A DNA stretch of 64,000 nucleotides from positions 1 through 64,000 of the forward strand of contig JAIVFJ010000118.1 in assembly GCA_025765615.1 (NCBI GenBank). Reading direction: 5' to 3'. The position numbers and the translations under genes are program-made. This document shows, piece after piece, positions 1-64,000 of this stretch (positions are counted from its first letter, which is position 1; each line of letters starts with the position of its first letter). A model generated the notes under the pieces. It worked only from the letters and a program-made list of their open reading frames with translations, was not told the DNA's origin and did not search any database. Source of the DNA: Zopfochytrium polystomum. Its lineage: Eukaryota > Chytridiomycota > Chytridiomycetes > Chytridiales > Chytridiaceae.

Positions 1-1670
1 TTTGCTAAGTACTGGCTAGCAGCCATGCACGCCGAAATGAAAGCGCTCATTGACAACGGCACATGGATCTTAACCCAAAACTCCTGAAGGACGTAAATAT
101 TAGCCGCACGCTGGGTCAATGCTTATAAGCTAGATGACAATGACTATCTCTTACGCTTTAAAGCGCGATTAGTGCAAAAGGTTACACTCAGTAGCTGGTT
201 GTAGACTACAAACAAACCTTTGCCCCAGTGGTAAGAACCGGCTCTATACGGACAATCCTAGCGATAGTCCAAGGTCTGGATTAAGCTTGGTCAATTTGAT
301 GTTGACACTGCATTCTTAAATGCAGAGCTTGATGAGGAGATATATATGAAACAGCCCGAGGGATTTGAAAACCTAGAGCTGAGTTCAAAGTATTACTCCT
401 GCTTGCTAAAAGGTGTATCTATGGCCTAAAGCAATCCGCACGTCAGTGGAATGAGACTTTTCATGAGGCACTAGTCAAAACTTGGCTTCACTCAACTCAA
501 ATCTGACACGTGTGTATATGTGTTACACGAGGACAACGCAATCAAAACCATAGTGTTTGTCATGTTGATGACGTTCAAATCCTGAGTAAATTCAAGGAGA
601 ATATTCATGAACTGCAGTCCAAATTCAAAGAAATCTTCTCCATCAAAACAACCGATGAAGTAAAATACGCTGTCGGTATGCAAATCGAAGAAATCGATGA
701 TGGAATGTGGGTTGGCCAGAAGAACTACACACAGCGCATCCTGGAGGACGCTGGCTTCTGGAACAAACCCAAGAATGGCCAAGACATCCCCATTGAGTGT
801 AAGTTCCACACCAATGACAACCTCATGGGAACATGACTTAGCAGCGGAGCCGCTCACGCCCACGGAGCATGCATGGTATCGATCTGTTGTCATGCAAGTT
901 TCATATCTCGCGACAAATACGCGACCGGACATAGCATTCACAGTGAACACATTGTCAATGTACTTAAACAGTCCAAACCAATCTGACCTTGCAGCTCTAC
1001 ACAGACTCTTAAGATATTTAAGAGGGCACATATGATTATGGGCCTCTATTATCGAAGTCTGCTGCAGACAAAGCTGCCGAACTGTTGCTTCTTTCCAAAT
1101 GCACCAATCAAACAGTTCGAGGATGCCTTGAGTATACAAGGACCTGAGGGATACGCAGATGCAAGTTATGCTGAAGAAGAAGATCGCACTTCTCGCTCTG
1201 GCCATGTTTTCATGCTTAACGGCGCCGCCGTCACATGGTACAAGTAAAAAGCAGAACACAGTCGCACTATCTTCAACTGAAGCTGAGTATTACTCACTAG
1301 CGGAGGGCATTCAAAGAAGCTATCTGGCTTCGGAACCTATTAACTGAAATGGGCTTCCACCTCCCAAACCCAACTATTGTCAATGAAGATAAACAAATCC
1401 ACATTGGCAATTGCAATGAATCCAATTAATCATGCAAGAAGTAAAGCACATAGATGTGCGAGCTCATTTCCTAAGGGGATCACCTGCGGAAGGGAAATAT
1501 TTCATTAAAATATTGCCCAACAGAAGACATGATCGCGGACATTTTAACAAAACCGTTACCAACGGTGCAACATGTTTAAACTCACCTCTTACATGGGATT
1601 GGTTAGCCTTCATGACCTACGAGGAGAAAGCGCATCCCAGTTGTGAGTGATAACACCACACTTCAGTAAT
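1..1670 (+). pseudogene. copia pol remnant (reverse transcriptase and RNase H), frameshifted
   Basis: Reading across frames gives the copia reverse transcriptase and RNase H found intact at 7,020-9,368. The VDDVQILSKF motif lies near 560-590 and the RNase H residues YADASYAEEEDR near 1,155-1,195. The frame changes several times: an extra C near 75, a missing T near 175, changes near 540, 810, 1,030, 1,245 and 1,310, and others. No frame is open for more than about 110 codons, so it cannot make a working polymerase. The indels sit in short homopolymer runs, so decay and uncorrected sequencing error are both possible. Confidence 0.9.
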
Positions 1671-1828
1671 ACACCTATTCAAAGTTTCTACAGGTTTGAT
1701 TTTGATAGGCAAAGACTTTCATGTGAGGGTTCGAGTCCCTCTACGAGTTTGGTACTACAAAGTAGACATGAAGTCTGTTGATTACCTGAGTTTGTCTTGA
1801 ATTACCCAGCTCGTTTCTTGCGGGGGGG

Positions 1829-2024
1829 TGTTGCATTTCATTGAAAGACAATAACGTGTGGGAAAGCAAAAAGGTTCAGAAGCCTATACGGCTTATCTCT
1901 TTGGATAAAGATACGACGCGTCCTGAGCCTGCTAATAAGCTTGTGTGCAAGTACCCACCAATGTATCCTGTATGTAACATGGTGGAAGGAATAATTAAAA
2001 AAAAAAAAAAAACTTATTTCAACA
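1829..2024 (+). repeat. copia 3' LTR, copy A
   Basis: The 196-bp LTR runs from TGTTGCATTTC to TTATTTCAACA and matches both LTRs of the element at 6,669-13,376. It follows a G-run (GCGGGGGGG) that serves as the polypurine tract. It contains a poly-A run at about 1,996-2,012. Confidence 0.92.
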
Positions 2025-2033
2025 AATATTGCA

Positions 2034-2390
2034 GTGTATGATGAAAAAGAAGAGAAAAAACGGCGACGAAAACAGGTAAATGAATTTATTGAAAGCTTGA
2101 GAAATTAAAGGGAATTCTGAAGAAGAGATCGATGAAATATTACGTTCAAACGGTGTTGAAAATGAAAGTGAAAGCAGTGAAGAGAGTAGTGAAGAAAGTA
2201 GTGAAAGTGACAGCGAGACCGACGACTTGGCAAAAAAGATGAAAAGCTGAAGTTAAGAAGCGGTTTGTCGAAAAACAAGAAATGGATAACAACCATAGAG
2301 ACAGGCCTTTACAGAGGATGGAACCCCAAGATTGATAAAGAAAGTCAAAAGATATTTCAAGAAAGATAAGAAAAGAAAGGAACCTGAAAT
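2034..2390 (+). pseudogene. remnant of an acidic, Ser/Glu-rich gene cut by the copia insertion
   Basis: Coding-like sequence is spread over three frames. First comes a basic stretch (DEKEEKKRRRKQVNEFIESL), then an acidic serine/glutamate repeat (ESSEESSEESSESDSE, about 2,160-2,215), then a short segment with KKWITTIETGLYRGWNP near 2,275-2,325. The frame shifts at about 2,100 and 2,235. It begins directly at the copia LTR end, so its 5' part was probably separated by that insertion. It may be the upstream gene, or the amino-terminal part of the NADAR gene that follows. The function is unknown. Confidence 0.4.
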
Positions 2391-2532
2391 GGATATGGAC
2401 GTGTCAGATGTAATAGAAACAGAAGACACTACAGAAGAAAATACAGAAGAAATGGAAGATTTGATGGAAGCAATAGAAAAAACATGGAAAGAGAATCAAT
2501 AGTAGCTTCGTCAAGTAAAGGGAAAGAAAGAA

Positions 2533-3162
2533 GTGAAAATGAAAATGAAAAATTTGAATGAAAGTGAAGTTGACAACAGAAAGGGAAAAGAGAGAGAAAC
2601 TTCAGCGATCGAAGAAGATGATCAAACAAGTGTTATGATTGAGCAAAAAGATGTAATAAAATTCAGAGGAGAAAAAAGTTGGTTAAGTAATTTGTATCCA
2701 TGTAGAGTAGAAGTTGATGGAGAAGTATATGGAAGTGTAGAAGAATACTATCAATGTGAAAAGTTTAGAAGAATTGATCCAAGTTACGTGAAAAGAATTA
2801 GAGGAAAAAGTGGAAAAGAATGTAAGAAAATAGGAGGTAAAGAGGAATATAGAACATATGTGTGGGAAAGAATGAATGAAGGAAAGTCAGGAAGAAATCG
2901 AGTAAGTAAAGATAAAGTGAAAGATTTAATAAAAGCCAGATTTGAAGAAAAATGGAAACTGCAAGATATGATGTCAGTGATGAGAAAAGGTTTGAGAGGA
3001 AAGTTTGTAGGAGAACTAGGTAAAAAATTGGTGGAAACAGGAAATAAAAGATTGGAAGAAAATGGAAGGTTTAAAACAGAGATATGGACAAATAAAGGAC
3101 AAAACTTACTTGGGAAATTGTTGGAAGAAGTGCGTGAAGAAATAAAGAAAAAAATGGTGTAA
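2533..3162 (+). CDS. NADAR-domain protein (YbiA-like)
   Basis: A 209-aa protein. Residues 1-35 are a charged leader. From about residue 37 it shows the NADAR/YbiA pattern: FRGEKSWLSNLYPC, then YGSVEEYYQCEKF, and near the end QNLLGKLLEEVREE. NADAR proteins include N-glycosidases acting on riboflavin-pathway intermediates and, in some conflict systems, enzymes removing ADP-ribose from nucleobases; they are common in large DNA viruses and phages. The usual His of the YxxxEHxYQ motif is Tyr here (EEYYQ). The base composition is AT-rich like the neighbouring virus-like genes. Several in-frame ATGs lie close together, so the start is uncertain by a few codons. Confidence 0.8.
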   Translation: MKMKMKNLNESEVDNRKGKERETSAIEEDDQTSVMIEQKDVIKFRGEKSWLSNLYPCRVEVDGEVYGSVEEYYQCEKFRRIDPSYVKRIRGKSGKECKKIGGKEEYRTYVWERMNEGKSGRNRVSKDKVKDLIKARFEEKWKLQDMMSVMRKGLRGKFVGELGKKLVETGNKRLEENGRFKTEIWTNKGQNLLGKLLEEVREEIKKKMV

Positions 3163-3174
3163 GAAGTGTTCTTT

Positions 3175-3495
3175 TTATTCGCAATCATCGACATATTCTT
3201 CAGACAGACACGATACATTTTTGCGTTGAGAAACATGAGTAGAACAGTAGGGATGAATGTTGGGATCGCTTGAAGGTTTGCGCTTGCATGGAAGATTCTT
3301 TGTAGTTTTCCCGAGACAAGTTGGCGAAGAAGTTGTAGCTTTGGTTGTCGAAGAGCTTGGAAGTTCTTTGGGCTTTTCGATTGTGACTTTAGCTTTAACA
3401 GAAGTAGCTTCCATCTAAAATTTGTCAGTTCAAAGAACGAAAATGTAAAATACACTTACCTCAAGCTTATTGAGAATATCAAGAATCTTGTCCAT
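3175..3495 (-). CDS. small Cys/His zinc-module protein, spliced
   Basis: Convergent with the NADAR gene. Exon 1 (3,495-3,460) encodes MDKILDILNKLE and joins in frame to exon 2 (3,414-3,175) across a 45-bp intron with GTAAGTG at the donor and TTTTAG at the acceptor, giving 91 aa. Exon 2 has the spaced pattern CLGKTTKNLPCKRK then YCSTH, i.e. C-x9-C, more residues, then C-x2-H. The cassette proteins at 32-37 kb carry a similar C...C...C-x2-H module. A further open stretch starting MSDIETKSESDFASE (ATG at 3,599) lies just upstream in another frame, suggesting a longer amino terminus lost to a one-base shift near 3,500. A TATA box precedes it. Zinc binding is inferred from spacing only. Confidence 0.6.
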
Positions 3496-3635
3496 CTTTT
3501 GTATATGTCAAGAAGAACGATTTGTACGTTGAGTTCGATATCGTCGAGTTTTACTTCAGAAGCGAAATCAGACTCAGATTTTGTTTCAATGTCAGACATA
3601 TTGAAGTGGATGAGTTTCGTGTGTGAAAAGCGTGT

Positions 3636-3643
3636 TTTATATA
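3636..3643 (-). promoter_or_regulatory. TATA box of the Cys/His mini-gene
   Basis: TATATAAA on the minus strand lies 37 bp upstream of the ATG at 3,599, the usual TATA distance if transcription starts just before that ATG. It supports 3,599 as the original start of the gene. Confidence 0.5.
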
Positions 3644-3659
3644 AAGAAAAATGAAATGA

Positions 3660-3822
3660 AAACTGTGTAGTAAATTTTGTGTTGTAAAAAAGTGTAGTAA
3701 ATTTTGTGTAGTAAAAAAGTTATGTAGTAAAAAGTGTAGTAAAAGATGTTCAAATTGTGTTGTGTTGTATTGTGTTGTGTTGTATTGTGTTGTATTGTGT
3801 TGTGTTGTGTAGTAAGTAAATA
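3660..3822. repeat. low-complexity TGTAGTAAA / TTGTGTTGTAT repeats
   Basis: Tandem units of TGTAGTAAA (3,660-3,750) are followed by a microsatellite of TTGTG and TTGTA words (about 3,757-3,813). It fills the gap between the mini-gene and the next ORF. No gene is visible. Confidence 0.85.
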
Positions 3823-3861
3823 AACTGAAAAGTACATGAAAGATGAGATAATAAGAAAAAT

Positions 3862-4185
3862 ATGACAAAGTTACCAACAGAAATAATAAGTAAAATCATG
3901 AGATACATATCAATAAAAGATATCTCAGGAACAATTGATGAAAAAATAGAATTTGAAAAAATGACAGGATACACATTCAGAAGAAGTAGAGTGGAAAGTG
4001 AAATAAAAAATTTTAGAAAACATGAACTTGTATATCATAAAGTTAAAGGGAAAACATTTATAAAAGTATGGTTACCAATTTCAAATGAACGAGCTATACT
4101 AAGTGGATTAATAATAAACGAAGAAACGTTAGAATACTATCATTTGGCGTATTGGTTTGATGAAACTAGATTAAAAATTGTGTAG
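3862..4185 (+). CDS. F-box-like protein of the cassette family
   Basis: A 107-aa protein beginning MTKLPTEIISKIMRYI, an F-box-like start, followed by DISGTIDEKIEFEKMTGY and RRSRVE. The same order (LPxEIxxxIMRYI, GSIDEKLxxExxTGI, RGRVE) recurs in the cassette-array proteins at 32-37 kb, so this is a member lying outside the array. F-box domains bind Skp1 in SCF ubiquitin ligases; the match here is only to the first helix, so the role is tentative. The rest of the protein (HKVKGKTFIKVWLPIS) has no recognised domain. Confidence 0.62.
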   Translation: MTKLPTEIISKIMRYISIKDISGTIDEKIEFEKMTGYTFRRSRVESEIKNFRKHELVYHKVKGKTFIKVWLPISNERAILSGLIINEETLEYYHLAYWFDETRLKIV

Positions 4186-4208
4186 GCTGCTTTATCGATA
4201 CATCAACG

Positions 4209-4391
4209 TTACACATTATTCACGTGAGAGCTAGGGAGAGTTTTAGTGTGGCGGATTCTATAGATAAGAGATTTAGTAGAGTCAGGTTGAAGCATTTTGC
4301 GTTTATGGAATTCATTAGAGACAAAGAGATAAACTTTTAAAAAATCTGTTTTGGACAAGGACATAATTTCGTCATGCAACGGACAATCCAT
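4209..4391 (-). CDS. small helical protein, replicon-partner family (copy 1)
   Basis: A 60-aa protein read from the ATG at 4,391 (the open frame extends to 4,436 but the upstream part looks like promoter). It contains LSKTDFLKVYLFVSNEF, HKRKMLQPDSTKSLIYRIRH. Relatives at 39,466, 45,075 and 46,411 share the pattern (LSKSDF, then a hydrophobic helix, then EF, then RK..NP..T..L.Y.VR), and all lie head to head with a replication or nuclease gene. No known domain is recognised. It could be a DNA-binding or accessory replication factor. Only 90 bp separate it from the polymerase-helicase start. Confidence 0.62.
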   Translation of the reverse strand: MDCPLHDEIMSLSKTDFLKVYLFVSNEFHKRKMLQPDSTKSLIYRIRHTKTLPSSHVNNV

Positions 4392-4481
4392 TTTAAATAT
4401 AGAAATTGAAATAATTTTAAATTGACGCGCGTTCAAAAATTGAAAAAATATTCTGTTTACTTTTCAAAGCATAAAAGTAAA
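4392..4481. promoter_or_regulatory. divergent promoter with GCGCG box
   Basis: The interval between the small gene and the polymerase-helicase gene holds TTTTAAATATAG and the box ACGCGCGTTCAAAAATTG followed by an A-rich run. The same GCGCG...AAAATTGAAAA arrangement occurs at 46,624-46,715; a looser form (CGCGGAAAATTGAAAAA) occurs at 39,712-39,778. Confidence 0.5.
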
Positions 4482-6668
4482 ATGGATATAGTATTAGTAG
4501 AAAAAATGAACACTAAAAGGATTGAACAAGTGTTGAAATGCAATAAGATAATTAATAAAGAAGAAGATATAACAAAAAGTATACATGATAACTTAAGCAA
4601 ATGCAAAGTGAAAAAAAATGGAGAGGTTAAAGTTAAGTATTCATTTGCAAATACTGATAAATATGGAAGACTTTATGCAGACAAAGGCTATCAAGACATG
4701 GCTAAAATAGTAAGACATTATCTAATGGATTCCATGTATATGGACATTGATATTAAAAACTGTCATCCAGTTCTGTTAGATCAATTGATGAAGAAAGAAA
4801 AATTTGGCCAAAATGAATTCTTAAAGAACTATGTAACGAATAGAGAAGAAGTTTTAAAGAAGTATGGATTAGATAAAGAAAAGGTAATAAAAATGTTGTA
4901 TAACTCTGAGTTTTACAGTTACAACGATGATATTGATAAAATGTTGAACGTAATATATGGAAGAAAATGGTGAAAATGGATTTGTAGATAAACTGTCTTG
5001 GAAATATTTAAATATAATGTCTGATGTTTCGAAAAAAGAAAAGGAAAATGTGAAAGGAAGTTTTTTATCATATGTCTTACAAGATATTGAAAATCAAATA
5101 TTGATGGTAATGTATAAAAAGTTCAGGGAAATGGATCTAGAAATAGGAACATTAATGTTTGATGGACTAACAATTGAGAAGAATAGTGTAAAAGATAAAA
5201 ACATGGAAGAATTACTCTTGGAAGTGGAGAAAACAGTGAAAAAAGAAACAGGTTATGAAATAAAATTAGTAGAAAAGCCAATGGAAGAGAAATGGAATCC
5301 TGAGAATATGGATGTTAATAAAGCAAAAGAAGAAATGAAAGTTTTCGTGGAGGAACATAATGGTGATGTTATTGAAAATATTATTGATAAAACAGATAAA
5401 GGGGTTATTGAGCTTAGATCAAAGATGACTAAAGCTGCTGATATGTTTGAATTTTTCAAAAAATGCGAAGATGGTTGTGATAGGGAACATGTTATGATCA
5501 AGGATGGTTACTATTGCGAGTGCATAAAATGTAAAACAACATATCCAAGAAACCAATTATGTACACAAATTCCTTCTAAATACATTACTTTGACCCAATT
5601 TTTTGGAGTCAATATAACAATCAACAACTACAACTTTAATGGAAATTCAGATATTGAATTAATAAATAAAAGTGAGGCCTCAAAAATAAACACAGATATA
5701 TTCAATGACAAAACTAAAGAGAAACTATTAAAAGCCTTTATTTGTACAACAAGCCATAGGAGATTTGTTGACATCGTTAAATTTTACACAGAAAATGACC
5801 CTAACTTGAGTTTTGAATATGTTGGTAAAATAGATGGAAAACAAGTTTGGTACCAATGGAGTAAGGGAATATGGTGTCAAACAGAATCTCCTGAAGTTGA
5901 TTTTATATTTGAATCTATAGAAGAAGATTATAAAAAAATATTGTGTCATGGAGTGTCAGAAAAAAGTAAATCGTACTTTCATTTGGAAAAAATAACAAAA
6001 GACTGTGGTGACAATTCATTTAGAAATCAAGTCATGAACATGTGGATGAAAGTATTCAAAAATGAAACTTTTGAAGAGCTTATTGATAGTAATCCGTACT
6101 TGGTGGGGTTCAACAATGGTTTGTATGATTTGAAGGAAATGGTTTTCAGACCAAGAAAGAAAGATGACTATATATCAATGACTGTTGGATATGACTTCAA
6201 AGAAAGTTCCAACGTATATAGAGATGAAATAATGAAATTCTTCTCTGACATAATACCAAACCCTGAAAATAGACATTTCTTGTTGAAAACACTATCATCA
6301 ACATTACTCGGGAAGAATAGAGAAGAACGCTTAGCTATCTTTACAGGTAAGACAAGAAATGGAAAAGGAGTTTTAACAGATTTGATGGCCTGTACTTTGG
6401 GTGATTATATGGCTACTCCTTCTGGCTGTTTTATACAAGAAAATAGACCTGATACAGGTTCTCCTGATCCTGATTTGTTAGATTTGAGAAAGAAAAGATT
6501 GATTCTAATGAATGAAATAACGGACAATAAACCTTTGAATAGTCCTTTTGTAAAAAACTTGGTAGGAAATGACTCTATTCGATGTAGAACATTGTATTCT
6601 TCAAGAATTATAACATTCAAAGCACAATTCAAAATGATTATAAATTGCAATGAAAGACCTCCTATAGA
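4482..6668 (+). pseudogene. TV-Pol-type polymerase / SF3 helicase, 5' part (frameshifted; split by copia)
   Basis: Two open frames (4,482-4,973 and 4,957-6,668) together match the protein at 46,716. The first has YGRLYADKGYQ and the motif DIDIKNCHPVLL, the second LMFDGLTIEKN; these fit the palm motifs of the TV-Pol family (family-A-related polymerases fused to SF3 helicases in virophages, polinton-like viruses and transposons). A Cys/His ribbon (CEDGCDREHV, CECIKC) follows at about 5,465-5,535. The helicase Walker A reads GKTRNGKG at about 6,345-6,368, with Gly where Ser/Thr is usual, and the Walker B is RLILMNEI. The frame shifts by one base near 4,965. The copia element then cuts the gene at 6,668; the remaining coding part resumes at 13,382 in the same frame. 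Confidence 0.8.
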
Positions 6669-6864
6669 TGTTGAAATAAGTTTTTTTTTTTTTTAATTAT
6701 TCCTTCCACCATGTTACATACAGGATACATTGGTGGGGTACTTGCAACACAAGCTTATTAGCAGGCTCAGGACGCGTCGTATCTTTATCCAAAGAGATAA
6801 GCCGTATAGGCTTCTGAACCTTTTTGCTTTCCCACACGTTATTGTCTTTCAATGAAATGCAACA
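6669..6864 (-). repeat. copia LTR (3' LTR of copy B)
   Basis: The 196-bp LTR is downstream in the element's orientation. The adjoining G-run at 6,865-6,873 is the polypurine tract on the minus strand. Confidence 0.94.
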
Positions 6865-7019
6865 CCCCCCCGCAAGAACGAGCTGGGTAATTCAAGACAA
6901 CTCAGTAATCACAGACTTCATGTCTACTTTGTAGTACCAAACTCGTAGAGGGACTCGAACCCTCACATGAAAGTCTTTGCCTATCAAAATCAAACCTGTA
7001 GAAACTTTGAATAGGTGTA
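6865..7019 (-). other. copia 3' untranslated region with tRNA T-arm-like sequence
   Basis: The non-coding 3' part of the element. On the minus strand it holds a perfect T-arm-like hairpin, GAGGG-TTCGAGT-CCCTC, whose GGTTCGAGTCC (6,951-6,961) matches a pol III B box. The same sequence is at 1,728-1,738 in copy A. No D-arm, anticodon arm or matching acceptor strand was found, so it is not called a tRNA. Confidence 0.6.
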
Positions 7020-9368
7020 TTACTGAAGTGTGGTGTTATCACTCACAACTGGGATGGCGCTTTCTCCTCGTAGGTCATGAAGGCTAACCAATCCCATGTA
7101 AGAGGTGAGTTTAACATGTTGCACCGTTGGTAACGGTTTTGTTAAAATGTCCGCGATCATGTCTTCTGTTGGGCAATATTTTAATGAAATATTTCCCTTC
7201 CGCAGGTGATCCCTTAGGAAATGAGCTCGCACATCTATGTGCTTTACTCTTGCATGATTAATTGGATTCATTGCAATTGCCAATGTGGATTTGTTATCTT
7301 CATTGACAATAGTTGGGTTTGGGAGGTGGAAGCCCATTTCAGTTAATAGGTTCCGAAGCCAGATAGCTTCTTTGAATGCCTCCGCTAGTGAGTAATACTC
7401 AGCTTCAGTTGAAGATAGTGCGACTGTGTTCTGCTTTTTACTGTACCATGTGACGGCGGCGCCGTTAAGCATGAAAACATGGCCAGAGCGAGAAGTGCGA
7501 TCTTCTTCTTCAGCATAACTTGCATCTGCGTATCCCTCAGGTCCTTGTATACTCAAGGCATCCTCGAACTGTTTGATTGGTGCATTTGAAAGAAGCAACA
7601 GTTCGGCAGCTTTGTCTGCAGCAGACTTTCGATAATAGAGCCCATAATCATATGTGCCTCTTAAATATCTTAAGAGTCTGTGTAGAGCTGCAAGGTCAGA
7701 TTGGTTTGGACTGTTTAAGTACATTGACAATGTGTTCACTGTGAATGCTATGTCCGGTCGCGTATTTGTCGCGAGATATGAAACTTGCATGACAACAGAT
7801 CGATACCATGCATGCTCCGTGGGCGTGAGCGGCTCCGCTGCTAAGTCATGTTCCCATGAGGTTGTCATTGGTGTGGACTTACACTCAATGGGGATGTCTT
7901 GGCCATTCTTGGGTTTGTTCCAGAAGCCAGCGTCCTCCAGGATGCGCTGTGTGTAGTTCTTCTGGCCAACCCACATTCCATCATCGATTTCTTCGATTTG
8001 CATACCGACAGCGTATTTTACTTCATCGGTTGTTTTGATGGAGAAGATTTCTTTGAATTTGGACTGCAGTTCATGAATATTCTCCTTGAATTTACTCAGG
8101 ATTTGAACGTCATCAACATGAACAAACACTATGGTTTTGATTGCGTTGTCCTCGTGTAACACATATACACACGTGTCAGATTTGAGTTGAGTGAAGCCAA
8201 GTTTGACTAGTGCCTCATGAAAAGTCTCATTCCACTGACGTGCGGATTGCTTTAGGCCATAGATACACCTTTTTAGCAAGCAGGAGTAATACTTTGAACT
8301 CAGCTCTAGGTTTTCAAATCCCTCGGGCTGTTTCATATATATCTCCTCATCAAGCTCTGCATTTAAGAATGCAGTGTCAACATCAAATTGACCAAGCTTA
8401 AATCCGAGACCTTGGACTATCGCTAGGATTGTCCGTATAGAGCCGGTTCTTACCACTGGGGCAAAGGTTTGTTTGTAGTCTACACCAGCTACTTGAGTGT
8501 AACCTTTTGCAACTAATCTCGCTTTAAAGCGTAAGAGATAGTCATTGTCATCTAGCTTATAAGCATAGACCCAGCGTGCGGCTAATAATTTACGTCCTTC
8601 AGGAGTTTTGGTTAAGATCCATGTGCCGTTGTCAATGAGCGCTTTCATTTCGGCGTGCATGGCTGCTAGCCAGTACTTAGCAAACTTTGACTCCACAGCT
8701 TGTTTATAGCTTTGAGGGAGTGGCGGTAGCTCTCTTGCATGTAACTTCTCTGACGGATATGGTACTGGAGTTTCCAATTTATCCGAGTCTGCCAAGTAGG
8801 CTTTGAAGTTTTGGTACATGATGCGAAATTGACCTCTGGCAAGTCTTTTCTTTCGCGCAAAAGCTACAACCGATCGTACAACTTTTCTGTTGTAGAGATT
8901 GCTTTTGTATTGCGGGTGCCGAAATTCGGTCTTTGGTAGGTCTTTAACAGCATCAAGGATTTCTTCAGCTGCTTTGGCCTTATCTGAGCTTTGTGGGCCA
9001 TTACTCCCCTTTTGCCTTGAGCGCAGATTGTAAGAGTGTCCCCCCCGTAAATTGGAAACTGGAGGTGGAATGTCTTCATCTTCAGAGCCAGAATGAATCA
9101 CTCCTTCATCTTCATTGACACTTTGTTCAACTTCATCAGGTGGACTTTCACTGTCATTATCCGAACCATGATGAGAGTCGGTTTCCATGCTGTCTTCAGC
9201 ACTTTCCCAAAAGTTGGTTATATCGTCGCGCGTGACGATGGCAGGGCCCCAAGCGAGATGTCTTATCCAAAGTTCCATGCGGTAACATTTTTGGTTGATA
9301 ACCGGGGAAGATGGCTTCATGAAATGCAACATGATAGTGATCTGAGACACGACGGGATGTAAAATCAT
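7020..9368 (-). CDS. pol: copia pol: reverse transcriptase and RNase H
   Basis: An open frame of 782 codons. The amino-terminal 150 residues are an acidic linker. The copia reverse transcriptase follows (WVYAYKLDDNDYLLRFKARLVAKGY, in the order typical of the family) with the catalytic VHVDDVQIL. RNase H at the carboxy end has YADASYAEEEDRTSRSG and LSSTEAEYYSLAEA. It synthesises element cDNA in the cytoplasmic particle. The frame is offset from the integrase ORF, which overlaps it at 9,196-9,368. Because copia normally uses one long ORF, a single-base indel near 9,300-9,320 probably separates them. Confidence 0.93.
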   Translation of the reverse strand: MILHPVVSQITIMLHFMKPSSPVINQKCYRMELWIRHLAWGPAIVTRDDITNFWESAEDSMETDSHHGSDNDSESPPDEVEQSVNEDEGVIHSGSEDEDIPPPVSNLRGGHSYNLRSRQKGSNGPQSSDKAKAAEEILDAVKDLPKTEFRHPQYKSNLYNRKVVRSVVAFARKKRLARGQFRIMYQNFKAYLADSDKLETPVPYPSEKLHARELPPLPQSYKQAVESKFAKYWLAAMHAEMKALIDNGTWILTKTPEGRKLLAARWVYAYKLDDNDYLLRFKARLVAKGYTQVAGVDYKQTFAPVVRTGSIRTILAIVQGLGFKLGQFDVDTAFLNAELDEEIYMKQPEGFENLELSSKYYSCLLKRCIYGLKQSARQWNETFHEALVKLGFTQLKSDTCVYVLHEDNAIKTIVFVHVDDVQILSKFKENIHELQSKFKEIFSIKTTDEVKYAVGMQIEEIDDGMWVGQKNYTQRILEDAGFWNKPKNGQDIPIECKSTPMTTSWEHDLAAEPLTPTEHAWYRSVVMQVSYLATNTRPDIAFTVNTLSMYLNSPNQSDLAALHRLLRYLRGTYDYGLYYRKSAADKAAELLLLSNAPIKQFEDALSIQGPEGYADASYAEEEDRTSRSGHVFMLNGAAVTWYSKKQNTVALSSTEAEYYSLAEAFKEAIWLRNLLTEMGFHLPNPTIVNEDNKSTLAIAMNPINHARVKHIDVRAHFLRDHLRKGNISLKYCPTEDMIADILTKPLPTVQHVKLTSYMGLVSLHDLRGESAIPVVSDNTTLQ

Positions 9369-10557
9369 ACACCGTCACAAGGGTGTTACCATTGAAACCA
9401 AGAAATATACCCATTGATCCCTTCGGTGAAGTGGTGGATTTTCTTTTGGCTTTTGGAAGTAATGTTACGACGAGACACCCAAATATTTTAAGGTGGTCGA
9501 CTGGGGATGAAACTCCATTCCACACAGAAAATGGTGTTTTCCCGGTTGCACCGTGGACAGTACGGTTCTTTATGTATGCGGCGTAGCGAATCGCATACGA
9601 TAAAAGTATTGGGGGTAATCTTGCTTCAAGTAGCATGCAGACAGCCATCTCTTTGAGTATGCCGATGGTTCGTTCAGCGAGACCATCGAATTCTTTCACA
9701 TGAGCAGGGCTTGGCTCAATTTCAATGGGCGGGTGTTTGGATGATGCCCAATTCTGAAATTCAGAGCTCTTTTCGATTTCGCCTTGATCGAATCGCACAG
9801 CTTTTGTGTGAAGAGAATGTTTGTTCTCAAATGCCTCAAGCGCAAGGCGGAATTGAGTTTTGGCTTCTGCTTTTGATGCAAGTATTTTTATCTCAATCCA
9901 ACGAGAAAACTCGTCTACTATGCATAGCCAATAAAGTTCGTTACGCTTGCCACGCACAGGCAGAGGCGCAGGGTCTGTGTGAACTCGCTCTAATAGGCGA
10001 TTGGCAGGGGATCGAGTTGTGTGAATGGGGCGAGCGTGAATTTTCCCGACATCACAAGTCAAACAAGGAAAACGCCCAGTTCCTATTTGTGGGTACATAT
10101 GCTTGCTACTTTTATTGATAATACCAACTTCCTCAAGGGTTTTACGGATCAAACCTCCGTGCAAGTGACCAAAACGCTTATGGAGAATTTCTTCTTGTGT
10201 GCCCGAGCGTAAAGGTTGAAGGTTCACCCTGTGAGTTGGTTGTGGTAAGTCTTCCATGGCCAATGGTTTTTCAGACATACCGTCAGTTGACGCGAATGCA
10301 GTATCCGCATGAGTCAGCTGCATCACCGGAGTACCGGCGGAGAATTGTGCGATAATAAATGTACGCTCTGGTGGTCCGTTCATCAAAGCGAAAACATGCG
10401 TCGGGTCCCAGAGTAGGCGAAGATTTCCCTGGCGCATTAAGTCCATTGGAGAGATTAAAGTCTCTCTGAACTCAGGAACATATAAAGAATTGCGCAAGAT
10501 CAGAGTGATGTTTTCAACACTCAGAACAAAATCGCCTTCCAGTGTAGCTGGCACCAC
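9196..10557 (-). CDS. copia pol: integrase region
   Basis: An open frame of about 450 codons. HKRFGHLHGGLIRKTLEE with the later CLTCDVGK forms the HHCC zinc-binding domain before the integrase core. Core residues are HTDPAP, then RFDQGE, then GLAERTIGILKE (the D,D,E set). PFSVWNG and KIFGCLVV follow, as in other copia integrases. It inserts cDNA and makes the 5-bp duplication seen here. There is no ATG at its start; it continues from the gag-protease ORF in the -1 frame, so it is probably the middle of one original ORF broken by indels. Confidence 0.9.
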   Translation of the reverse strand: MVPATLEGDFVLSVENITLILRNSLYVPEFRETLISPMDLMRQGNLRLLWDPTHVFALMNGPPERTFIIAQFSAGTPVMQLTHADTAFASTDGMSEKPLAMEDLPQPTHRVNLQPLRSGTQEEILHKRFGHLHGGLIRKTLEEVGIINKSSKHMYPQIGTGRFPCLTCDVGKIHARPIHTTRSPANRLLERVHTDPAPLPVRGKRNELYWLCIVDEFSRWIEIKILASKAEAKTQFRLALEAFENKHSLHTKAVRFDQGEIEKSSEFQNWASSKHPPIEIEPSPAHVKEFDGLAERTIGILKEMAVCMLLEARLPPILLSYAIRYAAYIKNRTVHGATGKTPFSVWNGVSSPVDHLKIFGCLVVTLLPKAKRKSTTSPKGSMGIFLGFNGNTLVTVYDFTSRRVSDHYHVAFHEAIFPGYQPKMLPHGTLDKTSRLGPCHRHARRYNQLLGKC

Positions 10558-12089
10558 TACACACCGTTAGCTATGGAAATTGCAGCGCGAGTTGGTCTTA
10601 AATTGACAAAACGACTTTTGAGTGGCGACACGACCCTGGTTGCTCCTGAATCCAGGATCGCCGTATTGGGACGGGCAGTCATAGCAAGGTCGGTTACAAC
10701 TCTAGCGAAATCAGCTTTATCAGTTGAGCCGCGCAGAAATTGATCCAGACTGGAGTGAGGCAACACTCTGGCGTGATTGGCCATGTCTGTGTCTGCGATC
10801 CGAGCTTGCTCCGCAGAAGCTTTCAAGCGTTTAATCTGAGGGCAGTCTTTTGCAGCATGTCCATGGGTGTTGCAATACTGGCATTTGGACGAGTCAGGCC
10901 AGGAACGTTTCGCGCCGCTCCTTTGGGTCTGTCGGTCCACTTTCCCCTCTTTAAGTATGTCGCGACACTGATCAGCAGGGTGGTAAGCTGCTTCCCTGCC
11001 ATGACGCATGCAAGGGTTATTCGGCAGTGTACGGTTGATGCGATAACTTGTCTTTACTGGCTTGGACTTGCCAGCAGAAATTTGAGCAGCATTAGCCATG
11101 TCTGAGGACGTATTGGTGCTTTGGCTCTTTTGATAGTTGACATTTGCACGACTTAATGAGTCCATGATTTCATCAACTGTTTTAAAACTGCATCGAATGC
11201 CTTTCTGTAGTTCGAGGCGAAGCGAAGCAAAGTTTGCATCGCTTGGTAGAGTTTCATTCAAGCGGGCACGGAAAAGCATCATTTTTAGGTCTTTCATTTT
11301 CGACCGGCAAGGAGTATAGGCATTCAATGTCATCTCCTGCAAATACAATGCTTCGTCGTCTTCGCCATTTTCTTCAGGAGGAATAGGCAGTTCAGGTCCA
11401 AATTCAGTTTGAACGGGCATAAATTGCCTGTCACGTGGCGGTAAACGCAACTTGAACTGGTGGTGCACAGTATTGGTACATCCAAACACTGTGTCGAAAT
11501 CGTTATGCAGACGGTTGATAGCAGAATACCATTTGGTGACCTCAGAGGGCGAGTCGTTTGGTTTTTCAAGTGAGATATATCTCTTGAACCAATCGTCACC
11601 GGTAAATCCGACGGCATTGTTCGTAGCATATTTATTGCGTAGCCAGCAAATGCGATCATAGAACGTGTCGATGCCATTGGTGTTATCCAACTCTTCAACA
11701 TCCTCAAGCTTACAGCATTTGTTGAGAATAGAGATGGCTTTCCACATGTTGCTACGATCCACTATGTGCTCACGTTCGATTTTGTTTCGACGGGCCATGG
11801 CATTGCAGTATTCTTTTTGGTATTCAATTTCAAGTCTTTCGCGCTCAAGTTGTTGGTTTCTCCCCATTCCAGGATCGCGAGGTGCGAGCGGTACAGGGAG
11901 AGGAGCGAGGATCTCATAATTGGGTTCCTCTTTAGCGCGGATAGACAGTCTTTCATTATCAAGGAAGTCAAGGTAGCCTTCTTCGATTAACTTAGGTCGA
12001 ATGACTTTATCTTCATGACGTTTCCATTCAGCACTCGTCCAGTGCGCGAAACGTGAAGAAGTCATGCGTCCTTTGCCTTTGTTAGACAT
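10557..12089 (-). CDS. gag: copia gag and protease
   Basis: A 510-codon ORF starting MSNKGKGRMTSSRFAHWTS. The gag part forms the particle. A CCHC zinc knuckle, CQYCNTHGHAAKDC, lies at about residues 410-423, and the aspartic protease motif AILDSGATRVVSPL at about residues 475-488. The ORF ends in TAG just inside the protease domain (ISIANGV), and the protease sequence continues in the -1 frame (VVPATLEGDF). That is either a frameshift signal or, more likely, a one-base mutation. Transcription would be from the LTR at 13,180-13,376. Confidence 0.92.
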   Translation of the reverse strand: MSNKGKGRMTSSRFAHWTSAEWKRHEDKVIRPKLIEEGYLDFLDNERLSIRAKEEPNYEILAPLPVPLAPRDPGMGRNQQLERERLEIEYQKEYCNAMARRNKIEREHIVDRSNMWKAISILNKCCKLEDVEELDNTNGIDTFYDRICWLRNKYATNNAVGFTGDDWFKRYISLEKPNDSPSEVTKWYSAINRLHNDFDTVFGCTNTVHHQFKLRLPPRDRQFMPVQTEFGPELPIPPEENGEDDEALYLQEMTLNAYTPCRSKMKDLKMMLFRARLNETLPSDANFASLRLELQKGIRCSFKTVDEIMDSLSRANVNYQKSQSTNTSSDMANAAQISAGKSKPVKTSYRINRTLPNNPCMRHGREAAYHPADQCRDILKEGKVDRQTQRSGAKRSWPDSSKCQYCNTHGHAAKDCPQIKRLKASAEQARIADTDMANHARVLPHSSLDQFLRGSTDKADFARVVTDLAMTARPNTAILDSGATRVVSPLKSRFVNLRPTRAAISIANGV

Positions 12090-13179
12090 TTTGCAGATCT
12101 CAGAAATTAAATCCGCTTTGGAGATAAATTCTGAAACGGAGTTGGAGTTTTTCTTTGCTGTCCGTACAACTCACGTAGTTTGCAGGAATTTCAGCAGTAC
12201 TAGTTCTCAATGGCTCACAAGTCCAAAGAGTGTGCAAAAATTCTCAATGGCTCACAAGGTCCAAAGAGCAATAAATCAGTGACTCAAAAGTTCGCCAGAA
12301 AAATTCAGGGTTGACAATGATGAAAATCTCCGAGGCTCAAAGGTCCTCAGAAAAATTCAGACTTGATGACTGGCGATGATAGATAGCAATATTGGTAATG
12401 ATAGGATATGAATAGTTGGAATAAAAATCAAACGGTCAGAGATCCAATCCAATTTCGACGTTCCAAAAAAAAATGTAAGCGTCGACAGTCAAAATTCAGC
12501 AAGTCGACGTTCGACGTTTCAAATTCAGCAAGTCGAACTCGCGATTTAAAATTCCGGATCTCGACAATCGACGTTCAACGTGTCCAAGAGTCTCAACGTC
12601 TTCAAATCAGTGGGTCGACGTTCCAAAAATTCAAATCGACGTTCGCGAATTCAAAATTCAGCAAGTTCGTTCGACGAATTCAAAATGCAAATCGGCAATG
12701 CGACAGAGATCTCGACTTTCAAAAATTCAGCAGGTCAATCCAGATGTTTCGATGATTCTCGTCGAGTTCCAAAAAAAAAAAAAATTCAGAGATCTGGTCT
12801 TCAGAAAAATTCGGAAATCGTGGTAAGCGGTTGGAAATCGATGGAAACAGATGGATCTTAGTTGGATATTAATGGATCCGTCACGTAGGGATTGAAAAAC
12901 GCGCTCGGGGATGTAGATCTCTTGCTCGGGGATGTAGATCTGTTTGCGTCGAGCGAAGATCTGTTCGCGTGAAGCGGAGATCGGAGTTCAAAATTGAGAG
13001 ATCTCGTTGCGGCGGTGGTGAAAGAGTCGGTGATAGTTCACTGCGGTGGATGACCACGCGGTTGCAGGCGGCGCGCGGTTGCGGGTGGGACGGGGACGGC
13101 GTCGGGGCGGGAGGACGGCGTCGGGTGGATGACCGCGCGGTCGCGGGCGGAGTTTGAAATTTGCCTATGGTTCTCTTTG
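12090..13179 (-). other. copia 5' leader with degenerate internal repeats
   Basis: About 1.1 kb lies between the 5' LTR and gag, with no convincing ORF. It holds tandem words based on AATTCAGCAAGTCGACGTTC (12,440-12,740) and two near-repeats around GGCTCACAAGTCCAAAGAG (12,210-12,275). The stretch at 12,960-13,150 is strongly GC-rich. Confidence 0.7.
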
Positions 13180-13376
13180 TGTTGAAATAAGTTTTTTTTT
13201 TTTTTTTAATTATTCCTTCCACCATGTTACATACAGGATACATTGGTGGGTACTTGCAACACAAGCTTATTAGCAGGCTCAGGACGCGTCGTATCTTTAT
13301 CCAAAGAGATAAGCCGTATAGGCTTCTGAACCTTTTTGCTTTCCCACACGTTATTGTCTTTCAATGAAATGCAACA
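13180..13376 (-). repeat. copia LTR (5' LTR of copy B)
   Basis: The 197-bp LTR is the promoter-proximal one in the element's orientation. It ends next to the second copy of the ATAGA duplication. Confidence 0.94.
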
Positions 13377-13381
13377 ATAGA

Positions 13382-13886
13382 TGCAGGGAAAAATGATTTA
13401 TGGTCAAAGATTTATCTGTTAATATTCCCAATAACGTTTGTAGACTCAGAACGAGAAATAAAAGATCCTTCTATTGAAAAATTAAAGGATCCGACTTTAA
13501 AAGAAAAGATTACATTATGGAAGGAAGAATTTATGTGCATTCTTATTGAATATTATAAAAAGTACATAGAAGAAGGGGTTGACTATACTCCTGATATAAT
13601 AAACATGATACAAAAAGAGAAACGTGAAAATGATAGTATCAAAGATTATATAGATAACTATTTAGAACGAAAAGATAATGGTGTTTTAAAAGTGAGTCTG
13701 GTTATAAATAACTATTTAGCAATAAATAAAATGAAGATGAAGAAAAAAACGAACCTTAGAGAAGATTTTATAAAACATTTGGGAACTCCTCATGATCAAA
13801 ATCCAGCACGGTCTTATTGGATTGGTTGGTCTTTTATTTCTAACGATAACGATAACGTTATTGATCCTGTTGTTGATGATGTATAA
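13382..13886 (+). pseudogene. TV-Pol / SF3 helicase, 3' part after the copia insertion
   Basis: The helicase carboxy terminus continues here, starting with AGKNDLWSKIYLLIFPI and including LWKEEFMCILIEYYKKY, which parallels the region after Walker B in the protein at 46,716. Counting from 4,957 to 6,668 plus 13,382 to 13,886 gives 2,217 bp, a multiple of three, so the copia insertion alone did not disturb the frame. The stop codon lies inside the first repeat word of the downstream iteron region. Confidence 0.85.
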
Positions 13887-14251
13887 GATTGTATAAGATT
13901 GTATGAGTTTTTCATAGAGATGTTTTATTGAAACCCGTCGACAACATGGTATGATAAATTCTAATGTACAAATTGTTTCGACTTTGTACGATATTTTGTC
14001 CTAAACTGGAAGCATTGAATTTGAAATTGTAATTATTATTTTTAAAAATCAAAAGTAAATAAAAAAAATGATAAATTGAACTTTTGATTTTTTCTATACA
14101 TCGAGACGATGAAGTTATACATTATAAATAAATAAATAAAGAAGACCTTAAATAAGGTTGTAAAAGAGGTAGATTTCTTCAACTTAGAAAGTGAGAGAAA
14201 AAAGAACTTATACAATGACTCGATAAGATCTTATACAAGTCTTATACAATC
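13881..14251. repeat. iteron-like region A (GTATAAGATT)
   Basis: The word GTATAAGATT occurs at 13,881 and 13,891, with a variant GTATGAGTTT at 13,901. Its reverse complement (CTTATACAA core) occurs at 14,207, 14,230 and 14,241. The direct and inverted groups are about 300 bp apart with AT-rich sequence between. Three other replicon-like genes in this window are followed by the same architecture with a different word, so it is a candidate replication origin. Confidence 0.6.
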
Positions 14252-14334
14252 TAATACATGGTCATAAATATATCACAAAGTGAATTTTTTTGAAAAACAG
14301 GGCATTCAATAATATATAAATAATGAGGACTATA

Positions 14335-14408
14335 AAAATGTGGAGATGGAGTCGAACGAGGTCACGTTGGGACATATTCTCAATGAGTTGAAGTTCATCA
14401 GACAACAT
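14335..14408 (-). pseudogene. 5' fragment of a small replicon-partner gene
   Basis: From the ATG at 14,408 the minus strand reads MLSDELQLIENMSQRDLVRL, nearly identical to the start of the gene at 45,075-45,326 (which has one extra Leu). The match stops after about 24 codons. It is a truncated family member next to iteron region A. Confidence 0.7.
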
Positions 14409-14673
14409 GACAATGAAGTAGAAGTTGCAAGGTTTTTGGAAACGATAGCAAAGAAATGGTTTTCAGCACGAAGTGGAACATTTAAAGCAGCACGTTTATT
14501 TGTACAACCAGTGTATAGAATGGATTTATCTGAGCCATAGCGACACCATGTGAAACATACAACAGATTTGATCGTGAAAAGTTGAACGGGCAGAGTTGCG
14601 AGGACAGATAGAAAGACGTTTAGATGAGAATCTGAGCGCAGAAGTAAGAAAAGTACTAGAAAAACATTCTTAA
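14409..14673 (+). pseudogene. unidentified coding remnant with frameshifts
   Basis: Coding-like sequence in successive frames: VARFLETIAKKWFSARSG (about 14,425-14,475), then YNRFDREKL, then ERAELRGQIERRLDENLS to KVLEKHS and a stop at 14,673. Two frame changes are needed. The product is unknown. It is basic and probably helical, and it stands divergent from the small-gene fragment, as the replication genes do. Confidence 0.35.
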
Positions 14674-14721
14674 TGATGTATAGGAAAGGAGACGATGTTC
14701 AATAATATAAGTTTTACGACA

Positions 14722-16025
14722 TTATGTTATTGAAAATGTTAGTTTATGAGAAGTACCTGCCACCCAAACAAGTCCATACTTCTCATACAGCAATTTCAAC
14801 CTCTTGCCAAAATCAACCCGCTCAAACCATGTTGCATCTCTCTCCAAGACTGACTTCCAAATGGAAATAATATCAGTCGACAGCACACGTCGGAAATCCG
14901 CACCACTTGATGAAAAGCGAGTTACTGGGGATTCCTCAGACGCCCTCAATTCAAAAAACCTGGAAGCCTCACAGAAGACTGACTCCACCCATACTTCCTT
15001 TAAGCAGCTGGCGACATTGTTTGTAATCACCAGTCCAGAGCAAGGATCCAACATTTGAGCGACATAATCCAGTTCCGGTGATTGAACGTTCGACATATTG
15101 GGAACAATAAAATGTTCCATGTAGTGATAGGTGTGGCTCGAGTAAGCAGAAAGGAGATGCATCAGAGAATGTGTAATCATTGGAGATGCCAAATGGAAAC
15201 CAACAACTTGTTTGCGAAGTAGGCGGACAGCTTTCATCACTAGAAATCCATTCCAGAGACAAACATTTACCAACGAGGTTTTAAATGTTTCTCGTTCAAG
15301 ATCTTCAAGCAGTAAACGTTCCATATCTTCAATTGATGCAGATTTTTTGTTGATAAGGATAGCCATCTGTTCAGTAAACGCTATGGTAAATGCCTCCGAG
15401 ACGTATAACAAATCCTCATGAATTCTGTTCCAAAGCACAACCATATCGGACAGAGTTATAAAACTTAGATGTCGAATCACTGTCATTACGACACGTTCCA
15501 TATTTTCCTCAAGCTCCGAATCAACACCCCATTTGTAATCAATGTTTCTGAATAAAAATTGAACCAATGGCTGAACGTGCTCCACAAATCCGCGCTGTGC
15601 TAGGACGTTTGATAGTACTGGAAAGCAGCTCCCATGTAGGTGCCAGTCCACTGAAGCTTCCGGGGAATAATTTGGAAGGAACGTCAGAATGGTGTTTAAA
15701 ATCTGGAGAAGCATTTCGTTCGACATTTCCAGTGCCAAGCAAGCGATAAGTTTTCCAACACCTTCCTCTTTGTTTAGTTTTGACAATACCATAGGAAAAC
15801 ATTTTTCGATGTGGTGTAAGCGGAGTTCAGACCTATTGCTGCCCAAATTGTAAAGCAGATTCAAATGTTCGAGCTGAATAGCAAGCACAAATATAGAATG
15901 GTAGCGCTGGCCTGACAAATAGCGACAAAGAGCTTTAGCGTTCCGATCAATCTCAAAGGCGATATAATTGAGATGACAATCTTCGCTCCCACAAATTGGA
16001 AGATAATCCAGTGTGGTTGAATAAA
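14722..16025 (-). pseudogene. F-box family gene 1, 3' half (split by gypsy element)
   Basis: The carboxy-terminal half, about 434 codons, of a host-type F-box protein whose first half is at 21,241-22,497. Removing the gypsy element and one ATAAA duplicate leaves a 2,556-bp frame (851 aa), so the gene was open until the insertion. It shares LPICGSEDCHLNYI, LNKEEGVGKLIACLA and the ending KLLYEKYGLVW with the paralogue at 23,275-25,964. No domain other than the F-box is recognised; the long helical body may be a substrate-recognition region. Without excision only truncated products are expected. Confidence 0.82.
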
Positions 16026-16333
16026 TGTCAGGAACAGGGCAGGACAGGGCAAGGCAGACAAGGAACTGAGAGGAGTGATGATTGTATTGGAAACAATAAT
16101 TCACTTGAGGGATGGGACAGGTCCCCCATCCCCCTTTTATACCTTTTGAGAGTGTTCCTTGTCAAGACTCCAAGAAAGTTCCAGAAAGAGCAATTAGTAA
16201 TACAATGATACCAATGATACCAATGACAACAAGACAAGTCAGGAAAGCAAAGAAGGTTCCAGAAGGTTCCACAAGGTTCCATGAAGGAATGTTCTAGAAG
16301 GTTCCAGAGGTTTCCAGAGGGTGATTCATAACA
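16026..16333 (-). repeat. gypsy copy 1 LTR (3' LTR)
   Basis: The 308-bp LTR runs from TGTCAGGAACAGGG to GTGATTCATAACA on the plus strand. It contains tandem AAGGTTCCAGA words (about 16,250-16,315). Confidence 0.95.
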
Positions 16334-19300
16334 TCATCTCCCCCTTTTAGGCCTCTTCTGCAACTTGGTGGGGTACCTGGTCTTGAACTTGAGCAGAAGG
16401 TCTTGGCAGTGAGTGAGGTTTGACTCAGGTTCCCAGGTGTTGTCAGCATCTGAGTAACCTTTCCACTTAACAAGGAACTTGAGTGTCCTTCCAAACCACT
16501 TGGCATCCAAGATTTGTTCAACCTCAAATTCCTCTTCACCTTCTACCTCAACTGGAGGAGGAGGAGGAACAACTCTGCCTGGAATGGAATTGGCCACAAA
16601 CTTCTCCAAAAGGCTGACATGGAAAACTGGGTGGATCTTCATGGATGCAGGGAGATCCAGCTTGAAGGTGACTGGATTGATTTGCTCCAAGATCTTGAAA
16701 GGTCCCAACTTGAGGTTGTCTAGCTTGGGACTTGGTCTTTTGGTCTGCAAGTTCTTCCTCAGAAGCCAAACTTGCTGACCCACAGCAAGGTCATGGTCCA
16801 TTCTGTGAGTGTTGGCGAATCTTGAGGCATCTTCTTGGGCTTGCTTCAGGGTGGAGTCCAGGAAGGTGCTGATGATCTTGAGCTTATGCAAGTGTGAAGC
16901 CACAGCAGGAGCTTGGACATTGGATAGGATCTCTTGTCCCAAAAGATCTCCTCTTGGATTGAAGCCATAGGTTGCAAAGAAAGGAGATAGCTGGGTGCTT
17001 GAGTGGAGAGAATTGTTGAGAGCAAATTCTGCCAGCGGAAGGAGGGTGGGCCAATCATCCTGTTGATAGCTGACATAGCACCTCAAATACTGCTCCAGAG
17101 TCTGGTTTGTTCTTTCTGTTTGCCCATCAGTCTGAGGGTGATAAGCAGTTGACAGTTGAGACTTGATTCCAAGGGCTGTTGTGAGTGCTTTCCAAAATTG
17201 AGATCTGAACTGAGGTCCTCTGTCACTGATGATTGACTGAGGCAGCCCATGGAGCCTGAATATGTGCTGCAAAAACAGGTCTGCTGTTCCTTGTGCATCT
17301 ATATTCTCAGTGCAGGGGATGAAATGGGCCAACTTTGTCCTTCTGCAGATGACAACAAGGATAGAGTCAAATCCATGGGATGGGGGCAGTTTCACAATGA
17401 AGTCCATGGATATTGATGACCAAGGGCTGATGGCAATTGGGAGGGGCTCCAGAAGTCCATAGGGCTTGTGTCTGCTGGATTTGTTTCTTTGACAGGTTTC
17501 ACAGCTGCTGACATAGTTCTTGATGTACTTCCTCATGCCTGGCCAGTAGAAGTCTCTGGAAACAAGCTCATATGTCTTGTGCTCTCCTGGGTGTCCAGCT
17601 GTTGCTGCATCATGCCTTGTCTTGAGTATCTCAAGTTTTTCCTCTTCTTGGCTGATTTGAATCTTGTGAGGCTTGGGGTCCTTGGAAATAGCATGGGCCC
17701 ACACACTGTCAGGAAGCAATGAAAGGTGTGTCTTGGATGGTGGGGTGAAACCATCTCCCCCTTCAGGTGCAAGGTCTGTTCTTCTTGACAGGGCATCAGC
17801 CACAGTGTTAAGGTGGCCAGGAGAATAGCACAGCTTAAAGTCATACTCAGAGAGCAGTTCAGCCCACCTGGCATGCCTCTGCTTGAGCAACCTCCTTGCC
17901 CTGAAGAAGGTGAGGTTCTTGTGATCAGAATAGACAGAGATGCCTTTAGAACCAGCCAAGTAGTGTCTCCAGAATTTGAATGCTTCCACAATTGCAAGCA
18001 ACTCCTTGTCATGGACTGTGTAGTTACACTCAGCACTGTTCAGCTTCCTGGAGTAATATGCCACTGGATGCAGAGGAGCAGAGGGGTCCTGAGAGCTTGG
18101 CTGGGACAGAACAGCACCGAGGGCATAGTCTGAGGCATCAGTTTCCAAGGTGAAGGGAAGCAAGGGATCCACATGCTTAAGGAGTGGTGCACTTGTGGTT
18201 GCTGTCTTAAGAGCTAGCCAGGCTTGCTCTGCTGCTGGGGTCCATTCAAACTTGGTGGTCTTCTTGGTGAGATCAGTGAGAGGCTTGGCTATGGCAGAAT
18301 AGTTGGCAATGAAGGTTCTGTAGAAGTTGCAAAACCCAAGGAAGCTTTGAACATCCTTGATGGAATTTGGAGCCTTCCATTCAAGAATAGTTTGGATCTT
18401 GTCTGGTGCCATGGAGATCCCTTTGTCAGACACAATGAACCCCAAAAACTCAATGGAGGTCTTGTGGAATTCGCACTTCTCCAGCTTTGCATAGAGGTGA
18501 TGCTGTCTGAGTCTCTCCAAGACAGTCTTGACATGTCCCATATGGCTTGCAGTGTCAGATGAAAATACCAGGATATCATCCAGGTAGACAATGACAAAAA
18601 GGTCCAGAATATCCCTGAAGATGTCATTCATCATGCCTTGGAAAATAGCTGGAGCATTGGTAAGTCCAAAGGGCATGACCAAGTACTCAAAGTGACCGTA
18701 TTTGCATCTGAAGGCAGTCTTCCATTGATCCTGGGGCTTAATTCTGACCAAATTGTAGGCACCTCTGAGGTCAATCTTGGAAAATATCCTTGCATGGCTC
18801 AGTTTGTCCAGTAATTCAGAGATGAGAGGCAGTGGATAGCGGTTCTTGACTGTCATCTCATTGAGATCTCTGTAGTCCACACAGGGTCTCAGCCCCCCAT
18901 CCTTCTTCTTGACAAAAAAGATGGGAGCTCCAGCTGGTGACTTGGAAGGTTGGATGAATCCCTTGTTCAGCATTTCTTCAATGTATTCTTGGAGGGCCTT
19001 GGCTTCTGGTGGAGAGAGGTGGTACAGTGGCTTGAAAGGTGGGCTGCAAGTTTCATCCTTGAGTGGGATTTCACAGTCATAAGGCCTCTGAGCTGGTAGC
19101 AGGTCTGCCTTGGTCTTGGAAAACACATCAGCATAAGGGAGATATTCTTTTGGTAGCTTGGATGCCAGCAAAAGGTCTGATGGGTCCAAGTTCCTGTGCT
19201 CTTCAGCAGTGGTGCATGAATTCTTGACTGGGAACTGTGATTCTTGAATCTTTGACTGAGAGTTCTGTTCTTGGCAAAGACTGTGAGCTGTGGAACTTGA

Positions 19301-20053
19301 ATCTTGAATGTGGACTGTGAACTGTGGTACTTGAATCCTTGACTGTGGGTTCTGTGAACTAGAGTCTTGGCCATGACTGTGAGCTCTATGAGCTCTACTT
19401 GAATCTTGACTGTGAACTGTGAACTGTGGAACTTGAGTCTTGGCTGGCTGTGAATCTTGAATCAGGGGCTTGAGAGCATGAGACTTGGGGGCTTGACTTG
19501 AGTTTTGGGTGACTGTTCCAATTGGTGGAGGTTGGACTTGACCAGTGACCCAATCAATGTCAGGGTTCTGGGCTTGCAGCCATGGTAATCCCAGGATGAC
19601 AGAGAATGTGGGTGAGCCAAGATCCAATACTTCCAGGTTGACCATGGATGGTGGAAAGTCTTGGATGTGGAGGTTTAGCTTGGTTTCATGGCTGATTTCC
19701 TTGAACAGAGCATGATTGGCAAAGTGGACCTTGAGGGGTGTGGATTTCTTGATGGTGGGAATGGCACAAGACTTGGCAAGGGTGGCATCAATGATGTTGC
19801 AGGATGATCCAGAGTCGATAAGGGCCTTGGTTGTGATGGTTGACTTGGGTGAGAGTTGAATCTTGACATCCATGGTGAGTTGGTGGGGCTTGGAATCTGA
19901 GGTGTTTGTGGTGCTGGTGGTGGTGATGAAACAGGGGCAGCTTGGAGGAGGGTCCAGGGAATTGCCCCTCAGTGAGCCTGGACCTGGGAGTTTGGGTGCT
20001 TCTTCCTTGGGCAGTCCTTGACAGCATGCTCCTTGGAGCCACAGTAGAAACAC
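16334..20053 (-). CDS. pol: gypsy pol polyprotein (PR-RT-RH-IN-chromodomain)
   Basis: A full-length 1,239-aa ORF. Protease ALIDSGSSCNIID is at about residue 80, reverse transcriptase YLDDILVFS near 490, and RNase H with DASDYALGAVLSQ. The integrase zinc domain has HPGEHKTYELV and CETCQRNK near 850. The D,D,E core is SMDFIV, SDRGPQF and TERTNQTLEQYL (about 883, 945 and 985). A chromodomain, FLVKWKGYSDADNTWEPES, spans about 1,173-1,222 and typically steers integration to marked chromatin. It overlaps gag by 85 bp in the -1 frame, so it is expected as a gag-pol frameshift product. No inactivating change is visible. Confidence 0.96.
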   Translation of the reverse strand: MFLLWLQGACCQGLPKEEAPKLPGPGSLRGNSLDPPPSCPCFITTTSTTNTSDSKPHQLTMDVKIQLSPKSTITTKALIDSGSSCNIIDATLAKSCAIPTIKKSTPLKVHFANHALFKEISHETKLNLHIQDFPPSMVNLEVLDLGSPTFSVILGLPWLQAQNPDIDWVTGQVQPPPIGTVTQNSSQAPKSHALKPLIQDSQPAKTQVPQFTVHSQDSSRAHRAHSHGQDSSSQNPQSRIQVPQFTVHIQDSSSTAHSLCQEQNSQSKIQESQFPVKNSCTTAEEHRNLDPSDLLLASKLPKEYLPYADVFSKTKADLLPAQRPYDCEIPLKDETCSPPFKPLYHLSPPEAKALQEYIEEMLNKGFIQPSKSPAGAPIFFVKKKDGGLRPCVDYRDLNEMTVKNRYPLPLISELLDKLSHARIFSKIDLRGAYNLVRIKPQDQWKTAFRCKYGHFEYLVMPFGLTNAPAIFQGMMNDIFRDILDLFVIVYLDDILVFSSDTASHMGHVKTVLERLRQHHLYAKLEKCEFHKTSIEFLGFIVSDKGISMAPDKIQTILEWKAPNSIKDVQSFLGFCNFYRTFIANYSAIAKPLTDLTKKTTKFEWTPAAEQAWLALKTATTSAPLLKHVDPLLPFTLETDASDYALGAVLSQPSSQDPSAPLHPVAYYSRKLNSAECNYTVHDKELLAIVEAFKFWRHYLAGSKGISVYSDHKNLTFFRARRLLKQRHARWAELLSEYDFKLCYSPGHLNTVADALSRRTDLAPEGGDGFTPPSKTHLSLLPDSVWAHAISKDPKPHKIQISQEEEKLEILKTRHDAATAGHPGEHKTYELVSRDFYWPGMRKYIKNYVSSCETCQRNKSSRHKPYGLLEPLPIAISPWSSISMDFIVKLPPSHGFDSILVVICRRTKLAHFIPCTENIDAQGTADLFLQHIFRLHGLPQSIISDRGPQFRSQFWKALTTALGIKSQLSTAYHPQTDGQTERTNQTLEQYLRCYVSYQQDDWPTLLPLAEFALNNSLHSSTQLSPFFATYGFNPRGDLLGQEILSNVQAPAVASHLHKLKIISTFLDSTLKQAQEDASRFANTHRMDHDLAVGQQVWLLRKNLQTKRPSPKLDNLKLGPFKILEQINPVTFKLDLPASMKIHPVFHVSLLEKFVANSIPGRVVPPPPPVEVEGEEEFEVEQILDAKWFGRTLKFLVKWKGYSDADNTWEPESNLTHCQDLLLKFKTRYPTKLQKRPKRGR

Positions 20054-20892
20054 AGTCCCTGCTGGGCCCTCCTTGTTTTCTCCTCTTGGCTCAGAGGACC
20101 CTTAGGAAGTGTCTCAACTGCATCCACTTGCATGGGTTCAGGAACTGTAAGAGCTTGAGGGACTGGGGTAGGTCTTGATGTAGTTCCTACTTGTCTTTGC
20201 TTCAGCCTCTTGGAGTAGAGTCTGTTGTCAATCTTGATGGCAAGGAGAATGTACTCTTCCAAGGTCTCAGGGATGTCCAGAGACTGGGAGAGCATGTCTT
20301 GGATAGACTCATGGAGACCATCATGGTACAGCTCCATCAGAGCTGCATCATTGTATCCAGAGTCTCTGGCTAGTTGCTTGAATTGGTTGGTGTAGGCCAC
20401 ACAAGATTGCTTTCCTTGCTTGATATGCTTGAGCTTGGATCTTGCTGTCCAAGATGCGTAGGGGTCACCAAAGGTAGCTTCCAGCCCCTCCCAGAGCTCT
20501 TGCAGGGTGTTGGGTGTGCTTGGGAGAGATCTGTACCATGATTGAGCTTGACCAGACAGGAGGGTGCTTGTGAAAAGAACCTTGACTTGCTCACTGGGAA
20601 ATCTTGAAGGTTGGAGAAGGATGACATTCTCCACAGTGGCCATAAAGTTCCTAAGGTCTTTGGCCAGCCCAGTGAACTTGTCAGGGCTGGGAACCTTGGG
20701 CTCTCTTGCTTGGTTGGCTTGGGGCAGGGGAAGAGCTTGATGTTCTTGTTGGTGAAGTTGTTGTTGAAGCTGGTGCTGCTGGTGAAGGACTTGTTCTTGA
20801 AGTTGGTGTGTCTGTCTTGAAAGGGCTTGTAATTGGTCCATCAAGGCTTGGAAGGCAGTTGCATCAGGGAAGGTGTTGTTTGGGTCAGACAT
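19969..20892 (-). CDS. gag: gypsy gag
   Basis: A 307-aa protein. The amino-terminal coiled-coil-like region is rich in Gln and His (about residues 15-55). The retrotransposon gag core follows (PDKFTGLAKDLRNFMATVEN, AQSWYRSL, LWEGLEATFGD). A CCHC zinc knuckle CFYCGSKEHAVKDC sits at about residues 282-295. It packages element RNA into virus-like particles. It starts at the ATG 40 bp after the 5' LTR. Confidence 0.95.
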   Translation of the reverse strand: MSDPNNTFPDATAFQALMDQLQALSRQTHQLQEQVLHQQHQLQQQLHQQEHQALPLPQANQAREPKVPSPDKFTGLAKDLRNFMATVENVILLQPSRFPSEQVKVLFTSTLLSGQAQSWYRSLPSTPNTLQELWEGLEATFGDPYASWTARSKLKHIKQGKQSCVAYTNQFKQLARDSGYNDAALMELYHDGLHESIQDMLSQSLDIPETLEEYILLAIKIDNRLYSKRLKQRQVGTTSRPTPVPQALTVPEPMQVDAVETLPKGPLSQEEKTRRAQQGLCFYCGSKEHAVKDCPRKKHPNSQVQAH

Positions 20893-20919
20893 GATGGCAG
20901 AGAGTAGTGGGAGAGGGTG

Positions 20920-20930
20920 AAGTGAATTAT
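20920..20930 (-). promoter_or_regulatory. self-priming primer binding site, gypsy copy 1
   Basis: The minus strand reads ATAATTCACTT, two bases after the LTR end. It is perfectly complementary to AAGTGAATTAT inside the LTR (21,003-21,013 on the plus strand as ATAATTCACTT), which begins about 35 bases after the TATAAAA box (21,042-21,048), where transcription should start. This is the layout of Tf1/sushi-type elements, whose RNA 5' end folds back to prime cDNA. There is no tRNA-complementary TGG at the LTR edge. Confidence 0.75.
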
Positions 20931-20932
20931 GA

Positions 20933-21240
20933 TGTCAGGAACAGGGCAGGACAGGGCAAGGCAGACAAGGAACTGAGAGGAGTGATGATTGTATTGGAAA
21001 CAATAATTCACTTGAGGGATGGGACAGGTCCCCCATCCCCCTTTTATACCTTTTGAGAGTGTTCCTTGTCAAGACTCCAAGAAAGTTCCAGAAAGAGCAA
21101 TTAGTAATACAATGATACCAATGATACCAATGACAACAAGACAAGTCAGGAAAGCAAAGAAGGTTCCAGAAGGTTCCACAAGGTTCCATGAAGGAATGTT
21201 CTAGAAGGTTCCAGAGGTTTCCAGAGGGTGATTCATAACA
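20933..21240 (-). repeat. gypsy copy 1 LTR (5' LTR)
   Basis: The 308-bp LTR carries the TATAAAA promoter on the minus strand at 21,042-21,048. It appears identical to the partner LTR. Confidence 0.95.
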
Positions 21241-22497
21241 ATAAAGGATGTTGGCATAGCAGCAAATCAGCTCGTCAACATTTGATTCAAATTCTCCACT
21301 GTTGGGTCCAACATAATGATAACGCAGTTTAGACAGACCAACGTTCAAGGAGTTCAAACAACTACGCATATCGCCAGAGTCTTCAAATGACATTGTCCTT
21401 ACAATATCGGCAAGAATACCAATAACCTTTGGAGCTTGTTCGCCAATTACATCTACACAAAGCGGTCGTAATAATTTGAGTTGCCTTTCAATGAATGCTT
21501 TATAGACGGGGGCATCAGACTTGTCGATTTCAAGTTCGGAGATGGTTTGTAGCATAGTGTCAAGTGCGAGTCCCATCACCTTGTCTGAATCCAAGAAACG
21601 AACAAACCATACAGGCTGTTTACCGCAATTGTTGGGATCCATTTCTCGAACCACGATTTGTTTCCAAAATGGAATCCAATAAGGACTGGTACAAATAGAC
21701 CGAAAAACACGAGTTGATTCTGACCATTGTATCTTGACAGTGAATTCAAGTACATAAAGGAGATCCCATGCTTGATGGACACTGTCTCCAGAGAGAGCTG
21801 GAATAAGTGCCAAAACAGCTGAAACAAGCAGTTGCAAAAATGGATCAAATTCCGGCTCAGATTCATTTTCGACTATAATTGATGTCGTTTTGCTACATTC
21901 AACAAGGAATTCAAGATGGGTTTGAACATAGGTTTCCACGTATTGAAGTGCTTCCATAGCTTGATCGCTGTCAAAGCTGCTGGTCAGTAAGGTGATGAGA
22001 GGACCGTCACCACGATGAACTTTATCAATCATGCCCTTCCAGAATTTCAAACGCATCTCAAATGGCCTCAGCCGAAGGGACTGCCCGACCTCGAAGGAAG
22101 AGTTTATAGCTTGGGCGGAAAGATTGTCCAAATGGCAGGCAGGGGGTTGGACGATGCTATTTACGGGAAATAGCAAGGGAATTGATTGTAAAATCGCATG
22201 ATCTTCCTCTGAACCATGAAGATCAAATGTGTAGGATAGATCTATGTAGCTCCGAACAGCGACCAATGTGGAGAAGAAGAAAGGACTATGGAACTTCTTT
22301 GGCCCGCAGTTTGTAGCTGACAAGAGCGCAATTCGGAGGATGGGATCAATAAGAAATGGCTTTACAAAACGACGTCCGACGACTGATCGGGCAAGGGAGC
22401 AGCAGCAAGATAGTCGAGTAAGATCCAAGAAGGTCAGCAAGCTGAAGATGGCACAGATCACTTCTTCAGGAAGGCGAAAAAGGTGATGGTGATGCAT
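21241..22497 (-). pseudogene. F-box family gene 1, 5' half (split by gypsy element)
   Basis: Starts MHHHHLFRLPEEVICAIFSLL, followed by TFLDLTRLSCCCSLARSVVG, an F-box (about residues 6-45) that would bind Skp1 in an SCF ubiquitin ligase. The remaining residues form a helical region without a recognised repeat. The open frame runs into the LTR at 21,240 and continues from 16,025. Paralogues are at 23,275-25,964 (complete but frameshifted) and 50,483-51,103 (truncated). The upstream sequence has tandem GTTCTTTC words at 22,600-22,740. Confidence 0.85.
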
Positions 22498-22599
22498 GTC
22501 GTACAGAGATCGCGACTGTTGGGGTTGTTAAAGATAAGCAAGATCAAAAGAAAAAGATCACACCAAAGAGATGCGTTACTTGGTGAGAACGACGACGGG

Positions 22600-22740
22600 A
22601 AGGGCGGCGGCAAGTGTGACAAGGCGTTCTTTCAGAACGAGCGTGACAAGTCGTTCTTTCTGAATGTGTGTGACATGTTTGGCAAGCGTGACAAGGCGTT
22701 CTTTCAGAACGAGTGTGAAAAGTCGTGCATGTCTTGGCGA
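22600..22740. repeat. tandem TGACAAG/GTTCTTTCAGAACG repeats upstream of F-box gene 1
   Basis: Three irregular units contain GTGACAAGgCGTTCTTTC followed by AGAACGA or TGAATG. The same element, on the other strand, forms the 27-bp tandem array at 28,290-28,386. It lies about 100-240 bp upstream of the F-box start, so it is a candidate upstream activating array. Confidence 0.55.
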
Positions 22741-22824
22741 AGGAGGAGAGAAGAATATAAGAAAAAAATCATATAGTATGTTTCGTGTAGGAGAGAACGT
22801 AGTGAGAGAATTGTAGAACCAGAT

Positions 22825-22885
22825 ATTCAATAAAGACGAAATACAATTGAATATGTCGTGCTGATCGAGTGGCATGGGATCATAT
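22825..22885. promoter_or_regulatory. shared AAAGAC...GGCATGGG promoter-like block (copy 1)
   Basis: The order is AAAGACGAAATACAATTGAATATGT, about 15 bp, GAGTGGCATGGG, then a TATATA sequence. Closely similar blocks are at 38,058-38,110 and 53,174-53,240, the latter followed by TATATAAAAAG. They are not coding and are probably promoter modules. (Sequence given in pieces: AAAGACGAAATACAATT then GAATATGT.). Confidence 0.45.
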
Positions 22886-22969
22886 ATAGTGTGGGGGGAA
22901 GGCTGAAGAATAAGATAAGAAAAAAAATCCAAAAAAATCCAAAAAAATTCAAAGAATATGTGAAGTAAT

Positions 22970-23220
22970 GTGAAGTAATGTGAAGTAATGTAAAGTAAAG
23001 AAGTGAAGTGGAGTAAGTGAACAAGATGTTCAAAAAAGGTAACGTCCAACGACATTATGTGAGTGAATATGTTAGTTGGTGTGTCGGGAATGGGCGTTCA
23101 AAATATGAACATAATTAATGTGGAAGTCTGTTAAACGTAAAACAATAAGGAGATTTGAAAAGAAATGAGGGAGAAGATTTTTTTTTGATATGATATGATA
23201 TGATATGATATGATACCATA
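22970..23220. repeat. short tandem repeats and TGTCGGGAATGGGCG box between F-box genes
   Basis: It holds three AATGTGAAGT words (22,970-23,005), the box TGTCGGGAATGGGCG at 23,082-23,096, and a five-copy ATATG microsatellite (23,185-23,213). A variant box, TGTTGGGAATGGGCA, is at 23,243-23,257. The box also appears in front of several array genes at 35-38 kb. No gene is seen. Confidence 0.6.
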
Positions 23221-23274
23221 TGTGTTAGGTATATTTCGAGCGTGTTGGGAATGGGCAGTTGACTTGTCGTTCCT

Positions 23275-25964
23275 TTATTCGTTTGCCCAGACAAGCCCAT
23301 ACTTCTTATACAGCATTTTCACCCTCTCACCAAATGATACATTCATGTACCATTCTTCCTTCCTCTCCAATGCATCTTTCCATGCTGCGATAACCTCACC
23401 CACACCCGACAAGACCCTCCGAAACCCAAAGCCTGCTTCCTCCGATCGCGTTAAATACACGAACCTTGCACTCCTGCAGAACGTTGCCTGTACCCACACC
23501 TCTCTCAGACAACAAGCCACCGCTTCCTCGTAAACAAGACCAGACGCTGGTGCCAGCATCTGTGTAACAAAGTCCAGCTCTGGCGATGCAATCTCTGGTT
23601 TATCTGGGACTGAGCTTGGATCGTGGATTTCTTCCGGCTGGCTCAAGTACGCAACTAGGAGAGATAGTAGAGAGCCTGTTAAACTTGGAGATACTGTCGG
23701 GGATCCAACTACACTTTGGTGTAGCTGGCGAACCACTTTCATTACAAGGATCCCACTACGCAGATGATATTCCTGCTGGGCATGTTCAAGGGCTGCAATC
23801 AATAACCTTTCTACATCGCTAATAGAAGCAGATTTGGTGTTGATTAGGCCGGCCATCTGCTTCGCGGATGCTGTAGCCAATGTTTCGGTAAAAACTTCTG
23901 GGAATTCATAGCTTCTCTTCCAAAGCAAAGCCATGTCCGCAAACGTTATCGGGCTGAGATGGCGTATCACTGATTCCAAAACGAGGGCACGTATTTTAAA
24001 GCCAGGGGAGTGATGATGCCAGTCATGAGATATAACGTTGTACAAAAATAGCACCAAAGGCTGTATTCGCGCCGAAAATCCACGCTGTGCAAGGGCACCA
24101 ATGACTGCAGGAAAGCCCAACTCATGGATGTCGCGATCCATACTAGTTTCAAGAGAATATTGTGGGAGAATGAGAAGGATAGCATCGAGGATCTCAATCA
24201 ACTTGCTTTCGTTCATGTCAGGGGCCAAACGACTAATCAGTTTTCCAACGCCTTTTTGTTTGTTCAGTCGTGACACAAGGATAGGAATGCAATGCTCAAG
24301 CAAATTCTGACGATGAAGCTCCAACTTGTTTTGGCACAGACAGTCCAGCAACTCCAGCCCAACCATGTCAATCGCAAGCACAAAAGCTGTCCTGAACCGT
24401 TCACCCGACAACAAACTACAGAGTTTTGTCAAATTGACTTTACGCTCGAGCTTAACAGTGGAACGAATATAGGTGAGATGCAAATCCTTGCTACCACAGA
24501 TTGGAAGAACTGCCAGTGGAAACGGGCTTGGTCGGCCTTCTTTGTGCTTCACGTCGATGTAAAAGTGAACAAGCTCCTCGACGTCTAATTGGAACTTGAT
24601 CTTGGCCATGTCGTCATCTACGTTACGCGGCCCCAAAGCCAGGGTCCATTCAGAGCAGTCAATAGTTCATACAGGCGGCCGTCCAATACGCTCACGCAGC
24701 TCTCCAATAATTTCCAGATCGCAGCTTTGAACTGCAAGTTTTCGATGGTCCTTCTAATATCTGCAAGTGCAGCAATGATCTTTGGAGCGTGTTCCAAATT
24801 TACTACAGAACAAAAGTATTCCAAAAGTTGCAGTTGCCTGACGATAAATGTGCGGTAATCATGCATGCCTGACTTGTTCACTTCTCGTTCCTGAAATGCT
24901 TGTAGTAACGCATTTTTAGCCTCAGCAACTCCATCCACATCAACAGAACGAAGGTGCTCTATAAACCGAGATGCATCACCGAAATCACGACTATCAAGGA
25001 AACGGATCACAAACTGTTTCCAAAATACAATCCAATCAGAACTGGCAGACACACAATCAGGAACGATATGAGCGTACGGAAATGATGCTTTGGCAGTAAA
25101 CACAAGCACACAGATGTGTTCCCAAGCTTGCCGGACCATTTCCATCGAGCGAGCAGCAAGTGCTGGAAGAAGGGATACAAGGGCTTTGACCAGCACAGAT
25201 GGCAACCATGGTTTCTGTTTGATTGCTTCGACCGGCTCATTATCGTAATATTCACGATCGCTGTCATAGCTTTCTTGTTTTTTTTCCATTGCATCATTCT
25301 CGACCATATCATAGCTTTCAGAAAAGAGCCGAATACGATATTCCAAGTAGTTGAATGCAGCTTCAGCCTGAACTGGGTCAAAACTGCGGGTGAGCAAGTA
25401 CATATCAGGACGGGTCTTTGGTGTCTCCATCAAGTCTTTCCAGAATGCAAATCGTATGTCAAAAGGTATCAGTGCAATAGTAAATCCCGGCTTCACAGTT
25501 CCATCCCCACAGTATGCATTCACAGCATCTGTGACAAGATGGTCAAGAAGTGGTTCTCCAAGTTCATCGAACTTGCTCACGAGACATTCGATTGGAAATA
25601 GGGTGGGGATAGACTTTATGGCTGTTACGGCGTCCAAGCCCCGTATATCGAACGTGCAGCGCAAATCAATGCAGCATCGGATTGCAACCAGCGCTGAGAA
25701 TGAGAAAGGACCAGGCTCAGCTGATCGATTGTCCCAGTGGTGACGGCTGGCTTCCGTGGCTAAAGCTTGGGTTATGTGGAGAAGTGGGCGAAGCAGCAAT
25801 GCTTTGACGACGTGGCCTCCGACAACCGATCGGGCAAGGGTGCAGCAGTGAGACAGGCTTACGAGATCAGAAAGCGTCAGGAAGCGGCAGACTGTAATCA
25901 GCACGTCGTCGGTAAGGCAAAACAGTCGGGGGGTCAACGACGATTGAGTTGACATGTCAGGCAC
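23275..25964 (-). pseudogene. F-box family gene 2 (one frameshift)
   Basis: Paralogue of the gypsy-split gene. The first frame (25,964-24,618) begins MPDMSTQSSLTPRLFCLTDD with the F-box FLTLSDLVSLSHCCTLARSVVG at about residues 15-50. The second frame (24,636-23,275) has LPICGSKDLHLTYI, LNKQKGVGKLISRLA and ends MLYKKYGLVWANE, each matched in gene 1. The two frames overlap and differ by -1 at about 24,620-24,660. I see no intron there with good borders, so a one-base indel is most likely. It may be a recent pseudogene or a sequence error. An F-box role in SCF ligase assembly is inferred from the family. Confidence 0.75.
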
Positions 25965-26051
25965 GATGAAATTTCTTTTCTTTTTTCACAACCCCTTCAG
26001 TACTCCCCACCACTCCACTCCGCACCCATTACTGTTGACAATACTGTTTTT

Positions 26052-26598
26052 TTACTTTGATCGAGCCTTCCTAGTCTTTGCGGTCTTTCCAGTCTTTACA
26101 GCAGGCTTATTGGAAGCAGTCTGTCTTCTTGGAGGCGCTGCTTTTGCCTTGGCGTTGGGAACAGCCTTTACTCGTTTGACTGGATCTTTCATCGAAACAG
26201 GTGCCTTGGATTTGCTTCGACGTAGATTATTCAAGCGCGCGACAAAGTATTCCAGTTTTGCTTCCAGGACGTTAATGCATCGTTTGCCAACTTGCGAAGT
26301 GTTGCGGCTTTCTTTGGCTGCTTCTCAACTAATATTTTGAGAATTCTGTCTGCAAGGGGTACAAAAAGAATTTAATTCCAAAAGTCAAGAAAATCAGGGA
26401 CTGACCTTGGTGTGCTTTTGTTTGTTCGAAAAGCTTTTTAGAGTCAATGCCTTTGCTGCCTACTGTTCCACTTGATCCGCTCGGTTTGGAGCTTGCACGG
26501 AATCCTTGCACTCGACTTCCGCTTCGGAATGAAGACTTAGCAGAACCGAAACCACCAGCAGCTCTTTTCACATCAGCAGCTCTTTTAGCACGAACGAG
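26052..26598 (-). CDS. basic, Ser/Lys/Arg-rich protein, exons
   Basis: The first visible exon starts at 26,598 after a TTTTCAG acceptor: LVRAKRAADVKRAAGGFGSAK, then a Ser/Gly/Lys-rich stretch to EQTKAHQ. An intron from about 26,406 (GTCAGTCC) to 26,346 (TTGCAG) leads to ILKILVEKQPKKAATLRKLA. The last part (LNNLRRSKSKAPVS to KTRKARSK, ending 26,052) is in a different frame, so another small intron or an indel near 26,270-26,310 is needed. The tail is histone-H1-like in composition. A donor GTACGT at 26,660 lies in phase with the preceding gene but after its TGA, so the two may once have been a single gene. Confidence 0.45.
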
Positions 26599-26672
26599 CT
26601 GAAAATGTTGAGTTAACAAAGGATTATGGACAGAATAAGACTAAAATTCAGGAAACGTACTTCGGGAAAAGA

Positions 26673-27839
26673 TCATAAACCGAATTTGAAGAAGGGAAGA
26701 GCATCTATCGGGGTGGGATCGGCGAGCGTGACCTGATCGAGAATCTTATTGGCGACTTCCTGGTCCGCTTTAGGGAGAGCTGTCAAATAATCCTTCAGAG
26801 ATTTCAGTTCAGCCTCGCGGAAACCCCCAGGGAAATCTTCCGCACTCAGGGTATCCACCAAGAACTTTGCGCACTCTCGATTTTTTGTGCAGACGACATT
26901 CTCGGCGCCCATCAAGGCGTTTTCAATTTTTTTCTTATAGTCTTCCAAGGCCTTCTTGGCCTTGCCGTACGTAGCATATGGTATTTTCTGGAAAGTTTGC
27001 AATGTTTTTATATCATCATGAATCCGGAAAGACTGCCTTACCTTCACTATCGGGTGTACCAACCAACCCTCAATTTTGTCGGTCGCTGCATATACTGCCT
27101 TTTCAAACTTTTCCACAAGACCAGCTTTTCAACAGAAGAAAAAAAGAGTGTCAGTGGGCGAAAGCATCAGTGGTACGACAGGAACATACCTTTTATACAC
27201 TTAACGTTAAATCCAGCAAGTGAAGCGTCCAGAACCGGTTTCAATCTCCCCATAGTAATTTCACGATGATCTCTGATCGTGTTCCAAACGTTCCATTTTA
27301 TTCCCTGGAGATCGAGTCGCCCCGGATCTTCCGGGTTAAGGGCATTGCCCATAACAAGCTTTTTCTTCAGACTGTTGGCAGCCGATGTGATTACAAGTGA
27401 GTTCTGGAGTTTGTCATTGATTATCTCCATAATTTGCTGTATGTAGGGTTTCCGATCGGAATTGGAATTAAAGTGGTTCATGATAGTCTGGACTTCAACG
27501 ATAGAACAGTCCTTGACGAGCGGAACGAAAAAGTTATTGACGAGTTCGTTCAGCTGCAAAAGAAGGTGGGCGGTTAGAATGTTGTTCCACAGAGGGAGAG
27601 GACGAGGTGGGCTTGAAACAACACGAGGGAATGGCGCGGAAGATGGTGTAGTTTGTTAAACGCACCTCAAGATTGTGATCGTTTTCCATGCCGCCACCAG
27701 CTGAAGGCAACTTTCTAACGTCATCAGTGGACATGGTGTACAGCAACAGGAAAGGGTTTGCGTTTCCTGCTGCTTCGACGGGAAGGCTGGCTATGACAGC
27801 TGCCAGCAGACCGAGGAGGATTGCGTGGAAGGTGTTCAT
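26673..27839 (-). CDS. secreted protein of unknown function, 3-4 exons
   Basis: Exon 1 (27,839-27,666) encodes a signal peptide, MNTFHAILLGLLAAVIASLP, with probable cleavage after VEA. Exon 2 is 27,553-27,190 and exon 3 begins at 27,124. Introns are 112 bp (GTGCGT...TTGCAG) and 65 bp (GTATGT...AAAAG), and the phases agree. Exon 3 includes a 54-bp stretch (GTAAGG...TTCCAG, about 27,040-26,987) that keeps the frame whether or not it is spliced. The mature protein is helical and charged (LNELVNNFFVPLVKD; KKALEDYKKKIENALMG) with two Cys in VVCTKNRECAKF. It ends FFKFGL at a TGA. It resembles extracellular fungal proteins in layout only; no family is recognised. Confidence 0.65.
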
Positions 27840-28289
27840 AGGGGGCAGGGGTGTTATTGGCAGTTGAACAGGTGGGAGGGGCGTCGGTTGGGGTTTATAT
27901 AGTCGATGCAATTAAAGAATATAAAAAAAGGAAAAGAAAAATTACTCTGCACTTGCTGTCTGTCGGAAGGGGCTTGATCAGAGAGAAATGGTTTTCTTTC
28001 GCTTCCATTTGCTGTTGAAAGGGGTGGGGACAGGCCACAGAAGAGAAGAAAAATTTGTCTCCATTTGGTGAAGCTTGTTGAAAGGAGAAGGGACAGGGAA
28101 AGCTGGTTTGTTTAATTGAGACAAAGAATCAGCCACAATGGGATCAAAACAAACAATCAGACACAGGATCAATCAACACACTTGATTAACGATACCATAC
28201 CTTTTAACGAGACACTCAACCAACCATATAATGAGACACACGCGCAGTGAAGAAGGCCGCCGCAAGGAAATGTGGTCAATGAAATGAAC
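27840..28289. other. intergenic region, no gene seen
   Basis: This is the promoter side of the secreted-protein gene. It has a short duplicated stretch around CATTTG...TTGTTGAAAGG (about 28,005-28,090). No supported ORF or RNA gene. Confidence 0.5.
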
Positions 28290-28386
28290 AGGGTGGACAT
28301 GTCACGTACATTCAGAAAGAACGACATGTCACGTACATTCAGAAAGAACGACATGTCACACAACGTTCAGAAAGAACGACTTGTCA
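28290..28386. repeat. 27-bp tandem repeats with ATTCAGAAAGAAC
   Basis: Three head-to-tail units (27, 27 and 28 bp) start GACATGTCAC and end CAGAAAGAAC, followed by a partial fourth unit (GACTTGTCA). The reverse complement of the same element lies upstream of F-box gene 1 (22,600-22,740). The units are directly adjacent with no spacers. Confidence 0.85.
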
Positions 28387-28542
28387 GGAATTTGTGAACG
28401 TTGGATCGTTTCGCTCTTCGATCCAACAGATCACTGTATGCCAGCGCACTGTTCCATTTCGTTTGATTTAAAGGCCGCAACTCTTCGATTGGCTTAGGTG
28501 TTCTTTTGGGTCTAACCATTCAATCGATCTACTTACAGCGAT

Positions 28543-30029
28543 ATGCGGGACGCGGTTACAACGTTGTTCTTTGAACAAACTACTCTATCAATCCCGTTCG
28601 ATTCGCGTGATCTCGATCGCCTCAATGAAAGATACGGATCAACAATGTCTGTTACGATCTACTTCGCGTGTCATTAACTTTTCTTCAGAACGTCGATGCG
28701 ATTGTTGATAGATGAACGTTTAAAGATCGTTCGCCACAATCTCATAGATCCAGAAATCTGGAAACATTTCTGACTTCGATTCCCTACGATAAGCTCGACA
28801 ACGACCCAACGGCCGATCCGATTTACATAAGGAGCTATATTGAAGCGATCGCTTTGGTTATTCGAATGATAGATCCTACAGCAGTCGATCAAGACGTCCG
28901 ACAGCCGGAAGCTTTCGATGAAACAAAAAGCTTTAATTGCAACGCGACGATTTCTTGGATCAAACCTTTTGCAGCGCGTGCTGATAATATCACTGAAGAT
29001 TTGGAAATATTCATGTTTGCGCAAATTGTATTGGAATTGTGAGAGTCAAACGCAGAACTATATTATTCCTGCTAACAAATACATCGTAGACTTACGAACA
29101 AAGAAGTATTGGAGATACTTCGAACAAAAAGAGCAGGCGAAAAATACGCGACATGGATTGAAAGTCTCTTCGTTAAGATGATTGGTCGTAGGAAATTTTA
29201 TTACTTGGAACGGGGGCTCGTGCAACAGCAGAGATATAGGCGATCGATCGAACGTGTCGCCAAGCTAGTTATTATCTTTTCGTTGGCAGATCGTACTTCT
29301 CCAAATTTTCTAGGATGGTGTGACTTGCTGGAACGAGGTCTTGTGAACGACGAAGTGAATCTAAAGAAACTCTATATCGAAGGTTCGACAAACATTGTCC
29401 TTAACGAAAAAGAGCAAAAAAATATGATTTGGTAAGTTGTCTCATTGTTTTTTGTCAAAACCTCACATATATTTAGTCAAATCATTGCTTTTATGTTTCA
29501 GATGATGTGGTTGCGAAAATATGATATGGAAGCTTTGGATAAAATGGCTCGTACACCAGTTCGTATGGAAGTTTTGGAAGTAAAATCTATTCTCACACAA
29601 TGCGATTTTCTTGTGGAATCGTTGCTCATTCGTTTGTACGACGACGAAAACCGAGGAAGCGGTGTCTCGAATGGAATTCTGACAGGAATGTGGAAATTAT
29701 CATCAAAGCCAGAGAAACAACTGAAAGCTCCAGACGCTTTCGACCCAACATTTCTTCCAAATTTGCCGCCACGAGCAGCGCGTTGTTCAAAAGCTGTTGA
29801 AGTTGTAATTCCAATTAAGCGTAAACCTGACTCTTCGAACCACAACAAGCCTAAAAAAGCAAAGAGTGTCCTGAATACAAGCTTGATCGAATTATGCGAC
29901 AATGATCAAGATCTCGCAGAGGCGTTATTCAAGTGGCTTTCAAATCAACGACCTGATGCCAACAAAGTTATTAAGTGGGCGTCGTCGAATGATAGTAAAA
30001 AACTCCTTGAAGTCATTGAAATTGATTGA
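28543..30029 (+). pseudogene. unidentified spliced gene with frame disruptions
   Basis: Coding sequence begins MRDAVTTLFFEQTTLSIPFD and meets an in-frame TAA near 28,677. It continues as LLIDERLKIVRHNLIDPEIW, shifts frame near 28,765 (IPYDKLDNDPTADPIYIRSY) and again near 29,040-29,100. From about 29,109 it is clean: RTKRAGEKYATWIESLFVKM. A 45-bp intron (29,432-29,476, GTAAGT...TTTAG) joins in phase to CQIIAFMFQMMWLRKYDMEA and on to the stop at 30,029. The carboxy part has a basic KRKP...KPKKAK stretch, possibly a nuclear localisation signal. I do not recognise the family. Confidence 0.5.
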
Positions 30030-30108
30030 AACTGCTTCTTTACCAAATTGAAATTTGACGTTTTTACTTCTAGAACAAAGTTACATTTCAGTTTGATAAG
30101 AAATTGAC

Positions 30109-31021
30109 ATGTCACAAACTCTTCTGGCGAATGAAATAGTAAAGATAAGAAGTTCCAGAACAACAACATATCTTCCAAAAATAGCTTCAAATGTTCGATA
30201 TAAATACAAAGCTGGTAACCTGACAGATCAATCAAAATGGAAAAAATCATTGGTAGATATTCTTTTCAAGAGTGTGCATCGACTAACGTGAACGAAAGTC
30301 TTTCATTTTGCTCTTCGACGCACTCCACTCAACTTTGGAACGCCCCAACCTTTTATGGATTTTCTCGCTTATTATATATCCGGAGCTCCAAGTGCTTATC
30401 ATTATGAGCTCGTCTGTTGGTAAGTCACTCTCCTTTATGACGAATTTTTCTTAGTAATTCCAAGGGGAACGAATAATGGTACAATATATCCTGGATATTC
30501 ATTCAGTTTCAGTTGGGCGAAACCACCTCTAGGATTAGACTTTCTAGGCTATCTCCAAGCCTTTTTTTGGAACATACCATCAGTCGTGGAAGTAAATCAT
30601 TTTGATCCATCTAAAAATTCGAAGCTTGATCATCAAACGAACAACGAACAAACCCCAAACGGAGGCTGCTGGGAACAAAAACCCGATAGCGAATACGAAT
30701 ATTATTTTTCAAGTCGTCGATATGCGACAGGTAACACTAAATGTAACTATTTTTCTAACATTTGAAGAAAATGATATTGAAAATATCTGGAAAAAAGTCG
30801 TTCAACGCGAAGGTGATCAATTGGAACCCTACTGCTACGACGGAGTTTCGTTAAACTGTTCAAGATATAACTTGAGGCGAAACTGCTGCTTCAATGCTAT
30901 CGAAACGCGCTTCGCAGAGCTTATCGACATGAATTATGATGATATGAACAATGGAAATTTGTGGCTTGACTTAGAAAGTTTTAGGAAAAACGCAAAGAGA
31001 GAGTATGATCTAATATTATGA
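30109..31021 (+). pseudogene. unidentified spliced gene with one in-frame stop
   Basis: Starts MSQTLLANEIVKIRSSRTTT. An in-frame TGA follows VHRLT at about 30,289, then reading continues as TKVFHFALRRTPLNFG. A 45-bp intron (30,420-30,464, GTAAGTC...CCAAG) leads in phase to GTNNGTIYPGYSFSFSWAKP. A 37-bp intron (30,731-30,767, GTAACA...TGAAG) leads in phase to ENDIENIWKKVV. It ends REYDLIL at 31,021. The protein would be about 245 aa with an aromatic-rich centre. The family is unknown. It lies in tandem with the preceding gene and shares its intron style. Confidence 0.45.
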
Positions 31022-31585
31022 TGACTTAAAAATGGTTGAAATAAAATCCATTAAGTACTCTAACATGGATTTCCTCTTAATCTTAATCAAATCCATCATA
31101 TTTTTATCGTAATTATAATGAAATAAGCATGGTGGAGATTTAGGATTCAAATAAACCACATTTCCATTTTTGTCTCCAAAATAAAATAATGTTTTAACAC
31201 ATCTTATATTATATGCTTTTTCCAAAACTACAGTCGAAATATCTTCATTAATATATTCAGGAAATTGTGGTGGATTCTCGTTGAACTTTGGAAATGGAAG
31301 AACAACCTTTTGAACTTGTGTATAAACTGGTGAAGGAAAAATGTATCTTCGATACGCTATTTTGATTAAACTTTTATCGTAGTATCCTTTGTATTCAAAG
31401 CTCTTGGGAATACTTTTTAATTTTGGTACTACAACTTTGTTTCTATTGTACTTTATTTTCATTGCTTTTTCAAATTCTAATATTGAATCTATTTCAAAAT
31501 ATTGAAACATGTTGTAAATCAATTCATTTGGTAAACTTAGCATGATCATGATCACACTTACTAATTTATTCACTTTCACTTTCAA
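31016..31585 (-). CDS. F-box-like protein, AT-rich group
   Basis: A 189-aa protein. Near the start is LSLPNELIYNMFQYFEIDS, an F-box-like helix pair, followed by ILEFEKAMKIKYNRNKVVVPK, which parallels the DEKIEFEKMTGY...RRSRVE order of the cassette proteins. The rest (YGYYDKSLIKIAYRR-like, PPCLFHYNYDKNMMDLIKI) is unassigned. It converges on the preceding gene with a 6-bp overlap. Starts at 31,585 or the internal ATGs (12-14 codons later) are possible. Confidence 0.6.
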   Translation of the reverse strand: MKVKVNKLVSVIMIMLSLPNELIYNMFQYFEIDSILEFEKAMKIKYNRNKVVVPKLKSIPKSFEYKGYYDKSLIKIAYRRYIFPSPVYTQVQKVVLPFPKFNENPPQFPEYINEDISTVVLEKAYNIRCVKTLFYFGDKNGNVVYLNPKSPPCLFHYNYDKNMMDLIKIKRKSMLEYLMDFISTIFKSS

Positions 31586-31759
31586 TTTTACTTCAAATGC
31601 GAAAAGAAAACTTCAACTAAATTTTCAAAGAAAGAAGTTTCACGAGGAGTCATCGTAATACAAATTCATTTTTCTTCGAAAAAATAAGAATATTATAAAA
31701 GGAATATTGCTCAAAGATGAACGCGAAGAAAGAAACAGGATTGAGAATGACGAGAGAAA

Positions 31760-32010
31760 GGAAAGTCTTGGCGAGACTTTCTTGGCGTGGAGAGAAAGAA
31801 GGTCACGTGACAGTGAAGAGAAGACAAAGAGAAGAGAAGAAAAGGTCTTGGCGAAGAAAAAAGTGAAATCGAGAAGGTGAGAAGGTCTTGGCGAAGAAAA
31901 AAGTGAAATCGAGGTGAAAAGCGAGGAAGAGAAAGAGAAAGGTCACGTGACGTGGAGGAAAAAGAGAAGAGAAGGTCTTGGCGGAGGAAAAAGTGAAAAT
32001 TGAGAGGACA
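31760..32010 (+). promoter_or_regulatory. tandem cassette promoters (TCTTGGCG boxes)
   Basis: It holds five TCTTGGCG boxes (near 31,766, 31,781, 31,848, 31,887 and 31,977), two GGTCACGTGAC palindromes (31,801 and 31,941) and A-rich runs. Two adjacent 36-39 bp units (31,845-31,920) are near-identical. The last box leads into the first array gene at 32,027. Confidence 0.6.
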
Positions 32011-32026
32011 AAGTCGAGAAGCAAGG

Positions 32027-32481
32027 ATGTGTGACTACGAGTACAAGCGAGGAGCGAAGAAAGGAACCGTGTGTGGAGTAAAGTCGAGAGAAGGAGAGAA
32101 GTGTGCGAAACACAGAGAGAAAGACAGAGAAAAGAGATTGCCGAGATTGCCAAATGAGATATTGAAATGATATTCGAGTACGTAGGAGAAGTGAAGATGA
32201 AAGGAAGTATAGATGAGAAGTTGAGAGTGGAGAGAGAGATGGGGATAAGAGTGGAGAGAGGAAGAGTGAAAGTGTCGAGAGCGGTGGAAAAGATGAAGAG
32301 AGAAGAGTATGAGTGGGAGAGAGAAGGGATACTGACAAGACAGATAGTGATAAAGAAGAGAATATTTCTGAAAGAAGAAAGAAGGAGAGTAGGAGAGAAG
32401 AATGAATGGAGATACGGGATGTGGAGGGAAAGAAGGGGGAAGGATAGTGGAGAATGGAAGATAGAGTGGAGAGAAGAGTGA
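32027..32481 (+). pseudogene. cassette gene 1: Cys/His module plus F-box-like protein, frameshifted
   Basis: Starts MCDYEYKRGAKKGTVCGVKS, then GEKCAKH (pattern C-x13-C, then C-x2-H), followed by LPRLPNEILK. A missing A near 32,164 creates a stop. The +2 frame then gives MIFEYVGEVKMKGSIDEKLR and a basic, charged tail to 32,481. Array siblings keep both parts in one frame. It is followed directly by a hairpin terminator. Confidence 0.65.
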
Positions 32482-32493
32482 CGAGGAGGAGAG

Positions 32494-32542
32494 AAAAAAA
32501 AGCTCTTAGCATTGCAGCCAGCAGTGCTAAGAGCTTTTTTTT
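32494..32542 (+). terminator. hairpin terminator 1
   Basis: Stem AAGCTCTTAGCATTGC pairs with GCAGTGCTAAGAGCTT around the loop AGCCA, followed by eight T. The arm sequence GCTCTTAG/CTAAGAGC differs from the other copies but pairing is kept. Confidence 0.8.
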
Positions 32543-32555
32543 ATGAAAGTGGAGA

Positions 32556-32725
32556 GAAGAGGTCACGTGACTTGAAGGTCTTGGCGTAGAAAAATTGAGA
32601 GCGAGAAGAAAGAGGAGGTCACGTGAAAAAGCAAGGAAGAAAAGAAGAGGTCTTGGCGAAGGGCACGTGACAGTGAAGGTCTTGGCGGAGAAGAAACTGA
32701 ATTTTTGTGAGACTTAGACGAGGAG
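32556..32725 (+). promoter_or_regulatory. orphan cassette promoters
   Basis: Three CACGTGA boxes (32,566, 32,621, 32,663) and three TCTTGGCG boxes lie here, the last followed by CTGAATTTTTGTGAGACTT. No ORF follows before the next promoter at 32,751, so a cassette gene seems to have been lost. Confidence 0.5.
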
Positions 32726-32750
32726 TGTGAAGAGAAGACAAAGAGAAAAG

Positions 32751-32810
32751 GTCACGTGACAGAGAAAGAGAAAAGTCTTGGCGGAGAAAAAACTGAATTG
32801 TGAGAGGACA
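32751..32810 (+). promoter_or_regulatory. promoter of RING-finger cassette gene
   Basis: GTCACGTGAC is at 32,751, then GTCTTGGCGGAGAAAAAAC and TGAATTGTGAGAGGACA, ending 17 bp before the ATG at 32,827. Confidence 0.6.
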
Positions 32811-32826
32811 TCTGAGGAAGCAAAAG

Positions 32827-33294
32827 ATGAAGTGCGAGTACGAGTACAAAAGAGGAAAGAAGAAGGGAACCGAGTGTGGAAGGAAGTGCTGGGAGAAGAG
32901 GTGTGGGATGCATGGAGGGAAAGAAGAGTGTTATGTGTGTTACGGGACGATAAAGATGAGAGAGGAAAACGTAAAGACGCATTGTTGTGGACACAGGAGT
33001 CACAAGAAGTGTTACAAAGAGTGGATGAAACATGGGGAGAGGTGTGGATATTGTGGGAGTGAGTGGAAGAAAGCAGAAGGAGTGGAAGAGAAAGTGTTGT
33101 ATGAACTAGTGGAGATGCTAGGAGAGAAAGCAGTGGAGATAGCCGAATATGTGGAGGACATAGCGAAAAGAACGAATCCAGCGATAAACGAAGGAGAACT
33201 GCAATTGATAAAAGGAGAGTTGAGAGAGTATTTTAAGAACAGACGATACAGAAAAAGAAAAGTATACGAGATAGTAGTAAGTGTGGTGGATTGA
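32827..33294 (+). CDS. cassette gene 2: Cys/His module fused to RING-H2 finger
   Basis: A 155-aa protein from MKCEYEYKRGKKKGTECG (chosen because every array gene begins at this module). The module (C, C, C-x2-H near residues 3-30) is followed by a RING-H2: CYVC, a 13-residue gap, CCGHRSHKKC, then CGYC (about residues 35-78). RING-H2 proteins are mostly E3 ubiquitin ligases that recruit an E2. The tail (VLYELVEMLGEKAVEIAEYV) is helical. Unlike its siblings it lacks the F-box-like part. A hairpin follows 17 bp after the stop. Confidence 0.78.
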   Translation: MKCEYEYKRGKKKGTECGRKCWEKRCGMHGGKEECYVCYGTIKMREENVKTHCCGHRSHKKCYKEWMKHGERCGYCGSEWKKAEGVEEKVLYELVEMLGEKAVEIAEYVEDIAKRTNPAINEGELQLIKGELREYFKNRRYRKRKVYEIVVSVVD

Positions 33295-33311
33295 GAAGAG
33301 AAAAGTAAGAG

Positions 33312-33354
33312 AAAGCCCTTAGCGCTGCAGCCAGCAGTGTTGAGGGCTTTTTTT
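33312..33354 (+). terminator. hairpin terminator 2
   Basis: AAAGCCCTTAGCGCTGC pairs with GCAGTGTTGAGGGCTTT around loop AGCCA, followed by a T-run. Confidence 0.8.
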
Positions 33355-33358
33355 ATGA

Positions 33359-33465
33359 AAGGTCACATGACATAGCAGTAGAAGAGAAAGTGAATTACGG
33401 TAGAGGAGAAATAGAGAAAGGTCTTGGCGGAGGAAAAAATTGAAAAATGAGAGGACCTTGAGCGG
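33359..33465 (+). promoter_or_regulatory. promoter of cassette gene 3
   Basis: GGTCACATGAC (a one-base variant of the CACGTG box), then GGTCTTGGCGGAGGAAAAAA, TTGAAAAATGAGAGGACCTT. Confidence 0.55.
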
Positions 33466-33473
33466 AAGAAAGG

Positions 33474-33829
33474 ATGTGTGACTACGAGTTAAAGAAAGGA
33501 GTGCGAAAAGGACAAGTGTGTGGAGTAAAGTCGCGTGATGGGAAGGAAAGGTGTGGGAGACACAGGGAGAAGAAAAAGGAGGAAAGGTGGAGATGGGAGA
33601 GTTGCCAATGGAGATAAAAATGATGGTGATGAGTTTTGTGAGGTGGAAAGAAGTGAGAGGGAGTGTAGATGAGAAACTGAGATTTGAGAAAGAGACAGGA
33701 ATGAGAATGAAAAGAGGAAAGGTGGAGGAGACAGAGAACGTAAAGAGATGTGTGAAGGAAAAAGGAATGGTATACAGATTGTTTGAAAAAGAAGAAGAGA
33801 CAGTGTTGGATATATTTGGATGGGGTTGA
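33474..33829 (+). pseudogene. cassette gene 3: Cys/His module plus F-box-like protein, frameshifted
   Basis: Starts MCDYELKKGVRKGQVCGVKS, RCGRH (zinc-type module), then shifts frame near 33,585. The second frame reads MGELPMEIKMMVMSFVRWKE, GSVDEKLRFEKETG and RGKVE, the family F-box-like part, and ends at 33,829. One indel separates it from an intact gene of about 118 aa. Confidence 0.65.
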
Positions 33830-33845
33830 ACAGGAGGAGAGAAAG

Positions 33846-33889
33846 AAAGCTCTTAGCGCTGCAGCCAGCAGTGTTAGGAGCTTTTTTTT
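33846..33889 (+). terminator. hairpin terminator 3
   Basis: AAAGCTCTTAGCGCTGC pairs with GCAGTGTTAGGAGCTTT, loop AGCCA, T-run of nine. Confidence 0.8.
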
Positions 33890-33899
33890 ATGAAGGAAA

Positions 33900-33945
33900 G
33901 AGGTCTTGGCGGAGGAAAAAGTGAATTTTGTGAGGACTTTGTAGA
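33900..33945 (+). promoter_or_regulatory. promoter of cassette gene 4
   Basis: AGGTCTTGGCGGAGGAAAAA then GTGAATTTTGTGAGGACTTT; no CACGTG box in front. Confidence 0.55.
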
Positions 33946-33953
33946 GAGCAAAG

Positions 33954-34389
33954 ATGTGTGACTACGAGTTCAAACGAGGAGCCAAGAAAGGAAACAGTGT
34001 GTGGAGTGAAGTCGCGTGACGGGAAGAAAAAGTGTAGTAAACACAGAAAGGGAGAGGAGAAGGTGAAGGAGAAGATAGTGATGAAGTTTCCAATGGAGAT
34101 AGTGGGGATGATAATGAGATATGTGGGAGAAGTGAAGTGGAGTATAGAAGAGAAGTTGAAGTGGGAAAGGGAGACGGGAATAAAACTGGAAAGGGGAAGA
34201 GTGGAGGTGAAAGAAGAAGTGAAGGAAAGTATAAGGTGGAAGAGTTGGTCGATGAGGAGAGAAGGGATGGCAGAAATATGGGAAGAAAGGGATGGAAAAA
34301 GGATAAATATGACAGTGAGGGGAATGAAGTGTATGAAACTGATAGAAGAGGTAGGAAGGAATTTGAGAGGAACATACATGGTAATTTGA
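33954..34389 (+). pseudogene. cassette gene 4: Cys/His module plus F-box-like protein, frameshifted
   Basis: Starts MCDYEFKRGAKKG, then an extra base near 33,990 shifts the frame into TVCGVKSRDGKKKCSKHRKG. The rest is open: MKFPMEIVGMIMRYVGEVKW, SIEEKLKWERETGI, and a basic tail. It is very similar to cassette gene 7 (36,310-36,915) through the first 90 residues, pointing to tandem duplication. Confidence 0.68.
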
Positions 34390-34393
34390 GAGA

Positions 34394-34427
34394 GAAAGCC
34401 CATCGCATTGCAGTGTTGTGAGCTTTG
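34394..34427 (+). terminator. decayed hairpin terminator 4
   Basis: AAAGCCCATCGCATTGCAGT then GTTGTGAGCTTT: one loop half is missing and there is no T-run. A damaged member of the hairpin family. Confidence 0.5.
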
Positions 34428-34433
34428 CCGAAC

Positions 34434-34490
34434 GAGGTCACGTGAAAAGTCTTGGCGGAGAAAAAACTGAATTTTTATCGGACGTATGAG
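34434..34490 (+). promoter_or_regulatory. promoter of cassette gene 5
   Basis: AGGTCACGTGA, AGTCTTGGCGGAGAAAAAAC, TGAATTTTTATCGGACGTAT. Confidence 0.6.
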
Positions 34491-34500
34491 AGGGCAAAGG

Positions 34501-34845
34501 ATGTGCGACTACGAGATACAGAAAGGAGAGCGGAAAGGACAAGTGTGTGGAGTAAAGTCGAGGGAAGGGAAAAAGTGTGGGAAACACAGAGACAAGAAAG
34601 TGTATGGAAGAATGCCAATGGAGATAGTAAGAATGATAATGAAGTATATAGAAGTGAAAGATGATGCAGCGAAAGTGATAAAATTGGAGAAACAACTGGG
34701 AATGGAGTTAAAAAGAGGAAAGGTGGAAGGAAAGGTGAGAGTGAGAAAGTGTGTGGAGAATAAAGTGATATTGTACAAAGAGTATGAGTTTAGGAATGTG
34801 GCGGTGGGAATGAGAAGTGTGATGGCAGGAAAGGTATGGTTTTAA
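34501..34845 (+). CDS. cassette gene 5: Cys/His module plus F-box-like protein (intact)
   Basis: A 114-aa protein read from MCDYEIQKGERKGQVCGVKS (34,501), the start shared by the family. The zinc-type module (KKCGKH) spans about residues 2-29. It is followed by MPMEIVRMIMKYIEVKDDAA, then KLEKQLGMELKRGKVEGKV, the F-box-like part, and a short carboxy-terminal strand region. It is one of the few uninterrupted genes in the array. Promoter boxes and a hairpin flank it closely. A plausible role is a substrate adaptor, but this is inference. Confidence 0.75.
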   Translation: MCDYEIQKGERKGQVCGVKSREGKKCGKHRDKKVYGRMPMEIVRMIMKYIEVKDDAAKVIKLEKQLGMELKRGKVEGKVRVRKCVENKVILYKEYEFRNVAVGMRSVMAGKVWF

Positions 34846-34865
34846 GTGAAGAAAAAAAGTAAGAG

Positions 34866-34909
34866 AAAGCCCATAGCGCTGCAGCCAGCAGTGTTGTGGG
34901 CTTTTTTTT
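34866..34909 (+). terminator. hairpin terminator 5
   Basis: AAAGCCCATAGCGCTGC pairs over 17 positions (with G-U pairs) to GCAGTGTTGTGGGCTTT, loop AGCCA, eight T. Confidence 0.82.
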
Positions 34910-34925
34910 ATGGCGGTTTTTAGGA

Positions 34926-34975
34926 CGAGGTCACTGTCTTGGCGGGGAAAAAATTGAATTTTGTGAGGACTTTGG
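34926..34975 (+). promoter_or_regulatory. promoter of cassette gene 6
   Basis: GAGGTCACTGTCTTGGCGGG: the CACGTG and TCTTGGCGG boxes are fused by a deletion. A-run and TGAATTTTGTGAGGACTTTG follow. Confidence 0.55.
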
Positions 34976-35021
34976 TGGAGAGCACAGAGACCAGCGAAAG
35001 AGAAAAAAGAACGAGAAAAAG

Positions 35022-35651
35022 ATGAACTGTGAATACAAGATTACGAAGGGACTTCACAAGGGACAAGAATGTGGAAAAAAGAACTGTAAAAAACATGAGA
35101 AAGGATGTGATCAGATATTGAAGACAGGAAAAAGGAAGGGACAGATGTGTGGGAGAAAGGGAAAAGAGAATGGGAAATGTGGGATTCACAAAAAGTGGGG
35201 GGTTCAGAAAAAGTATAGTGAAAGTGAAAGCGACACTGAAAATGAAAGTGAAAATGAAAGTGAAAATGAAATTGAAAATGAAAGAGGTAGGGGAAGTGGA
35301 AGTGAAATTGAAATTGATGAAAGGTTCTCGAGTCCAATAGGATGGATAGATCTGACGGAAGTGCCACTAGGGAAGATAATAAACCATTACCAGACGGTAC
35401 TTGATGATGATGATGATCCAGTGTGGAGATTGATGAAAGGGTTATCAGAGGAAGTATTAAAGAAGAAACTAGGAGATCCGGGAAAGGAGGTACTAGGATC
35501 AGAAAATGAGACGTATCAAGTGACATATGACAAAAAGACGGGAAAACACAAGTGGGAATACAGAGGAATAAATATATATGAAAATTCAAGGGTATATCCG
35601 GGAGCCATGACCAAAGAGGAAATATGGAGATGGCGATCGCGATACGAGTAA
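35022..35651 (+). CDS. cassette gene 6: double Cys/His module, acidic repeat, unique C-terminal domain
   Basis: A 209-aa protein from MNCEYKITKGLHKGQECGKK. It has two zinc-type modules in tandem (NCKKH; then CDQILKTGKRKGQMCGRKGK, KCGIH) in about residues 3-56. An acidic ESENESENE repeat covers about 65-90. The domain from FSSPIGWIDLTEVPLGKIIN to YPGAMTKEE (about 100-205) recurs almost unchanged in the gene at 37,123, which lacks the modules. No known family for that domain. Promoter boxes precede and a hairpin follows. Confidence 0.7.
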   Translation: MNCEYKITKGLHKGQECGKKNCKKHEKGCDQILKTGKRKGQMCGRKGKENGKCGIHKKWGVQKKYSESESDTENESENESENEIENERGRGSGSEIEIDERFSSPIGWIDLTEVPLGKIINHYQTVLDDDDDPVWRLMKGLSEEVLKKKLGDPGKEVLGSENETYQVTYDKKTGKHKWEYRGINIYENSRVYPGAMTKEEIWRWRSRYE

Positions 35652-35670
35652 GAAAGAGAGAATGTAAGAG

Positions 35671-35714
35671 AAAGCCCATAGCGCTGCAGCCAGCAGTGTT
35701 GTGGGCTTTTTTTT
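35671..35714 (+). terminator. hairpin terminator 6
   Basis: Same arms as terminator 5 (GCCCATAG/TTGTGGGC), loop AGCCA, eight T. Confidence 0.82.
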
Positions 35715-35730
35715 ATGGTGGTTATTAGAA

Positions 35731-35805
35731 CGAGGTCACGTGACTTTGGGTATGTCGGGGATGGGCGGGGGAAAAAGTGAATTTTGAGAGGACTTTGAGA
35801 GAGGA
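35731..35805 (+). promoter_or_regulatory. promoter of F-box-like gene at 35,814
   Basis: GAGGTCACGTGAC, then TGTCGGGGATGGGCG (35,753-35,767) in place of TCTTGGCGG, then GTGAATTTTGAGAGGACTTT. Confidence 0.6.
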
Positions 35806-35813
35806 AAAAGAGA

Positions 35814-36149
35814 ATGATACAGAGAATGCCAAATGAAATTGTGGACATGATATTTGAGTATATAAATCCAGGAGACATAAAAGGAAGCATTGATGAAATA
35901 ATAAAATTGGAAAAAGAACTAAACAGATATTTGGGAAGAAAGAAAGTAACGCCGATATTAAACATGAAGAAAAGGAAGGGGAAGAATATAAAAGTGAATG
36001 GAAAGATGTGTCGAATAACATTTACGATAAGGGGGAATGTATTATCAAGGTGGGATGGATCATTGGATCCGAGTTATACAGTGAAAAGAATGGAAATAGT
36101 GACAAGATATGATGGAGATGAATATGAACACAGTGCACATACATGGTAA
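35814..36149 (+). CDS. cassette gene: F-box-like protein without zinc module
   Basis: A 111-aa protein: MIQRMPNEIVDMIFEYINPG, DIKGSIDEIIKLEKELNRYL, then a strand-rich tail (MCRITFTIRGNVLSRW). It aligns in order with the protein at 3,862-4,185. It lacks the amino-terminal Cys/His module of its neighbours. AT-richer than other array genes, suggesting a separate origin. Promoter and hairpin are of the array type. Confidence 0.68.
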   Translation: MIQRMPNEIVDMIFEYINPGDIKGSIDEIIKLEKELNRYLGRKKVTPILNMKKRKGKNIKVNGKMCRITFTIRGNVLSRWDGSLDPSYTVKRMEIVTRYDGDEYEHSAHTW

Positions 36150-36166
36150 GGTTGTGTGTGTAAGAG

Positions 36167-36209
36167 AAAGCCCATAGCATTGCAGCCAGCAGTGTTGTGG
36201 GCTTTTTTT
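36167..36209 (+). terminator. hairpin terminator 7
   Basis: AAAGCCCATAGCATTGC pairs with GCAGTGTTGTGGGCTTT, loop AGCCA, T-run of seven. Confidence 0.8.
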
Positions 36210-36225
36210 AATGGCGGTTTTTAGG

Positions 36226-36300
36226 ACGAGGTCACGTGACAGTGTGTCAGGAATGGGCGCGGGGAGGAAAAACTGAATTTTGTGAGGGCTTTGTTGAAAA
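36226..36300 (+). promoter_or_regulatory. promoter of cassette gene 7
   Basis: GAGGTCACGTGAC, TGTCAGGAATGGGCG (36,244-36,258), AGGAAAAAC, TGAATTTTGTGAGGGCTTTG. Confidence 0.6.
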
Positions 36301-36309
36301 GCATCGGAA

Positions 36310-36915
36310 ATGTGTGACTACGAATACGTGAAAGGAGTCAAGAAAGGGACTGTATGTGGAGTAAAGTCGAGGGATGGAAAGGAAAAGTGTAGTAAACACA
36401 GAAAAGAAGGGAAGGGAGAGGAGAAGAAGGTGGTGAAGGAGATGAAGGTGATGAAGAAAGAGGAGATGGTGATGAAGTTTCCAATGGAGATAGTGGGGAT
36501 GATAATGAGATATGTGGGAGAAGTGAAAGGGAGTATAGATGAGAAGTTGAAGTGGGAAAGGGAGACGGGAATAAAACTGGAAAGGGGAAGAGTGGAGGTG
36601 AATGAAGAAGTGATGAAAAGGAGGGAAATGTGTGAAACATGGGAAAAAAAGGGAGGAATAATGATAAGTTTGACAGTGAAATGTGAGAAATGTAAGAGAA
36701 GTAAGAGATTGATGGTGGAGTGTCCAGAGTATAATAAAAGGATGGACGTGATAAGAATGGAAGGAGAGGAGGAGTATGAGAGGGAGTACAAATTGATGGC
36801 GTGGACCGGTTTGGGGTGGGGTCCAAAACGAGAGGAAGGAGATGAGGCGAATGAGTGGAAGAAGCGAGTGAGAGAGTGGCAAGACTGGTTCAGCGATACA
36901 TTTCTTTTTATCTAG
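36310..36915 (+). CDS. cassette gene 7: Cys/His module plus F-box-like protein (intact, long)
   Basis: A 201-aa protein starting MCDYEYVKGVKKGTVCGVKS, KCSKH. A Lys/Glu-rich linker leads to MKFPMEIVGMIMRYVGEVKG, SIDEKLKWERETGIKLERG. The second half adds a possible zinc pair (CEKCKRSKRLMVEC) and a Trp-rich tail (MAWTGLGWGP, WQDWFSD). It is the best reference for the family because no frameshift is seen. Function unknown; Skp1 binding through the F-box-like helix is a guess. Confidence 0.75.
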   Translation: MCDYEYVKGVKKGTVCGVKSRDGKEKCSKHRKEGKGEEKKVVKEMKVMKKEEMVMKFPMEIVGMIMRYVGEVKGSIDEKLKWERETGIKLERGRVEVNEEVMKRREMCETWEKKGGIMISLTVKCEKCKRSKRLMVECPEYNKRMDVIRMEGEEEYEREYKLMAWTGLGWGPKREEGDEANEWKKRVREWQDWFSDTFLFI

Positions 36916-36938
36916 GAAAAGAGCGAATGAGAGAATGG

Positions 36939-36982
36939 AAAGCCCATAGCGCTGCAGCCAGCAGTGTTGTGGGCTTTTTTTT
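36939..36982 (+). terminator. hairpin terminator 8
   Basis: Arms GCCCATAG/TTGTGGGC with the invariant GCTGCAGCCAGCAGTG centre and eight T. Confidence 0.82.
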
Positions 36983-36998
36983 ACGGCGGTTTTTAGGA

Positions 36999-37090
36999 CG
37001 AGGTCACGTGACTTTGGATGGTATGTCGGGAATGGGCGGTGGAAGAGTCTTGGCGGGGAAAAAATTGAATTTTTATCGGACTTAGGAGGA
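36999..37090 (+). promoter_or_regulatory. promoter of gene at 37,123 (both box types)
   Basis: GAGGTCACGTGAC, TGTCGGGAATGGGCG (37,024-37,038) and AGTCTTGGCGGGGAAAAAAT all occur before TGAATTTTTATCGGACTTA. It shows that the two GGCG boxes are separate elements. Confidence 0.62.
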
Positions 37091-37122
37091 AAGCACAGAG
37101 AGCAGCGAAAGAGAAAAGAAAG

Positions 37123-37509
37123 ATGAACAGCATTAAGAAGGGAAAGAACAAGGGCAAGGGACAGAGTGAAATTGAAATTGATGAAAGGTTCTCGAGTCCA
37201 ATAGGATGGGTAGATCCGACGGAAGTGCCACTAGGGAAGATAATAAACCATTACCAGACGGTACTTGATGATGATGATGATCCAGTGTGGAGATTGATGA
37301 AGGGGTTATCAGAGGAAGTATTAAAAAAGAAACTAGGAGATCCGGGAAAGGAGCCACTTGGATCGGAAAATGAGACGTATCAAGTGACATATGACAAAAA
37401 GACGGGAAAACACAAGTGGGAATACAGAGGAATATATATCTATGAAAATTCAAGGATATATCCAGGACCCATGACCAAAGAGGAAATATATTTAGGGAGG
37501 AAAGAGTGA
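37123..37509 (+). CDS. paralogue of cassette gene 6 lacking zinc modules
   Basis: A 128-aa protein. After MNSIKKGKNKGKGQ it repeats the domain of the protein at 35,022 (EIEIDERFSSPIGWVDPTEV to YPGPMTKEE) with few changes, so the duplication is recent. The zinc modules and most of the acidic repeat are absent. The next ORF starts right at its stop, with no hairpin between them, so the two may share a transcript. Confidence 0.68.
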   Translation: MNSIKKGKNKGKGQSEIEIDERFSSPIGWVDPTEVPLGKIINHYQTVLDDDDDPVWRLMKGLSEEVLKKKLGDPGKEPLGSENETYQVTYDKKTGKHKWEYRGIYIYENSRIYPGPMTKEEIYLGRKE

Positions 37510-37523
37510 AGAGACCAGAGAAG

Positions 37524-37927
37524 ATGGTGAAGATTATCTTGACCCCAGTGAATATGGTGAATCCATCAACAGAATATGGAAGAAAAGCGAGGGAAGATTA
37601 TAACAGAGAGATAAGAGAATTACAAGAAGGAGAAAGAGTATGTTGGGATGACACCCATTGGAACCTAGGAAAAGTTGGAGATTACTTTGGGTTTGTGATA
37701 AAAACTCAGAATCAGAATCAGAATATAATGGAAATATTTGAAGTAAAGAAATAAGAAGCTCTAATAGGAGGAGACAGGAGTGGGACATAGAACCACATCA
37801 AAACAGACAAGTACTAGTGTTGTCCAAAACAAACATGACAATAACATTCACACATTATAAACAAATGTATGGATACAGTGACGGTTGGTTTCTAAGGGGT
37901 ACAACCCATGGGAAATGGACTGAGTAA
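37524..37927 (+). pseudogene. unidentified small-domain gene, frameshifted
   Basis: Starts MVKIILTPVNMVNPSTEYGR, then CWDDTHWNLGKVGDYFGFVI and NIMEIFEVKK, with a stop at 37,754. In another frame the coding continues as QEWDIEPHQNRQVLVLSKTN, FTHYKQMYGYSDGWFLRGTT and ends at about 37,925. The order (GDYFGF, then IFEV, then NRxVLVLS, then GYxDxxFLRGT) looks like a small viral domain of the PUA/EVE sort, but I cannot confirm it. One indel near 37,755 breaks it. Terminator 9 follows. Confidence 0.45.
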
Positions 37928-37944
37928 GGAGGAAAATGTAAGAG

Positions 37945-37988
37945 AAAGCCCTAAGCACTGCAGCCAACAGTGTTTGGGGCTTTTTTTT
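37945..37988 (+). terminator. hairpin terminator 9
   Basis: AAAGCCCTAAGCACTGC pairs with ACAGTGTTTGGGGCTTT; loop AGCCA. The changes C-T-A-A / T-T-G-G keep pairing. Eight T follow. Confidence 0.8.
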
Positions 37989-38002
37989 ATGCCGGTTTTT
38001 AG

Positions 38003-38155
38003 AACGAAGTCACGTGACAGTGGTGAGAGAAAGGTGGTGCGACATTTGCAATAAAGGTCAAGTCTAAAGACAAAATGCAATTGAATATGTTAGCCTGAGT
38101 GGCATGGGGGAGGGTCAAAGGTTTTTTGTAGGTGTATGTCAGGAATGGGCGAGAG
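38003..38155 (+). promoter_or_regulatory. compound upstream region of helicase-like gene
   Basis: It holds AAGTCACGTGAC (38,008), the AGTCTAAAGACAAAATG...GAGTGGCATGGGG block (38,066-38,110) and TGTCAGGAATGGGCG (38,137-38,151), ending 46 bp before the ATG at 38,197. Confidence 0.5.
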
Positions 38156-38196
38156 GGCACAGAAGAAATAGAAAAAAAAAGTATATCATAAAATAA

Positions 38197-39294
38197 ATGG
38201 ATGACATAAGTGAAGAACTTTTATTAAACAATATCGATAGTTATTATGACATGCATAAATGTTTCAAAGGGAAATTTGTATACACTTCCACCAAAAAAAG
38301 AACATCTTACACACATCAATGGTGGTACTACGACAATTCTGATGGTATGTGGAAAAAAGATGTCAATAAATTAAAAGTGACTATTTTCTTGAATAATATT
38401 TTTCCAACTGTTTATATCCATTTAAAAGACAAATACAATGATCGTCCTGAAATTGTTAAAAAAATAAATGACAGATTAAATGAACTAAAACCTCTTGTTA
38501 AACGAGATATTATAGGTAATGCACAAATAGCATGGTTCAAGGAGGATTTTGAAGAACGATTGGATTCAAACTCTGAGTTCATTCCTTTTAAAAATGGAAC
38601 ATATCATCTTAAAGAAAAATGTTTCAAACCTTTCAGTAAAGATGATTACTGTTCAAAAAGATTAAGTTACGATTATGATGAAAATATTAATACAACTAGA
38701 TTTGAAAAATTTTTAAAGGAAATTGTTCCTGACAGAAACATTCGTGAATACTTGAAAAAATCTATGAGTCATGCTCTCTACCATACTGGTCAAAGTATTG
38801 TTTATTTGAGTGGACCTGGTGGTAAGAAACTTGTAGATCTAATGATTAAAGCATTTGAATTCAGTTCATATGAACTACTAGGTGATGAAATCATTAAAGC
38901 TGATAGAAACTACCCTCGTCCTAACGATCACTTGTTTTATCTCAAAAAGAAGAAATTTGCGTACATGACAATGTCACCATATCATATGGCTAGTGGTACT
39001 ATTCAGAGATATTTGAACTTGATAAGTGATAAAATTATTCCTTTAACTCTTCCACGTAAAGGTGATGTAACTATTAAAGTGCATTCAAAAGTGTTTGTGT
39101 TATGTGATACTTTACCAGAATTATACTTTAATCGACGTGCAAAAGCTATACACACAAATGATTCTGAACTAGACTTAGATTCAGATTACTATATAAAAGC
39201 TTTAATGAAAATTATGATTCAATACTATCATAAGAATGTTAAAGAGCCTGAATCAGTCAAACGAGAAGCTCCATTTAATAGACCTCGAGTTTAA
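38197..39294 (+). CDS. SF3/D5-like helicase paralogue with degraded ATPase motifs
   Basis: A 365-aa protein. Its order fits the D5_N plus SF3 helicase region: QWWYYDNSDGMWKKD, FIPFKNGTYHLKEKCFKPFS, YLKKSMSHALYHTGQSIVYL, then the phosphate-loop position as SGPGGKKLVD (about residues 205-214) without GK(S/T), and KKFAYMTM at the Walker B position without acidic residues. The homologues at 39,779 and 46,716 keep GESGCGKS and GSGSNGKS. It therefore probably binds DNA or partners without hydrolysing ATP. It has no primase domain, and no small partner gene directly upstream. The frame is open throughout, which argues for selection. Confidence 0.68.
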   Translation: MDDISEELLLNNIDSYYDMHKCFKGKFVYTSTKKRTSYTHQWWYYDNSDGMWKKDVNKLKVTIFLNNIFPTVYIHLKDKYNDRPEIVKKINDRLNELKPLVKRDIIGNAQIAWFKEDFEERLDSNSEFIPFKNGTYHLKEKCFKPFSKDDYCSKRLSYDYDENINTTRFEKFLKEIVPDRNIREYLKKSMSHALYHTGQSIVYLSGPGGKKLVDLMIKAFEFSSYELLGDEIIKADRNYPRPNDHLFYLKKKKFAYMTMSPYHMASGTIQRYLNLISDKIIPLTLPRKGDVTIKVHSKVFVLCDTLPELYFNRRAKAIHTNDSELDLDSDYYIKALMKIMIQYYHKNVKEPESVKREAPFNRPRV

Positions 39295-39465
39295 GTGTGG
39301 AGTTCGGAGTGCGGTGCAGAACCAATTGTACAATGGATAGCAAGTCAAACGACGAAATGTGATTGATAATGTTAGTTAAAGTTCTCACAGATATTTATGG
39401 TCAGAAATATATATGAGAATTCTATTGGCAATTGTGACGATATTTGTCAATAGAATAGAGAAAGT
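39295..39465. other. intergenic with inverted repeat
   Basis: A perfect 9-bp inverted repeat, ATTCTATTG...CAATAGAAT, spans about 39,418-39,456, with TTGTCAATAG words related to iteron region B. It separates two convergent genes and may be a shared 3' end signal. Confidence 0.4.
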
Positions 39466-39711
39466 TCAAACACAGTCGAGAAGTTGTGGTAACTGTGAAT
39501 CTTGCTGTTGTTCTTGACGCTTTTTTTTCCTATAATTACTAGAGGACTTGCGTGTTATATCAGGATTACGAACATTGTAAATAAGGTTAGTGACGAGTCT
39601 TGGATTTTGTGATTTAAGATGCTGAAATTCATTTGTAACCGCGAGATAAAGTCTAATAAAATCAGACTTGGAAAGAGTTTTGATAGAGTCTTCAAGAGGA
39701 AATGAACTCAT
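39466..39711 (-). CDS. small helical protein, replicon-partner family (copy 2)
   Basis: An 81-aa protein: MSSFPLEDSIKTLSKSDFIR, LYLAVTNEFQHLKSQNPRLV, TNLIYNVRNPDI, then a basic Lys/Gln-rich tail. It shares the pattern described for 4,209-4,391. It stands head to head, 67 bp apart, with the AEP primase-helicase at 39,779. Its partner has a different primase type from the other copies, so the association is with replicons in general. Function unknown; the basic tail suggests DNA or RNA contact. Confidence 0.66.
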   Translation of the reverse strand: MSSFPLEDSIKTLSKSDFIRLYLAVTNEFQHLKSQNPRLVTNLIYNVRNPDITRKSSSNYRKKKRQEQQQDSQLPQLLDCV

Positions 39712-39778
39712 ATACTGTTATTTTTAGTGTAGAAGAATTTTTTTAAGTATAATCGCGGAAAATTGAAAAAAAAATAAT
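39712..39778. promoter_or_regulatory. divergent promoter with CGCGG box
   Basis: TAATCGCGGAAAATTGAAAA ends eight bases or so before the ATG. It parallels the GCGCG...AAAATTGAAAA boxes at 4,392-4,481 and 46,624-46,715. Confidence 0.45.
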
Positions 39779-42091
39779 ATGTACCAATGTCAAGAAGAAA
39801 AGTACATGACGAATCTAAAAGAAATAAGAGAACTAGCACACGAAAACGGTTGGATATATTATGGCATAGAAATTAAGCGGGATGAGAATGGAAAAAAAAC
39901 CCCTGTATCTCCACCAGGAAAATGGCAAGAATTGCAAGCATCAACTTACAACAATCAGAAAAACATAGCAATTTTGACTGGAAATAAAAGCAAAATCATT
40001 GTAGTGGATCTAGATAGAAAAGATGAAGCTTACACTGCAAAAAAGTGGTTTGAGGAAAACATAGGACCTTTGAATAAAGAAAAAACTCTTATAACCGAAA
40101 CAGTTTCAAAAGGGCATCACATATATTATGCATATGATGAAAGAATCAAACTCATAAACAATCATGACATTCATATAGACATTTTAACTGATAAACGTTG
40201 TTGTTATGAAGGAGAAGGTTACAAAATAATAAATAATGCACCATTAAGAGAACTTTCTGTTGAAGAAATTAATAAAATAATGAGTCTTGCACCAAATAAA
40301 AATAATAAAAGAGACACAGAGGCTGGAACACTTGTAAATGAAAGTGACGGTAATAGATTATACTTGGCTAGTGAAGAAGAAAATTATATAAAAGATCTGC
40401 TTGGAGAAAAGTTTGATATAGCTGAAGATGACATTGAAAAAATGTTTTTGGATGAAAATAAGAATATTATAATTATACCAACAAAAATCAAGAGATGCTT
40501 TTATTACAATAAATTAAATAAAGGAATATCAAAACCATATGATCACAACAGCCAACATCAGTACTTCACATTAACAAAATCACACTTGAGAAGAAAATGT
40601 CATGACAATTCCTGTGAAAAAGAGGAAATGGAATATAGGGAAATAAAATATGAAGAATTTTCATCAAGTGTTAAAAAGATTGTAGACAAGAAATGGAAAG
40701 AAGAAGAAAAAACGGAAGATCAAAAGAAAACAGTCTATCAAATGCTTACAAGCTATGTACAAGAACGTGCTCAAGCGGAACATTTAAGAAGGATTGAATC
40801 CACTGGAGTTGTTTACAAAAAGATGAGAGAATATGCATATGTACTGCATTATGAGAGTCCAGGAAAGTTTTTAAACGACATATTCATAGACATAGATCTA
40901 TGGAGAAGTCGTCCAGGAAACTACAAAGATTTGTGTGAATACATGATCAAATATTCTGACAATAAATTTCCATACTTGATACGAGACAACAAATGGTATG
41001 GATTCAAAAATGGAATATATAATGTTGATACATGTGAATTTGTGGAAATTATAGAAAATAGTGATGATGAAATAGAAAAATGTAAAAGATATTTAGGAAA
41101 TAAAGTAGTGAAGAAATATTTTGATGCAAACTTTGATCTAGACATGACCACAGAAAACTTGGACAAAATATTAAAATACCAATTTAGTGATGAAGTGATT
41201 GAATTCATATACGTCATGATTGGAAGGATGTTTGGAATAAAAGATGAATGGGATGTAATGTTATATTTATATGGAGAAAGTGGTTGTGGAAAAAGTGTGA
41301 TAATAAATGTAATAAGAGAGTTTTTTGACAATGTTGGTAACATTAATGAGTCATTTGAATCCACATTTGGATTGGGGTATCTAATGGATAAAGATGTAGT
41401 CCTTAGTGACGATTTACCAAAAAACATACACAAATTTGTGCCACAACAAACGTTTCAATCAATGATATCAGGAGGAGGAGGGTCTTGTGCTGTAAAAAAC
41501 AAAGATGCTGTAAATTACAAGAAATGGACAGTTCCAATGATGTTTGCAAGCAATTACATGATAAGTTATAATGACATGGGACAGATAAGTAGACGAATTA
41601 TAGTTGCACATTTTGAAAATAAAGTCAGAGATTCGGATTCAGATTCGAGATTGTTGAGTTTTATTAAAACGTGTGAGCTTGGCAGTATAATGCACAAGTC
41701 CACTATGCTATACAAGAAGTGGAGAGATAATATAAATGATGGAAAAAAAATATGGAGCAACCTTCCAGTGTACTTTTTAGAAAAACAAAGAGAGTTAATT
41801 GAGGAACAAAACCCATTCTATTCTTGGTTAGTTTGCAATTACAAAGTAGTAGAGGGAAATGTAATCAAAATGAGGGATTTGAAAGCTCAATATAAGATTC
41901 AAACAGGAAAGAAGGCTGGACAAAATATGAAAGGAAGTGTGACTGCTGCAAATAGTCAATATGAACATTTTAAAAAGTTTATCTGTAAATCATGTAGGAA
42001 AGACCATAAAAGTGGATGTTGTGATGAATATGACAGAAGAAATTTTACTTCAGAAGATGCTGTAAGAAACATTGGAATAATAACAGAGTAA
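39779..42091 (+). CDS. AEP primase-polymerase / SF3 helicase fusion
   Basis: A 770-aa protein. The amino-terminal prim-pol domain has IIVVDLDRK (metal-binding DxD, about residues 72-80), KGHHIYYAYDE (about 112-122) and IDILTDKR (about 130). The middle has Cys/His residues (HLRRKCHDNSCEKEE). The carboxy half is an SF3/D5-type helicase with Walker A YGESGCGKSVII (about 497-508), Walker B VVLSDDLPK (about 537-545) and the sensor-like FASNYMISYND. The tail has CKSCRKDHKSGCCDEYDRRN, a probable zinc site. Such fusions start replication in plasmids, viruses and integrated elements. It is paired with the small gene and followed by iteron region B. The frame is intact. Confidence 0.85.
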   Translation: MYQCQEEKYMTNLKEIRELAHENGWIYYGIEIKRDENGKKTPVSPPGKWQELQASTYNNQKNIAILTGNKSKIIVVDLDRKDEAYTAKKWFEENIGPLNKEKTLITETVSKGHHIYYAYDERIKLINNHDIHIDILTDKRCCYEGEGYKIINNAPLRELSVEEINKIMSLAPNKNNKRDTEAGTLVNESDGNRLYLASEEENYIKDLLGEKFDIAEDDIEKMFLDENKNIIIIPTKIKRCFYYNKLNKGISKPYDHNSQHQYFTLTKSHLRRKCHDNSCEKEEMEYREIKYEEFSSSVKKIVDKKWKEEEKTEDQKKTVYQMLTSYVQERAQAEHLRRIESTGVVYKKMREYAYVLHYESPGKFLNDIFIDIDLWRSRPGNYKDLCEYMIKYSDNKFPYLIRDNKWYGFKNGIYNVDTCEFVEIIENSDDEIEKCKRYLGNKVVKKYFDANFDLDMTTENLDKILKYQFSDEVIEFIYVMIGRMFGIKDEWDVMLYLYGESGCGKSVIINVIREFFDNVGNINESFESTFGLGYLMDKDVVLSDDLPKNIHKFVPQQTFQSMISGGGGSCAVKNKDAVNYKKWTVPMMFASNYMISYNDMGQISRRIIVAHFENKVRDSDSDSRLLSFIKTCELGSIMHKSTMLYKKWRDNINDGKKIWSNLPVYFLEKQRELIEEQNPFYSWLVCNYKVVEGNVIKMRDLKAQYKIQTGKKAGQNMKGSVTAANSQYEHFKKFICKSCRKDHKSGCCDEYDRRNFTSEDAVRNIGIITE

Positions 42092-42095
42092 TTTT

Positions 42096-42415
42096 TGTCA
42101 ATATTATTCAATATTTGTCAATATTTTTCAGCTATTTATTTATAGCAGACCATAAATTAGAGTTTTTTTAATCAGTGATATATATTTATCGTCTCTTAAT
42201 ATGTCAATTTGTCAATAATGTAAAAAATACCTTTATTAGGAATAAGGAAGCAATAACAGGGGAGGAAGGAAAAATATTACAAAAGTAGTAAAAAGAAATA
42301 TTGACATATTGACAAAATAATGCCTCGATAAAATATAATAAACATTTCCATTTTTAAGTTTTTATCGTTTAGTTTGTCAATATTTTTTGAAATATTGACA
42401 AAATATTGACAAAAT
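42096..42415. repeat. iteron-like region B (TTGTCAATATT)
   Basis: TTGTCAATATT or close variants occur at 42,096, 42,115, 42,202-42,217 and 42,374. Inverted copies (AATATTGACAAAA) occur at 42,298-42,319 and twice at 42,391-42,415. It is AT-rich with no ORF. It begins right after the AEP-helicase stop. A candidate origin bound by that protein. Confidence 0.65.
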
Positions 42416-42483
42416 AAAATAAAGCTGAATTGTAAAATGACGATAAACATATCATAAGAATGTTGTTGTTAATATTTTTGCAG

Positions 42484-42766
42484 AAATCCAGAGTTTAGGT
42501 GGATTGAGAAAAACCTAGAATTCAAGGAAGATAATGTAATAAAGTTGAAAGAGATAAAAGAGCATTATGAAATATTAACGAGAAAAATGCCTAGTCCAAC
42601 ATTCAAAGGAGCAATGTCACAAGTTGACAGTAGATTCACGTTTGTTAAAAGAAATTTATGTAAAAGTTGTCTTAATGCACATAAAGTAGGATGTTGCGAT
42701 GCATATAATAGAAGAAATAGGACCTCAGAAGATGTTGTTAAAAATGTTGCTTTCAAATTAAATTAG
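42484..42766 (+). pseudogene. detached C-terminal module of an AEP-helicase
   Basis: From 42,485 the frame reads NPEFRWIEKNLEFKEDNVIK, LKEIKEHYEILTRK and CKSCLNAHKVGCCDAYNRRN. It aligns without gaps to the last 95 residues of the 39,779 protein (NPFYSWLVCNYKVVEGNVIK and CKSCRKDHKSGCC), but is clearly diverged. It is preceded by a good acceptor sequence, TTTTTGCAG, and followed by its own iteron family. Most likely it is the stub of a second, deleted replicon; an alternative last exon of the upstream gene is possible. Confidence 0.7.
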
Positions 42767-42771
42767 AAATG

Positions 42772-43026
42772 TGAATATACACAAATATACCAAAAATATT
42801 CACAAATATTCACAAAAAAATATCTTATTTTTGATTTTATATAAGGATTACCATAACTATGGTTAAAAAATGTTAATTACAAAGCTTTCTAGTTAAATTA
42901 AAAAGTGTGAATATGTGAATATGTGAATATTTGGAAAATCCAAGATCTGAGAGAAAAAAAAAGAGAAAAAAAAAGAGAAAGAAGAGAATATTTTGAATTA
43001 TTCACGTTAGTCACAATATTCACAAA
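42772..43026. repeat. iteron-like region C (GTGAATAT / ATATTCACAAA)
   Basis: GTGAATAT words occur at 42,772 and three times in tandem at 42,905-42,930. Inverted ATATTCACAAA words occur twice at 42,805-42,825 and again near 43,014-43,026. It follows the detached AEP-helicase tail, as region B follows the complete gene. Confidence 0.6.
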
Positions 43027-43250
43027 CATTACATTGTTCTTGTTGAATTTTTTAAGCGTCAGAGTAAAGACATTGTTCAAACAACAAGACTAATCGAAAA
43101 CGTCTTCAAGGGATGTGGCTATTGTGAGAGGAAAAAGGTTAAGGGAGTGGATTACAGACGGATATTTATAAAATTAAAGACTAAAACTTTCTTTAGTGAG
43201 GATTTATAGACTTTTTTGGCAATTGGCGTCACTAGTAAAAAAAAATTTTT

Positions 43251-44741
43251 TCATATGTATTGTGGTCTATAGAAACTCGAACCTTTAACTTTAAAATCAT
43301 TTAAATCTGTCAATGAAGGGGATTTTTCCATCTCAATGAATTTAAGATATTCCAATTTAGGATACGATTTCAACTTTTGTAATCGATTTCCTAAACAAAT
43401 CAAACAAGTAAGTTCAGGATATACTGGAAGGTTCTCTATGTTGTTATTTTGGCAATATAGGTCGAGTAATTTAGGAAACTCGGGTAATTCACATAGCTGA
43501 TTATCAGCACATTTAAGTTGCTCCAAAAGTGGATAAGATGGAATGTAAACTAAACTATTTCTTCTGCAGTCTAATTCTCGCAATTTAGGGAATTCTGGCA
43601 AAGATATCAGTTTATTATCTGTGCAAATTAATTCATCCAATTGTGGGTATGAGGGTAAATATGTCAATTGATTATTTGAACAAACAAGAAGAGTAAGATT
43701 AATGAACATGGGTAAAGTTTTGACTCTACAGTTTGTACAGTCAAGTGACTCAAGTGTCTGATAATCATAAATTTCTTCCAAAAACATATCAGTGCATTTC
43801 AAAGTTTTAAGATTCTTAAATTTAGGTAGTTTTGTTATACTGGTGTCTGAACAGTCCAACGTTTCCAGATTTGGATACTCCTTTATTTCTTTTATATCTA
43901 CATTATTTTTAATTATCAATTCTACTAAATCTGGATACCACTCTATTTTACTCAGCTTATTATCACTACAGATCAGCGTTTTTAGTTTGGGATATTTTGG
44001 AATTGTTTTCAATTCGTTTTCGCTGCACATTAATTCCATAAGTTCAGGTAGATCCTCAGGATTTGGTAGTTTTGTTTGTGTATTATTAGAACATGCCAAT
44101 TTTTCCAACATAGGTAAGTTTTCAAAGACAATTTCTTCATAATTGTATCCACAACTTAATTCTATCAATTTGGGGAAGTTTCTGATTGTTTTTATATTAT
44201 TTGCATTACAAGAAAGTGTCTTCAGATTTGGTAGGCTGGGCAGTTCCTTAATTTGATTGTCATCGCAATCTAATACACTCAAGAGAGGACTAGAATGTTC
44301 ATGAAAACATTCAATGTCATTAAATGGACATTCTATTTTGATTATATTTGGGAGTCTTGGTAATTTTTTTAAAGTTGTGTACCAACATTGAAAGAATGTA
44401 ACATTTGGAAGAACTGGAATGCTATCTAATTCTAATTTGTCAATATACTTTCTTCCTTCAAGTGTGATATTTTTCAAATAATAAGTTTTCATGTACAATT
44501 TGAAGACTTTTTCCAGATCTTTTTCTACTTTTTTTACACCATTGTAAACATAAATGAAATTATTCTTTTCTGTGTAATTAATTTCAAAAACAGAGATAAT
44601 ATAATTTAATATTTTTTTCCTATTTCTTTTTGATATATACCTTGCGCGTTTTGATATTGTTGAGACAACAGATAAACTAGTAATATCAAAATTGTCAACA
44701 CAATATTGCATAATTCTTTCTAATATTTCTTCAGTGTTCAT
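43251..44741 (-). CDS. leucine-rich repeat protein with F-box-like N terminus
   Basis: A 496-aa protein. Residues 1-60 (TEEILERIMQYCVDNFDITS, LSVVSTISKRARYISKRNRK) look like a degenerate F-box. From about residue 100 to 485 it is made of roughly 17 repeats of 20-23 residues with the pattern LxCxxNxLxxLPxxPxLxxL (for example LDCRRNSLVYIPSYPLLEQL). This is the short repeat type common in giant-virus and bacterial effector LRR proteins. LRRs mediate protein binding; with an F-box they could choose substrates for ubiquitination. The frame is intact. It is AT-rich and lies between two replicons. Confidence 0.78.
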   Translation of the reverse strand: MNTEEILERIMQYCVDNFDITSLSVVSTISKRARYISKRNRKKILNYIISVFEINYTEKNNFIYVYNGVKKVEKDLEKVFKLYMKTYYLKNITLEGRKYIDKLELDSIPVLPNVTFFQCWYTTLKKLPRLPNIIKIECPFNDIECFHEHSSPLLSVLDCDDNQIKELPSLPNLKTLSCNANNIKTIRNFPKLIELSCGYNYEEIVFENLPMLEKLACSNNTQTKLPNPEDLPELMELMCSENELKTIPKYPKLKTLICSDNKLSKIEWYPDLVELIIKNNVDIKEIKEYPNLETLDCSDTSITKLPKFKNLKTLKCTDMFLEEIYDYQTLESLDCTNCRVKTLPMFINLTLLVCSNNQLTYLPSYPQLDELICTDNKLISLPEFPKLRELDCRRNSLVYIPSYPLLEQLKCADNQLCELPEFPKLLDLYCQNNNIENLPVYPELTCLICLGNRLQKLKSYPKLEYLKFIEMEKSPSLTDLNDFKVKGSSFYRPQYI

Positions 44742-45023
44742 TACTAGACTGCCTAGAGAATTTTAATTCAATTTTGAAGAGGTAATGGAAAATGTGCAAA
44801 ACACTACATTGGTAAAGTTTTTGGAGGAAGTTATTTTTCTGTGAATTTAATAAAGGTAAAGGTGTAATGGTGGTAACAATTGGAACAAATAATATATGAA
44901 AAATATTCAAAAAAAATTCATATAATATGTTTGCAGAATAAATAGAATTTGTGGACGTCTGTTCGACGGGTTCCCAAAGAAACACTACCAGCTAAAAATG
45001 AATTGGGTAGTGTGAAATAATAA

Positions 45024-45058
45024 TATATGAAAACTTTTTTGAAAAATTTTGATATGTG
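45024..45058. repeat. ATATGAAAACTTTTTT flank repeat, left copy
   Basis: ATATATGAAAACTTTTTTGA then AAAATTTTGATATG. A near-identical copy is at 46,128-46,162 and a looser one at 46,320-46,358. The first two bracket the small gene plus nuclease pair, as direct repeats. Confidence 0.6.
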
Positions 45059-45074
45059 GTGGGTTAGGTACTTT

Positions 45075-45326
45075 TTAATTGACAAATGCATCTAACAAAG
45101 TGTGAGAAGGTGTTTCAGATGGTTTCTTGCGAGGATTACGTTGGTAGAACTTCTTTTGACGTTCATTAAGCTTTTCCAAGTTTTTTACAGCATAAATAGT
45201 GGAATGAAGAGCACTTAAATTGTTTTTCTTAAGATCATCTATTTTAGAAGAAACATGAAGATGAAGGCGAACAAGGTCACGCTGAGACATATTCTCAATG
45301 AGTTGAAGAAGTTCATCAGATAACAT
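45075..45326 (-). CDS. small helical protein, replicon-partner family (copy 3)
   Basis: An 83-aa protein: MLSDELLQLIENMSQRDLVR, LHLHVSSKIDDLKKNNLSAL, HSTIYAVKNLEKLNERQKKF, basic tail. It is more diverged than the other copies but keeps the S-x-x-D-hydrophobic helix, the spacing and the YAV(K/R) near residue 45-50. It is divergent from the nuclease gene (start 45,411) with 84 bp between. A fragment nearly identical at its 5' end lies at 14,335-14,408. Confidence 0.64.
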   Translation of the reverse strand: MLSDELLQLIENMSQRDLVRLHLHVSSKIDDLKKNNLSALHSTIYAVKNLEKLNERQKKFYQRNPRKKPSETPSHTLLDAFVN

Positions 45327-45410
45327 TAGTGGTCAAAAATTGCAATGAAATAAGCTTTAAATATGGAGCGCGGACAGGATAGAAAAAAATAGTGTTAGTC
45401 AAAAATATAA

Positions 45411-46127
45411 ATGGATATCAAAGAGTTAACAATGATGTGTGTAAATTGTGGAACAAAGATGAATGAAAAAAGGGAGGAATGGTCAAAAGCATGTGAAAAC
45501 TGTTGTAGAAAAATAGTTAAGAGAGAAATGCGAGTAATTAAACTACTAAAAGAAGCAGGTTATAATTATGTGCATAATAAAGCAATAAGAGCAGCAGAAA
45601 AATATGTGTATGACAATGAAGGGAATTTGACAGGTGAAGTGCAACCAATGTCAAGCTTAAGAACGAACAGCAAACCAGATTTCCTAATAAAGGCCAAGTC
45701 ACATTTTGTAGTTCTTGAAGTGGACGAGTATCAACATTATGCACACACACAGTTATGTGAAATGATAAGGATGAATAATATAATATATGATCTAGGAAGT
45801 CCAGTAAGATTTATTAGATATAATCCAGATGCAGAAGTGGAAGAAAAAGAGAAAGAAGAATTGTTGATGAAAGTATTAAAAGAAGCAATGGAAGAAGAAA
45901 TGGAAAGTGTAATGGAAAGGATATATTTGTTTTATGGAGACCTATTTCAATATAAAAATTCAAAAAGGGAAAGGAGAGTGGTACAAAAAATGATAGGAGG
46001 AAAAGCATATGAATATGTAGATGGGAAAGATCTCAAAAGGGTGAAAGGAGAATGTTTAAGAACGTATCATAGATATGAAAGTCCAGAGAGAGAAGATTAC
46101 AAGTTTATAAAAATGGGAAGAAAATAA
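45411..46127 (+). CDS. PD-(D/E)XK-like endonuclease with zinc ribbon
   Basis: A 238-aa protein. A four-Cys ribbon (CVNCGTKM, ACENCCRK) spans about residues 10-36. The nuclease-like core is KPDFLIKAKSHFVVLEVDEY then QHYAH (about 88-112), i.e. a PD...E-V-D-x-x-QH arrangement as in the Vsr-like/PD-(D/E)XK group of large DNA viruses, followed by VRFIRYNPDAE (about 131-141). The tail is acidic and then basic, probably helical. It would cut DNA, perhaps for element mobilisation or repair. It is paired head to head with a small family gene, like the replication genes. Confidence 0.75.
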   Translation: MDIKELTMMCVNCGTKMNEKREEWSKACENCCRKIVKREMRVIKLLKEAGYNYVHNKAIRAAEKYVYDNEGNLTGEVQPMSSLRTNSKPDFLIKAKSHFVVLEVDEYQHYAHTQLCEMIRMNNIIYDLGSPVRFIRYNPDAEVEEKEKEELLMKVLKEAMEEEMESVMERIYLFYGDLFQYKNSKRERRVVQKMIGGKAYEYVDGKDLKRVKGECLRTYHRYESPEREDYKFIKMGRK

Positions 46128-46162
46128 CATATGAAAACTTTTTTTAAAAAATTTTGATATAT
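46128..46162. repeat. ATATGAAAACTTTTTT flank repeat, right copy
   Basis: ACATATGAAAACTTTTTTTA then AAAAATTTTGATAT, directly after the nuclease stop codon. Direct repeat of 45,024-45,058. Confidence 0.6.
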
Positions 46163-46183
46163 TATATTTGGGACAAGGGGATT

Positions 46184-46275
46184 AAAATAAAGCTTCCGAA
46201 AGCTCCCGTTTTCGTAGTGGAGCTGAGAACAGCGAACACTACAAAACCGCGGAAGCTTTATTTTAATAAGTGTCA
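46184..46275. repeat. large imperfect palindrome at the left TIR
   Basis: The arms ATTAAAATAAAGCTTCCG and CGGAAGCTTTATTTTAAT are perfect 18-bp inverted copies. Inner parts CGTTTTCGTAGTG and CACTACAAAACCG also pair. The right half is the left TIR of the element; the left half resembles the element's other end, outside it. It looks like two element ends joined. Confidence 0.75.
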
Positions 46276-46282
46276 AGAAAAT
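46227..46282 (+). repeat. 56-bp terminal inverted repeat, left
   Basis: Begins GAACAGCGAACACTACAAAA and ends GTCAAGAAAAT. It is the exact reverse complement of 50,427-50,482. Confidence 0.92.
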
Positions 46283-46410
46283 CCCATACTTCTGAAAACA
46301 TAACGAGGACAATAAAAATAACATATTAAAAAAGTTTTGGAAAAAATTTGATATGATATATTTTATGAAATGCCCGCTAAAATGCGTAGAGGTGTCTGGA
46401 ATGGGCGGTG

Positions 46411-46623
46411 CTAGAATGTAAGAGTGTTATTCCTAAGTTTGATATACTGCATATGATTATTTTCCTTAATTATATCAGGGTGTCGAACTGCGTATAATAG
46501 TTTATTTGTTGCAGAAGGATTAAGAGACTTTCGCCTGTGAAATTCATGGACGACAAAAAGATAATGTCGCAGGAAGTCTGACTTGGAAAGGGCTAGTGTT
46601 TGATCTTGAAGAGGAGATTCCAT
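46411..46623 (-). CDS. small helical protein, replicon-partner family (copy 4)
   Basis: A 70-aa protein from MESPLQDQTLALSKSDFLRH (46,623; an ATG five codons upstream is possible). YLFVVHEFHRRKSLNPSATN and LLYAVRHPDI follow. This is the clearest copy of the family pattern. It is 92 bp from the start of the polymerase-helicase on the other strand. The TGTCTGGAATGGGCG box lies 3' of it at 46,393-46,407. Confidence 0.68.
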   Translation of the reverse strand: MESPLQDQTLALSKSDFLRHYLFVVHEFHRRKSLNPSATNKLLYAVRHPDIIKENNHMQYIKLRNNTLTF

Positions 46624-46715
46624 GTTACAATAATTCAAGAAGACTAATGTTTAAATTAGGGCGCGTTGAAAAATTGAAAATATATTCATTAGACATTTTA
46701 AACCAAAAAACTCTA
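46624..46715. promoter_or_regulatory. divergent promoter with GGCGCG box
   Basis: GGGCGCGTTGAAAAATTGAA (about 46,660) is followed by A/T-rich sequence to the ATG at 46,716. It matches ACGCGCGTTCAAAAATTG at 4,424-4,441. Confidence 0.5.
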
Positions 46716-49436
46716 ATGATTGAATTAGTAGAAAAAATGAACACAAAAAGAATTGAAGAAGTACAGAAATACAAAGGTCAAATTTTTAATAGTAAAGGAA
46801 TAGATATTACAGAAAGTATTCATGAAAACTTGAGAAAATGTAAAGCAAAAACAAATGTAAAATATTCATTTGGAAAAGAAAAAGATAAAAAGTCTGAAAG
46901 AAATAAAGATTATGGAAGATTATATGCAGACAAAGGCTATCAAAACATGTCAAAAAAAGTAAGGAATTACATAATGAATGGAATGTATATAGATGTTGAT
47001 ATAAAAAATTGTCAACCAGTACTGTTACATCAATTAATGAAGGAACAAATAGAAAAGCAAAGTGAACTTCTCAGGAATTATGTAGAGAATAGAGAAGTAT
47101 TATTGAAAAAGTATGGATTGGATAAAGAGGGGTTTCTTACCATTATATATGATGAAGAATGTTTCATTGAAAATGAGGACATACAAAAAATGCATAGATT
47201 AATATATGGAAAAGGAGGATTGGTAAGATCAATATTAAGTGATGGTGATGAAAAATATACTAAAATAATGTCAGATGTAAATAAAAATAAAGAAAAAAAT
47301 AGAAAAGGATCATTTTTAGCAAACGTCTTGCAAGATATTGAAAATCAAATATTGATGGTAATGTATAAAAAGTTCAAGGAAATGGATCTAGAAATAGGAA
47401 CATTAATGTTTGATGGACTAACAATTGAGAAGAATAGTGTAAAAGATAAAAACATGGATGAATTACTCTTTGAAGTAGAGAGAACAGTGAAAAAAGAAAC
47501 TGGTTATGAAATAAAATTAGTAGAAAAGCCAATGGAAGAGAAATGGACTCCAGAAACTGAATCTGAAGATACAGATAAAGTAAATGAGGAAATGAAGACT
47601 TATGTAAAAGAGACATTGGGTGACACAATAGATGAGATTCAAAAAATTACTAGGGATGATGGTGAAGTTGAATTAAGAGCCAGAATGACGGATGCTTCTT
47701 ACTTTTATGGATCATTCAAAAAGTGTGAGAATGGATGTGAGAGTCATCATGTTATGATGAGCAATGGATATCATGCAGAATGTGTAAAGTGTTGTATGAA
47801 GATTCCTGAAAGTACATCATTAATAATTCCAGCAAAGTTCAATATATTGAATCAATACTTTGGGATAAATATGTCTGTGACCATAAACAACTACAATATT
47901 GTGGGGTCAGATACTATAGAAAATGTGGAAATTGATGATAATTTGTTTGAAGATAAGAAGATAAGAAAGTATTTAAAAGAAATAATAAAAAGTCAAAAAA
48001 AATCATATATAGCAAGATTATTTCATCATATTTATCCAAATATAGTATACAGTGATAAAAAATGGTATGTATGGGAGTCAGAAACCAGAATATGGTGTTT
48101 GGATGATGAGGGTATTATATCAAGTTTCAATATTATGAATTTGGAGAAAATATTTGAAAAAGTGATAGATTATTACAAAACCAAAAGAGCTGAAGAAAAG
48201 TATGGAAAATTAATATCAAATGTAAATAACATTATAAAGAATTTAAATGAGCCAAGTTTGAAACGAGATGTTTTAACTGAAAGTAAATACTTTAAGAAAA
48301 ATAGGAATTTTGCAAACTTATTAAATAGCAATTTACATTATATTCCATTTACAAATGGATTGTATGATTTATCAAGTGCAACGTTCAGACAAATACAACC
48401 AGAAGACTATATTCAAGATACTACTGGTTATGATTATGTAAATGGGGTGACAGGAATAGAAGCAGAAGTGTGGAATGTGTTAAAACAAATATTACCAAAC
48501 GAGCGTGTAAGAGACTACATGTTACAACAAATGAGTTATGCATTAGATGGAAAGAAACCAAATACAATATTCATGATACTAACGGGGAGTGGTTCAAATG
48601 GAAAGAGTATATTATTAACATTGATGGAGATGACTGTAGGAATATTTGCGGATAAAGGTCAAGTTACTCTTATGACTCGAAAAAGAGGAGATCCAAACCA
48701 AGCGTCTCCTGAGCTAGTAAAATATAGAACTAAAAGATTTGTATTTCTAAGTGAACCAGAAGATGGTGAGAAATTAAACATAGGACTACTAAAAGAATTG
48801 ACAGGCGGTGAGTCTTTTGTTGGAAGAGAGTTATATTGTGGTTGTATAACATTTAAATTATATGCAAAATTTTACTTGGCGTGTAACACCATGCCTCAAA
48901 TTAAAGGAGAAGATGAAGCTTTATGGAGAAGAATTAGAGTTGTGAATTTTGAATCAAAATTTGTAGAAAATCCGTCAAATCCAAATGAATAGAAGATAAA
49001 TAAAAACTTGGAAAATGAAATGAAAGAAGATCTTAGATGGAGGCAGACATTTATGAATATATTGATAGATTATTATAACAAAGAAGAAATACCTGAACCA
49101 CCTGAAATGTTAGGTAGAACTGATGAATATAGAATTGAGAACAGTATGATGGAAAATTGGATTAAAGCGAATATAAAAGAATCTGAAACTGATTATATAG
49201 ACTCAAAAGAATTATGTGACTGGTATAAATTGGATAATGACCTTAAGGTATTTGGCAACCAAGAGAGAGGAAAATTACGTGCTGAAGTAACTAGAGTTAT
49301 CAACAAAGTGTTCAGAAAAAATATAACATGTGTTACTAAGAAAATAAATGGAAAAACAAAAAGTGTTTGGGAGGGGTTTAAAATGGATGATGGTGATGGT
49401 AGTAATAATGATATTGTCGTGGATGTGGGTATTTGA
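46716..49436 (+). CDS. TV-Pol-type polymerase / SF3 helicase, with one in-frame TAG
   Basis: About 760 codons from MIELVEKMNTKRIEEV, then TAG at 48,990-48,992, then about 147 more codons in the same frame to 49,436. The polymerase part has YGRLYADKGYQNM, IDVDIKNCQPVLL (palm motif A) and LMFDGLTIEKN (motif C region), as in TV-Pol proteins. A Cys/His ribbon is CENGCESHHV, ECVKC. The helicase has Walker A TGSGSNGKSILL (near nt 48,580-48,615), Walker B FVFLSEPED, and KFYLACNTMPQI. The post-stop part (RQTFMNILIDYYNKEEIPEP) matches the tail of the copy at 13,382. The helicase core lies before the TAG, so the truncated form may work. ATG 46,716 is chosen by comparison with 4,482. Confidence 0.82.
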
Positions 49437-49437
49437 G

Positions 49438-49755
49438 AGGGTTAGAACGGTTAGAAACGGGTTAGAACGACCTTTTTTTGTAAAGTGAGAATATACACCA
49501 TTTTTATATCAAAATTTATAAAAGGTTAGAAGGTTAGAAGGTTAGAACAATTTGACGATTTTTGAAACTAAAGGGGAGATAGAATGTTTTTTTTTCAGTC
49601 AAAAAAAAAAATGCAGATATTCTCAGGAAAAAATTGAGAAAACGTTCTAACTCTTATGTCTTCTAACTTTTTACAAATTTTGATATGAAAATGGTCTAAG
49701 AAATAGAAAAAAAGAAAAATAGTCATTCTAACCTTCATTCTAACCTTCTAACCAA
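49438..49755. repeat. iteron-like region D (GGTTAGAA)
   Basis: GGTTAGAA/GGTTAGAACG words repeat three times at 49,444-49,470 and three times at 49,523-49,548. Inverted TTCTAAC words occur at 49,645-49,670 and 49,724-49,755. Direct copies lie on the gene side and inverted copies on the far side, as in region A. A candidate origin of this element. Confidence 0.65.
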
Positions 49756-50035
49756 CAGTGTTCATTAATGGTTAATTTGTTCGACAGGTTCATATTAGGA
49801 TTAGGGATAATTTCCAAAAAAGGAAATAGTTCGAAAGGTCTGTTCGACGGGTTCGATCTGAAACAAGTATACCAAATAAGGAAATATTAGAGAAAAGCTA
49901 ATGAAATTTATCATAAATTAGGAAGAAAATATTGGGAAAAATATTTTTTCAGAAAAAAACATATAATATGTTTCTTGTGAATAGCTTGTGAAATGTGACA
50001 CAAATTAGGATAAAAATGAGATTAGAAGTTTAGCG

Positions 50036-50182
50036 CGGCGATATAATATACATTTTGGTCGATAAATATATATTACACACTTTGTCAAATGTTTTGCAAA
50101 CCATAAATTAGATTAGAAATGTTAAAAAAAGACTTTAGCTGCTGATGTAATATACTTTTTAGTCGATAAATATATATTACAA
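50036..50182. repeat. duplicated TAATATAC...GTCGATAAATATATATTACA block
   Basis: Two near-copies of about 36 bp (50,041-50,076 and 50,145-50,180) each contain TAATATAC, then TTTT, then GTCGATAAATATATATTACA. They lie in the non-coding right part of the TIR element; the remainder of 49,760-50,426 is AT-rich without an ORF. Confidence 0.6.
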
Positions 50183-50426
50183 CATTTTTATTCAAATTAT
50201 AGACCATATTTATGTCACATTATTAGAAAAGAAGACAAAAAATTAGGATTAGGGTTAAAAAAATGTCAAATAATTAGAAAAATTAGAAAATATAACCAGA
50301 AATATGATTAAAATACTCTAAATTCTCGCGAAACAATCCATAAAAAACTTTAATATCAAATTTTATTTAAAAAAATCTTTATATATTATATTTTCATTAC
50401 TTTTTGGACATTATTTCTAAAATTTT

Positions 50427-50482
50427 ATTTTCTTGACACTTATTAAAATAAAGCTTCCGCGGTTTTGTAGTGTTCGCTGTTC
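50427..50482 (-). repeat. 56-bp terminal inverted repeat, right
   Basis: Exact reverse complement of 46,227-46,282. The next base begins F-box coding sequence. Confidence 0.92.
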
Positions 50483-51103
50483 TGTTTTGACGTAGGTTTC
50501 CAAGTATTGAAGCGCTTCCAAAGCTTGATCGCTTTCAAAGCTGCTGGTCAGTGAGTTCATGAGATAGACATGACCACTGTCACCACTGTCATAAGCTCTA
50601 TCAATCAAGCCCTTCCAGAATTCCAAACGCATCTCAAATGGCCTCAGCCAAAGGGACTGCCCAACCTTGATGGAAGAGTTTAGGGCTTGGGCGGAAAGTT
50701 TGTCCAAATTGCAGGCAGGGGATCGCAGGATGCTATCGATGGGGAATAGAAGGGGGATTGATTGTAAAATCGCATGATCTTCCTCTGAGGCTTGAAGATC
50801 AAACGTGTGGGACAGATCTATGTAGCTCCGAACAGCGACCAGTATAGAGAAGAAGAAAGGGCTCCGGCTTTCATAGAACCTGTCCTTTGGCCTCTCCCGA
50901 AGGCAGTCCTTTGTAGCTGACATGAGGGCAATCCGAAGGAGGGGATCAATGAGCAACGGCTTTACAAAACGCCTTCCAACGACTGATTGGGCGAGGGAGC
51001 TGCAGCATGATAGTCGAGTAAGATCCAAAAAGGTCAGCAAGTTGCAGATGGCAAACATCACGTCGTCGGGAAGGTGAAAAAGGAGTTGGTGATGGCGATG
51101 CAT
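50483..51103 (-). pseudogene. F-box family gene 3, truncated by the TIR element
   Basis: From MHRHHQLLFHLPDDVMFAIC, with TFLDLTRLSCCSSLAQSVVG, the protein closely follows F-box gene 1 for about 205 residues, to ALQYLETYVKT. It then runs into the 56-bp repeat. The remaining 640 or so residues expected from gene 1 are missing and were not found on the other side of the element. Confidence 0.85.
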
Positions 51104-51248
51104 GGCGATTCGCCTTGACTTGTCAATACCGCCCCGTTTCTTTTTCTTCACTGAATTCACCCTCATGGAAACAAAAGCGACGGACATCCTTGCAAGCGTC
51201 CTGCCTCATCAAGCCCCGCCTTCCCCCCAGTCCGTTCGCCTCGCAAAG

Positions 51249-52723
51249 ATGGCCTCCCAATGTCCTCCCTCATCCCGCAGCCTCATCCGCCCAGCCCTCC
51301 TGGCGTCGCTCGCACTCCTCGTCGCCAGCACCGCGGCCACCGGCGGCGGCGTGGCCGCCAGCCCCGTCCCGGTCGGCAAGGCACCGGCAGCGACGGCGGC
51401 GGGTAGCGCCCTCCAACCGTCGCGAAAATCATCGACGTCGTCGACGCCGTGCACTGCGACGCCCGTGGGCGGCGGCGGCGGCGGCGGCGGGCGCTACGCC
51501 GTGACGATGCCGGCCGCGAAGCGGGTTTGGAACGAGCGGCTCGAAGCGATGGCGGACGGCCTCCAAAGTCCAAAGCCAAGCACGCCGCCGCCGTCGCAAA
51601 CCGGGGACGCCTGGGGCGGCGGATCGGGCAGGGAGCATACTGGGGCGACAAGTACGAAGGGATGTCCGGGCTGGTGGATTGCGTTGCGAGAGGGACGGTT
51701 ACGCGACCAAAAACTGCATTTACCGCGTGGACCGAGGGCGTCGCGCCCGACGAGACGCCGCCGGCGTTTTACTCCGAGATCTACCTCTGCCACTCGGCGA
51801 CCGCGTCGTCGTCGCTTTCGGACTGCGCGACCGAGAGCACGGGGTGCGACTGGACGCGGCAGAACACGGCGCTCCAGGACGACAGCGGGAACGTGTTTGT
51901 GCTGTGCGTCAACGGCGGCAAGGTCGTCGGCGGACTCGCTGCCGGTGGTGGGGCTCGTCGTCTGCGGGACGGGTGTCGGCGTTGGACGTTATCGGCGCGG
52001 CGATTTGGGGGGGGGGGGAACCACAAGGAGGTGTAAAGCAAGAGCGCAAAGAGGTCGTGCAAGCTGCGGTTCTGGACGACCAAGACGCCGCCGACGCGGT
52101 TTAAGACTGCCACGCGGACGCACGTTGGTGCAACGATGGGTGTGGACACGTGGCGGGAGCAGCTGATGTGGATGTACAGTTCCGGCGTCGAAGGCGAAAG
52201 GGGCAGCTATGACGGGTCCACCTCCCTGTTCAACAGGGCGCTCAACGAGAACGGCAGGTGCATTCTGAACAACCCTTTCGCGCCAAAGCTCGAGTGGATC
52301 TTCACCGCCGGCCTGGGGTCGCTCAGGAAAGTTGGCGAGGCGGCGGCGTCGTCAACTGGGGGATCAGATCGAGGGAATGTGGTGTCCCAAGGTGGACTGC
52401 CCGTCGTCGTCCAGCCACAGGCTGCCTCTGCAAACGTATGCCGAAATACTCATCGGGCCGTTTGTGGGCATCAATTGGTACGAGTTGTCGAGTCCCGCTT
52501 CGGTCGCGCAAGACCGGAGGATGCCCTTCTCGTTGCCGGACTCACTGGCAGCTACGTGCGACGATCTTACCGGGCGCTTTTGGCCTGCTGTTCGGCGTCT
52601 TGTCGGGGATATTTTGGCAACCTGTCTGGCAGAGCGATGAATGCAGCGGCTGCAATCCTGTCCGGCTTGTTTGCGGCTGCTGGCAGCGTTGGCGGATCTT
52701 TCTTGTTTGCCGCAAAGCGCTGA
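51249..52723 (+). pseudogene. GC-rich host-type gene, several frameshifts
   Basis: Divergent from F-box gene 3. MASQCPPSSRSLIRPALLAS with LALLVASTAATGG looks like a signal peptide or anchor. Coding continues in other frames: GAYWGDKYEGMSGLVDCVAR, YSEIYLCHSATASSSLSDCA, QDDSGNVFVLCVNGGKV, then (from 52,136) GVDTWREQLMWMYSSGVEGE, NNPFAPKLEWIFTAGLGS, then MWCPKVDCPSSSSHRLPLQT and YAEILIGPFVGINWYEL, and a last hydrophobic segment AAAAILSGLFAAAGSVGGSF with a stop at 52,723. At least four frame changes or introns are needed. A secreted or membrane protein of unknown family. G-runs such as GGGGGGGGGG near 52,010 make sequence errors plausible. Confidence 0.45.
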
Positions 52724-52929
52724 AGCTGTCCTACTTTTCCTTCGTTTCCGCAGTTTACCTTGTCGCTAAACTGAGACCTAGACTATCAAACAGCTTTGCT
52801 GCCAGCTTGGTTTGTTCTTTCCCCAGCAGAAACTTTCCTCCTTTTCGTCTGCTTTTTCCAACCGCAAGGAACTAATTAATTATGAAGTTATAAAGAGCCA
52901 ACAACACAAAGAATGTCTGTTTCTCCCCA

Positions 52930-53336
52930 GTTTATTTGCTTTCAAATTCAGGATCATGCGTATGGTGGAAAAGTAGAGGACAAAATTGATGACAGACGTG
53001 AGGAAAATTCTCTTGAGTATGTGAGTGGGATGGGCGGTTATTTTTTGAAAGAAATGTTAATCTTAGTGTGACGAAAAGTGTGATGAGACGGCAAAGTGAA
53101 GTGACATTGAGGAAGTGTGAACAGAATGCGACAATGTGATGAGGAGTGTGTGTGTGTGAATACGCAATTGAAAGTAAGTCTAAAGACAAAATGTTACTGG
53201 TATGTCTGTGCTTGAGGGGCATGGGGGATAGGGTATATAAAAAGTTTCTTGGTGTGGAATAAACTGAATTTTGTGAGGACTTACACATCAGCACGTTAGA
53301 AGTGAACTGAAGCAAAGAACACAGAAAAGAACCAAG
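52930..53336 (+). promoter_or_regulatory. upstream region of the outlying cassette
   Basis: It contains a GTGAGTGGGATGGGCGG box (about 53,021-53,037), the AGTCTAAAGACAAAATG...GGGGCATGGGGG block (53,174-53,226), TATATAAAAAG (53,236) and the array core ACTGAATTTTGTGAGGACTT (53,263-53,282). Confidence 0.5.
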
Positions 53337-53565
53337 ATGGGAGTGCATTACGAGATTTCCAACAAGACCAAAGGATTTGTGGTGAAAAGCGTGACTTGGA
53401 AAGAATGGAACCATCCACTGGTGATTTGAAGAAATGCACAGGGTCCTTAGGTTGGAACATGAAAAAGATGAAATTTACACATATTCTGATTACAATGGAT
53501 TCAAATATGAAAGTGATGAGTGGATGGAAAGAAGAATTGTCTGGAGGTATGAAAACATCAAATAA
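53337..53565 (+). pseudogene. outlying cassette gene, frameshifted
   Basis: MGVHYEISNKTKGFVVKSVT and WKEWNHPLV end at a TGA near 53,427. In the next frame EEMHRVLRLEHEKDEIYTYS, DYNGFKYESDEWMERRIV and WRYENIK run to a stop at 53,565. One indel restores about 75 aa. The family is unknown. It has the array promoter core and array hairpin, 15 kb away from the main array. Confidence 0.55.
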
Positions 53566-53640
53566 ATAGTGTTGACAGATGAAGAGATTAGAATAAATCT
53601 TTGGAGAGGAACAGTAAGGAGTAAAGTGAATTGTAAGAAG

Positions 53641-53683
53641 AAGCCCTCAGCGCTGCAGCCAGCAGTGTTAAGGGCATTTTTTT
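53641..53683 (+). terminator. hairpin terminator 10 (outlying)
   Basis: AAGCCCTCAGCGCTGC pairs with GCAGTGTTAAGGGC; loop AGCCA, followed by seven T. The arm change CTCAG/TTAAG keeps pairing. Confidence 0.78.
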
Positions 53684-53699
53684 ATGACAGATTTTAGAA

Positions 53700-54083
53700 C
53701 AATGCCAAAAGAAATATAGTGAAATATGTGGAACAAAATGTGGAAGAAAGCGGACCATGTTGAAAGCCGAAGGATTTTTGTGGGAAATGTGAGTCAGAAT
53801 GTTGAGAGAAATGTTAATTTGAGTGTGTGTCTCAAATGGGTGGACACGTTGAAGGTCTAGGGATTTTGAATGTTACAAGAAATGTGAATCAGAATGTGAA
53901 GAGAAATGTGTATTTAATTGAATGTAGAAATGCTATTGATTGGGTTGGCAAGTGTGACGAGAAATTAATTAAATGCAAGAATACGTTAAGGTCTGTCCAG
54001 AGGTCTGTGTCCAGTGACCAGTCTTCCCACAGAGGAAAGATGATTTGAAATCATCAGGGGCATTTCAAATCAACCAGTCCCTA
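53700..54083. other. no gene seen; inverted repeat at its end
   Basis: Contains diverged repeats around GTGAATCAGAATGT...GAGAAATGT (53,790-53,815 and 53,885-53,910) and the perfect inverted repeat GATTTGAAAT...ATTTCAAATC (about 54,043-54,072). No supported ORF. Confidence 0.45.
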
Positions 54084-54215
54084 GTTCAACATTGGTTCAG
54101 ACAACATTCAGCTGACCTGGAGCTGCTTTGAGCTGCCCTGGTCCAACATTGGTTCAGATAAAAGTCAGGTGACCTGGAGCTGCTGTGAGCTGCCCTGGTT
54201 CAACATTTCTCTGAA
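54084..54215. repeat. 57-bp tandem repeat, 2.3 copies
   Basis: Units start at 54,084 and 54,141 (each 57 bp, starting GTTCAACATTGGTTCAGA and containing GACCTGGAGCTGCT). A partial third starts at 54,198. No ORF is supported between here and the gypsy element at 54,515. Confidence 0.8.
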
Positions 54216-54514
54216 CCCATTGAGTGTGATTCTAATCGCATTGTCCTCGCTGGCGAAGCCTAGGAAAGCAAAGCTAGAATCACCGCCGTCTTCACCTAAC
54301 TCTTTTCGTTGGATTCAGATTAGGCCTTTCAGCTTACCTGACTTAGTGTAAGTTGCATCGGCGGCGGTGACGAGGCCACTGTCGACATAGGAAGCTGGCT
54401 TCCTAGGCTCAAATCTCAACAATGTGTGTTTGTTGGTGGTCCTTCTCCCAACTTGGAGAGAAAGAGGAAAAACTCTGTTGTGAATTATTGATACATGATG
54501 ATGATATACATGCT

Positions 54515-54867
54515 TGTCAGGAACAGGGCAGGACAGGACAAGGCAGACAAGGAACTGAGAGGAGTGATGATTGTATTGGAAACAATAATTCACTTGAGGG
54601 ATGGGACAGGTCCCCCATCCCCCTTTTATACCTTTTGAGAGTGTTCCTTGTCAAGACTCCAAGAAAGTTCCAGAAAGAGCAATTAGTAATGCAATGATAC
54701 CAATGATACCAATGACAACAAGACAAGTCAGGAAAGCAAAGAAGGTTCCAGAAGGTTCCACAAGGTTCCATGAAGGAAAGTTCTAGAAGGTTCCAGAAGG
54801 TTCCAGAAGGTTCCATGAAGGAATGTTCTGGAAGGTTCCAGAGGTTTCCAGAGGGTGATTCATAACA
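54515..54867 (-). repeat. gypsy copy 2 LTR (3' LTR)
   Basis: Like the copy 1 LTR but 45 bp longer: it has extra AAGGTTCCAG units and a second TTCCATGAAGGAA word at about 54,786-54,835. Confidence 0.95.
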
Positions 54868-57800
54868 TCATCTCCCCCTTTTAGGCCTCTTCTGCAACTT
54901 GGTGGGGTACCTGGTCTTGAACTCGAGCAGAAGGTCTTGGCAGTGAGTGAGGTTTGACTCAGGCTCCCAGGTGTTGTCAGTATCTGAGTAACCTTTCCAC
55001 TTAACAAGGAACTTGAGTGTCCTTCCAAACCACTTGGCATCCAAGATTTGTTCAACCTCAAATTCCTCTTCACCTTCTACCTCAACTGGAGGAGGAGGAG
55101 GAACAACTCTGCCTGGAATGGAATTGGCCACAAACTTCTCCAAAAGGCTGACATGGAAAACTGGGTGGATCTTCATGGATGCAGGGAGATCCAGCTTGAA
55201 GGTGACTGGATTGATTTGCTCCAAGATCTTGAAAGGACCCAACTTGAGGTTGTCTAGCTTGGGACTTGGTCTTTTGGTCTGCAAGTTCTTCCTCAGAAGC
55301 CAAACTTGCTGACCCACAGCAAAGTCATGGTCCATTCTGTGAGTGTTCGCAAATCTTGAGGCATCTTCTTGGGCTTGCTTCAGAGTGGAGTCCAGGAAGG
55401 AGTTGATGATCTTGAGCTTATGTAAGTGTGAAGCCGCAGCAGGAGCTTGGACATTGGATAGGGTCTCTTGTCCCAGAAGATCTCCTCTTGGATTGAAGCC
55501 ATAGGTTGCAAAGAAAGGAGATAGCTGGGTGCTTGAGTGGAGAGAATTGTTGAGAGCAAATTCTGCCAGTGGAAGGAGGGTGGGCCAATCATCCTGTTGA
55601 TAGCTGACATAGCACCTCAAATACTGCTCCAGAGTCTGGTTTGTTCTTTCTGTTTGTCCATCAGTCTGAGGGTGATAAGCAGTTGACAGTTGAGACTTGA
55701 TTCCAAGGGCTGCTGTGAGTGCTTTCCAAAATTGAGATCTGAACTGTGGTCCTCTGTCACTGATGATTGACTGAGGCAGCCCATGGAGCCTGAATATGTG
55801 CTGCAAAAACAGGTCTGCTGTTCCTTGTGCATCTATATTCTCAGTGCAGGGGATGAAATGGGCCAACTTTGTCCTTCTGCAGATGACAACAAGGATAGAG
55901 TCAAATCCATGGGATGGGGGCAGTTTCACAATGAAGTCCATGGATATTGATGACCAAGGGCTGATGGCAATTGGGAGGGGCTCCAGAAGTCCATAGGGCT
56001 TGTGTCTGCTGGATTTGTTTCTTTGACAGGTTTCACAGCTGCTGACATAGTTCTTGATGTACTTCCTCATGCCTGGCCAGTAGAAGTCTCTGGAAACAAG
56101 CTCATATGTCTTGTGCTCTCCTGGGTGTCCAGCTGTTGCTGCATCATGCCTTGTCTTGAGTATCTCAAGTTTTTCCTCTTCTTGGCTGATTTGAATCTTG
56201 TGAGGCTTGGGGTCCTTGGAAATAGCATTGGCCCACACACTGTCAGGAAGCAATGAAAGGTGTGTCTTGGATGGTGGGGTGAAACCATCTCCCCCTTCAG
56301 GTGCAAGGTCTGTTCTTCTTGACAGGGCATCGGCCACAGTGTTACGGTGGCCAGGAGAATAGCACAGCTTAAAGTCATACTCAGAGAGCAGTTCAGCCCA
56401 CCTGGCATGCCTCTGCTTGAGCAACCTCCTTGCCCTGAAGAAGGTGAGGTTCTTGTGATCAGAATAGACAGAGATGCCTTTAGAACCAGCCAAGTAGTGT
56501 CTCCAGAATTTGAATGCTTCCACAATTGCAAGCAACTCCTTGTCATGGACTGTGTAGTTACACTCAGCACTGTTCAGCTTCCTGGAGTAATATGCCACTG
56601 GATGCAGAGGAGCAGAGGGGTCCTGAGAGCTTGGCTGGGACAGAACAGCGCCAAGGGCATAGTCTGAGGCATCAGTTTCCAAGGTGAAGGGAAGCAAGGG
56701 ATCCACATGCTTAAGGAGTGGTGCACTTGTGGTTGCTGTCTTAAGAGCTAGCCAGGCTTGCTCTGCTGCTGGGGTCCATTCAAACTTGGTGGTCTTCTTG
56801 GTGAGATCAGTGAGAGGCTTGGCTATGGCAGAATAGTTGGCAATGAAGGTTCTGTAGAAGTTGCAAAATCCAAGGAAGCTTTGAACATCCTTGATGGAAT
56901 TTGGAGCCTTCCATTCAAGAATAGTTTGGATCTTGTCTGGTGCCATGGAGATCCCTTTGTCAGACACAATGAACCCCAAAAACTCAATGGAGGTCTTGTG
57001 GAATTCACACTTCTCCAGCTTTGCATAGAGGTGATGCTGTCTGAGTCTCTCCAAGACAGTCTTGACATGTCCCATATGGCTTGCAGTGTCAGATGAAAAT
57101 ACCAGGATATCATCCAGGTAGACAATGACAAAAAGGTCCAGAATATCCCTGAAGATGTCATTCATCATGCCTTGGAAAATAGCTGGAGCATTGGTAAGTC
57201 CAAAGGGCATAACCAAGTACTCAAAGTGACCGTATTTGCATCTGAAGGCAGTCTTCCATTGATCCTGGGGCTTAATTCTGACCAAATTGTAGGCACCTCT
57301 GAGGTCAATCTTGGAAAATATCCTTGCATGGCTCAGTTTGTCCAGTAATTCAGAGATGAGAGGCAGTGGATAGCGGTTCTTGACTGTCATCTCATTGAGA
57401 TCTCTGTAGTCCACACAGGGTCTCAGCCCCCCATCCTTCTTCTTGACAAAAAAGATGGGAGCTCCAGCTGGTGACTTGGAAGGTTGGATGAATCCCTTGT
57501 TCAGCATTTCTTCAATGTATTCTTGGAGGGCCTTGGCTTCTGGTGGAGAGAGGTGGTACAGTGGCTTGAAAGGTGGGCTGCAAGTTTCATCCTTGAGTGG
57601 GATTTCACAGTCATAAGGCCTCTGAGCTGGTAGCAGGTCTGCCTTGGTCTTGGAAAACACATCAGCATAAGGGAGATATTCTTTTGGTAGCTTGGATGCC
57701 AGCAAAAGGTCTGATGGGTCCAGGTTGTCGTGCTCCTCAGCAGTGGGGCTTGAATTCTTGACTGGGAACTGTGATTCTTGAATCTTTGACTGAGAGTTCT

Positions 57801-58587
57801 GTTCTTGGCAAAGACTGTGAGCTGTGGAACTTGAATCTTGAATGTGGACTGTGAACTGTGGTACTTGAATCTTTGACTGTGGGTTCTGTGAACAAGAGTC
57901 ATGGCCATGACTGTGAGCTCTATGAGCTCTACTTGAATCTTGACTGTGAACTGTGAACTGTGGAACTTGAGTCTTGGCTGGCTGTGAATCTTGAATCAAG
58001 GGCTTGAGAGCATGAGACTTGGGGGCTTGACTTGAGTTTTGGGTGACTGTTCCGATTGGTGGAGGTTGGACTTGACCAGTGACCCAATCAATGGCAGGGT
58101 TCTGGGCTTGCAGCCATGGTAATCCCAGGATGACAGAGAATGTGGGTGAGCCAAGGTCCAATACTTCCAGATTGACCATGGATGGTGGAAAGTCTTGGAT
58201 GTGGAGGTTTAGCTTGGTTTCATGGCTGATTTCCTTGAACAGAGCATGATTGGCAAAGTGGACCTTGAGGGGTGTGGATTTCTTGATCGTAGGAATGGCA
58301 CAAGACTTGGCAAGGGTGGCATCAATGATGTTGCAGGATGATCCAGAGTCTATAAGGGCCTTGGTTGTGATGGTTGACTTGGGTGAGAGTTGAATCTTGA
58401 CATCCATGGTGAGTTGGTGGGGCTTGGAATCTGAGGTGTTTGTGGTGCTGGTGGTGGTGATGAAACAGGGGCAGCTTGGAGGAGGGTCCAGGGAATTGCC
58501 CCTCAGTGAGCCTGGACCTGGGAGTTTGGGTGCTTCTTCCTTGGGCAGTCCTTGACAGCATGCTCCTTGGAGCCACAGTAAAAACAC
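54868..58587 (-). CDS. pol: gypsy copy 2 pol polyprotein
   Basis: A 1,239-aa ORF with all motifs listed for copy 1: ALIDSGSSCNIID, YLDDILVFS, CETCQRNK, SMDFIV, SDRGPQF, TERTNQTLEQYL and the chromodomain FLVKWKGYSDTDNTWEPES. Differences from copy 1 are scattered substitutions (for example in the Ser-rich linker SSPTAEEHDNLDPSD), with no stop or indel, consistent with both copies being recent and under constraint. It overlaps gag by 85 bp in the -1 frame. Confidence 0.96.
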   Translation of the reverse strand: MFLLWLQGACCQGLPKEEAPKLPGPGSLRGNSLDPPPSCPCFITTTSTTNTSDSKPHQLTMDVKIQLSPKSTITTKALIDSGSSCNIIDATLAKSCAIPTIKKSTPLKVHFANHALFKEISHETKLNLHIQDFPPSMVNLEVLDLGSPTFSVILGLPWLQAQNPAIDWVTGQVQPPPIGTVTQNSSQAPKSHALKPLIQDSQPAKTQVPQFTVHSQDSSRAHRAHSHGHDSCSQNPQSKIQVPQFTVHIQDSSSTAHSLCQEQNSQSKIQESQFPVKNSSPTAEEHDNLDPSDLLLASKLPKEYLPYADVFSKTKADLLPAQRPYDCEIPLKDETCSPPFKPLYHLSPPEAKALQEYIEEMLNKGFIQPSKSPAGAPIFFVKKKDGGLRPCVDYRDLNEMTVKNRYPLPLISELLDKLSHARIFSKIDLRGAYNLVRIKPQDQWKTAFRCKYGHFEYLVMPFGLTNAPAIFQGMMNDIFRDILDLFVIVYLDDILVFSSDTASHMGHVKTVLERLRQHHLYAKLEKCEFHKTSIEFLGFIVSDKGISMAPDKIQTILEWKAPNSIKDVQSFLGFCNFYRTFIANYSAIAKPLTDLTKKTTKFEWTPAAEQAWLALKTATTSAPLLKHVDPLLPFTLETDASDYALGAVLSQPSSQDPSAPLHPVAYYSRKLNSAECNYTVHDKELLAIVEAFKFWRHYLAGSKGISVYSDHKNLTFFRARRLLKQRHARWAELLSEYDFKLCYSPGHRNTVADALSRRTDLAPEGGDGFTPPSKTHLSLLPDSVWANAISKDPKPHKIQISQEEEKLEILKTRHDAATAGHPGEHKTYELVSRDFYWPGMRKYIKNYVSSCETCQRNKSSRHKPYGLLEPLPIAISPWSSISMDFIVKLPPSHGFDSILVVICRRTKLAHFIPCTENIDAQGTADLFLQHIFRLHGLPQSIISDRGPQFRSQFWKALTAALGIKSQLSTAYHPQTDGQTERTNQTLEQYLRCYVSYQQDDWPTLLPLAEFALNNSLHSSTQLSPFFATYGFNPRGDLLGQETLSNVQAPAAASHLHKLKIINSFLDSTLKQAQEDASRFANTHRMDHDFAVGQQVWLLRKNLQTKRPSPKLDNLKLGPFKILEQINPVTFKLDLPASMKIHPVFHVSLLEKFVANSIPGRVVPPPPPVEVEGEEEFEVEQILDAKWFGRTLKFLVKWKGYSDTDNTWEPESNLTHCQDLLLEFKTRYPTKLQKRPKRGR

Positions 58588-59426
58588 AGTCCCTGCTGGG
58601 CCCTCCTTGTTTTCTCCTCTTGGCTCAGAGGACCCTTAGGAAGTGTCTCAACTGCATCCACTTGCATGGGTTCAGGAACTGTAAGAGCTTGAGGAACTGG
58701 GGTAGGTCTTGATGTAGTTCCTACTTGTCTTTGCTTCAGCCTCTTGGAGTAGAGTCTGTTGTCAATCTTGATGGCAAGGAGAATGTACTCTTCCAAGGTC
58801 TCAGGGATGTGCAGAGACTGGGAGAGCATGTCTTGGATAGACTCATGGAGACCATCATGGTACAGCTCCATCAGAGCTGCATCATTGTATCCAGAGTCTC
58901 TGGCTAGTTGCTTGAATTGGTTGGTGTAGGCCACACAAGATTGCTTTCCTTGCTTGATATGCTTGAGCTTGGATCTTGCTGTCCAAGATGCGTAGGGGTC
59001 ACCAAAGGTAGCTTCCAGCCCCTCCCAGAGCTCTTGCAGGGTGGTGGGTGTGCTTGGGAGAGATCTGTACCATGATTGAGCTTGACCAGACAGGAGGGTG
59101 CTTGTGAAAAGAACCTTGACTTGCTCACTGGGAAATCTTGAAGGTTGGAGAAGGATGACATTCTCCACAGTGGCCATGAAGTTCCTAAGGTCTTTGGCCA
59201 GCCCAGTGAACTTGTCAGGGCTGGGAACCTTGGGCTCTCTTGCTTGGTTGGCTTGAGGCAGGGGAAGAGCTTGATGTTCTTGTTGGTGAAGTTGTTGTTG
59301 AAGCTGGTGCTGCTGGTGAAGGACTTGTTCTTGAAGTTGGTGCGTCTGTCTTGAGAGGGCTTGTAATTGGTCCATCAAGGCTTGGAAGGCAGTTGCATCA
59401 GGGAAGGTGTTGTTTGGGTCAGACAT
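58503..59426 (-). CDS. gag: gypsy copy 2 gag
   Basis: A 307-aa protein with the Gln/His-rich coiled region, the gag core and the knuckle CFYCGSKEHAVKDC. It differs from copy 1 by only a few residues (for example SQSLHIPETLEE where copy 1 has SQSLDIPETLEE). Confidence 0.95.
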   Translation of the reverse strand: MSDPNNTFPDATAFQALMDQLQALSRQTHQLQEQVLHQQHQLQQQLHQQEHQALPLPQANQAREPKVPSPDKFTGLAKDLRNFMATVENVILLQPSRFPSEQVKVLFTSTLLSGQAQSWYRSLPSTPTTLQELWEGLEATFGDPYASWTARSKLKHIKQGKQSCVAYTNQFKQLARDSGYNDAALMELYHDGLHESIQDMLSQSLHIPETLEEYILLAIKIDNRLYSKRLKQRQVGTTSRPTPVPQALTVPEPMQVDAVETLPKGPLSQEEKTRRAQQGLCFYCGSKEHAVKDCPRKKHPNSQVQAH

Positions 59427-59453
59427 GATGGCAGAGAGTAGTGGGAGAGGGTG

Positions 59454-59464
59454 AAGTGAATTAT
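59454..59464 (-). promoter_or_regulatory. self-priming primer binding site, gypsy copy 2
   Basis: ATAATTCACTT on the minus strand, two bases from the LTR. Complementary to the LTR word at 59,537-59,547. Same arrangement as copy 1. Confidence 0.75.
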
Positions 59465-59466
59465 GA

Positions 59467-59819
59467 TGTCAGGAACAGGGCAGGACAGGACAAGGCAGAC
59501 AAGGAACTGAGAGGAGTGATGATTGTATTGGAAACAATAATTCACTTGAGGGATGGGACAGGTCCCCCATCCCCCTTTTATACCTTTTGAGAGTGTTCCT
59601 TGTCAAGACTCCAAGAAAGTTCCAGAAAGAGCAATTAGTAATGCAATGATACCAATGATACCAATGACAACAAGACAAGTCAGGAAAGCAAAGAAGGTTC
59701 CAGAAGGTTCCACAAGGTTCCATGAAGGAAAGTTCTAGAAGGTTCCAGAAGGTTCCAGAAGGTTCCATGAAGGAATGTTCTGGAAGGTTCCAGAGGTTTC
59801 CAGAGGGTGATTCATAACA
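59467..59819 (-). repeat. gypsy copy 2 LTR (5' LTR)
   Basis: The 353-bp LTR is promoter-proximal on the minus strand, with TATAAAA at about 59,576-59,582. Confidence 0.95.
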
Positions 59820-59824
59820 ATGCT

Positions 59825-60660
59825 GTAATAGTTGCTAGGCAAGCGTGACCAGCACAGGGTAAAAACCTCTCCTATATTATCTGCTTGAGCAGAGGAGGAG
59901 GAGAACTGTTGACACCAAGTTTCTGTTCCACTTAGTACTCAGAGTAGTGTCAACAGCGCAAGCCAGCGCCCAGGGCTGCATTGGCGGTGGCTTGCTCTCC
60001 CATGGGCATTGTGAGAACAATAACTGACCGTCACAATAGGTTTGGGTGCGTCTTGGGCCTCTTGCTGCTAACCAGTCAGTTCCGCCTAACAGGTGAAGAA
60101 ACTGGAAAAGTGTGTGTTGCTAAATGCACAGATGATGGATAGTGAGTATGCAGCTTCACAGAAACCAGGTTAGAAGTCAAAAGGAAAGGCAAGGCTTCAA
60201 GAAGAGACATCCAAGTCTGACTCTTACAGTCTTCTGGACCCTGAAGAAGTGCATTGATTTCATTTGTCACTCTCTTGCATAACAAACCTTCAAGGCATCA
60301 ACAGAGTTTCCAGCAGGCGTTGCTCCTCTCATACCAAATGAAGTCCATATCTCCAAGGGGCTGTCCAGACTGACTGCACCCATGGATAAGCTTAAAGGAG
60401 TTGGTAAAAAATGAAGGACTTTGAGATATAGTGGGCTTGAAAAGTGAGCGTGGGAAACTGTATTTCGACGTTGTTCAGGTAAATTGCTTTAGCAGTCTTT
60501 CTGTTGTGAAAACCAATCATGAGTTTGCACATGTGGGATGTTCGCAAGGCAGTTATTAAGCACCTTGATTGGAGTGAAACATTCAACCAGCAGGAAAATG
60601 GAAGGGCCAATAAAGCCGCTTCAGAGGTAGAAGTGCAAATTGCCAACTGGAATCAAATGT
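59825..60660. other. no gene seen
   Basis: Mid-GC sequence with only short ORFs of no recognisable content. It is continuous with 54,216-54,509 once the gypsy element and one ATGCT are removed. Confidence 0.5.
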
Positions 60661-60668
60661 CAGTTTAA

Positions 60669-61491
60669 TAGGGAGTTTTTGCAACGCAAGGAAATTTACT
60701 TTTCCTTGTGAAAGATTTCCTTGTGATGAAGAAGGATTTCCTGTTTGGATTTAGTTTTTGCCACAGCCAAATTTCCTTGTGTTTTTCCTTGTGAGATTGA
60801 TGACATGGACATCGAGGACCTCACTGAGGACGAGGACGATCTTGACAGTCTTGCCATCTTGCTACGTCAGTACAGCTGACAAAACACCTTGACAACAGGC
60901 CAGGGCTTTCGCTAGAAGTAGTGCAAACAACCTTCAGAGTTCTGGACCCACCACTTCTGCTTTACAAAAGACGAGATTGCCTGTCTATGTGATCGTCTTC
61001 CAATCCCCAACCCTTTCGCGACTGTAACCCTTGCAGGCTTTTGAACACGCTTTCCATCCTGATTGCGAGCTGATGCACCCACTTCTCCCGCTCCATCTCC
61101 CGCTCCATCTCCCGCTCCATCTAGATCTTCTGCATCAGCAGGTTCTGCACCTGGAGTACTTCCTACACCAACAGCTGGTCTGCAAGCGGCCGAGTGAGCA
61201 GCTGTAGCGACTTGCAGTGCACCAGCGGCGGCGGGAAGGACAGCATTTGCTGCCGCCTCCACTGTTGTAGCAGGAGGCCATCAGTTGCGGTTTGGTCGTG
61301 TGGGGAACGACCTTGCTGTTCTTCTTTGTGTTTTTACGATTTATTTATGGTTCTCACAAGGAAAAGTTCTTCCTTGTGACAGTCCGCTCACAAGGAAATT
61401 TCTACGCCATTTTTCCTTGTGAGCGAAGGAAAAGTTCCTGTCAGGAAATTTGAGCAAGGAAAAGTAAATGTCCTTGCGTTGCAAAAACTCC
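60669..61491. mobile_element. non-autonomous TIR element (MITE-like)
   Basis: About 820 bp with terminal inverted repeats of about 38-40 bp: TAGGGAGTTTTTGCAACGCA...TTTCCTTG at the left and CAAGGAAAAG...TGCGTTGCAAAAACTCCCTA at the right, with one mismatch in the portion compared. Subterminal CAAGGAAA/TTTCCTTG words are repeated many times at both ends, as transposase sites often are. The flanks read TAATA on both sides of GGG...CCC, so a TA or TAATA target duplication is possible. The 116-codon minus ORF inside (60,912-61,262) is Ala-rich with a GDGAGDGAG repeat and shows no transposase motifs. Confidence 0.75.
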
Positions 61492-63000
61492 CTAATAACT
61501 CCCAATGTTACAGTTGGCCAAGAAACACCCTTACTTCAATACTCATCGGTTCAGCTCCAACTGGCTGTTGATAGAAATGGTTCAGCGACGCCGTCGTATT
61601 GAGAGTAAGAGCAATGAGAAGCATGCCAAGATGGAGCCCCAGAAATTGGGTGTAGGGATGGCAGCAATGTGATTGACACTTGGTGGAATTTAACCAGATT
61701 TTTCTTTGTCAGGGTTTGTTGTTCTTCAGTAGCCTCAGAAACAGCAGTACGTGCGTAGTTTCATCAGCATATTTCTGACATTTCCTTTGTTTCCCTGATA
61801 GGAAGCTGGATAAAGGAAACAAAAGATTCAGCAGTGCCAGCCAGAAGACCCAGAATGAGAGCAACACTGAATGAGGTGGTTAGTGGACTGTGGTCCAGTA
61901 GGGGGATGTATAATGGCAGAATATCAATAAATGGATTAAGACAATTCCATTTCTGACAATTTTGAGCCATGGCTAAAGGAAGGGTAGAACTGGGACCCCC
62001 ATCCATGGGCCTTCTGGTAAATCTGGCAGATTTGGCTATGATGTCAACATCCCAGAAAAATGGAGCTGCAGAGCCCATTGTGTTGGCATCTCCAGCTACC
62101 ATTTTACATTAAAATGGGAGCCAGGGCAACAAGTAAAATGGATCTCAAGCCCCCAAATCAATGAAAAATAGTATCTCTAAATCCCAAAAAAGGGAGCTGA
62201 AAATGAAACCCACAACTCCCAGTACAAACAGATCAAAAAATGGTAGCTGGGGATCCAGAGCCGTGGCCCACAGTGTCAGTCTTCCTGTCGCAGTCAATGG
62301 GTTGCTGCAAGAGCAGTCAAGGGCTGCAAGGCAGCACTCAGTTTGTCTGAGGTTCCAGGTTTGCCAGTGTGGCTGTGCTGCAAGACTGCAACCTCTCTTT
62401 CTGTCCTTCTTTGTCTGTCAGTGCGTCAGTGACTCAGGGAGTTAGCCCCAAGCTTTGTTGGTCACTCTTTATGTGGCCTGCCACACTGATCATTGTGGCA
62501 TGCCACTCTCCTTTCAATCCAGCGACAGGTAGCCTGTGCGTTGGACTACCAATTTCCATTGAAGACTTTGTCTTCAATTATTTTTTTTCTTTTCTTCCAC
62601 TTTTTTACTTCTGAATCAGTACAGCCTCCAAAAATCCTGACTTGGGCGAGCTTCAACAAGCGCAAAGCTTGAGACTGGAAAACAGCCCAAAAGGTGAAAA
62701 ATGGCCAAAGAATGTGTTTTTGAAAGTTAGGGTCAAACGTTTGCCTCCAAAAAAAAAAAAAAAAATTCCAATGACTTTACTGAATCGATTCAAGTCAAAA
62801 ATGCGGGGAGTTGAACTGAAGAATAAAGAGAATTTTCTTGGGGTTAATCGCCAAGGCCCTGGCTTTTCATTGCACCCACTGCGTCGAGGAAGGAGCAACC
62901 GTGGCTTGTTGACAAGGCAAACAATAATGAAAAAAATAAAATAAAATAAAATAAAAGAATACTAATAGAGACACAACACCCACCCAGCCACCCGACACCC
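61492..63000. other. no gene supported
   Basis: Mid-GC sequence. The longest ORF (61,764-62,102, minus, 112 codons) has a hydrophobic stretch but no family signal. A poly-A run lies at 62,749-62,764 and an AAAAT microsatellite at 62,930-62,955. Confidence 0.5.
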
Positions 63001-63112
63001 GTTTTTGTTTGGGCCAGCCCAACCTGCCCTTTCCCCGCCAGTACCGCCAGTACCGCTACTACCATCACAAAACCGCCAATACCGTCAGAAACCGTCACTA
63101 CCGTCACTATCC

Positions 63113-63114
63113 GT

Positions 63115-63179
<65 letters not shown>
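63113..63179. repeat. GA dinucleotide microsatellite
   Basis: About 31 uninterrupted GA units, some 180 bp upstream of the PB1 gene start. GA tracts are often nucleosome-poor promoter elements. Confidence 0.95.
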
Positions 63180-63181
<2 letters not shown>

Positions 63182-63360
63182 CGCACGTGTGCGTCGCGTC
63201 GTGGGCGTCGCGGCGATTGCATGCACGGCACGACCTGCGCCAGGATGGATCACGACAATAACGACCAGATCACGCCCCCTTTTCTTCCCTCGTCGTCCTG
63301 CTCAGCCGGACGCAAACCCCTACACAAGGCTACCGCCTTTTCTCTCCCCCTCCTGGCACA

Positions 63361-63861
63361 ATGTCAACGCTCGTGCCCTTCAAGCTCGCCGCCAAAACCA
63401 AAAAGATCAAAATCACCCCCTCCGAAGGCTTCGACGCCGTCCTCGCCCAGGTCGCAAAGAGCCTCGCGCTCGCCGTCGCCGACATCGAGCTGGCCTACGA
63501 GGACCCAGCGGACGGCGAGCTGTACGTGCTGTGCAGGGACGAGGACGTCGTCGAGGTGTTTTCGTTGGGGTACAAGTGGAAGGCGAGTTGGGCGGGGAAA
63601 GTGCCTTCAGCGAGCATTTCTGTTTCAAATGATTGAACCCACCTTGCACCAATGCAAAAGGTCGTCGCGGTGCAGAACAATGCCCCTGCACAAATATCTG
63701 GAAAGGTCCAGTCGCCTGCGGCTGGCGCTGCTGCTGCTGCTCCTGCGGGAGCTTCGGACGCTGGAAAAGCTGACGAACATGATCCCAAACTTCTGTCCAG
63801 AAAAGGCGTGTGTTCCTCTTTTCCTAGTCTTGTTGCAAGGCGCGTGCGAGAGCTGATAATA

Positions 63862-63892
<31 letters not shown>

Positions 63893-64000
63893 TTGGAAGA
63901 ACTGTGGGCAGATCTTATTTCGCCAGACTGGACATGCAAAACAATGGCTCAAGCACATCCTTTTTTCATCAGGTTCCAAGTAATTCTCTCGATAACCCTA
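63361..64000 (+). CDS. PB1-domain protein (partial, spliced, runs off the window)
   Basis: Exon 1 (63,361-63,600) encodes MSTLVPFKLAAKTKKIKITP, then LELA-type helix and AYEDPADGELYVLCRDEDVV, which fits a PB1 domain: a basic cluster near the start and an acidic D-x-(D/E)-GEL...DED segment. An intron of exactly 60 bp (63,601-63,660, GTGCCT...AAAAG) joins in phase to VVAVQNNAPAQISGKVQSPA and an Ala-rich linker. A second donor (GTGTGT) is at 63,808. A later possible exon (ELWADLISPDWTCKTMAQAH, from about 63,899) may belong. PB1 domains pair scaffold and signalling proteins head to tail. The GC-rich, clean coding sequence marks it as a host gene. Confidence 0.65.

Follow-up and report, generated by a model that had tools for sequence, protein, structure and literature searches.

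How transcripts end along a row of short genes in the genome of the chytrid fungus Zopfochytrium polystomum is the question raised by positions 32,494–37,988 of the window (the whole 64,000-nt stretch of DNA that was analysed), where nine copies of one hairpin are found in addition to a further copy at 53,640. The hairpin has a 17-bp stem and the loop AGCCA and is then followed by 6–10 T (Table 1). We consider it probable, at roughly 0.6, that the block is the multigene array of a nucleocytovirus-like element, endogenised and present in many copies, in which the sequence-conserved hairpin is the 3′-end signal of the transcription units. A typical cassette would be a single transcription unit with, in this order, a virus early-type promoter box, a short ORF, the hairpin, and the T-run. 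The hairpin would work in the sense RNA, either with the polymerase stopping at the hairpin and U-run or with the hairpin being cut and the RNA then tailed in the Mimivirus fashion.

Table 1. Positions of the cassette ORFs, promoter-like boxes, hairpins, and neighbouring genes in the window
Feature	Positions	Strand	Remark
Cassette ORF FB1	32167..32481	+	
Hairpin stem-loop 1	32499..32537	+	then T-run
Promoter-like box	32678..32705	+	2 mismatches
Promoter-like box	32774..32801	+	1 mismatch
Cassette ORF, candidate RING finger	32827..33294	+	26.7 bits, below the cut-off of 27.3
Hairpin 2	33312..33350	+	then T-run
Cassette ORF FB2	33593..33829	+	
Hairpin 3	33846..33884	+	then T-run
Promoter-like box	33902..33929	+	1 mismatch
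Cassette ORF FB3	34081..34389	+	
Hairpin 4, decayed	34395..34426	+	without 7 nt of the centre and without T-run
Promoter-like box	34448..34475	+	exact
Cassette ORF ZK4	34486..34845	+	
Hairpin 5, commonest form	34866..34904	+	then T-run
Promoter-like box	34935..34962	+	1 mismatch
Cassette ORF SSPIGW	35022..35651	+	
Hairpin 6	35671..35709	+	then T-run
Cassette ORF FB5	35814..36149	+	
Hairpin 7	36167..36205	+	then T-run
Cassette ORF ZK1	36310..36915	+	
Hairpin 8	36939..36977	+	then T-run
Promoter-like box	37046..37073	+	exact
Cassette ORF, second SSPIGW copy	37123..37509	+	
Cassette ORF GDYFGF	37524..37754	+	putative name, by likeness
Hairpin 9	37945..37983	+	then T-run
D5_N gene	38197..39294	+	directly after the array
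Prim-Pol/helicase gene	39779..42091	+	AAAATTGA upstream
Leucine-rich-repeat gene	43251..44741	-	AAAATTGA upstream
Gene, no family assigned	45411..46127	+	
Second D5_N gene	46647..48992	+	P4-family primase C-terminal
Hairpin 10, lone	53640..53678	+	no ORF of at least 60 aa ending within 300 nt upstream

With up to three mismatches allowed, the 16-nt centre of the hairpin occurs nine times in the window against 0.20 times expected from shuffles. The ten copies of the initial annotation are all present, although one of the nine in the block is decayed, with a fold of −8.7 kcal/mol (z −1.8) compared with −22.1 to −28.3 kcal/mol (z −4.6 to −6.8) for the nine whole copies. Of the six arm pairs quoted there as keeping their pairing, GCCCTCAG/TTAAGGGC places a C opposite an A in a 1x1 internal loop. 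The commonest form folds at −28.3 kcal/mol in the sense RNA versus −17.2 kcal/mol in the antisense, and an Rfam search of the window returned no family at its cut-off.

Among the ten window copies, standard pairs make up 96.7% versus 92.3% in shuffles and double-changed cells number 8 versus 3.8 (0/500 shuffles in both cases), but both sides change in only three pairs, a number that 110 of 500 shuffles reach. In a larger set of copies, pairing is 95.7% against a maximum of 94.1% in 1000 simulations on a tree built from the hairpins themselves, none of which reaches the observed value, and 19 double-changed cells compare with 4.6 in shuffles (0/500). Compensatory double changes on the tree amount to three, which 33 of the 1000 simulations reach. 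The arm changes listed in the initial annotation suggest more independent events than this count on the tree bears out. G:T cells are far more common than A:C cells (103 versus 11, among 595), so that selection appears to act on the sense RNA of the hairpin; on the tree the asymmetry is weak, with 12 changes from Watson–Crick to G:T versus 6 to A:C. Hairpins diverge by 5.8% where dS is 0.255, about one quarter of the divergence at synonymous sites, and between cassettes with unrelated ORFs they diverge by 10.1% compared with 26.9% in the next 60 nt. Loop and core are conserved in sequence, and 13 of 39 columns are invariant across 30 distinct hairpins. Pairing above the tree null, the G:T excess, low divergence, and stable folds together make the RNA fold look selected, as had been proposed.

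Genome-wide, 125 sites combine the hairpin with a T-run (at most one mismatch), while the reversed control gave none. An ORF of at least 60 aa stops less than 60 nt upstream in 49 of the 81 sites that were read, compared with 386 of 4050 random positions (9.5%), and the usual spacing from stop to hairpin is 10–23 nt; for 14 of the 81, no such ORF is present within 300 nt. At least six T directly follow the stem in 70 of 74 hairpins, and at least six A precede it in seven. The arrays are located in host contigs with LTR elements alongside.

The cassette ORFs themselves are short, continuous, and purine-rich, with a median dN/dS of 0.36 over 108 ORF pairs, which are not independent of each other. 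Public gene models P0003–P0005 span neighbouring cassettes, a point against the proposed reading. A protein search with ZK1 recovered ten relatives, all of them named Zopfochytrium, and its predicted structure was unusable (mean pLDDT 38). In front of the ORFs, the cassette leaders contain a box GTCTTGGCGG..AAAAANTGAATTTT, the AAAAANTGAATTTT end of which resembles the Mimivirus AAAATTGA. The full box occurs 65 times versus 0 in the control, AANTGAATTT is present in 49 of 81 leaders (1.1 expected), AAAATTGA in 19 of 81 (7.0 expected), and CACGTG in 59 of 81. Outside the cassettes, AAAATTGA stands shortly upstream of 3 of 20 genes versus 0.46 by shuffling, and a relaxed AAANTGAA precedes 8 of 20 other low-GC genes versus 1.5 by shuffling. 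By its sequence, the box common to the cassettes and other genes of the element is virus-like, and AAAATTGA shortly upstream of genes is the mark of Mimiviridae (Imitervirales) early promoters.

This box, together with the D5-type and Prim-Pol genes, supports the earlier proposal of an integrated virus-like element of which the block is a part. In 16 of 29 hairpin groups, the downstream 1.5 kb include a D5_N gene; in the window itself, such a hairpin is absent from the D5 and Prim-Pol genes. Capsid and VLTF3 hits are far fewer than those of D5_N: VLTF3 was found once, on a hairpin-bearing contig but about 34 kb from the hairpins, and a capsid fragment once, on a different contig, so that the element is linked only indirectly to a complete virus. 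The Capsid_N profile gave no hit, and its control was silent as well. Distant relatives among metagenome proteins number 3 for Prim-Pol and 12 for D5. In IMG/VR viral contigs the hairpin core with T-run had no match, and four gene-based scans yielded no confirmed relative. Terminal inverted repeats were absent between 27,000–33,000 and 45,000–54,500, where the sole strong match was the hairpin as a direct repeat.

A viral polymerase had been suggested to end the transcripts, and here the domain searches did not follow: Rpb1 and Rpb2 searches found no viral RNA polymerase. Hits of the RNase III domain PF14622, of interest because a Mimivirus-type 3′ end would involve polyadenylation inside the hairpin and a virus-encoded cluster of RNase III-like enzyme and poly(A) polymerase, likewise fell on no contig listed with hairpins; both results count against the proposed reading. 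Rpb1 hits on contigs C51, C36, and C49 are predicted, from reading of the frames, to be host Pol II, III, and I, and one on C26 is a diverged Pol II-like copy. The searches also recovered diverged Rpb2/Rpb1-like genes that form a family of their own and are scattered in the genome. The three pieces of this family that were profiled have a GC content of 46–52% and lack the hairpin, and we therefore did not link it to the element as its own polymerase. We infer from the sequence that RNA 3′ ends form at the hairpin and that a non-host polymerase made them, in which case the cassette genes may at one time have depended on transcription machinery foreign to the fungus.

Known systems share only parts of this arrangement. 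Poxvirus early genes have an AAAANTGAAAANNA promoter and a TTTTTNT stop signal; the cassettes are similar in the AAAAANTGAA core with its variable N and in the downstream T-run, but the poxvirus signal has no hairpin, and TTTTTNT is not avoided inside the cassette ORFs (6 versus 4.1 by synonymous shuffling). Mimiviridae transcription units, in the passages of PMC4402537 and of the Bodo saltans virus paper (PMC5871332) that describe them, combine the AAAATTGA early promoter with 3′ ends at hairpins, and the array is like them in its AAAATTGA-type box upstream, its D5-type replication genes, and a hairpin just 3′ of the ORFs in the sense RNA, as in the Mimivirus “hairpin rule”. However, the same passages describe Mimivirus hairpins as not conserved in nucleotide sequence, whereas that of Zopfochytrium is near-constant, GC-rich, followed by the T-run, and observed on no more than a single gene-family array. 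A GC-rich hairpin with an immediately adjoining U-run is also what characterizes Rho-independent terminators, but unlike the bacterial ones described in part of PMC4402537, it belongs here to a single homologous family in a eukaryotic nuclear genome. Nucleocytovirus-derived DNA with VLTF3 in an early-diverging fungus has a counterpart in Rhizophagus irregularis, for which sections of PMC10640383 describe a single Asfarviridae-related insertion of 1.5 Mb that includes RNA polymerase and PolB; the Zopfochytrium copies differ in being many, dispersed, and rich in D5 genes. The main text of that paper does not contain the word “hairpin”, and its abstract states that no fungus-infecting double-stranded DNA virus was known. 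A literature search covering few subscription papers found no publication that deals with the Zopfochytrium hairpins or with the element that bears them.

If the hairpin were merely a duplicated palindrome, its pairing would stem from recent common descent, gene conversion, or DNA palindrome correction without a selected RNA function. The plainly duplicated array, the many identical copies, and the few independent double changes are what such a history would leave, but the low hairpin divergence relative to synonymous sites and, between unrelated ORFs, to the next 60 nt, the pairing above the null from the hairpins' own tree, the preference for G:T rather than A:C, and an antisense fold less stable than the sense one all speak against it. 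This palindrome-only reading is disfavoured and we regard it as improbable, with gene conversion confined to the hairpin a minor possibility. It is more improbable still that the hairpin is an attC-like site by which cassettes recombine and spread, with termination secondary. Such a role would suit the same hairpin and leader on unrelated ORFs and the 58 junctions at which 26 different pairs of neighbours occur, but gene order is largely kept, the sequence behind the hairpin does not track the gene upstream or the one downstream (identity 0.603 versus 0.605, 48 junctions), and no role is left for the T-run, the spacing from the stop, or the excess of G:T.

The same signals could instead be used by the host, with Pol II transcribing the arrays, a host protein binding the hairpin or host RNase III cutting it (histone stem-loop-like or Rnt1-like), and the T-run being incidental. 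The setting in host contigs next to LTR elements fits, as do a loop and core conserved as in protein-bound stem-loops, CACGTG as a possible site for a host factor, and the presence of host RNase III domains (PF14622), which are found only on contigs C1, C615, and C30. We consider this host-used element unlikely, given that the listed hairpin sites go with cassettes and D5-bearing contigs rather than with host genes and that the virus-like promoter box is common to other genes of the element. Rather doubtful, too, is a bolder form of the viral reading, in which a eukaryotic virus lineage would possess a true intrinsic terminator, a hairpin-plus-U-run of conserved sequence, on part of its genes. 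It would be read by its own polymerase or that of a helper element, possibly the diverged Rpb2/Rpb1-like pair, and the cassette element would behave towards a giant virus of fungi as a satellite present in many copies.

With the endogenised nucleocytovirus-like array as the preferred reading, an endogenous element that still displays its transcription signals would make it possible to deduce the way in which a virus of this kind transcribed its genes. If true, a sequence-conserved hairpin with a U-run would be an unusual 3′ signal for a nuclear genome, and the hairpin family, with its at least 125 copies, also gives a marker by which the virus and any relatives could be traced.

As the initial annotation had claimed, the window holds ten copies of the hairpin, nine clustered in the cassette array and one near 53,640. 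The T-run it described after each hairpin is present in the nine whole copies, whose predicted folding energies range from -22.1 to -28.3 kcal/mol, but has been lost, together with 7 nt, from the copy at 34,395, which folds at -8.7 kcal/mol. A search of the 80-Mb assembly containing the window (C118:1-64000) for the hairpin core plus T-run, allowing one mismatch, returned 125 matches (67 forward, 58 reverse), against none for the reversed core plus T-run. Among the 100 places listed of these 125, 24 contigs are represented, 21 of which also carry a D5_N match. The ten copies in the window served to build a covariance model, which was run on the window and 20 fetched regions; 81 sites were kept, each on one strand. 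Two pairs of arrays, one on contigs C147 and C319 and the other on C262 and C554, have near-equal hairpin spacing and are perhaps haplotypes or recent duplicates.

Coordinates of hairpins, cassettes and other features (positions without a contig number are in the window)
Feature	Location	
Clustered hairpins (nine)	32,499-37,983	
Single hairpin	53,640-53,678	
ZK-like start and FB-like part, different frames	32028-32481, 33473-33829	
ZK-like start and FB-like part, single ORF	34486, 36310	
Arrays with near-equal spacing	C147:139251-143230, C319:43200-45925	
Identical-form box	C12:502257, C94:239796, C147:146902, C160:34806, C319:53930, C340:23895	
Diverged Pol II Rpb1-like copy	C26:99292-100659	
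Rpb2-like	C374:35520, C175:116457, C115:5198, C491:29957, C94:206140, C63:284202, C104:43466	
Rpb1-like	C491:28027, C491:22329, C7:344381, C175:110727, C374:43208, C64:61814, C160:108280, C158:146567	
VLTF3 gene	C340:1080-1538	
Major capsid protein stretch	C206:50226-50384	
Second low-GC viral piece	2539-6696	
LTR-retrotransposon gag/pol copies	16334-20892, 54868-59426	
Copia-like LTR-retrotransposon	7020-12089	

An ORF of at least 60 aa ends within 300 nt upstream of 67 of the 81 sites. An ORF end lies within 60 nt upstream in 49 (386 of 4050 random positions) and 10-23 nt upstream in 42, distances being counted to the start of the covariance model, with the stem starting 3 nt further on. Among 74 regular hairpins, at least six T follow the stem in 70 and at least six A precede it in seven. 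The next leader, scanned up to 330 nt past the hairpin, contains CACGTG at 59 of the 81 sites (2.4 expected), TGGCGG at 56 (3.2 expected) and AANTGAATTT at 49 (1.1 expected). The full promoter-like box, with up to two mismatches, has 65 genomic matches and its control over the same genome none; one identical form found apart from the listed hairpins perhaps precedes one further gene of the proposed endogenised element. AAAATTGA lies at most 110 nt upstream in four of nine other element genes of the window, and AAANTGAA at most 100 nt upstream in 8 of 20 non-redundant low-GC genes (1.5 by shuffling), compared with two occurrences downstream and one on the other strand.

The cassette ORFs (43) are purine-rich (A 40.5%, G 33.3%) and were sorted into families under working names: RING, ZK, FB, SSPIGW and GDYFGF. 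The RING family scores 26.7 bits, slightly below the Pfam cut-off of 27.3, and by motif reading the ZK family appears zinc-knuckle-like and the FB family F-box-like; a Pfam scan of the members examined supported neither a zinc knuckle nor an F-box. At E≤0.001 the ZK1 protein has 10 relatives among 201 candidates scored, every one named Zopfochytrium polystomum, which makes this chytrid fungus, or one with a closely similar genome, the host. The order FB1-RING-FB2-FB3-ZK4-SSPIGW-FB5-ZK1-SSPIGW is repeated, whole or in part, at several loci. The ZK-like start and FB-like part form a single ORF in some cassettes and lie in different frames in others, reflecting either decay or another expression mode. 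The public gene models P0003, P0004 and P0005 span neighbouring cassettes through the hairpin region, and the annotation therefore does not treat cassettes as separate units. A D5_N match follows on the same strand within 1.5 kb in 16 of 29 hairpin groups and within 3 kb in two more, with none within 3 kb for the other 11. The genome totals are 67 D5_N matches against one VLTF3 and one capsid fragment, an imbalance suggesting either a multi-copy element in its own right or a virus of which this part was retained repeatedly.

Paired changes had been taken to mean that the RNA fold is selected. The 74 regular hairpins comprise 35 distinct ones, in which 595 paired cells include 103 G:T and 11 A:C, five of the latter at one position of a long-armed type; in that type (6 of the 74 sites) both arms are lengthened together, and one example folds at -29.1 kcal/mol (z -8.1). 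The commonest hairpin folds at -28.3 kcal/mol in sense and -17.2 in antisense. Among 30 distinct hairpins sharing one register, 95.7% of cells pair, compared with 91.0% in 500 column shuffles (0/500); double-changed cells number 19 against 4.6 (0/500), and pairs changed on both sides 5 against 2.8 (6/500). Because hairpin copies are related, independent columns were also simulated along a tree, which, as a weakness of that test, came from the hairpins themselves: in 1000 runs pairing averaged 89.1% and reached at most 94.1%, below the observed value. Double changes on one branch are few (3 against 0.74 simulated, a number reached by 33 of 1000 runs). One-sided changes on the tree kept the pair in 24 cases and broke it in 18; those leaving Watson-Crick gave G:T 12 times and A:C six times, a small difference in the expected direction. 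Over 108 homologous cassette pairs, non-independent and drawn from 43 ORFs of at least 100 aa, median dN/dS is 0.36, so coding was constrained while the copies diverged. The hairpins of these pairs differ by 5.8% against a dS of 0.255, the stop-to-hairpin spacer by 17% and the 60 nt past the hairpin by 23%; for unrelated ORFs, sampled as 300 pairs, the divergence is 10.1% in the hairpin and 26.9% in the following 60 nt. Part of this pattern could also arise from gene conversion confined to the hairpin. Taken together, the pairing tests and the low hairpin divergence indicate that the hairpin is constrained in fold as well as in sequence.

Mimivirus units have AAAATTGA promoters and hairpin ends that are cut by an RNase III-like enzyme and then tailed, and their 3' hairpins are not conserved in sequence (PMC4402537); Bodo saltans virus has the same promoter and hairpin signal pair (PMC5871332). 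The cassettes are alike in promoter and hairpin position, whereas their hairpins, unlike those of Mimivirus, are sequence-conserved; the passages compared for the two viruses do not mention a T-run.

The annotation had proposed either that a viral polymerase ended the transcripts or that the hairpin is a 3' processing element used by the host. RNase III domains were matched on C1, C615 and C30, none of which is among the contigs of the hairpin matches listed. Rpb1 matches were read as host Pol I, II and III plus one diverged copy on C26, Pol II Rpb1-like, in which the NADFDGDEMN catalytic stretch of C51 is replaced and which is a diverged or decayed host paralogue. Strongly diverged RNA polymerase genes form a separate multi-copy family, with seven Rpb2-like and eight Rpb1-like places that share several contigs and whose reading frames stay open across hundreds of codons. 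This family looks like another virus-like element; three pieces of it that were read contain no cassette-type hairpin.

Other viral and mobile DNA was also observed. On C340, which bears hairpin cassettes, an intact-looking VLTF3 gene in low-GC DNA adjoins a phage tail-collar gene, and on C206 host-like DNA holds an isolated match to nucleocytovirus major capsid protein, 53 residues long (E 2.6e-20). A second low-GC viral piece in the window contains a NADAR gene, and two overlapping frames in it carry D5-type genes. The near-identical gag/pol copies lie on either side of the element, and they and the copia-like retrotransposon were typed by reading.

The hairpin family is real, selected and virus-like, and it is unusual in being conserved in sequence and, in the DNA read, confined to a gene-family array. 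Its predicted role as a 3'-end signal is likely.
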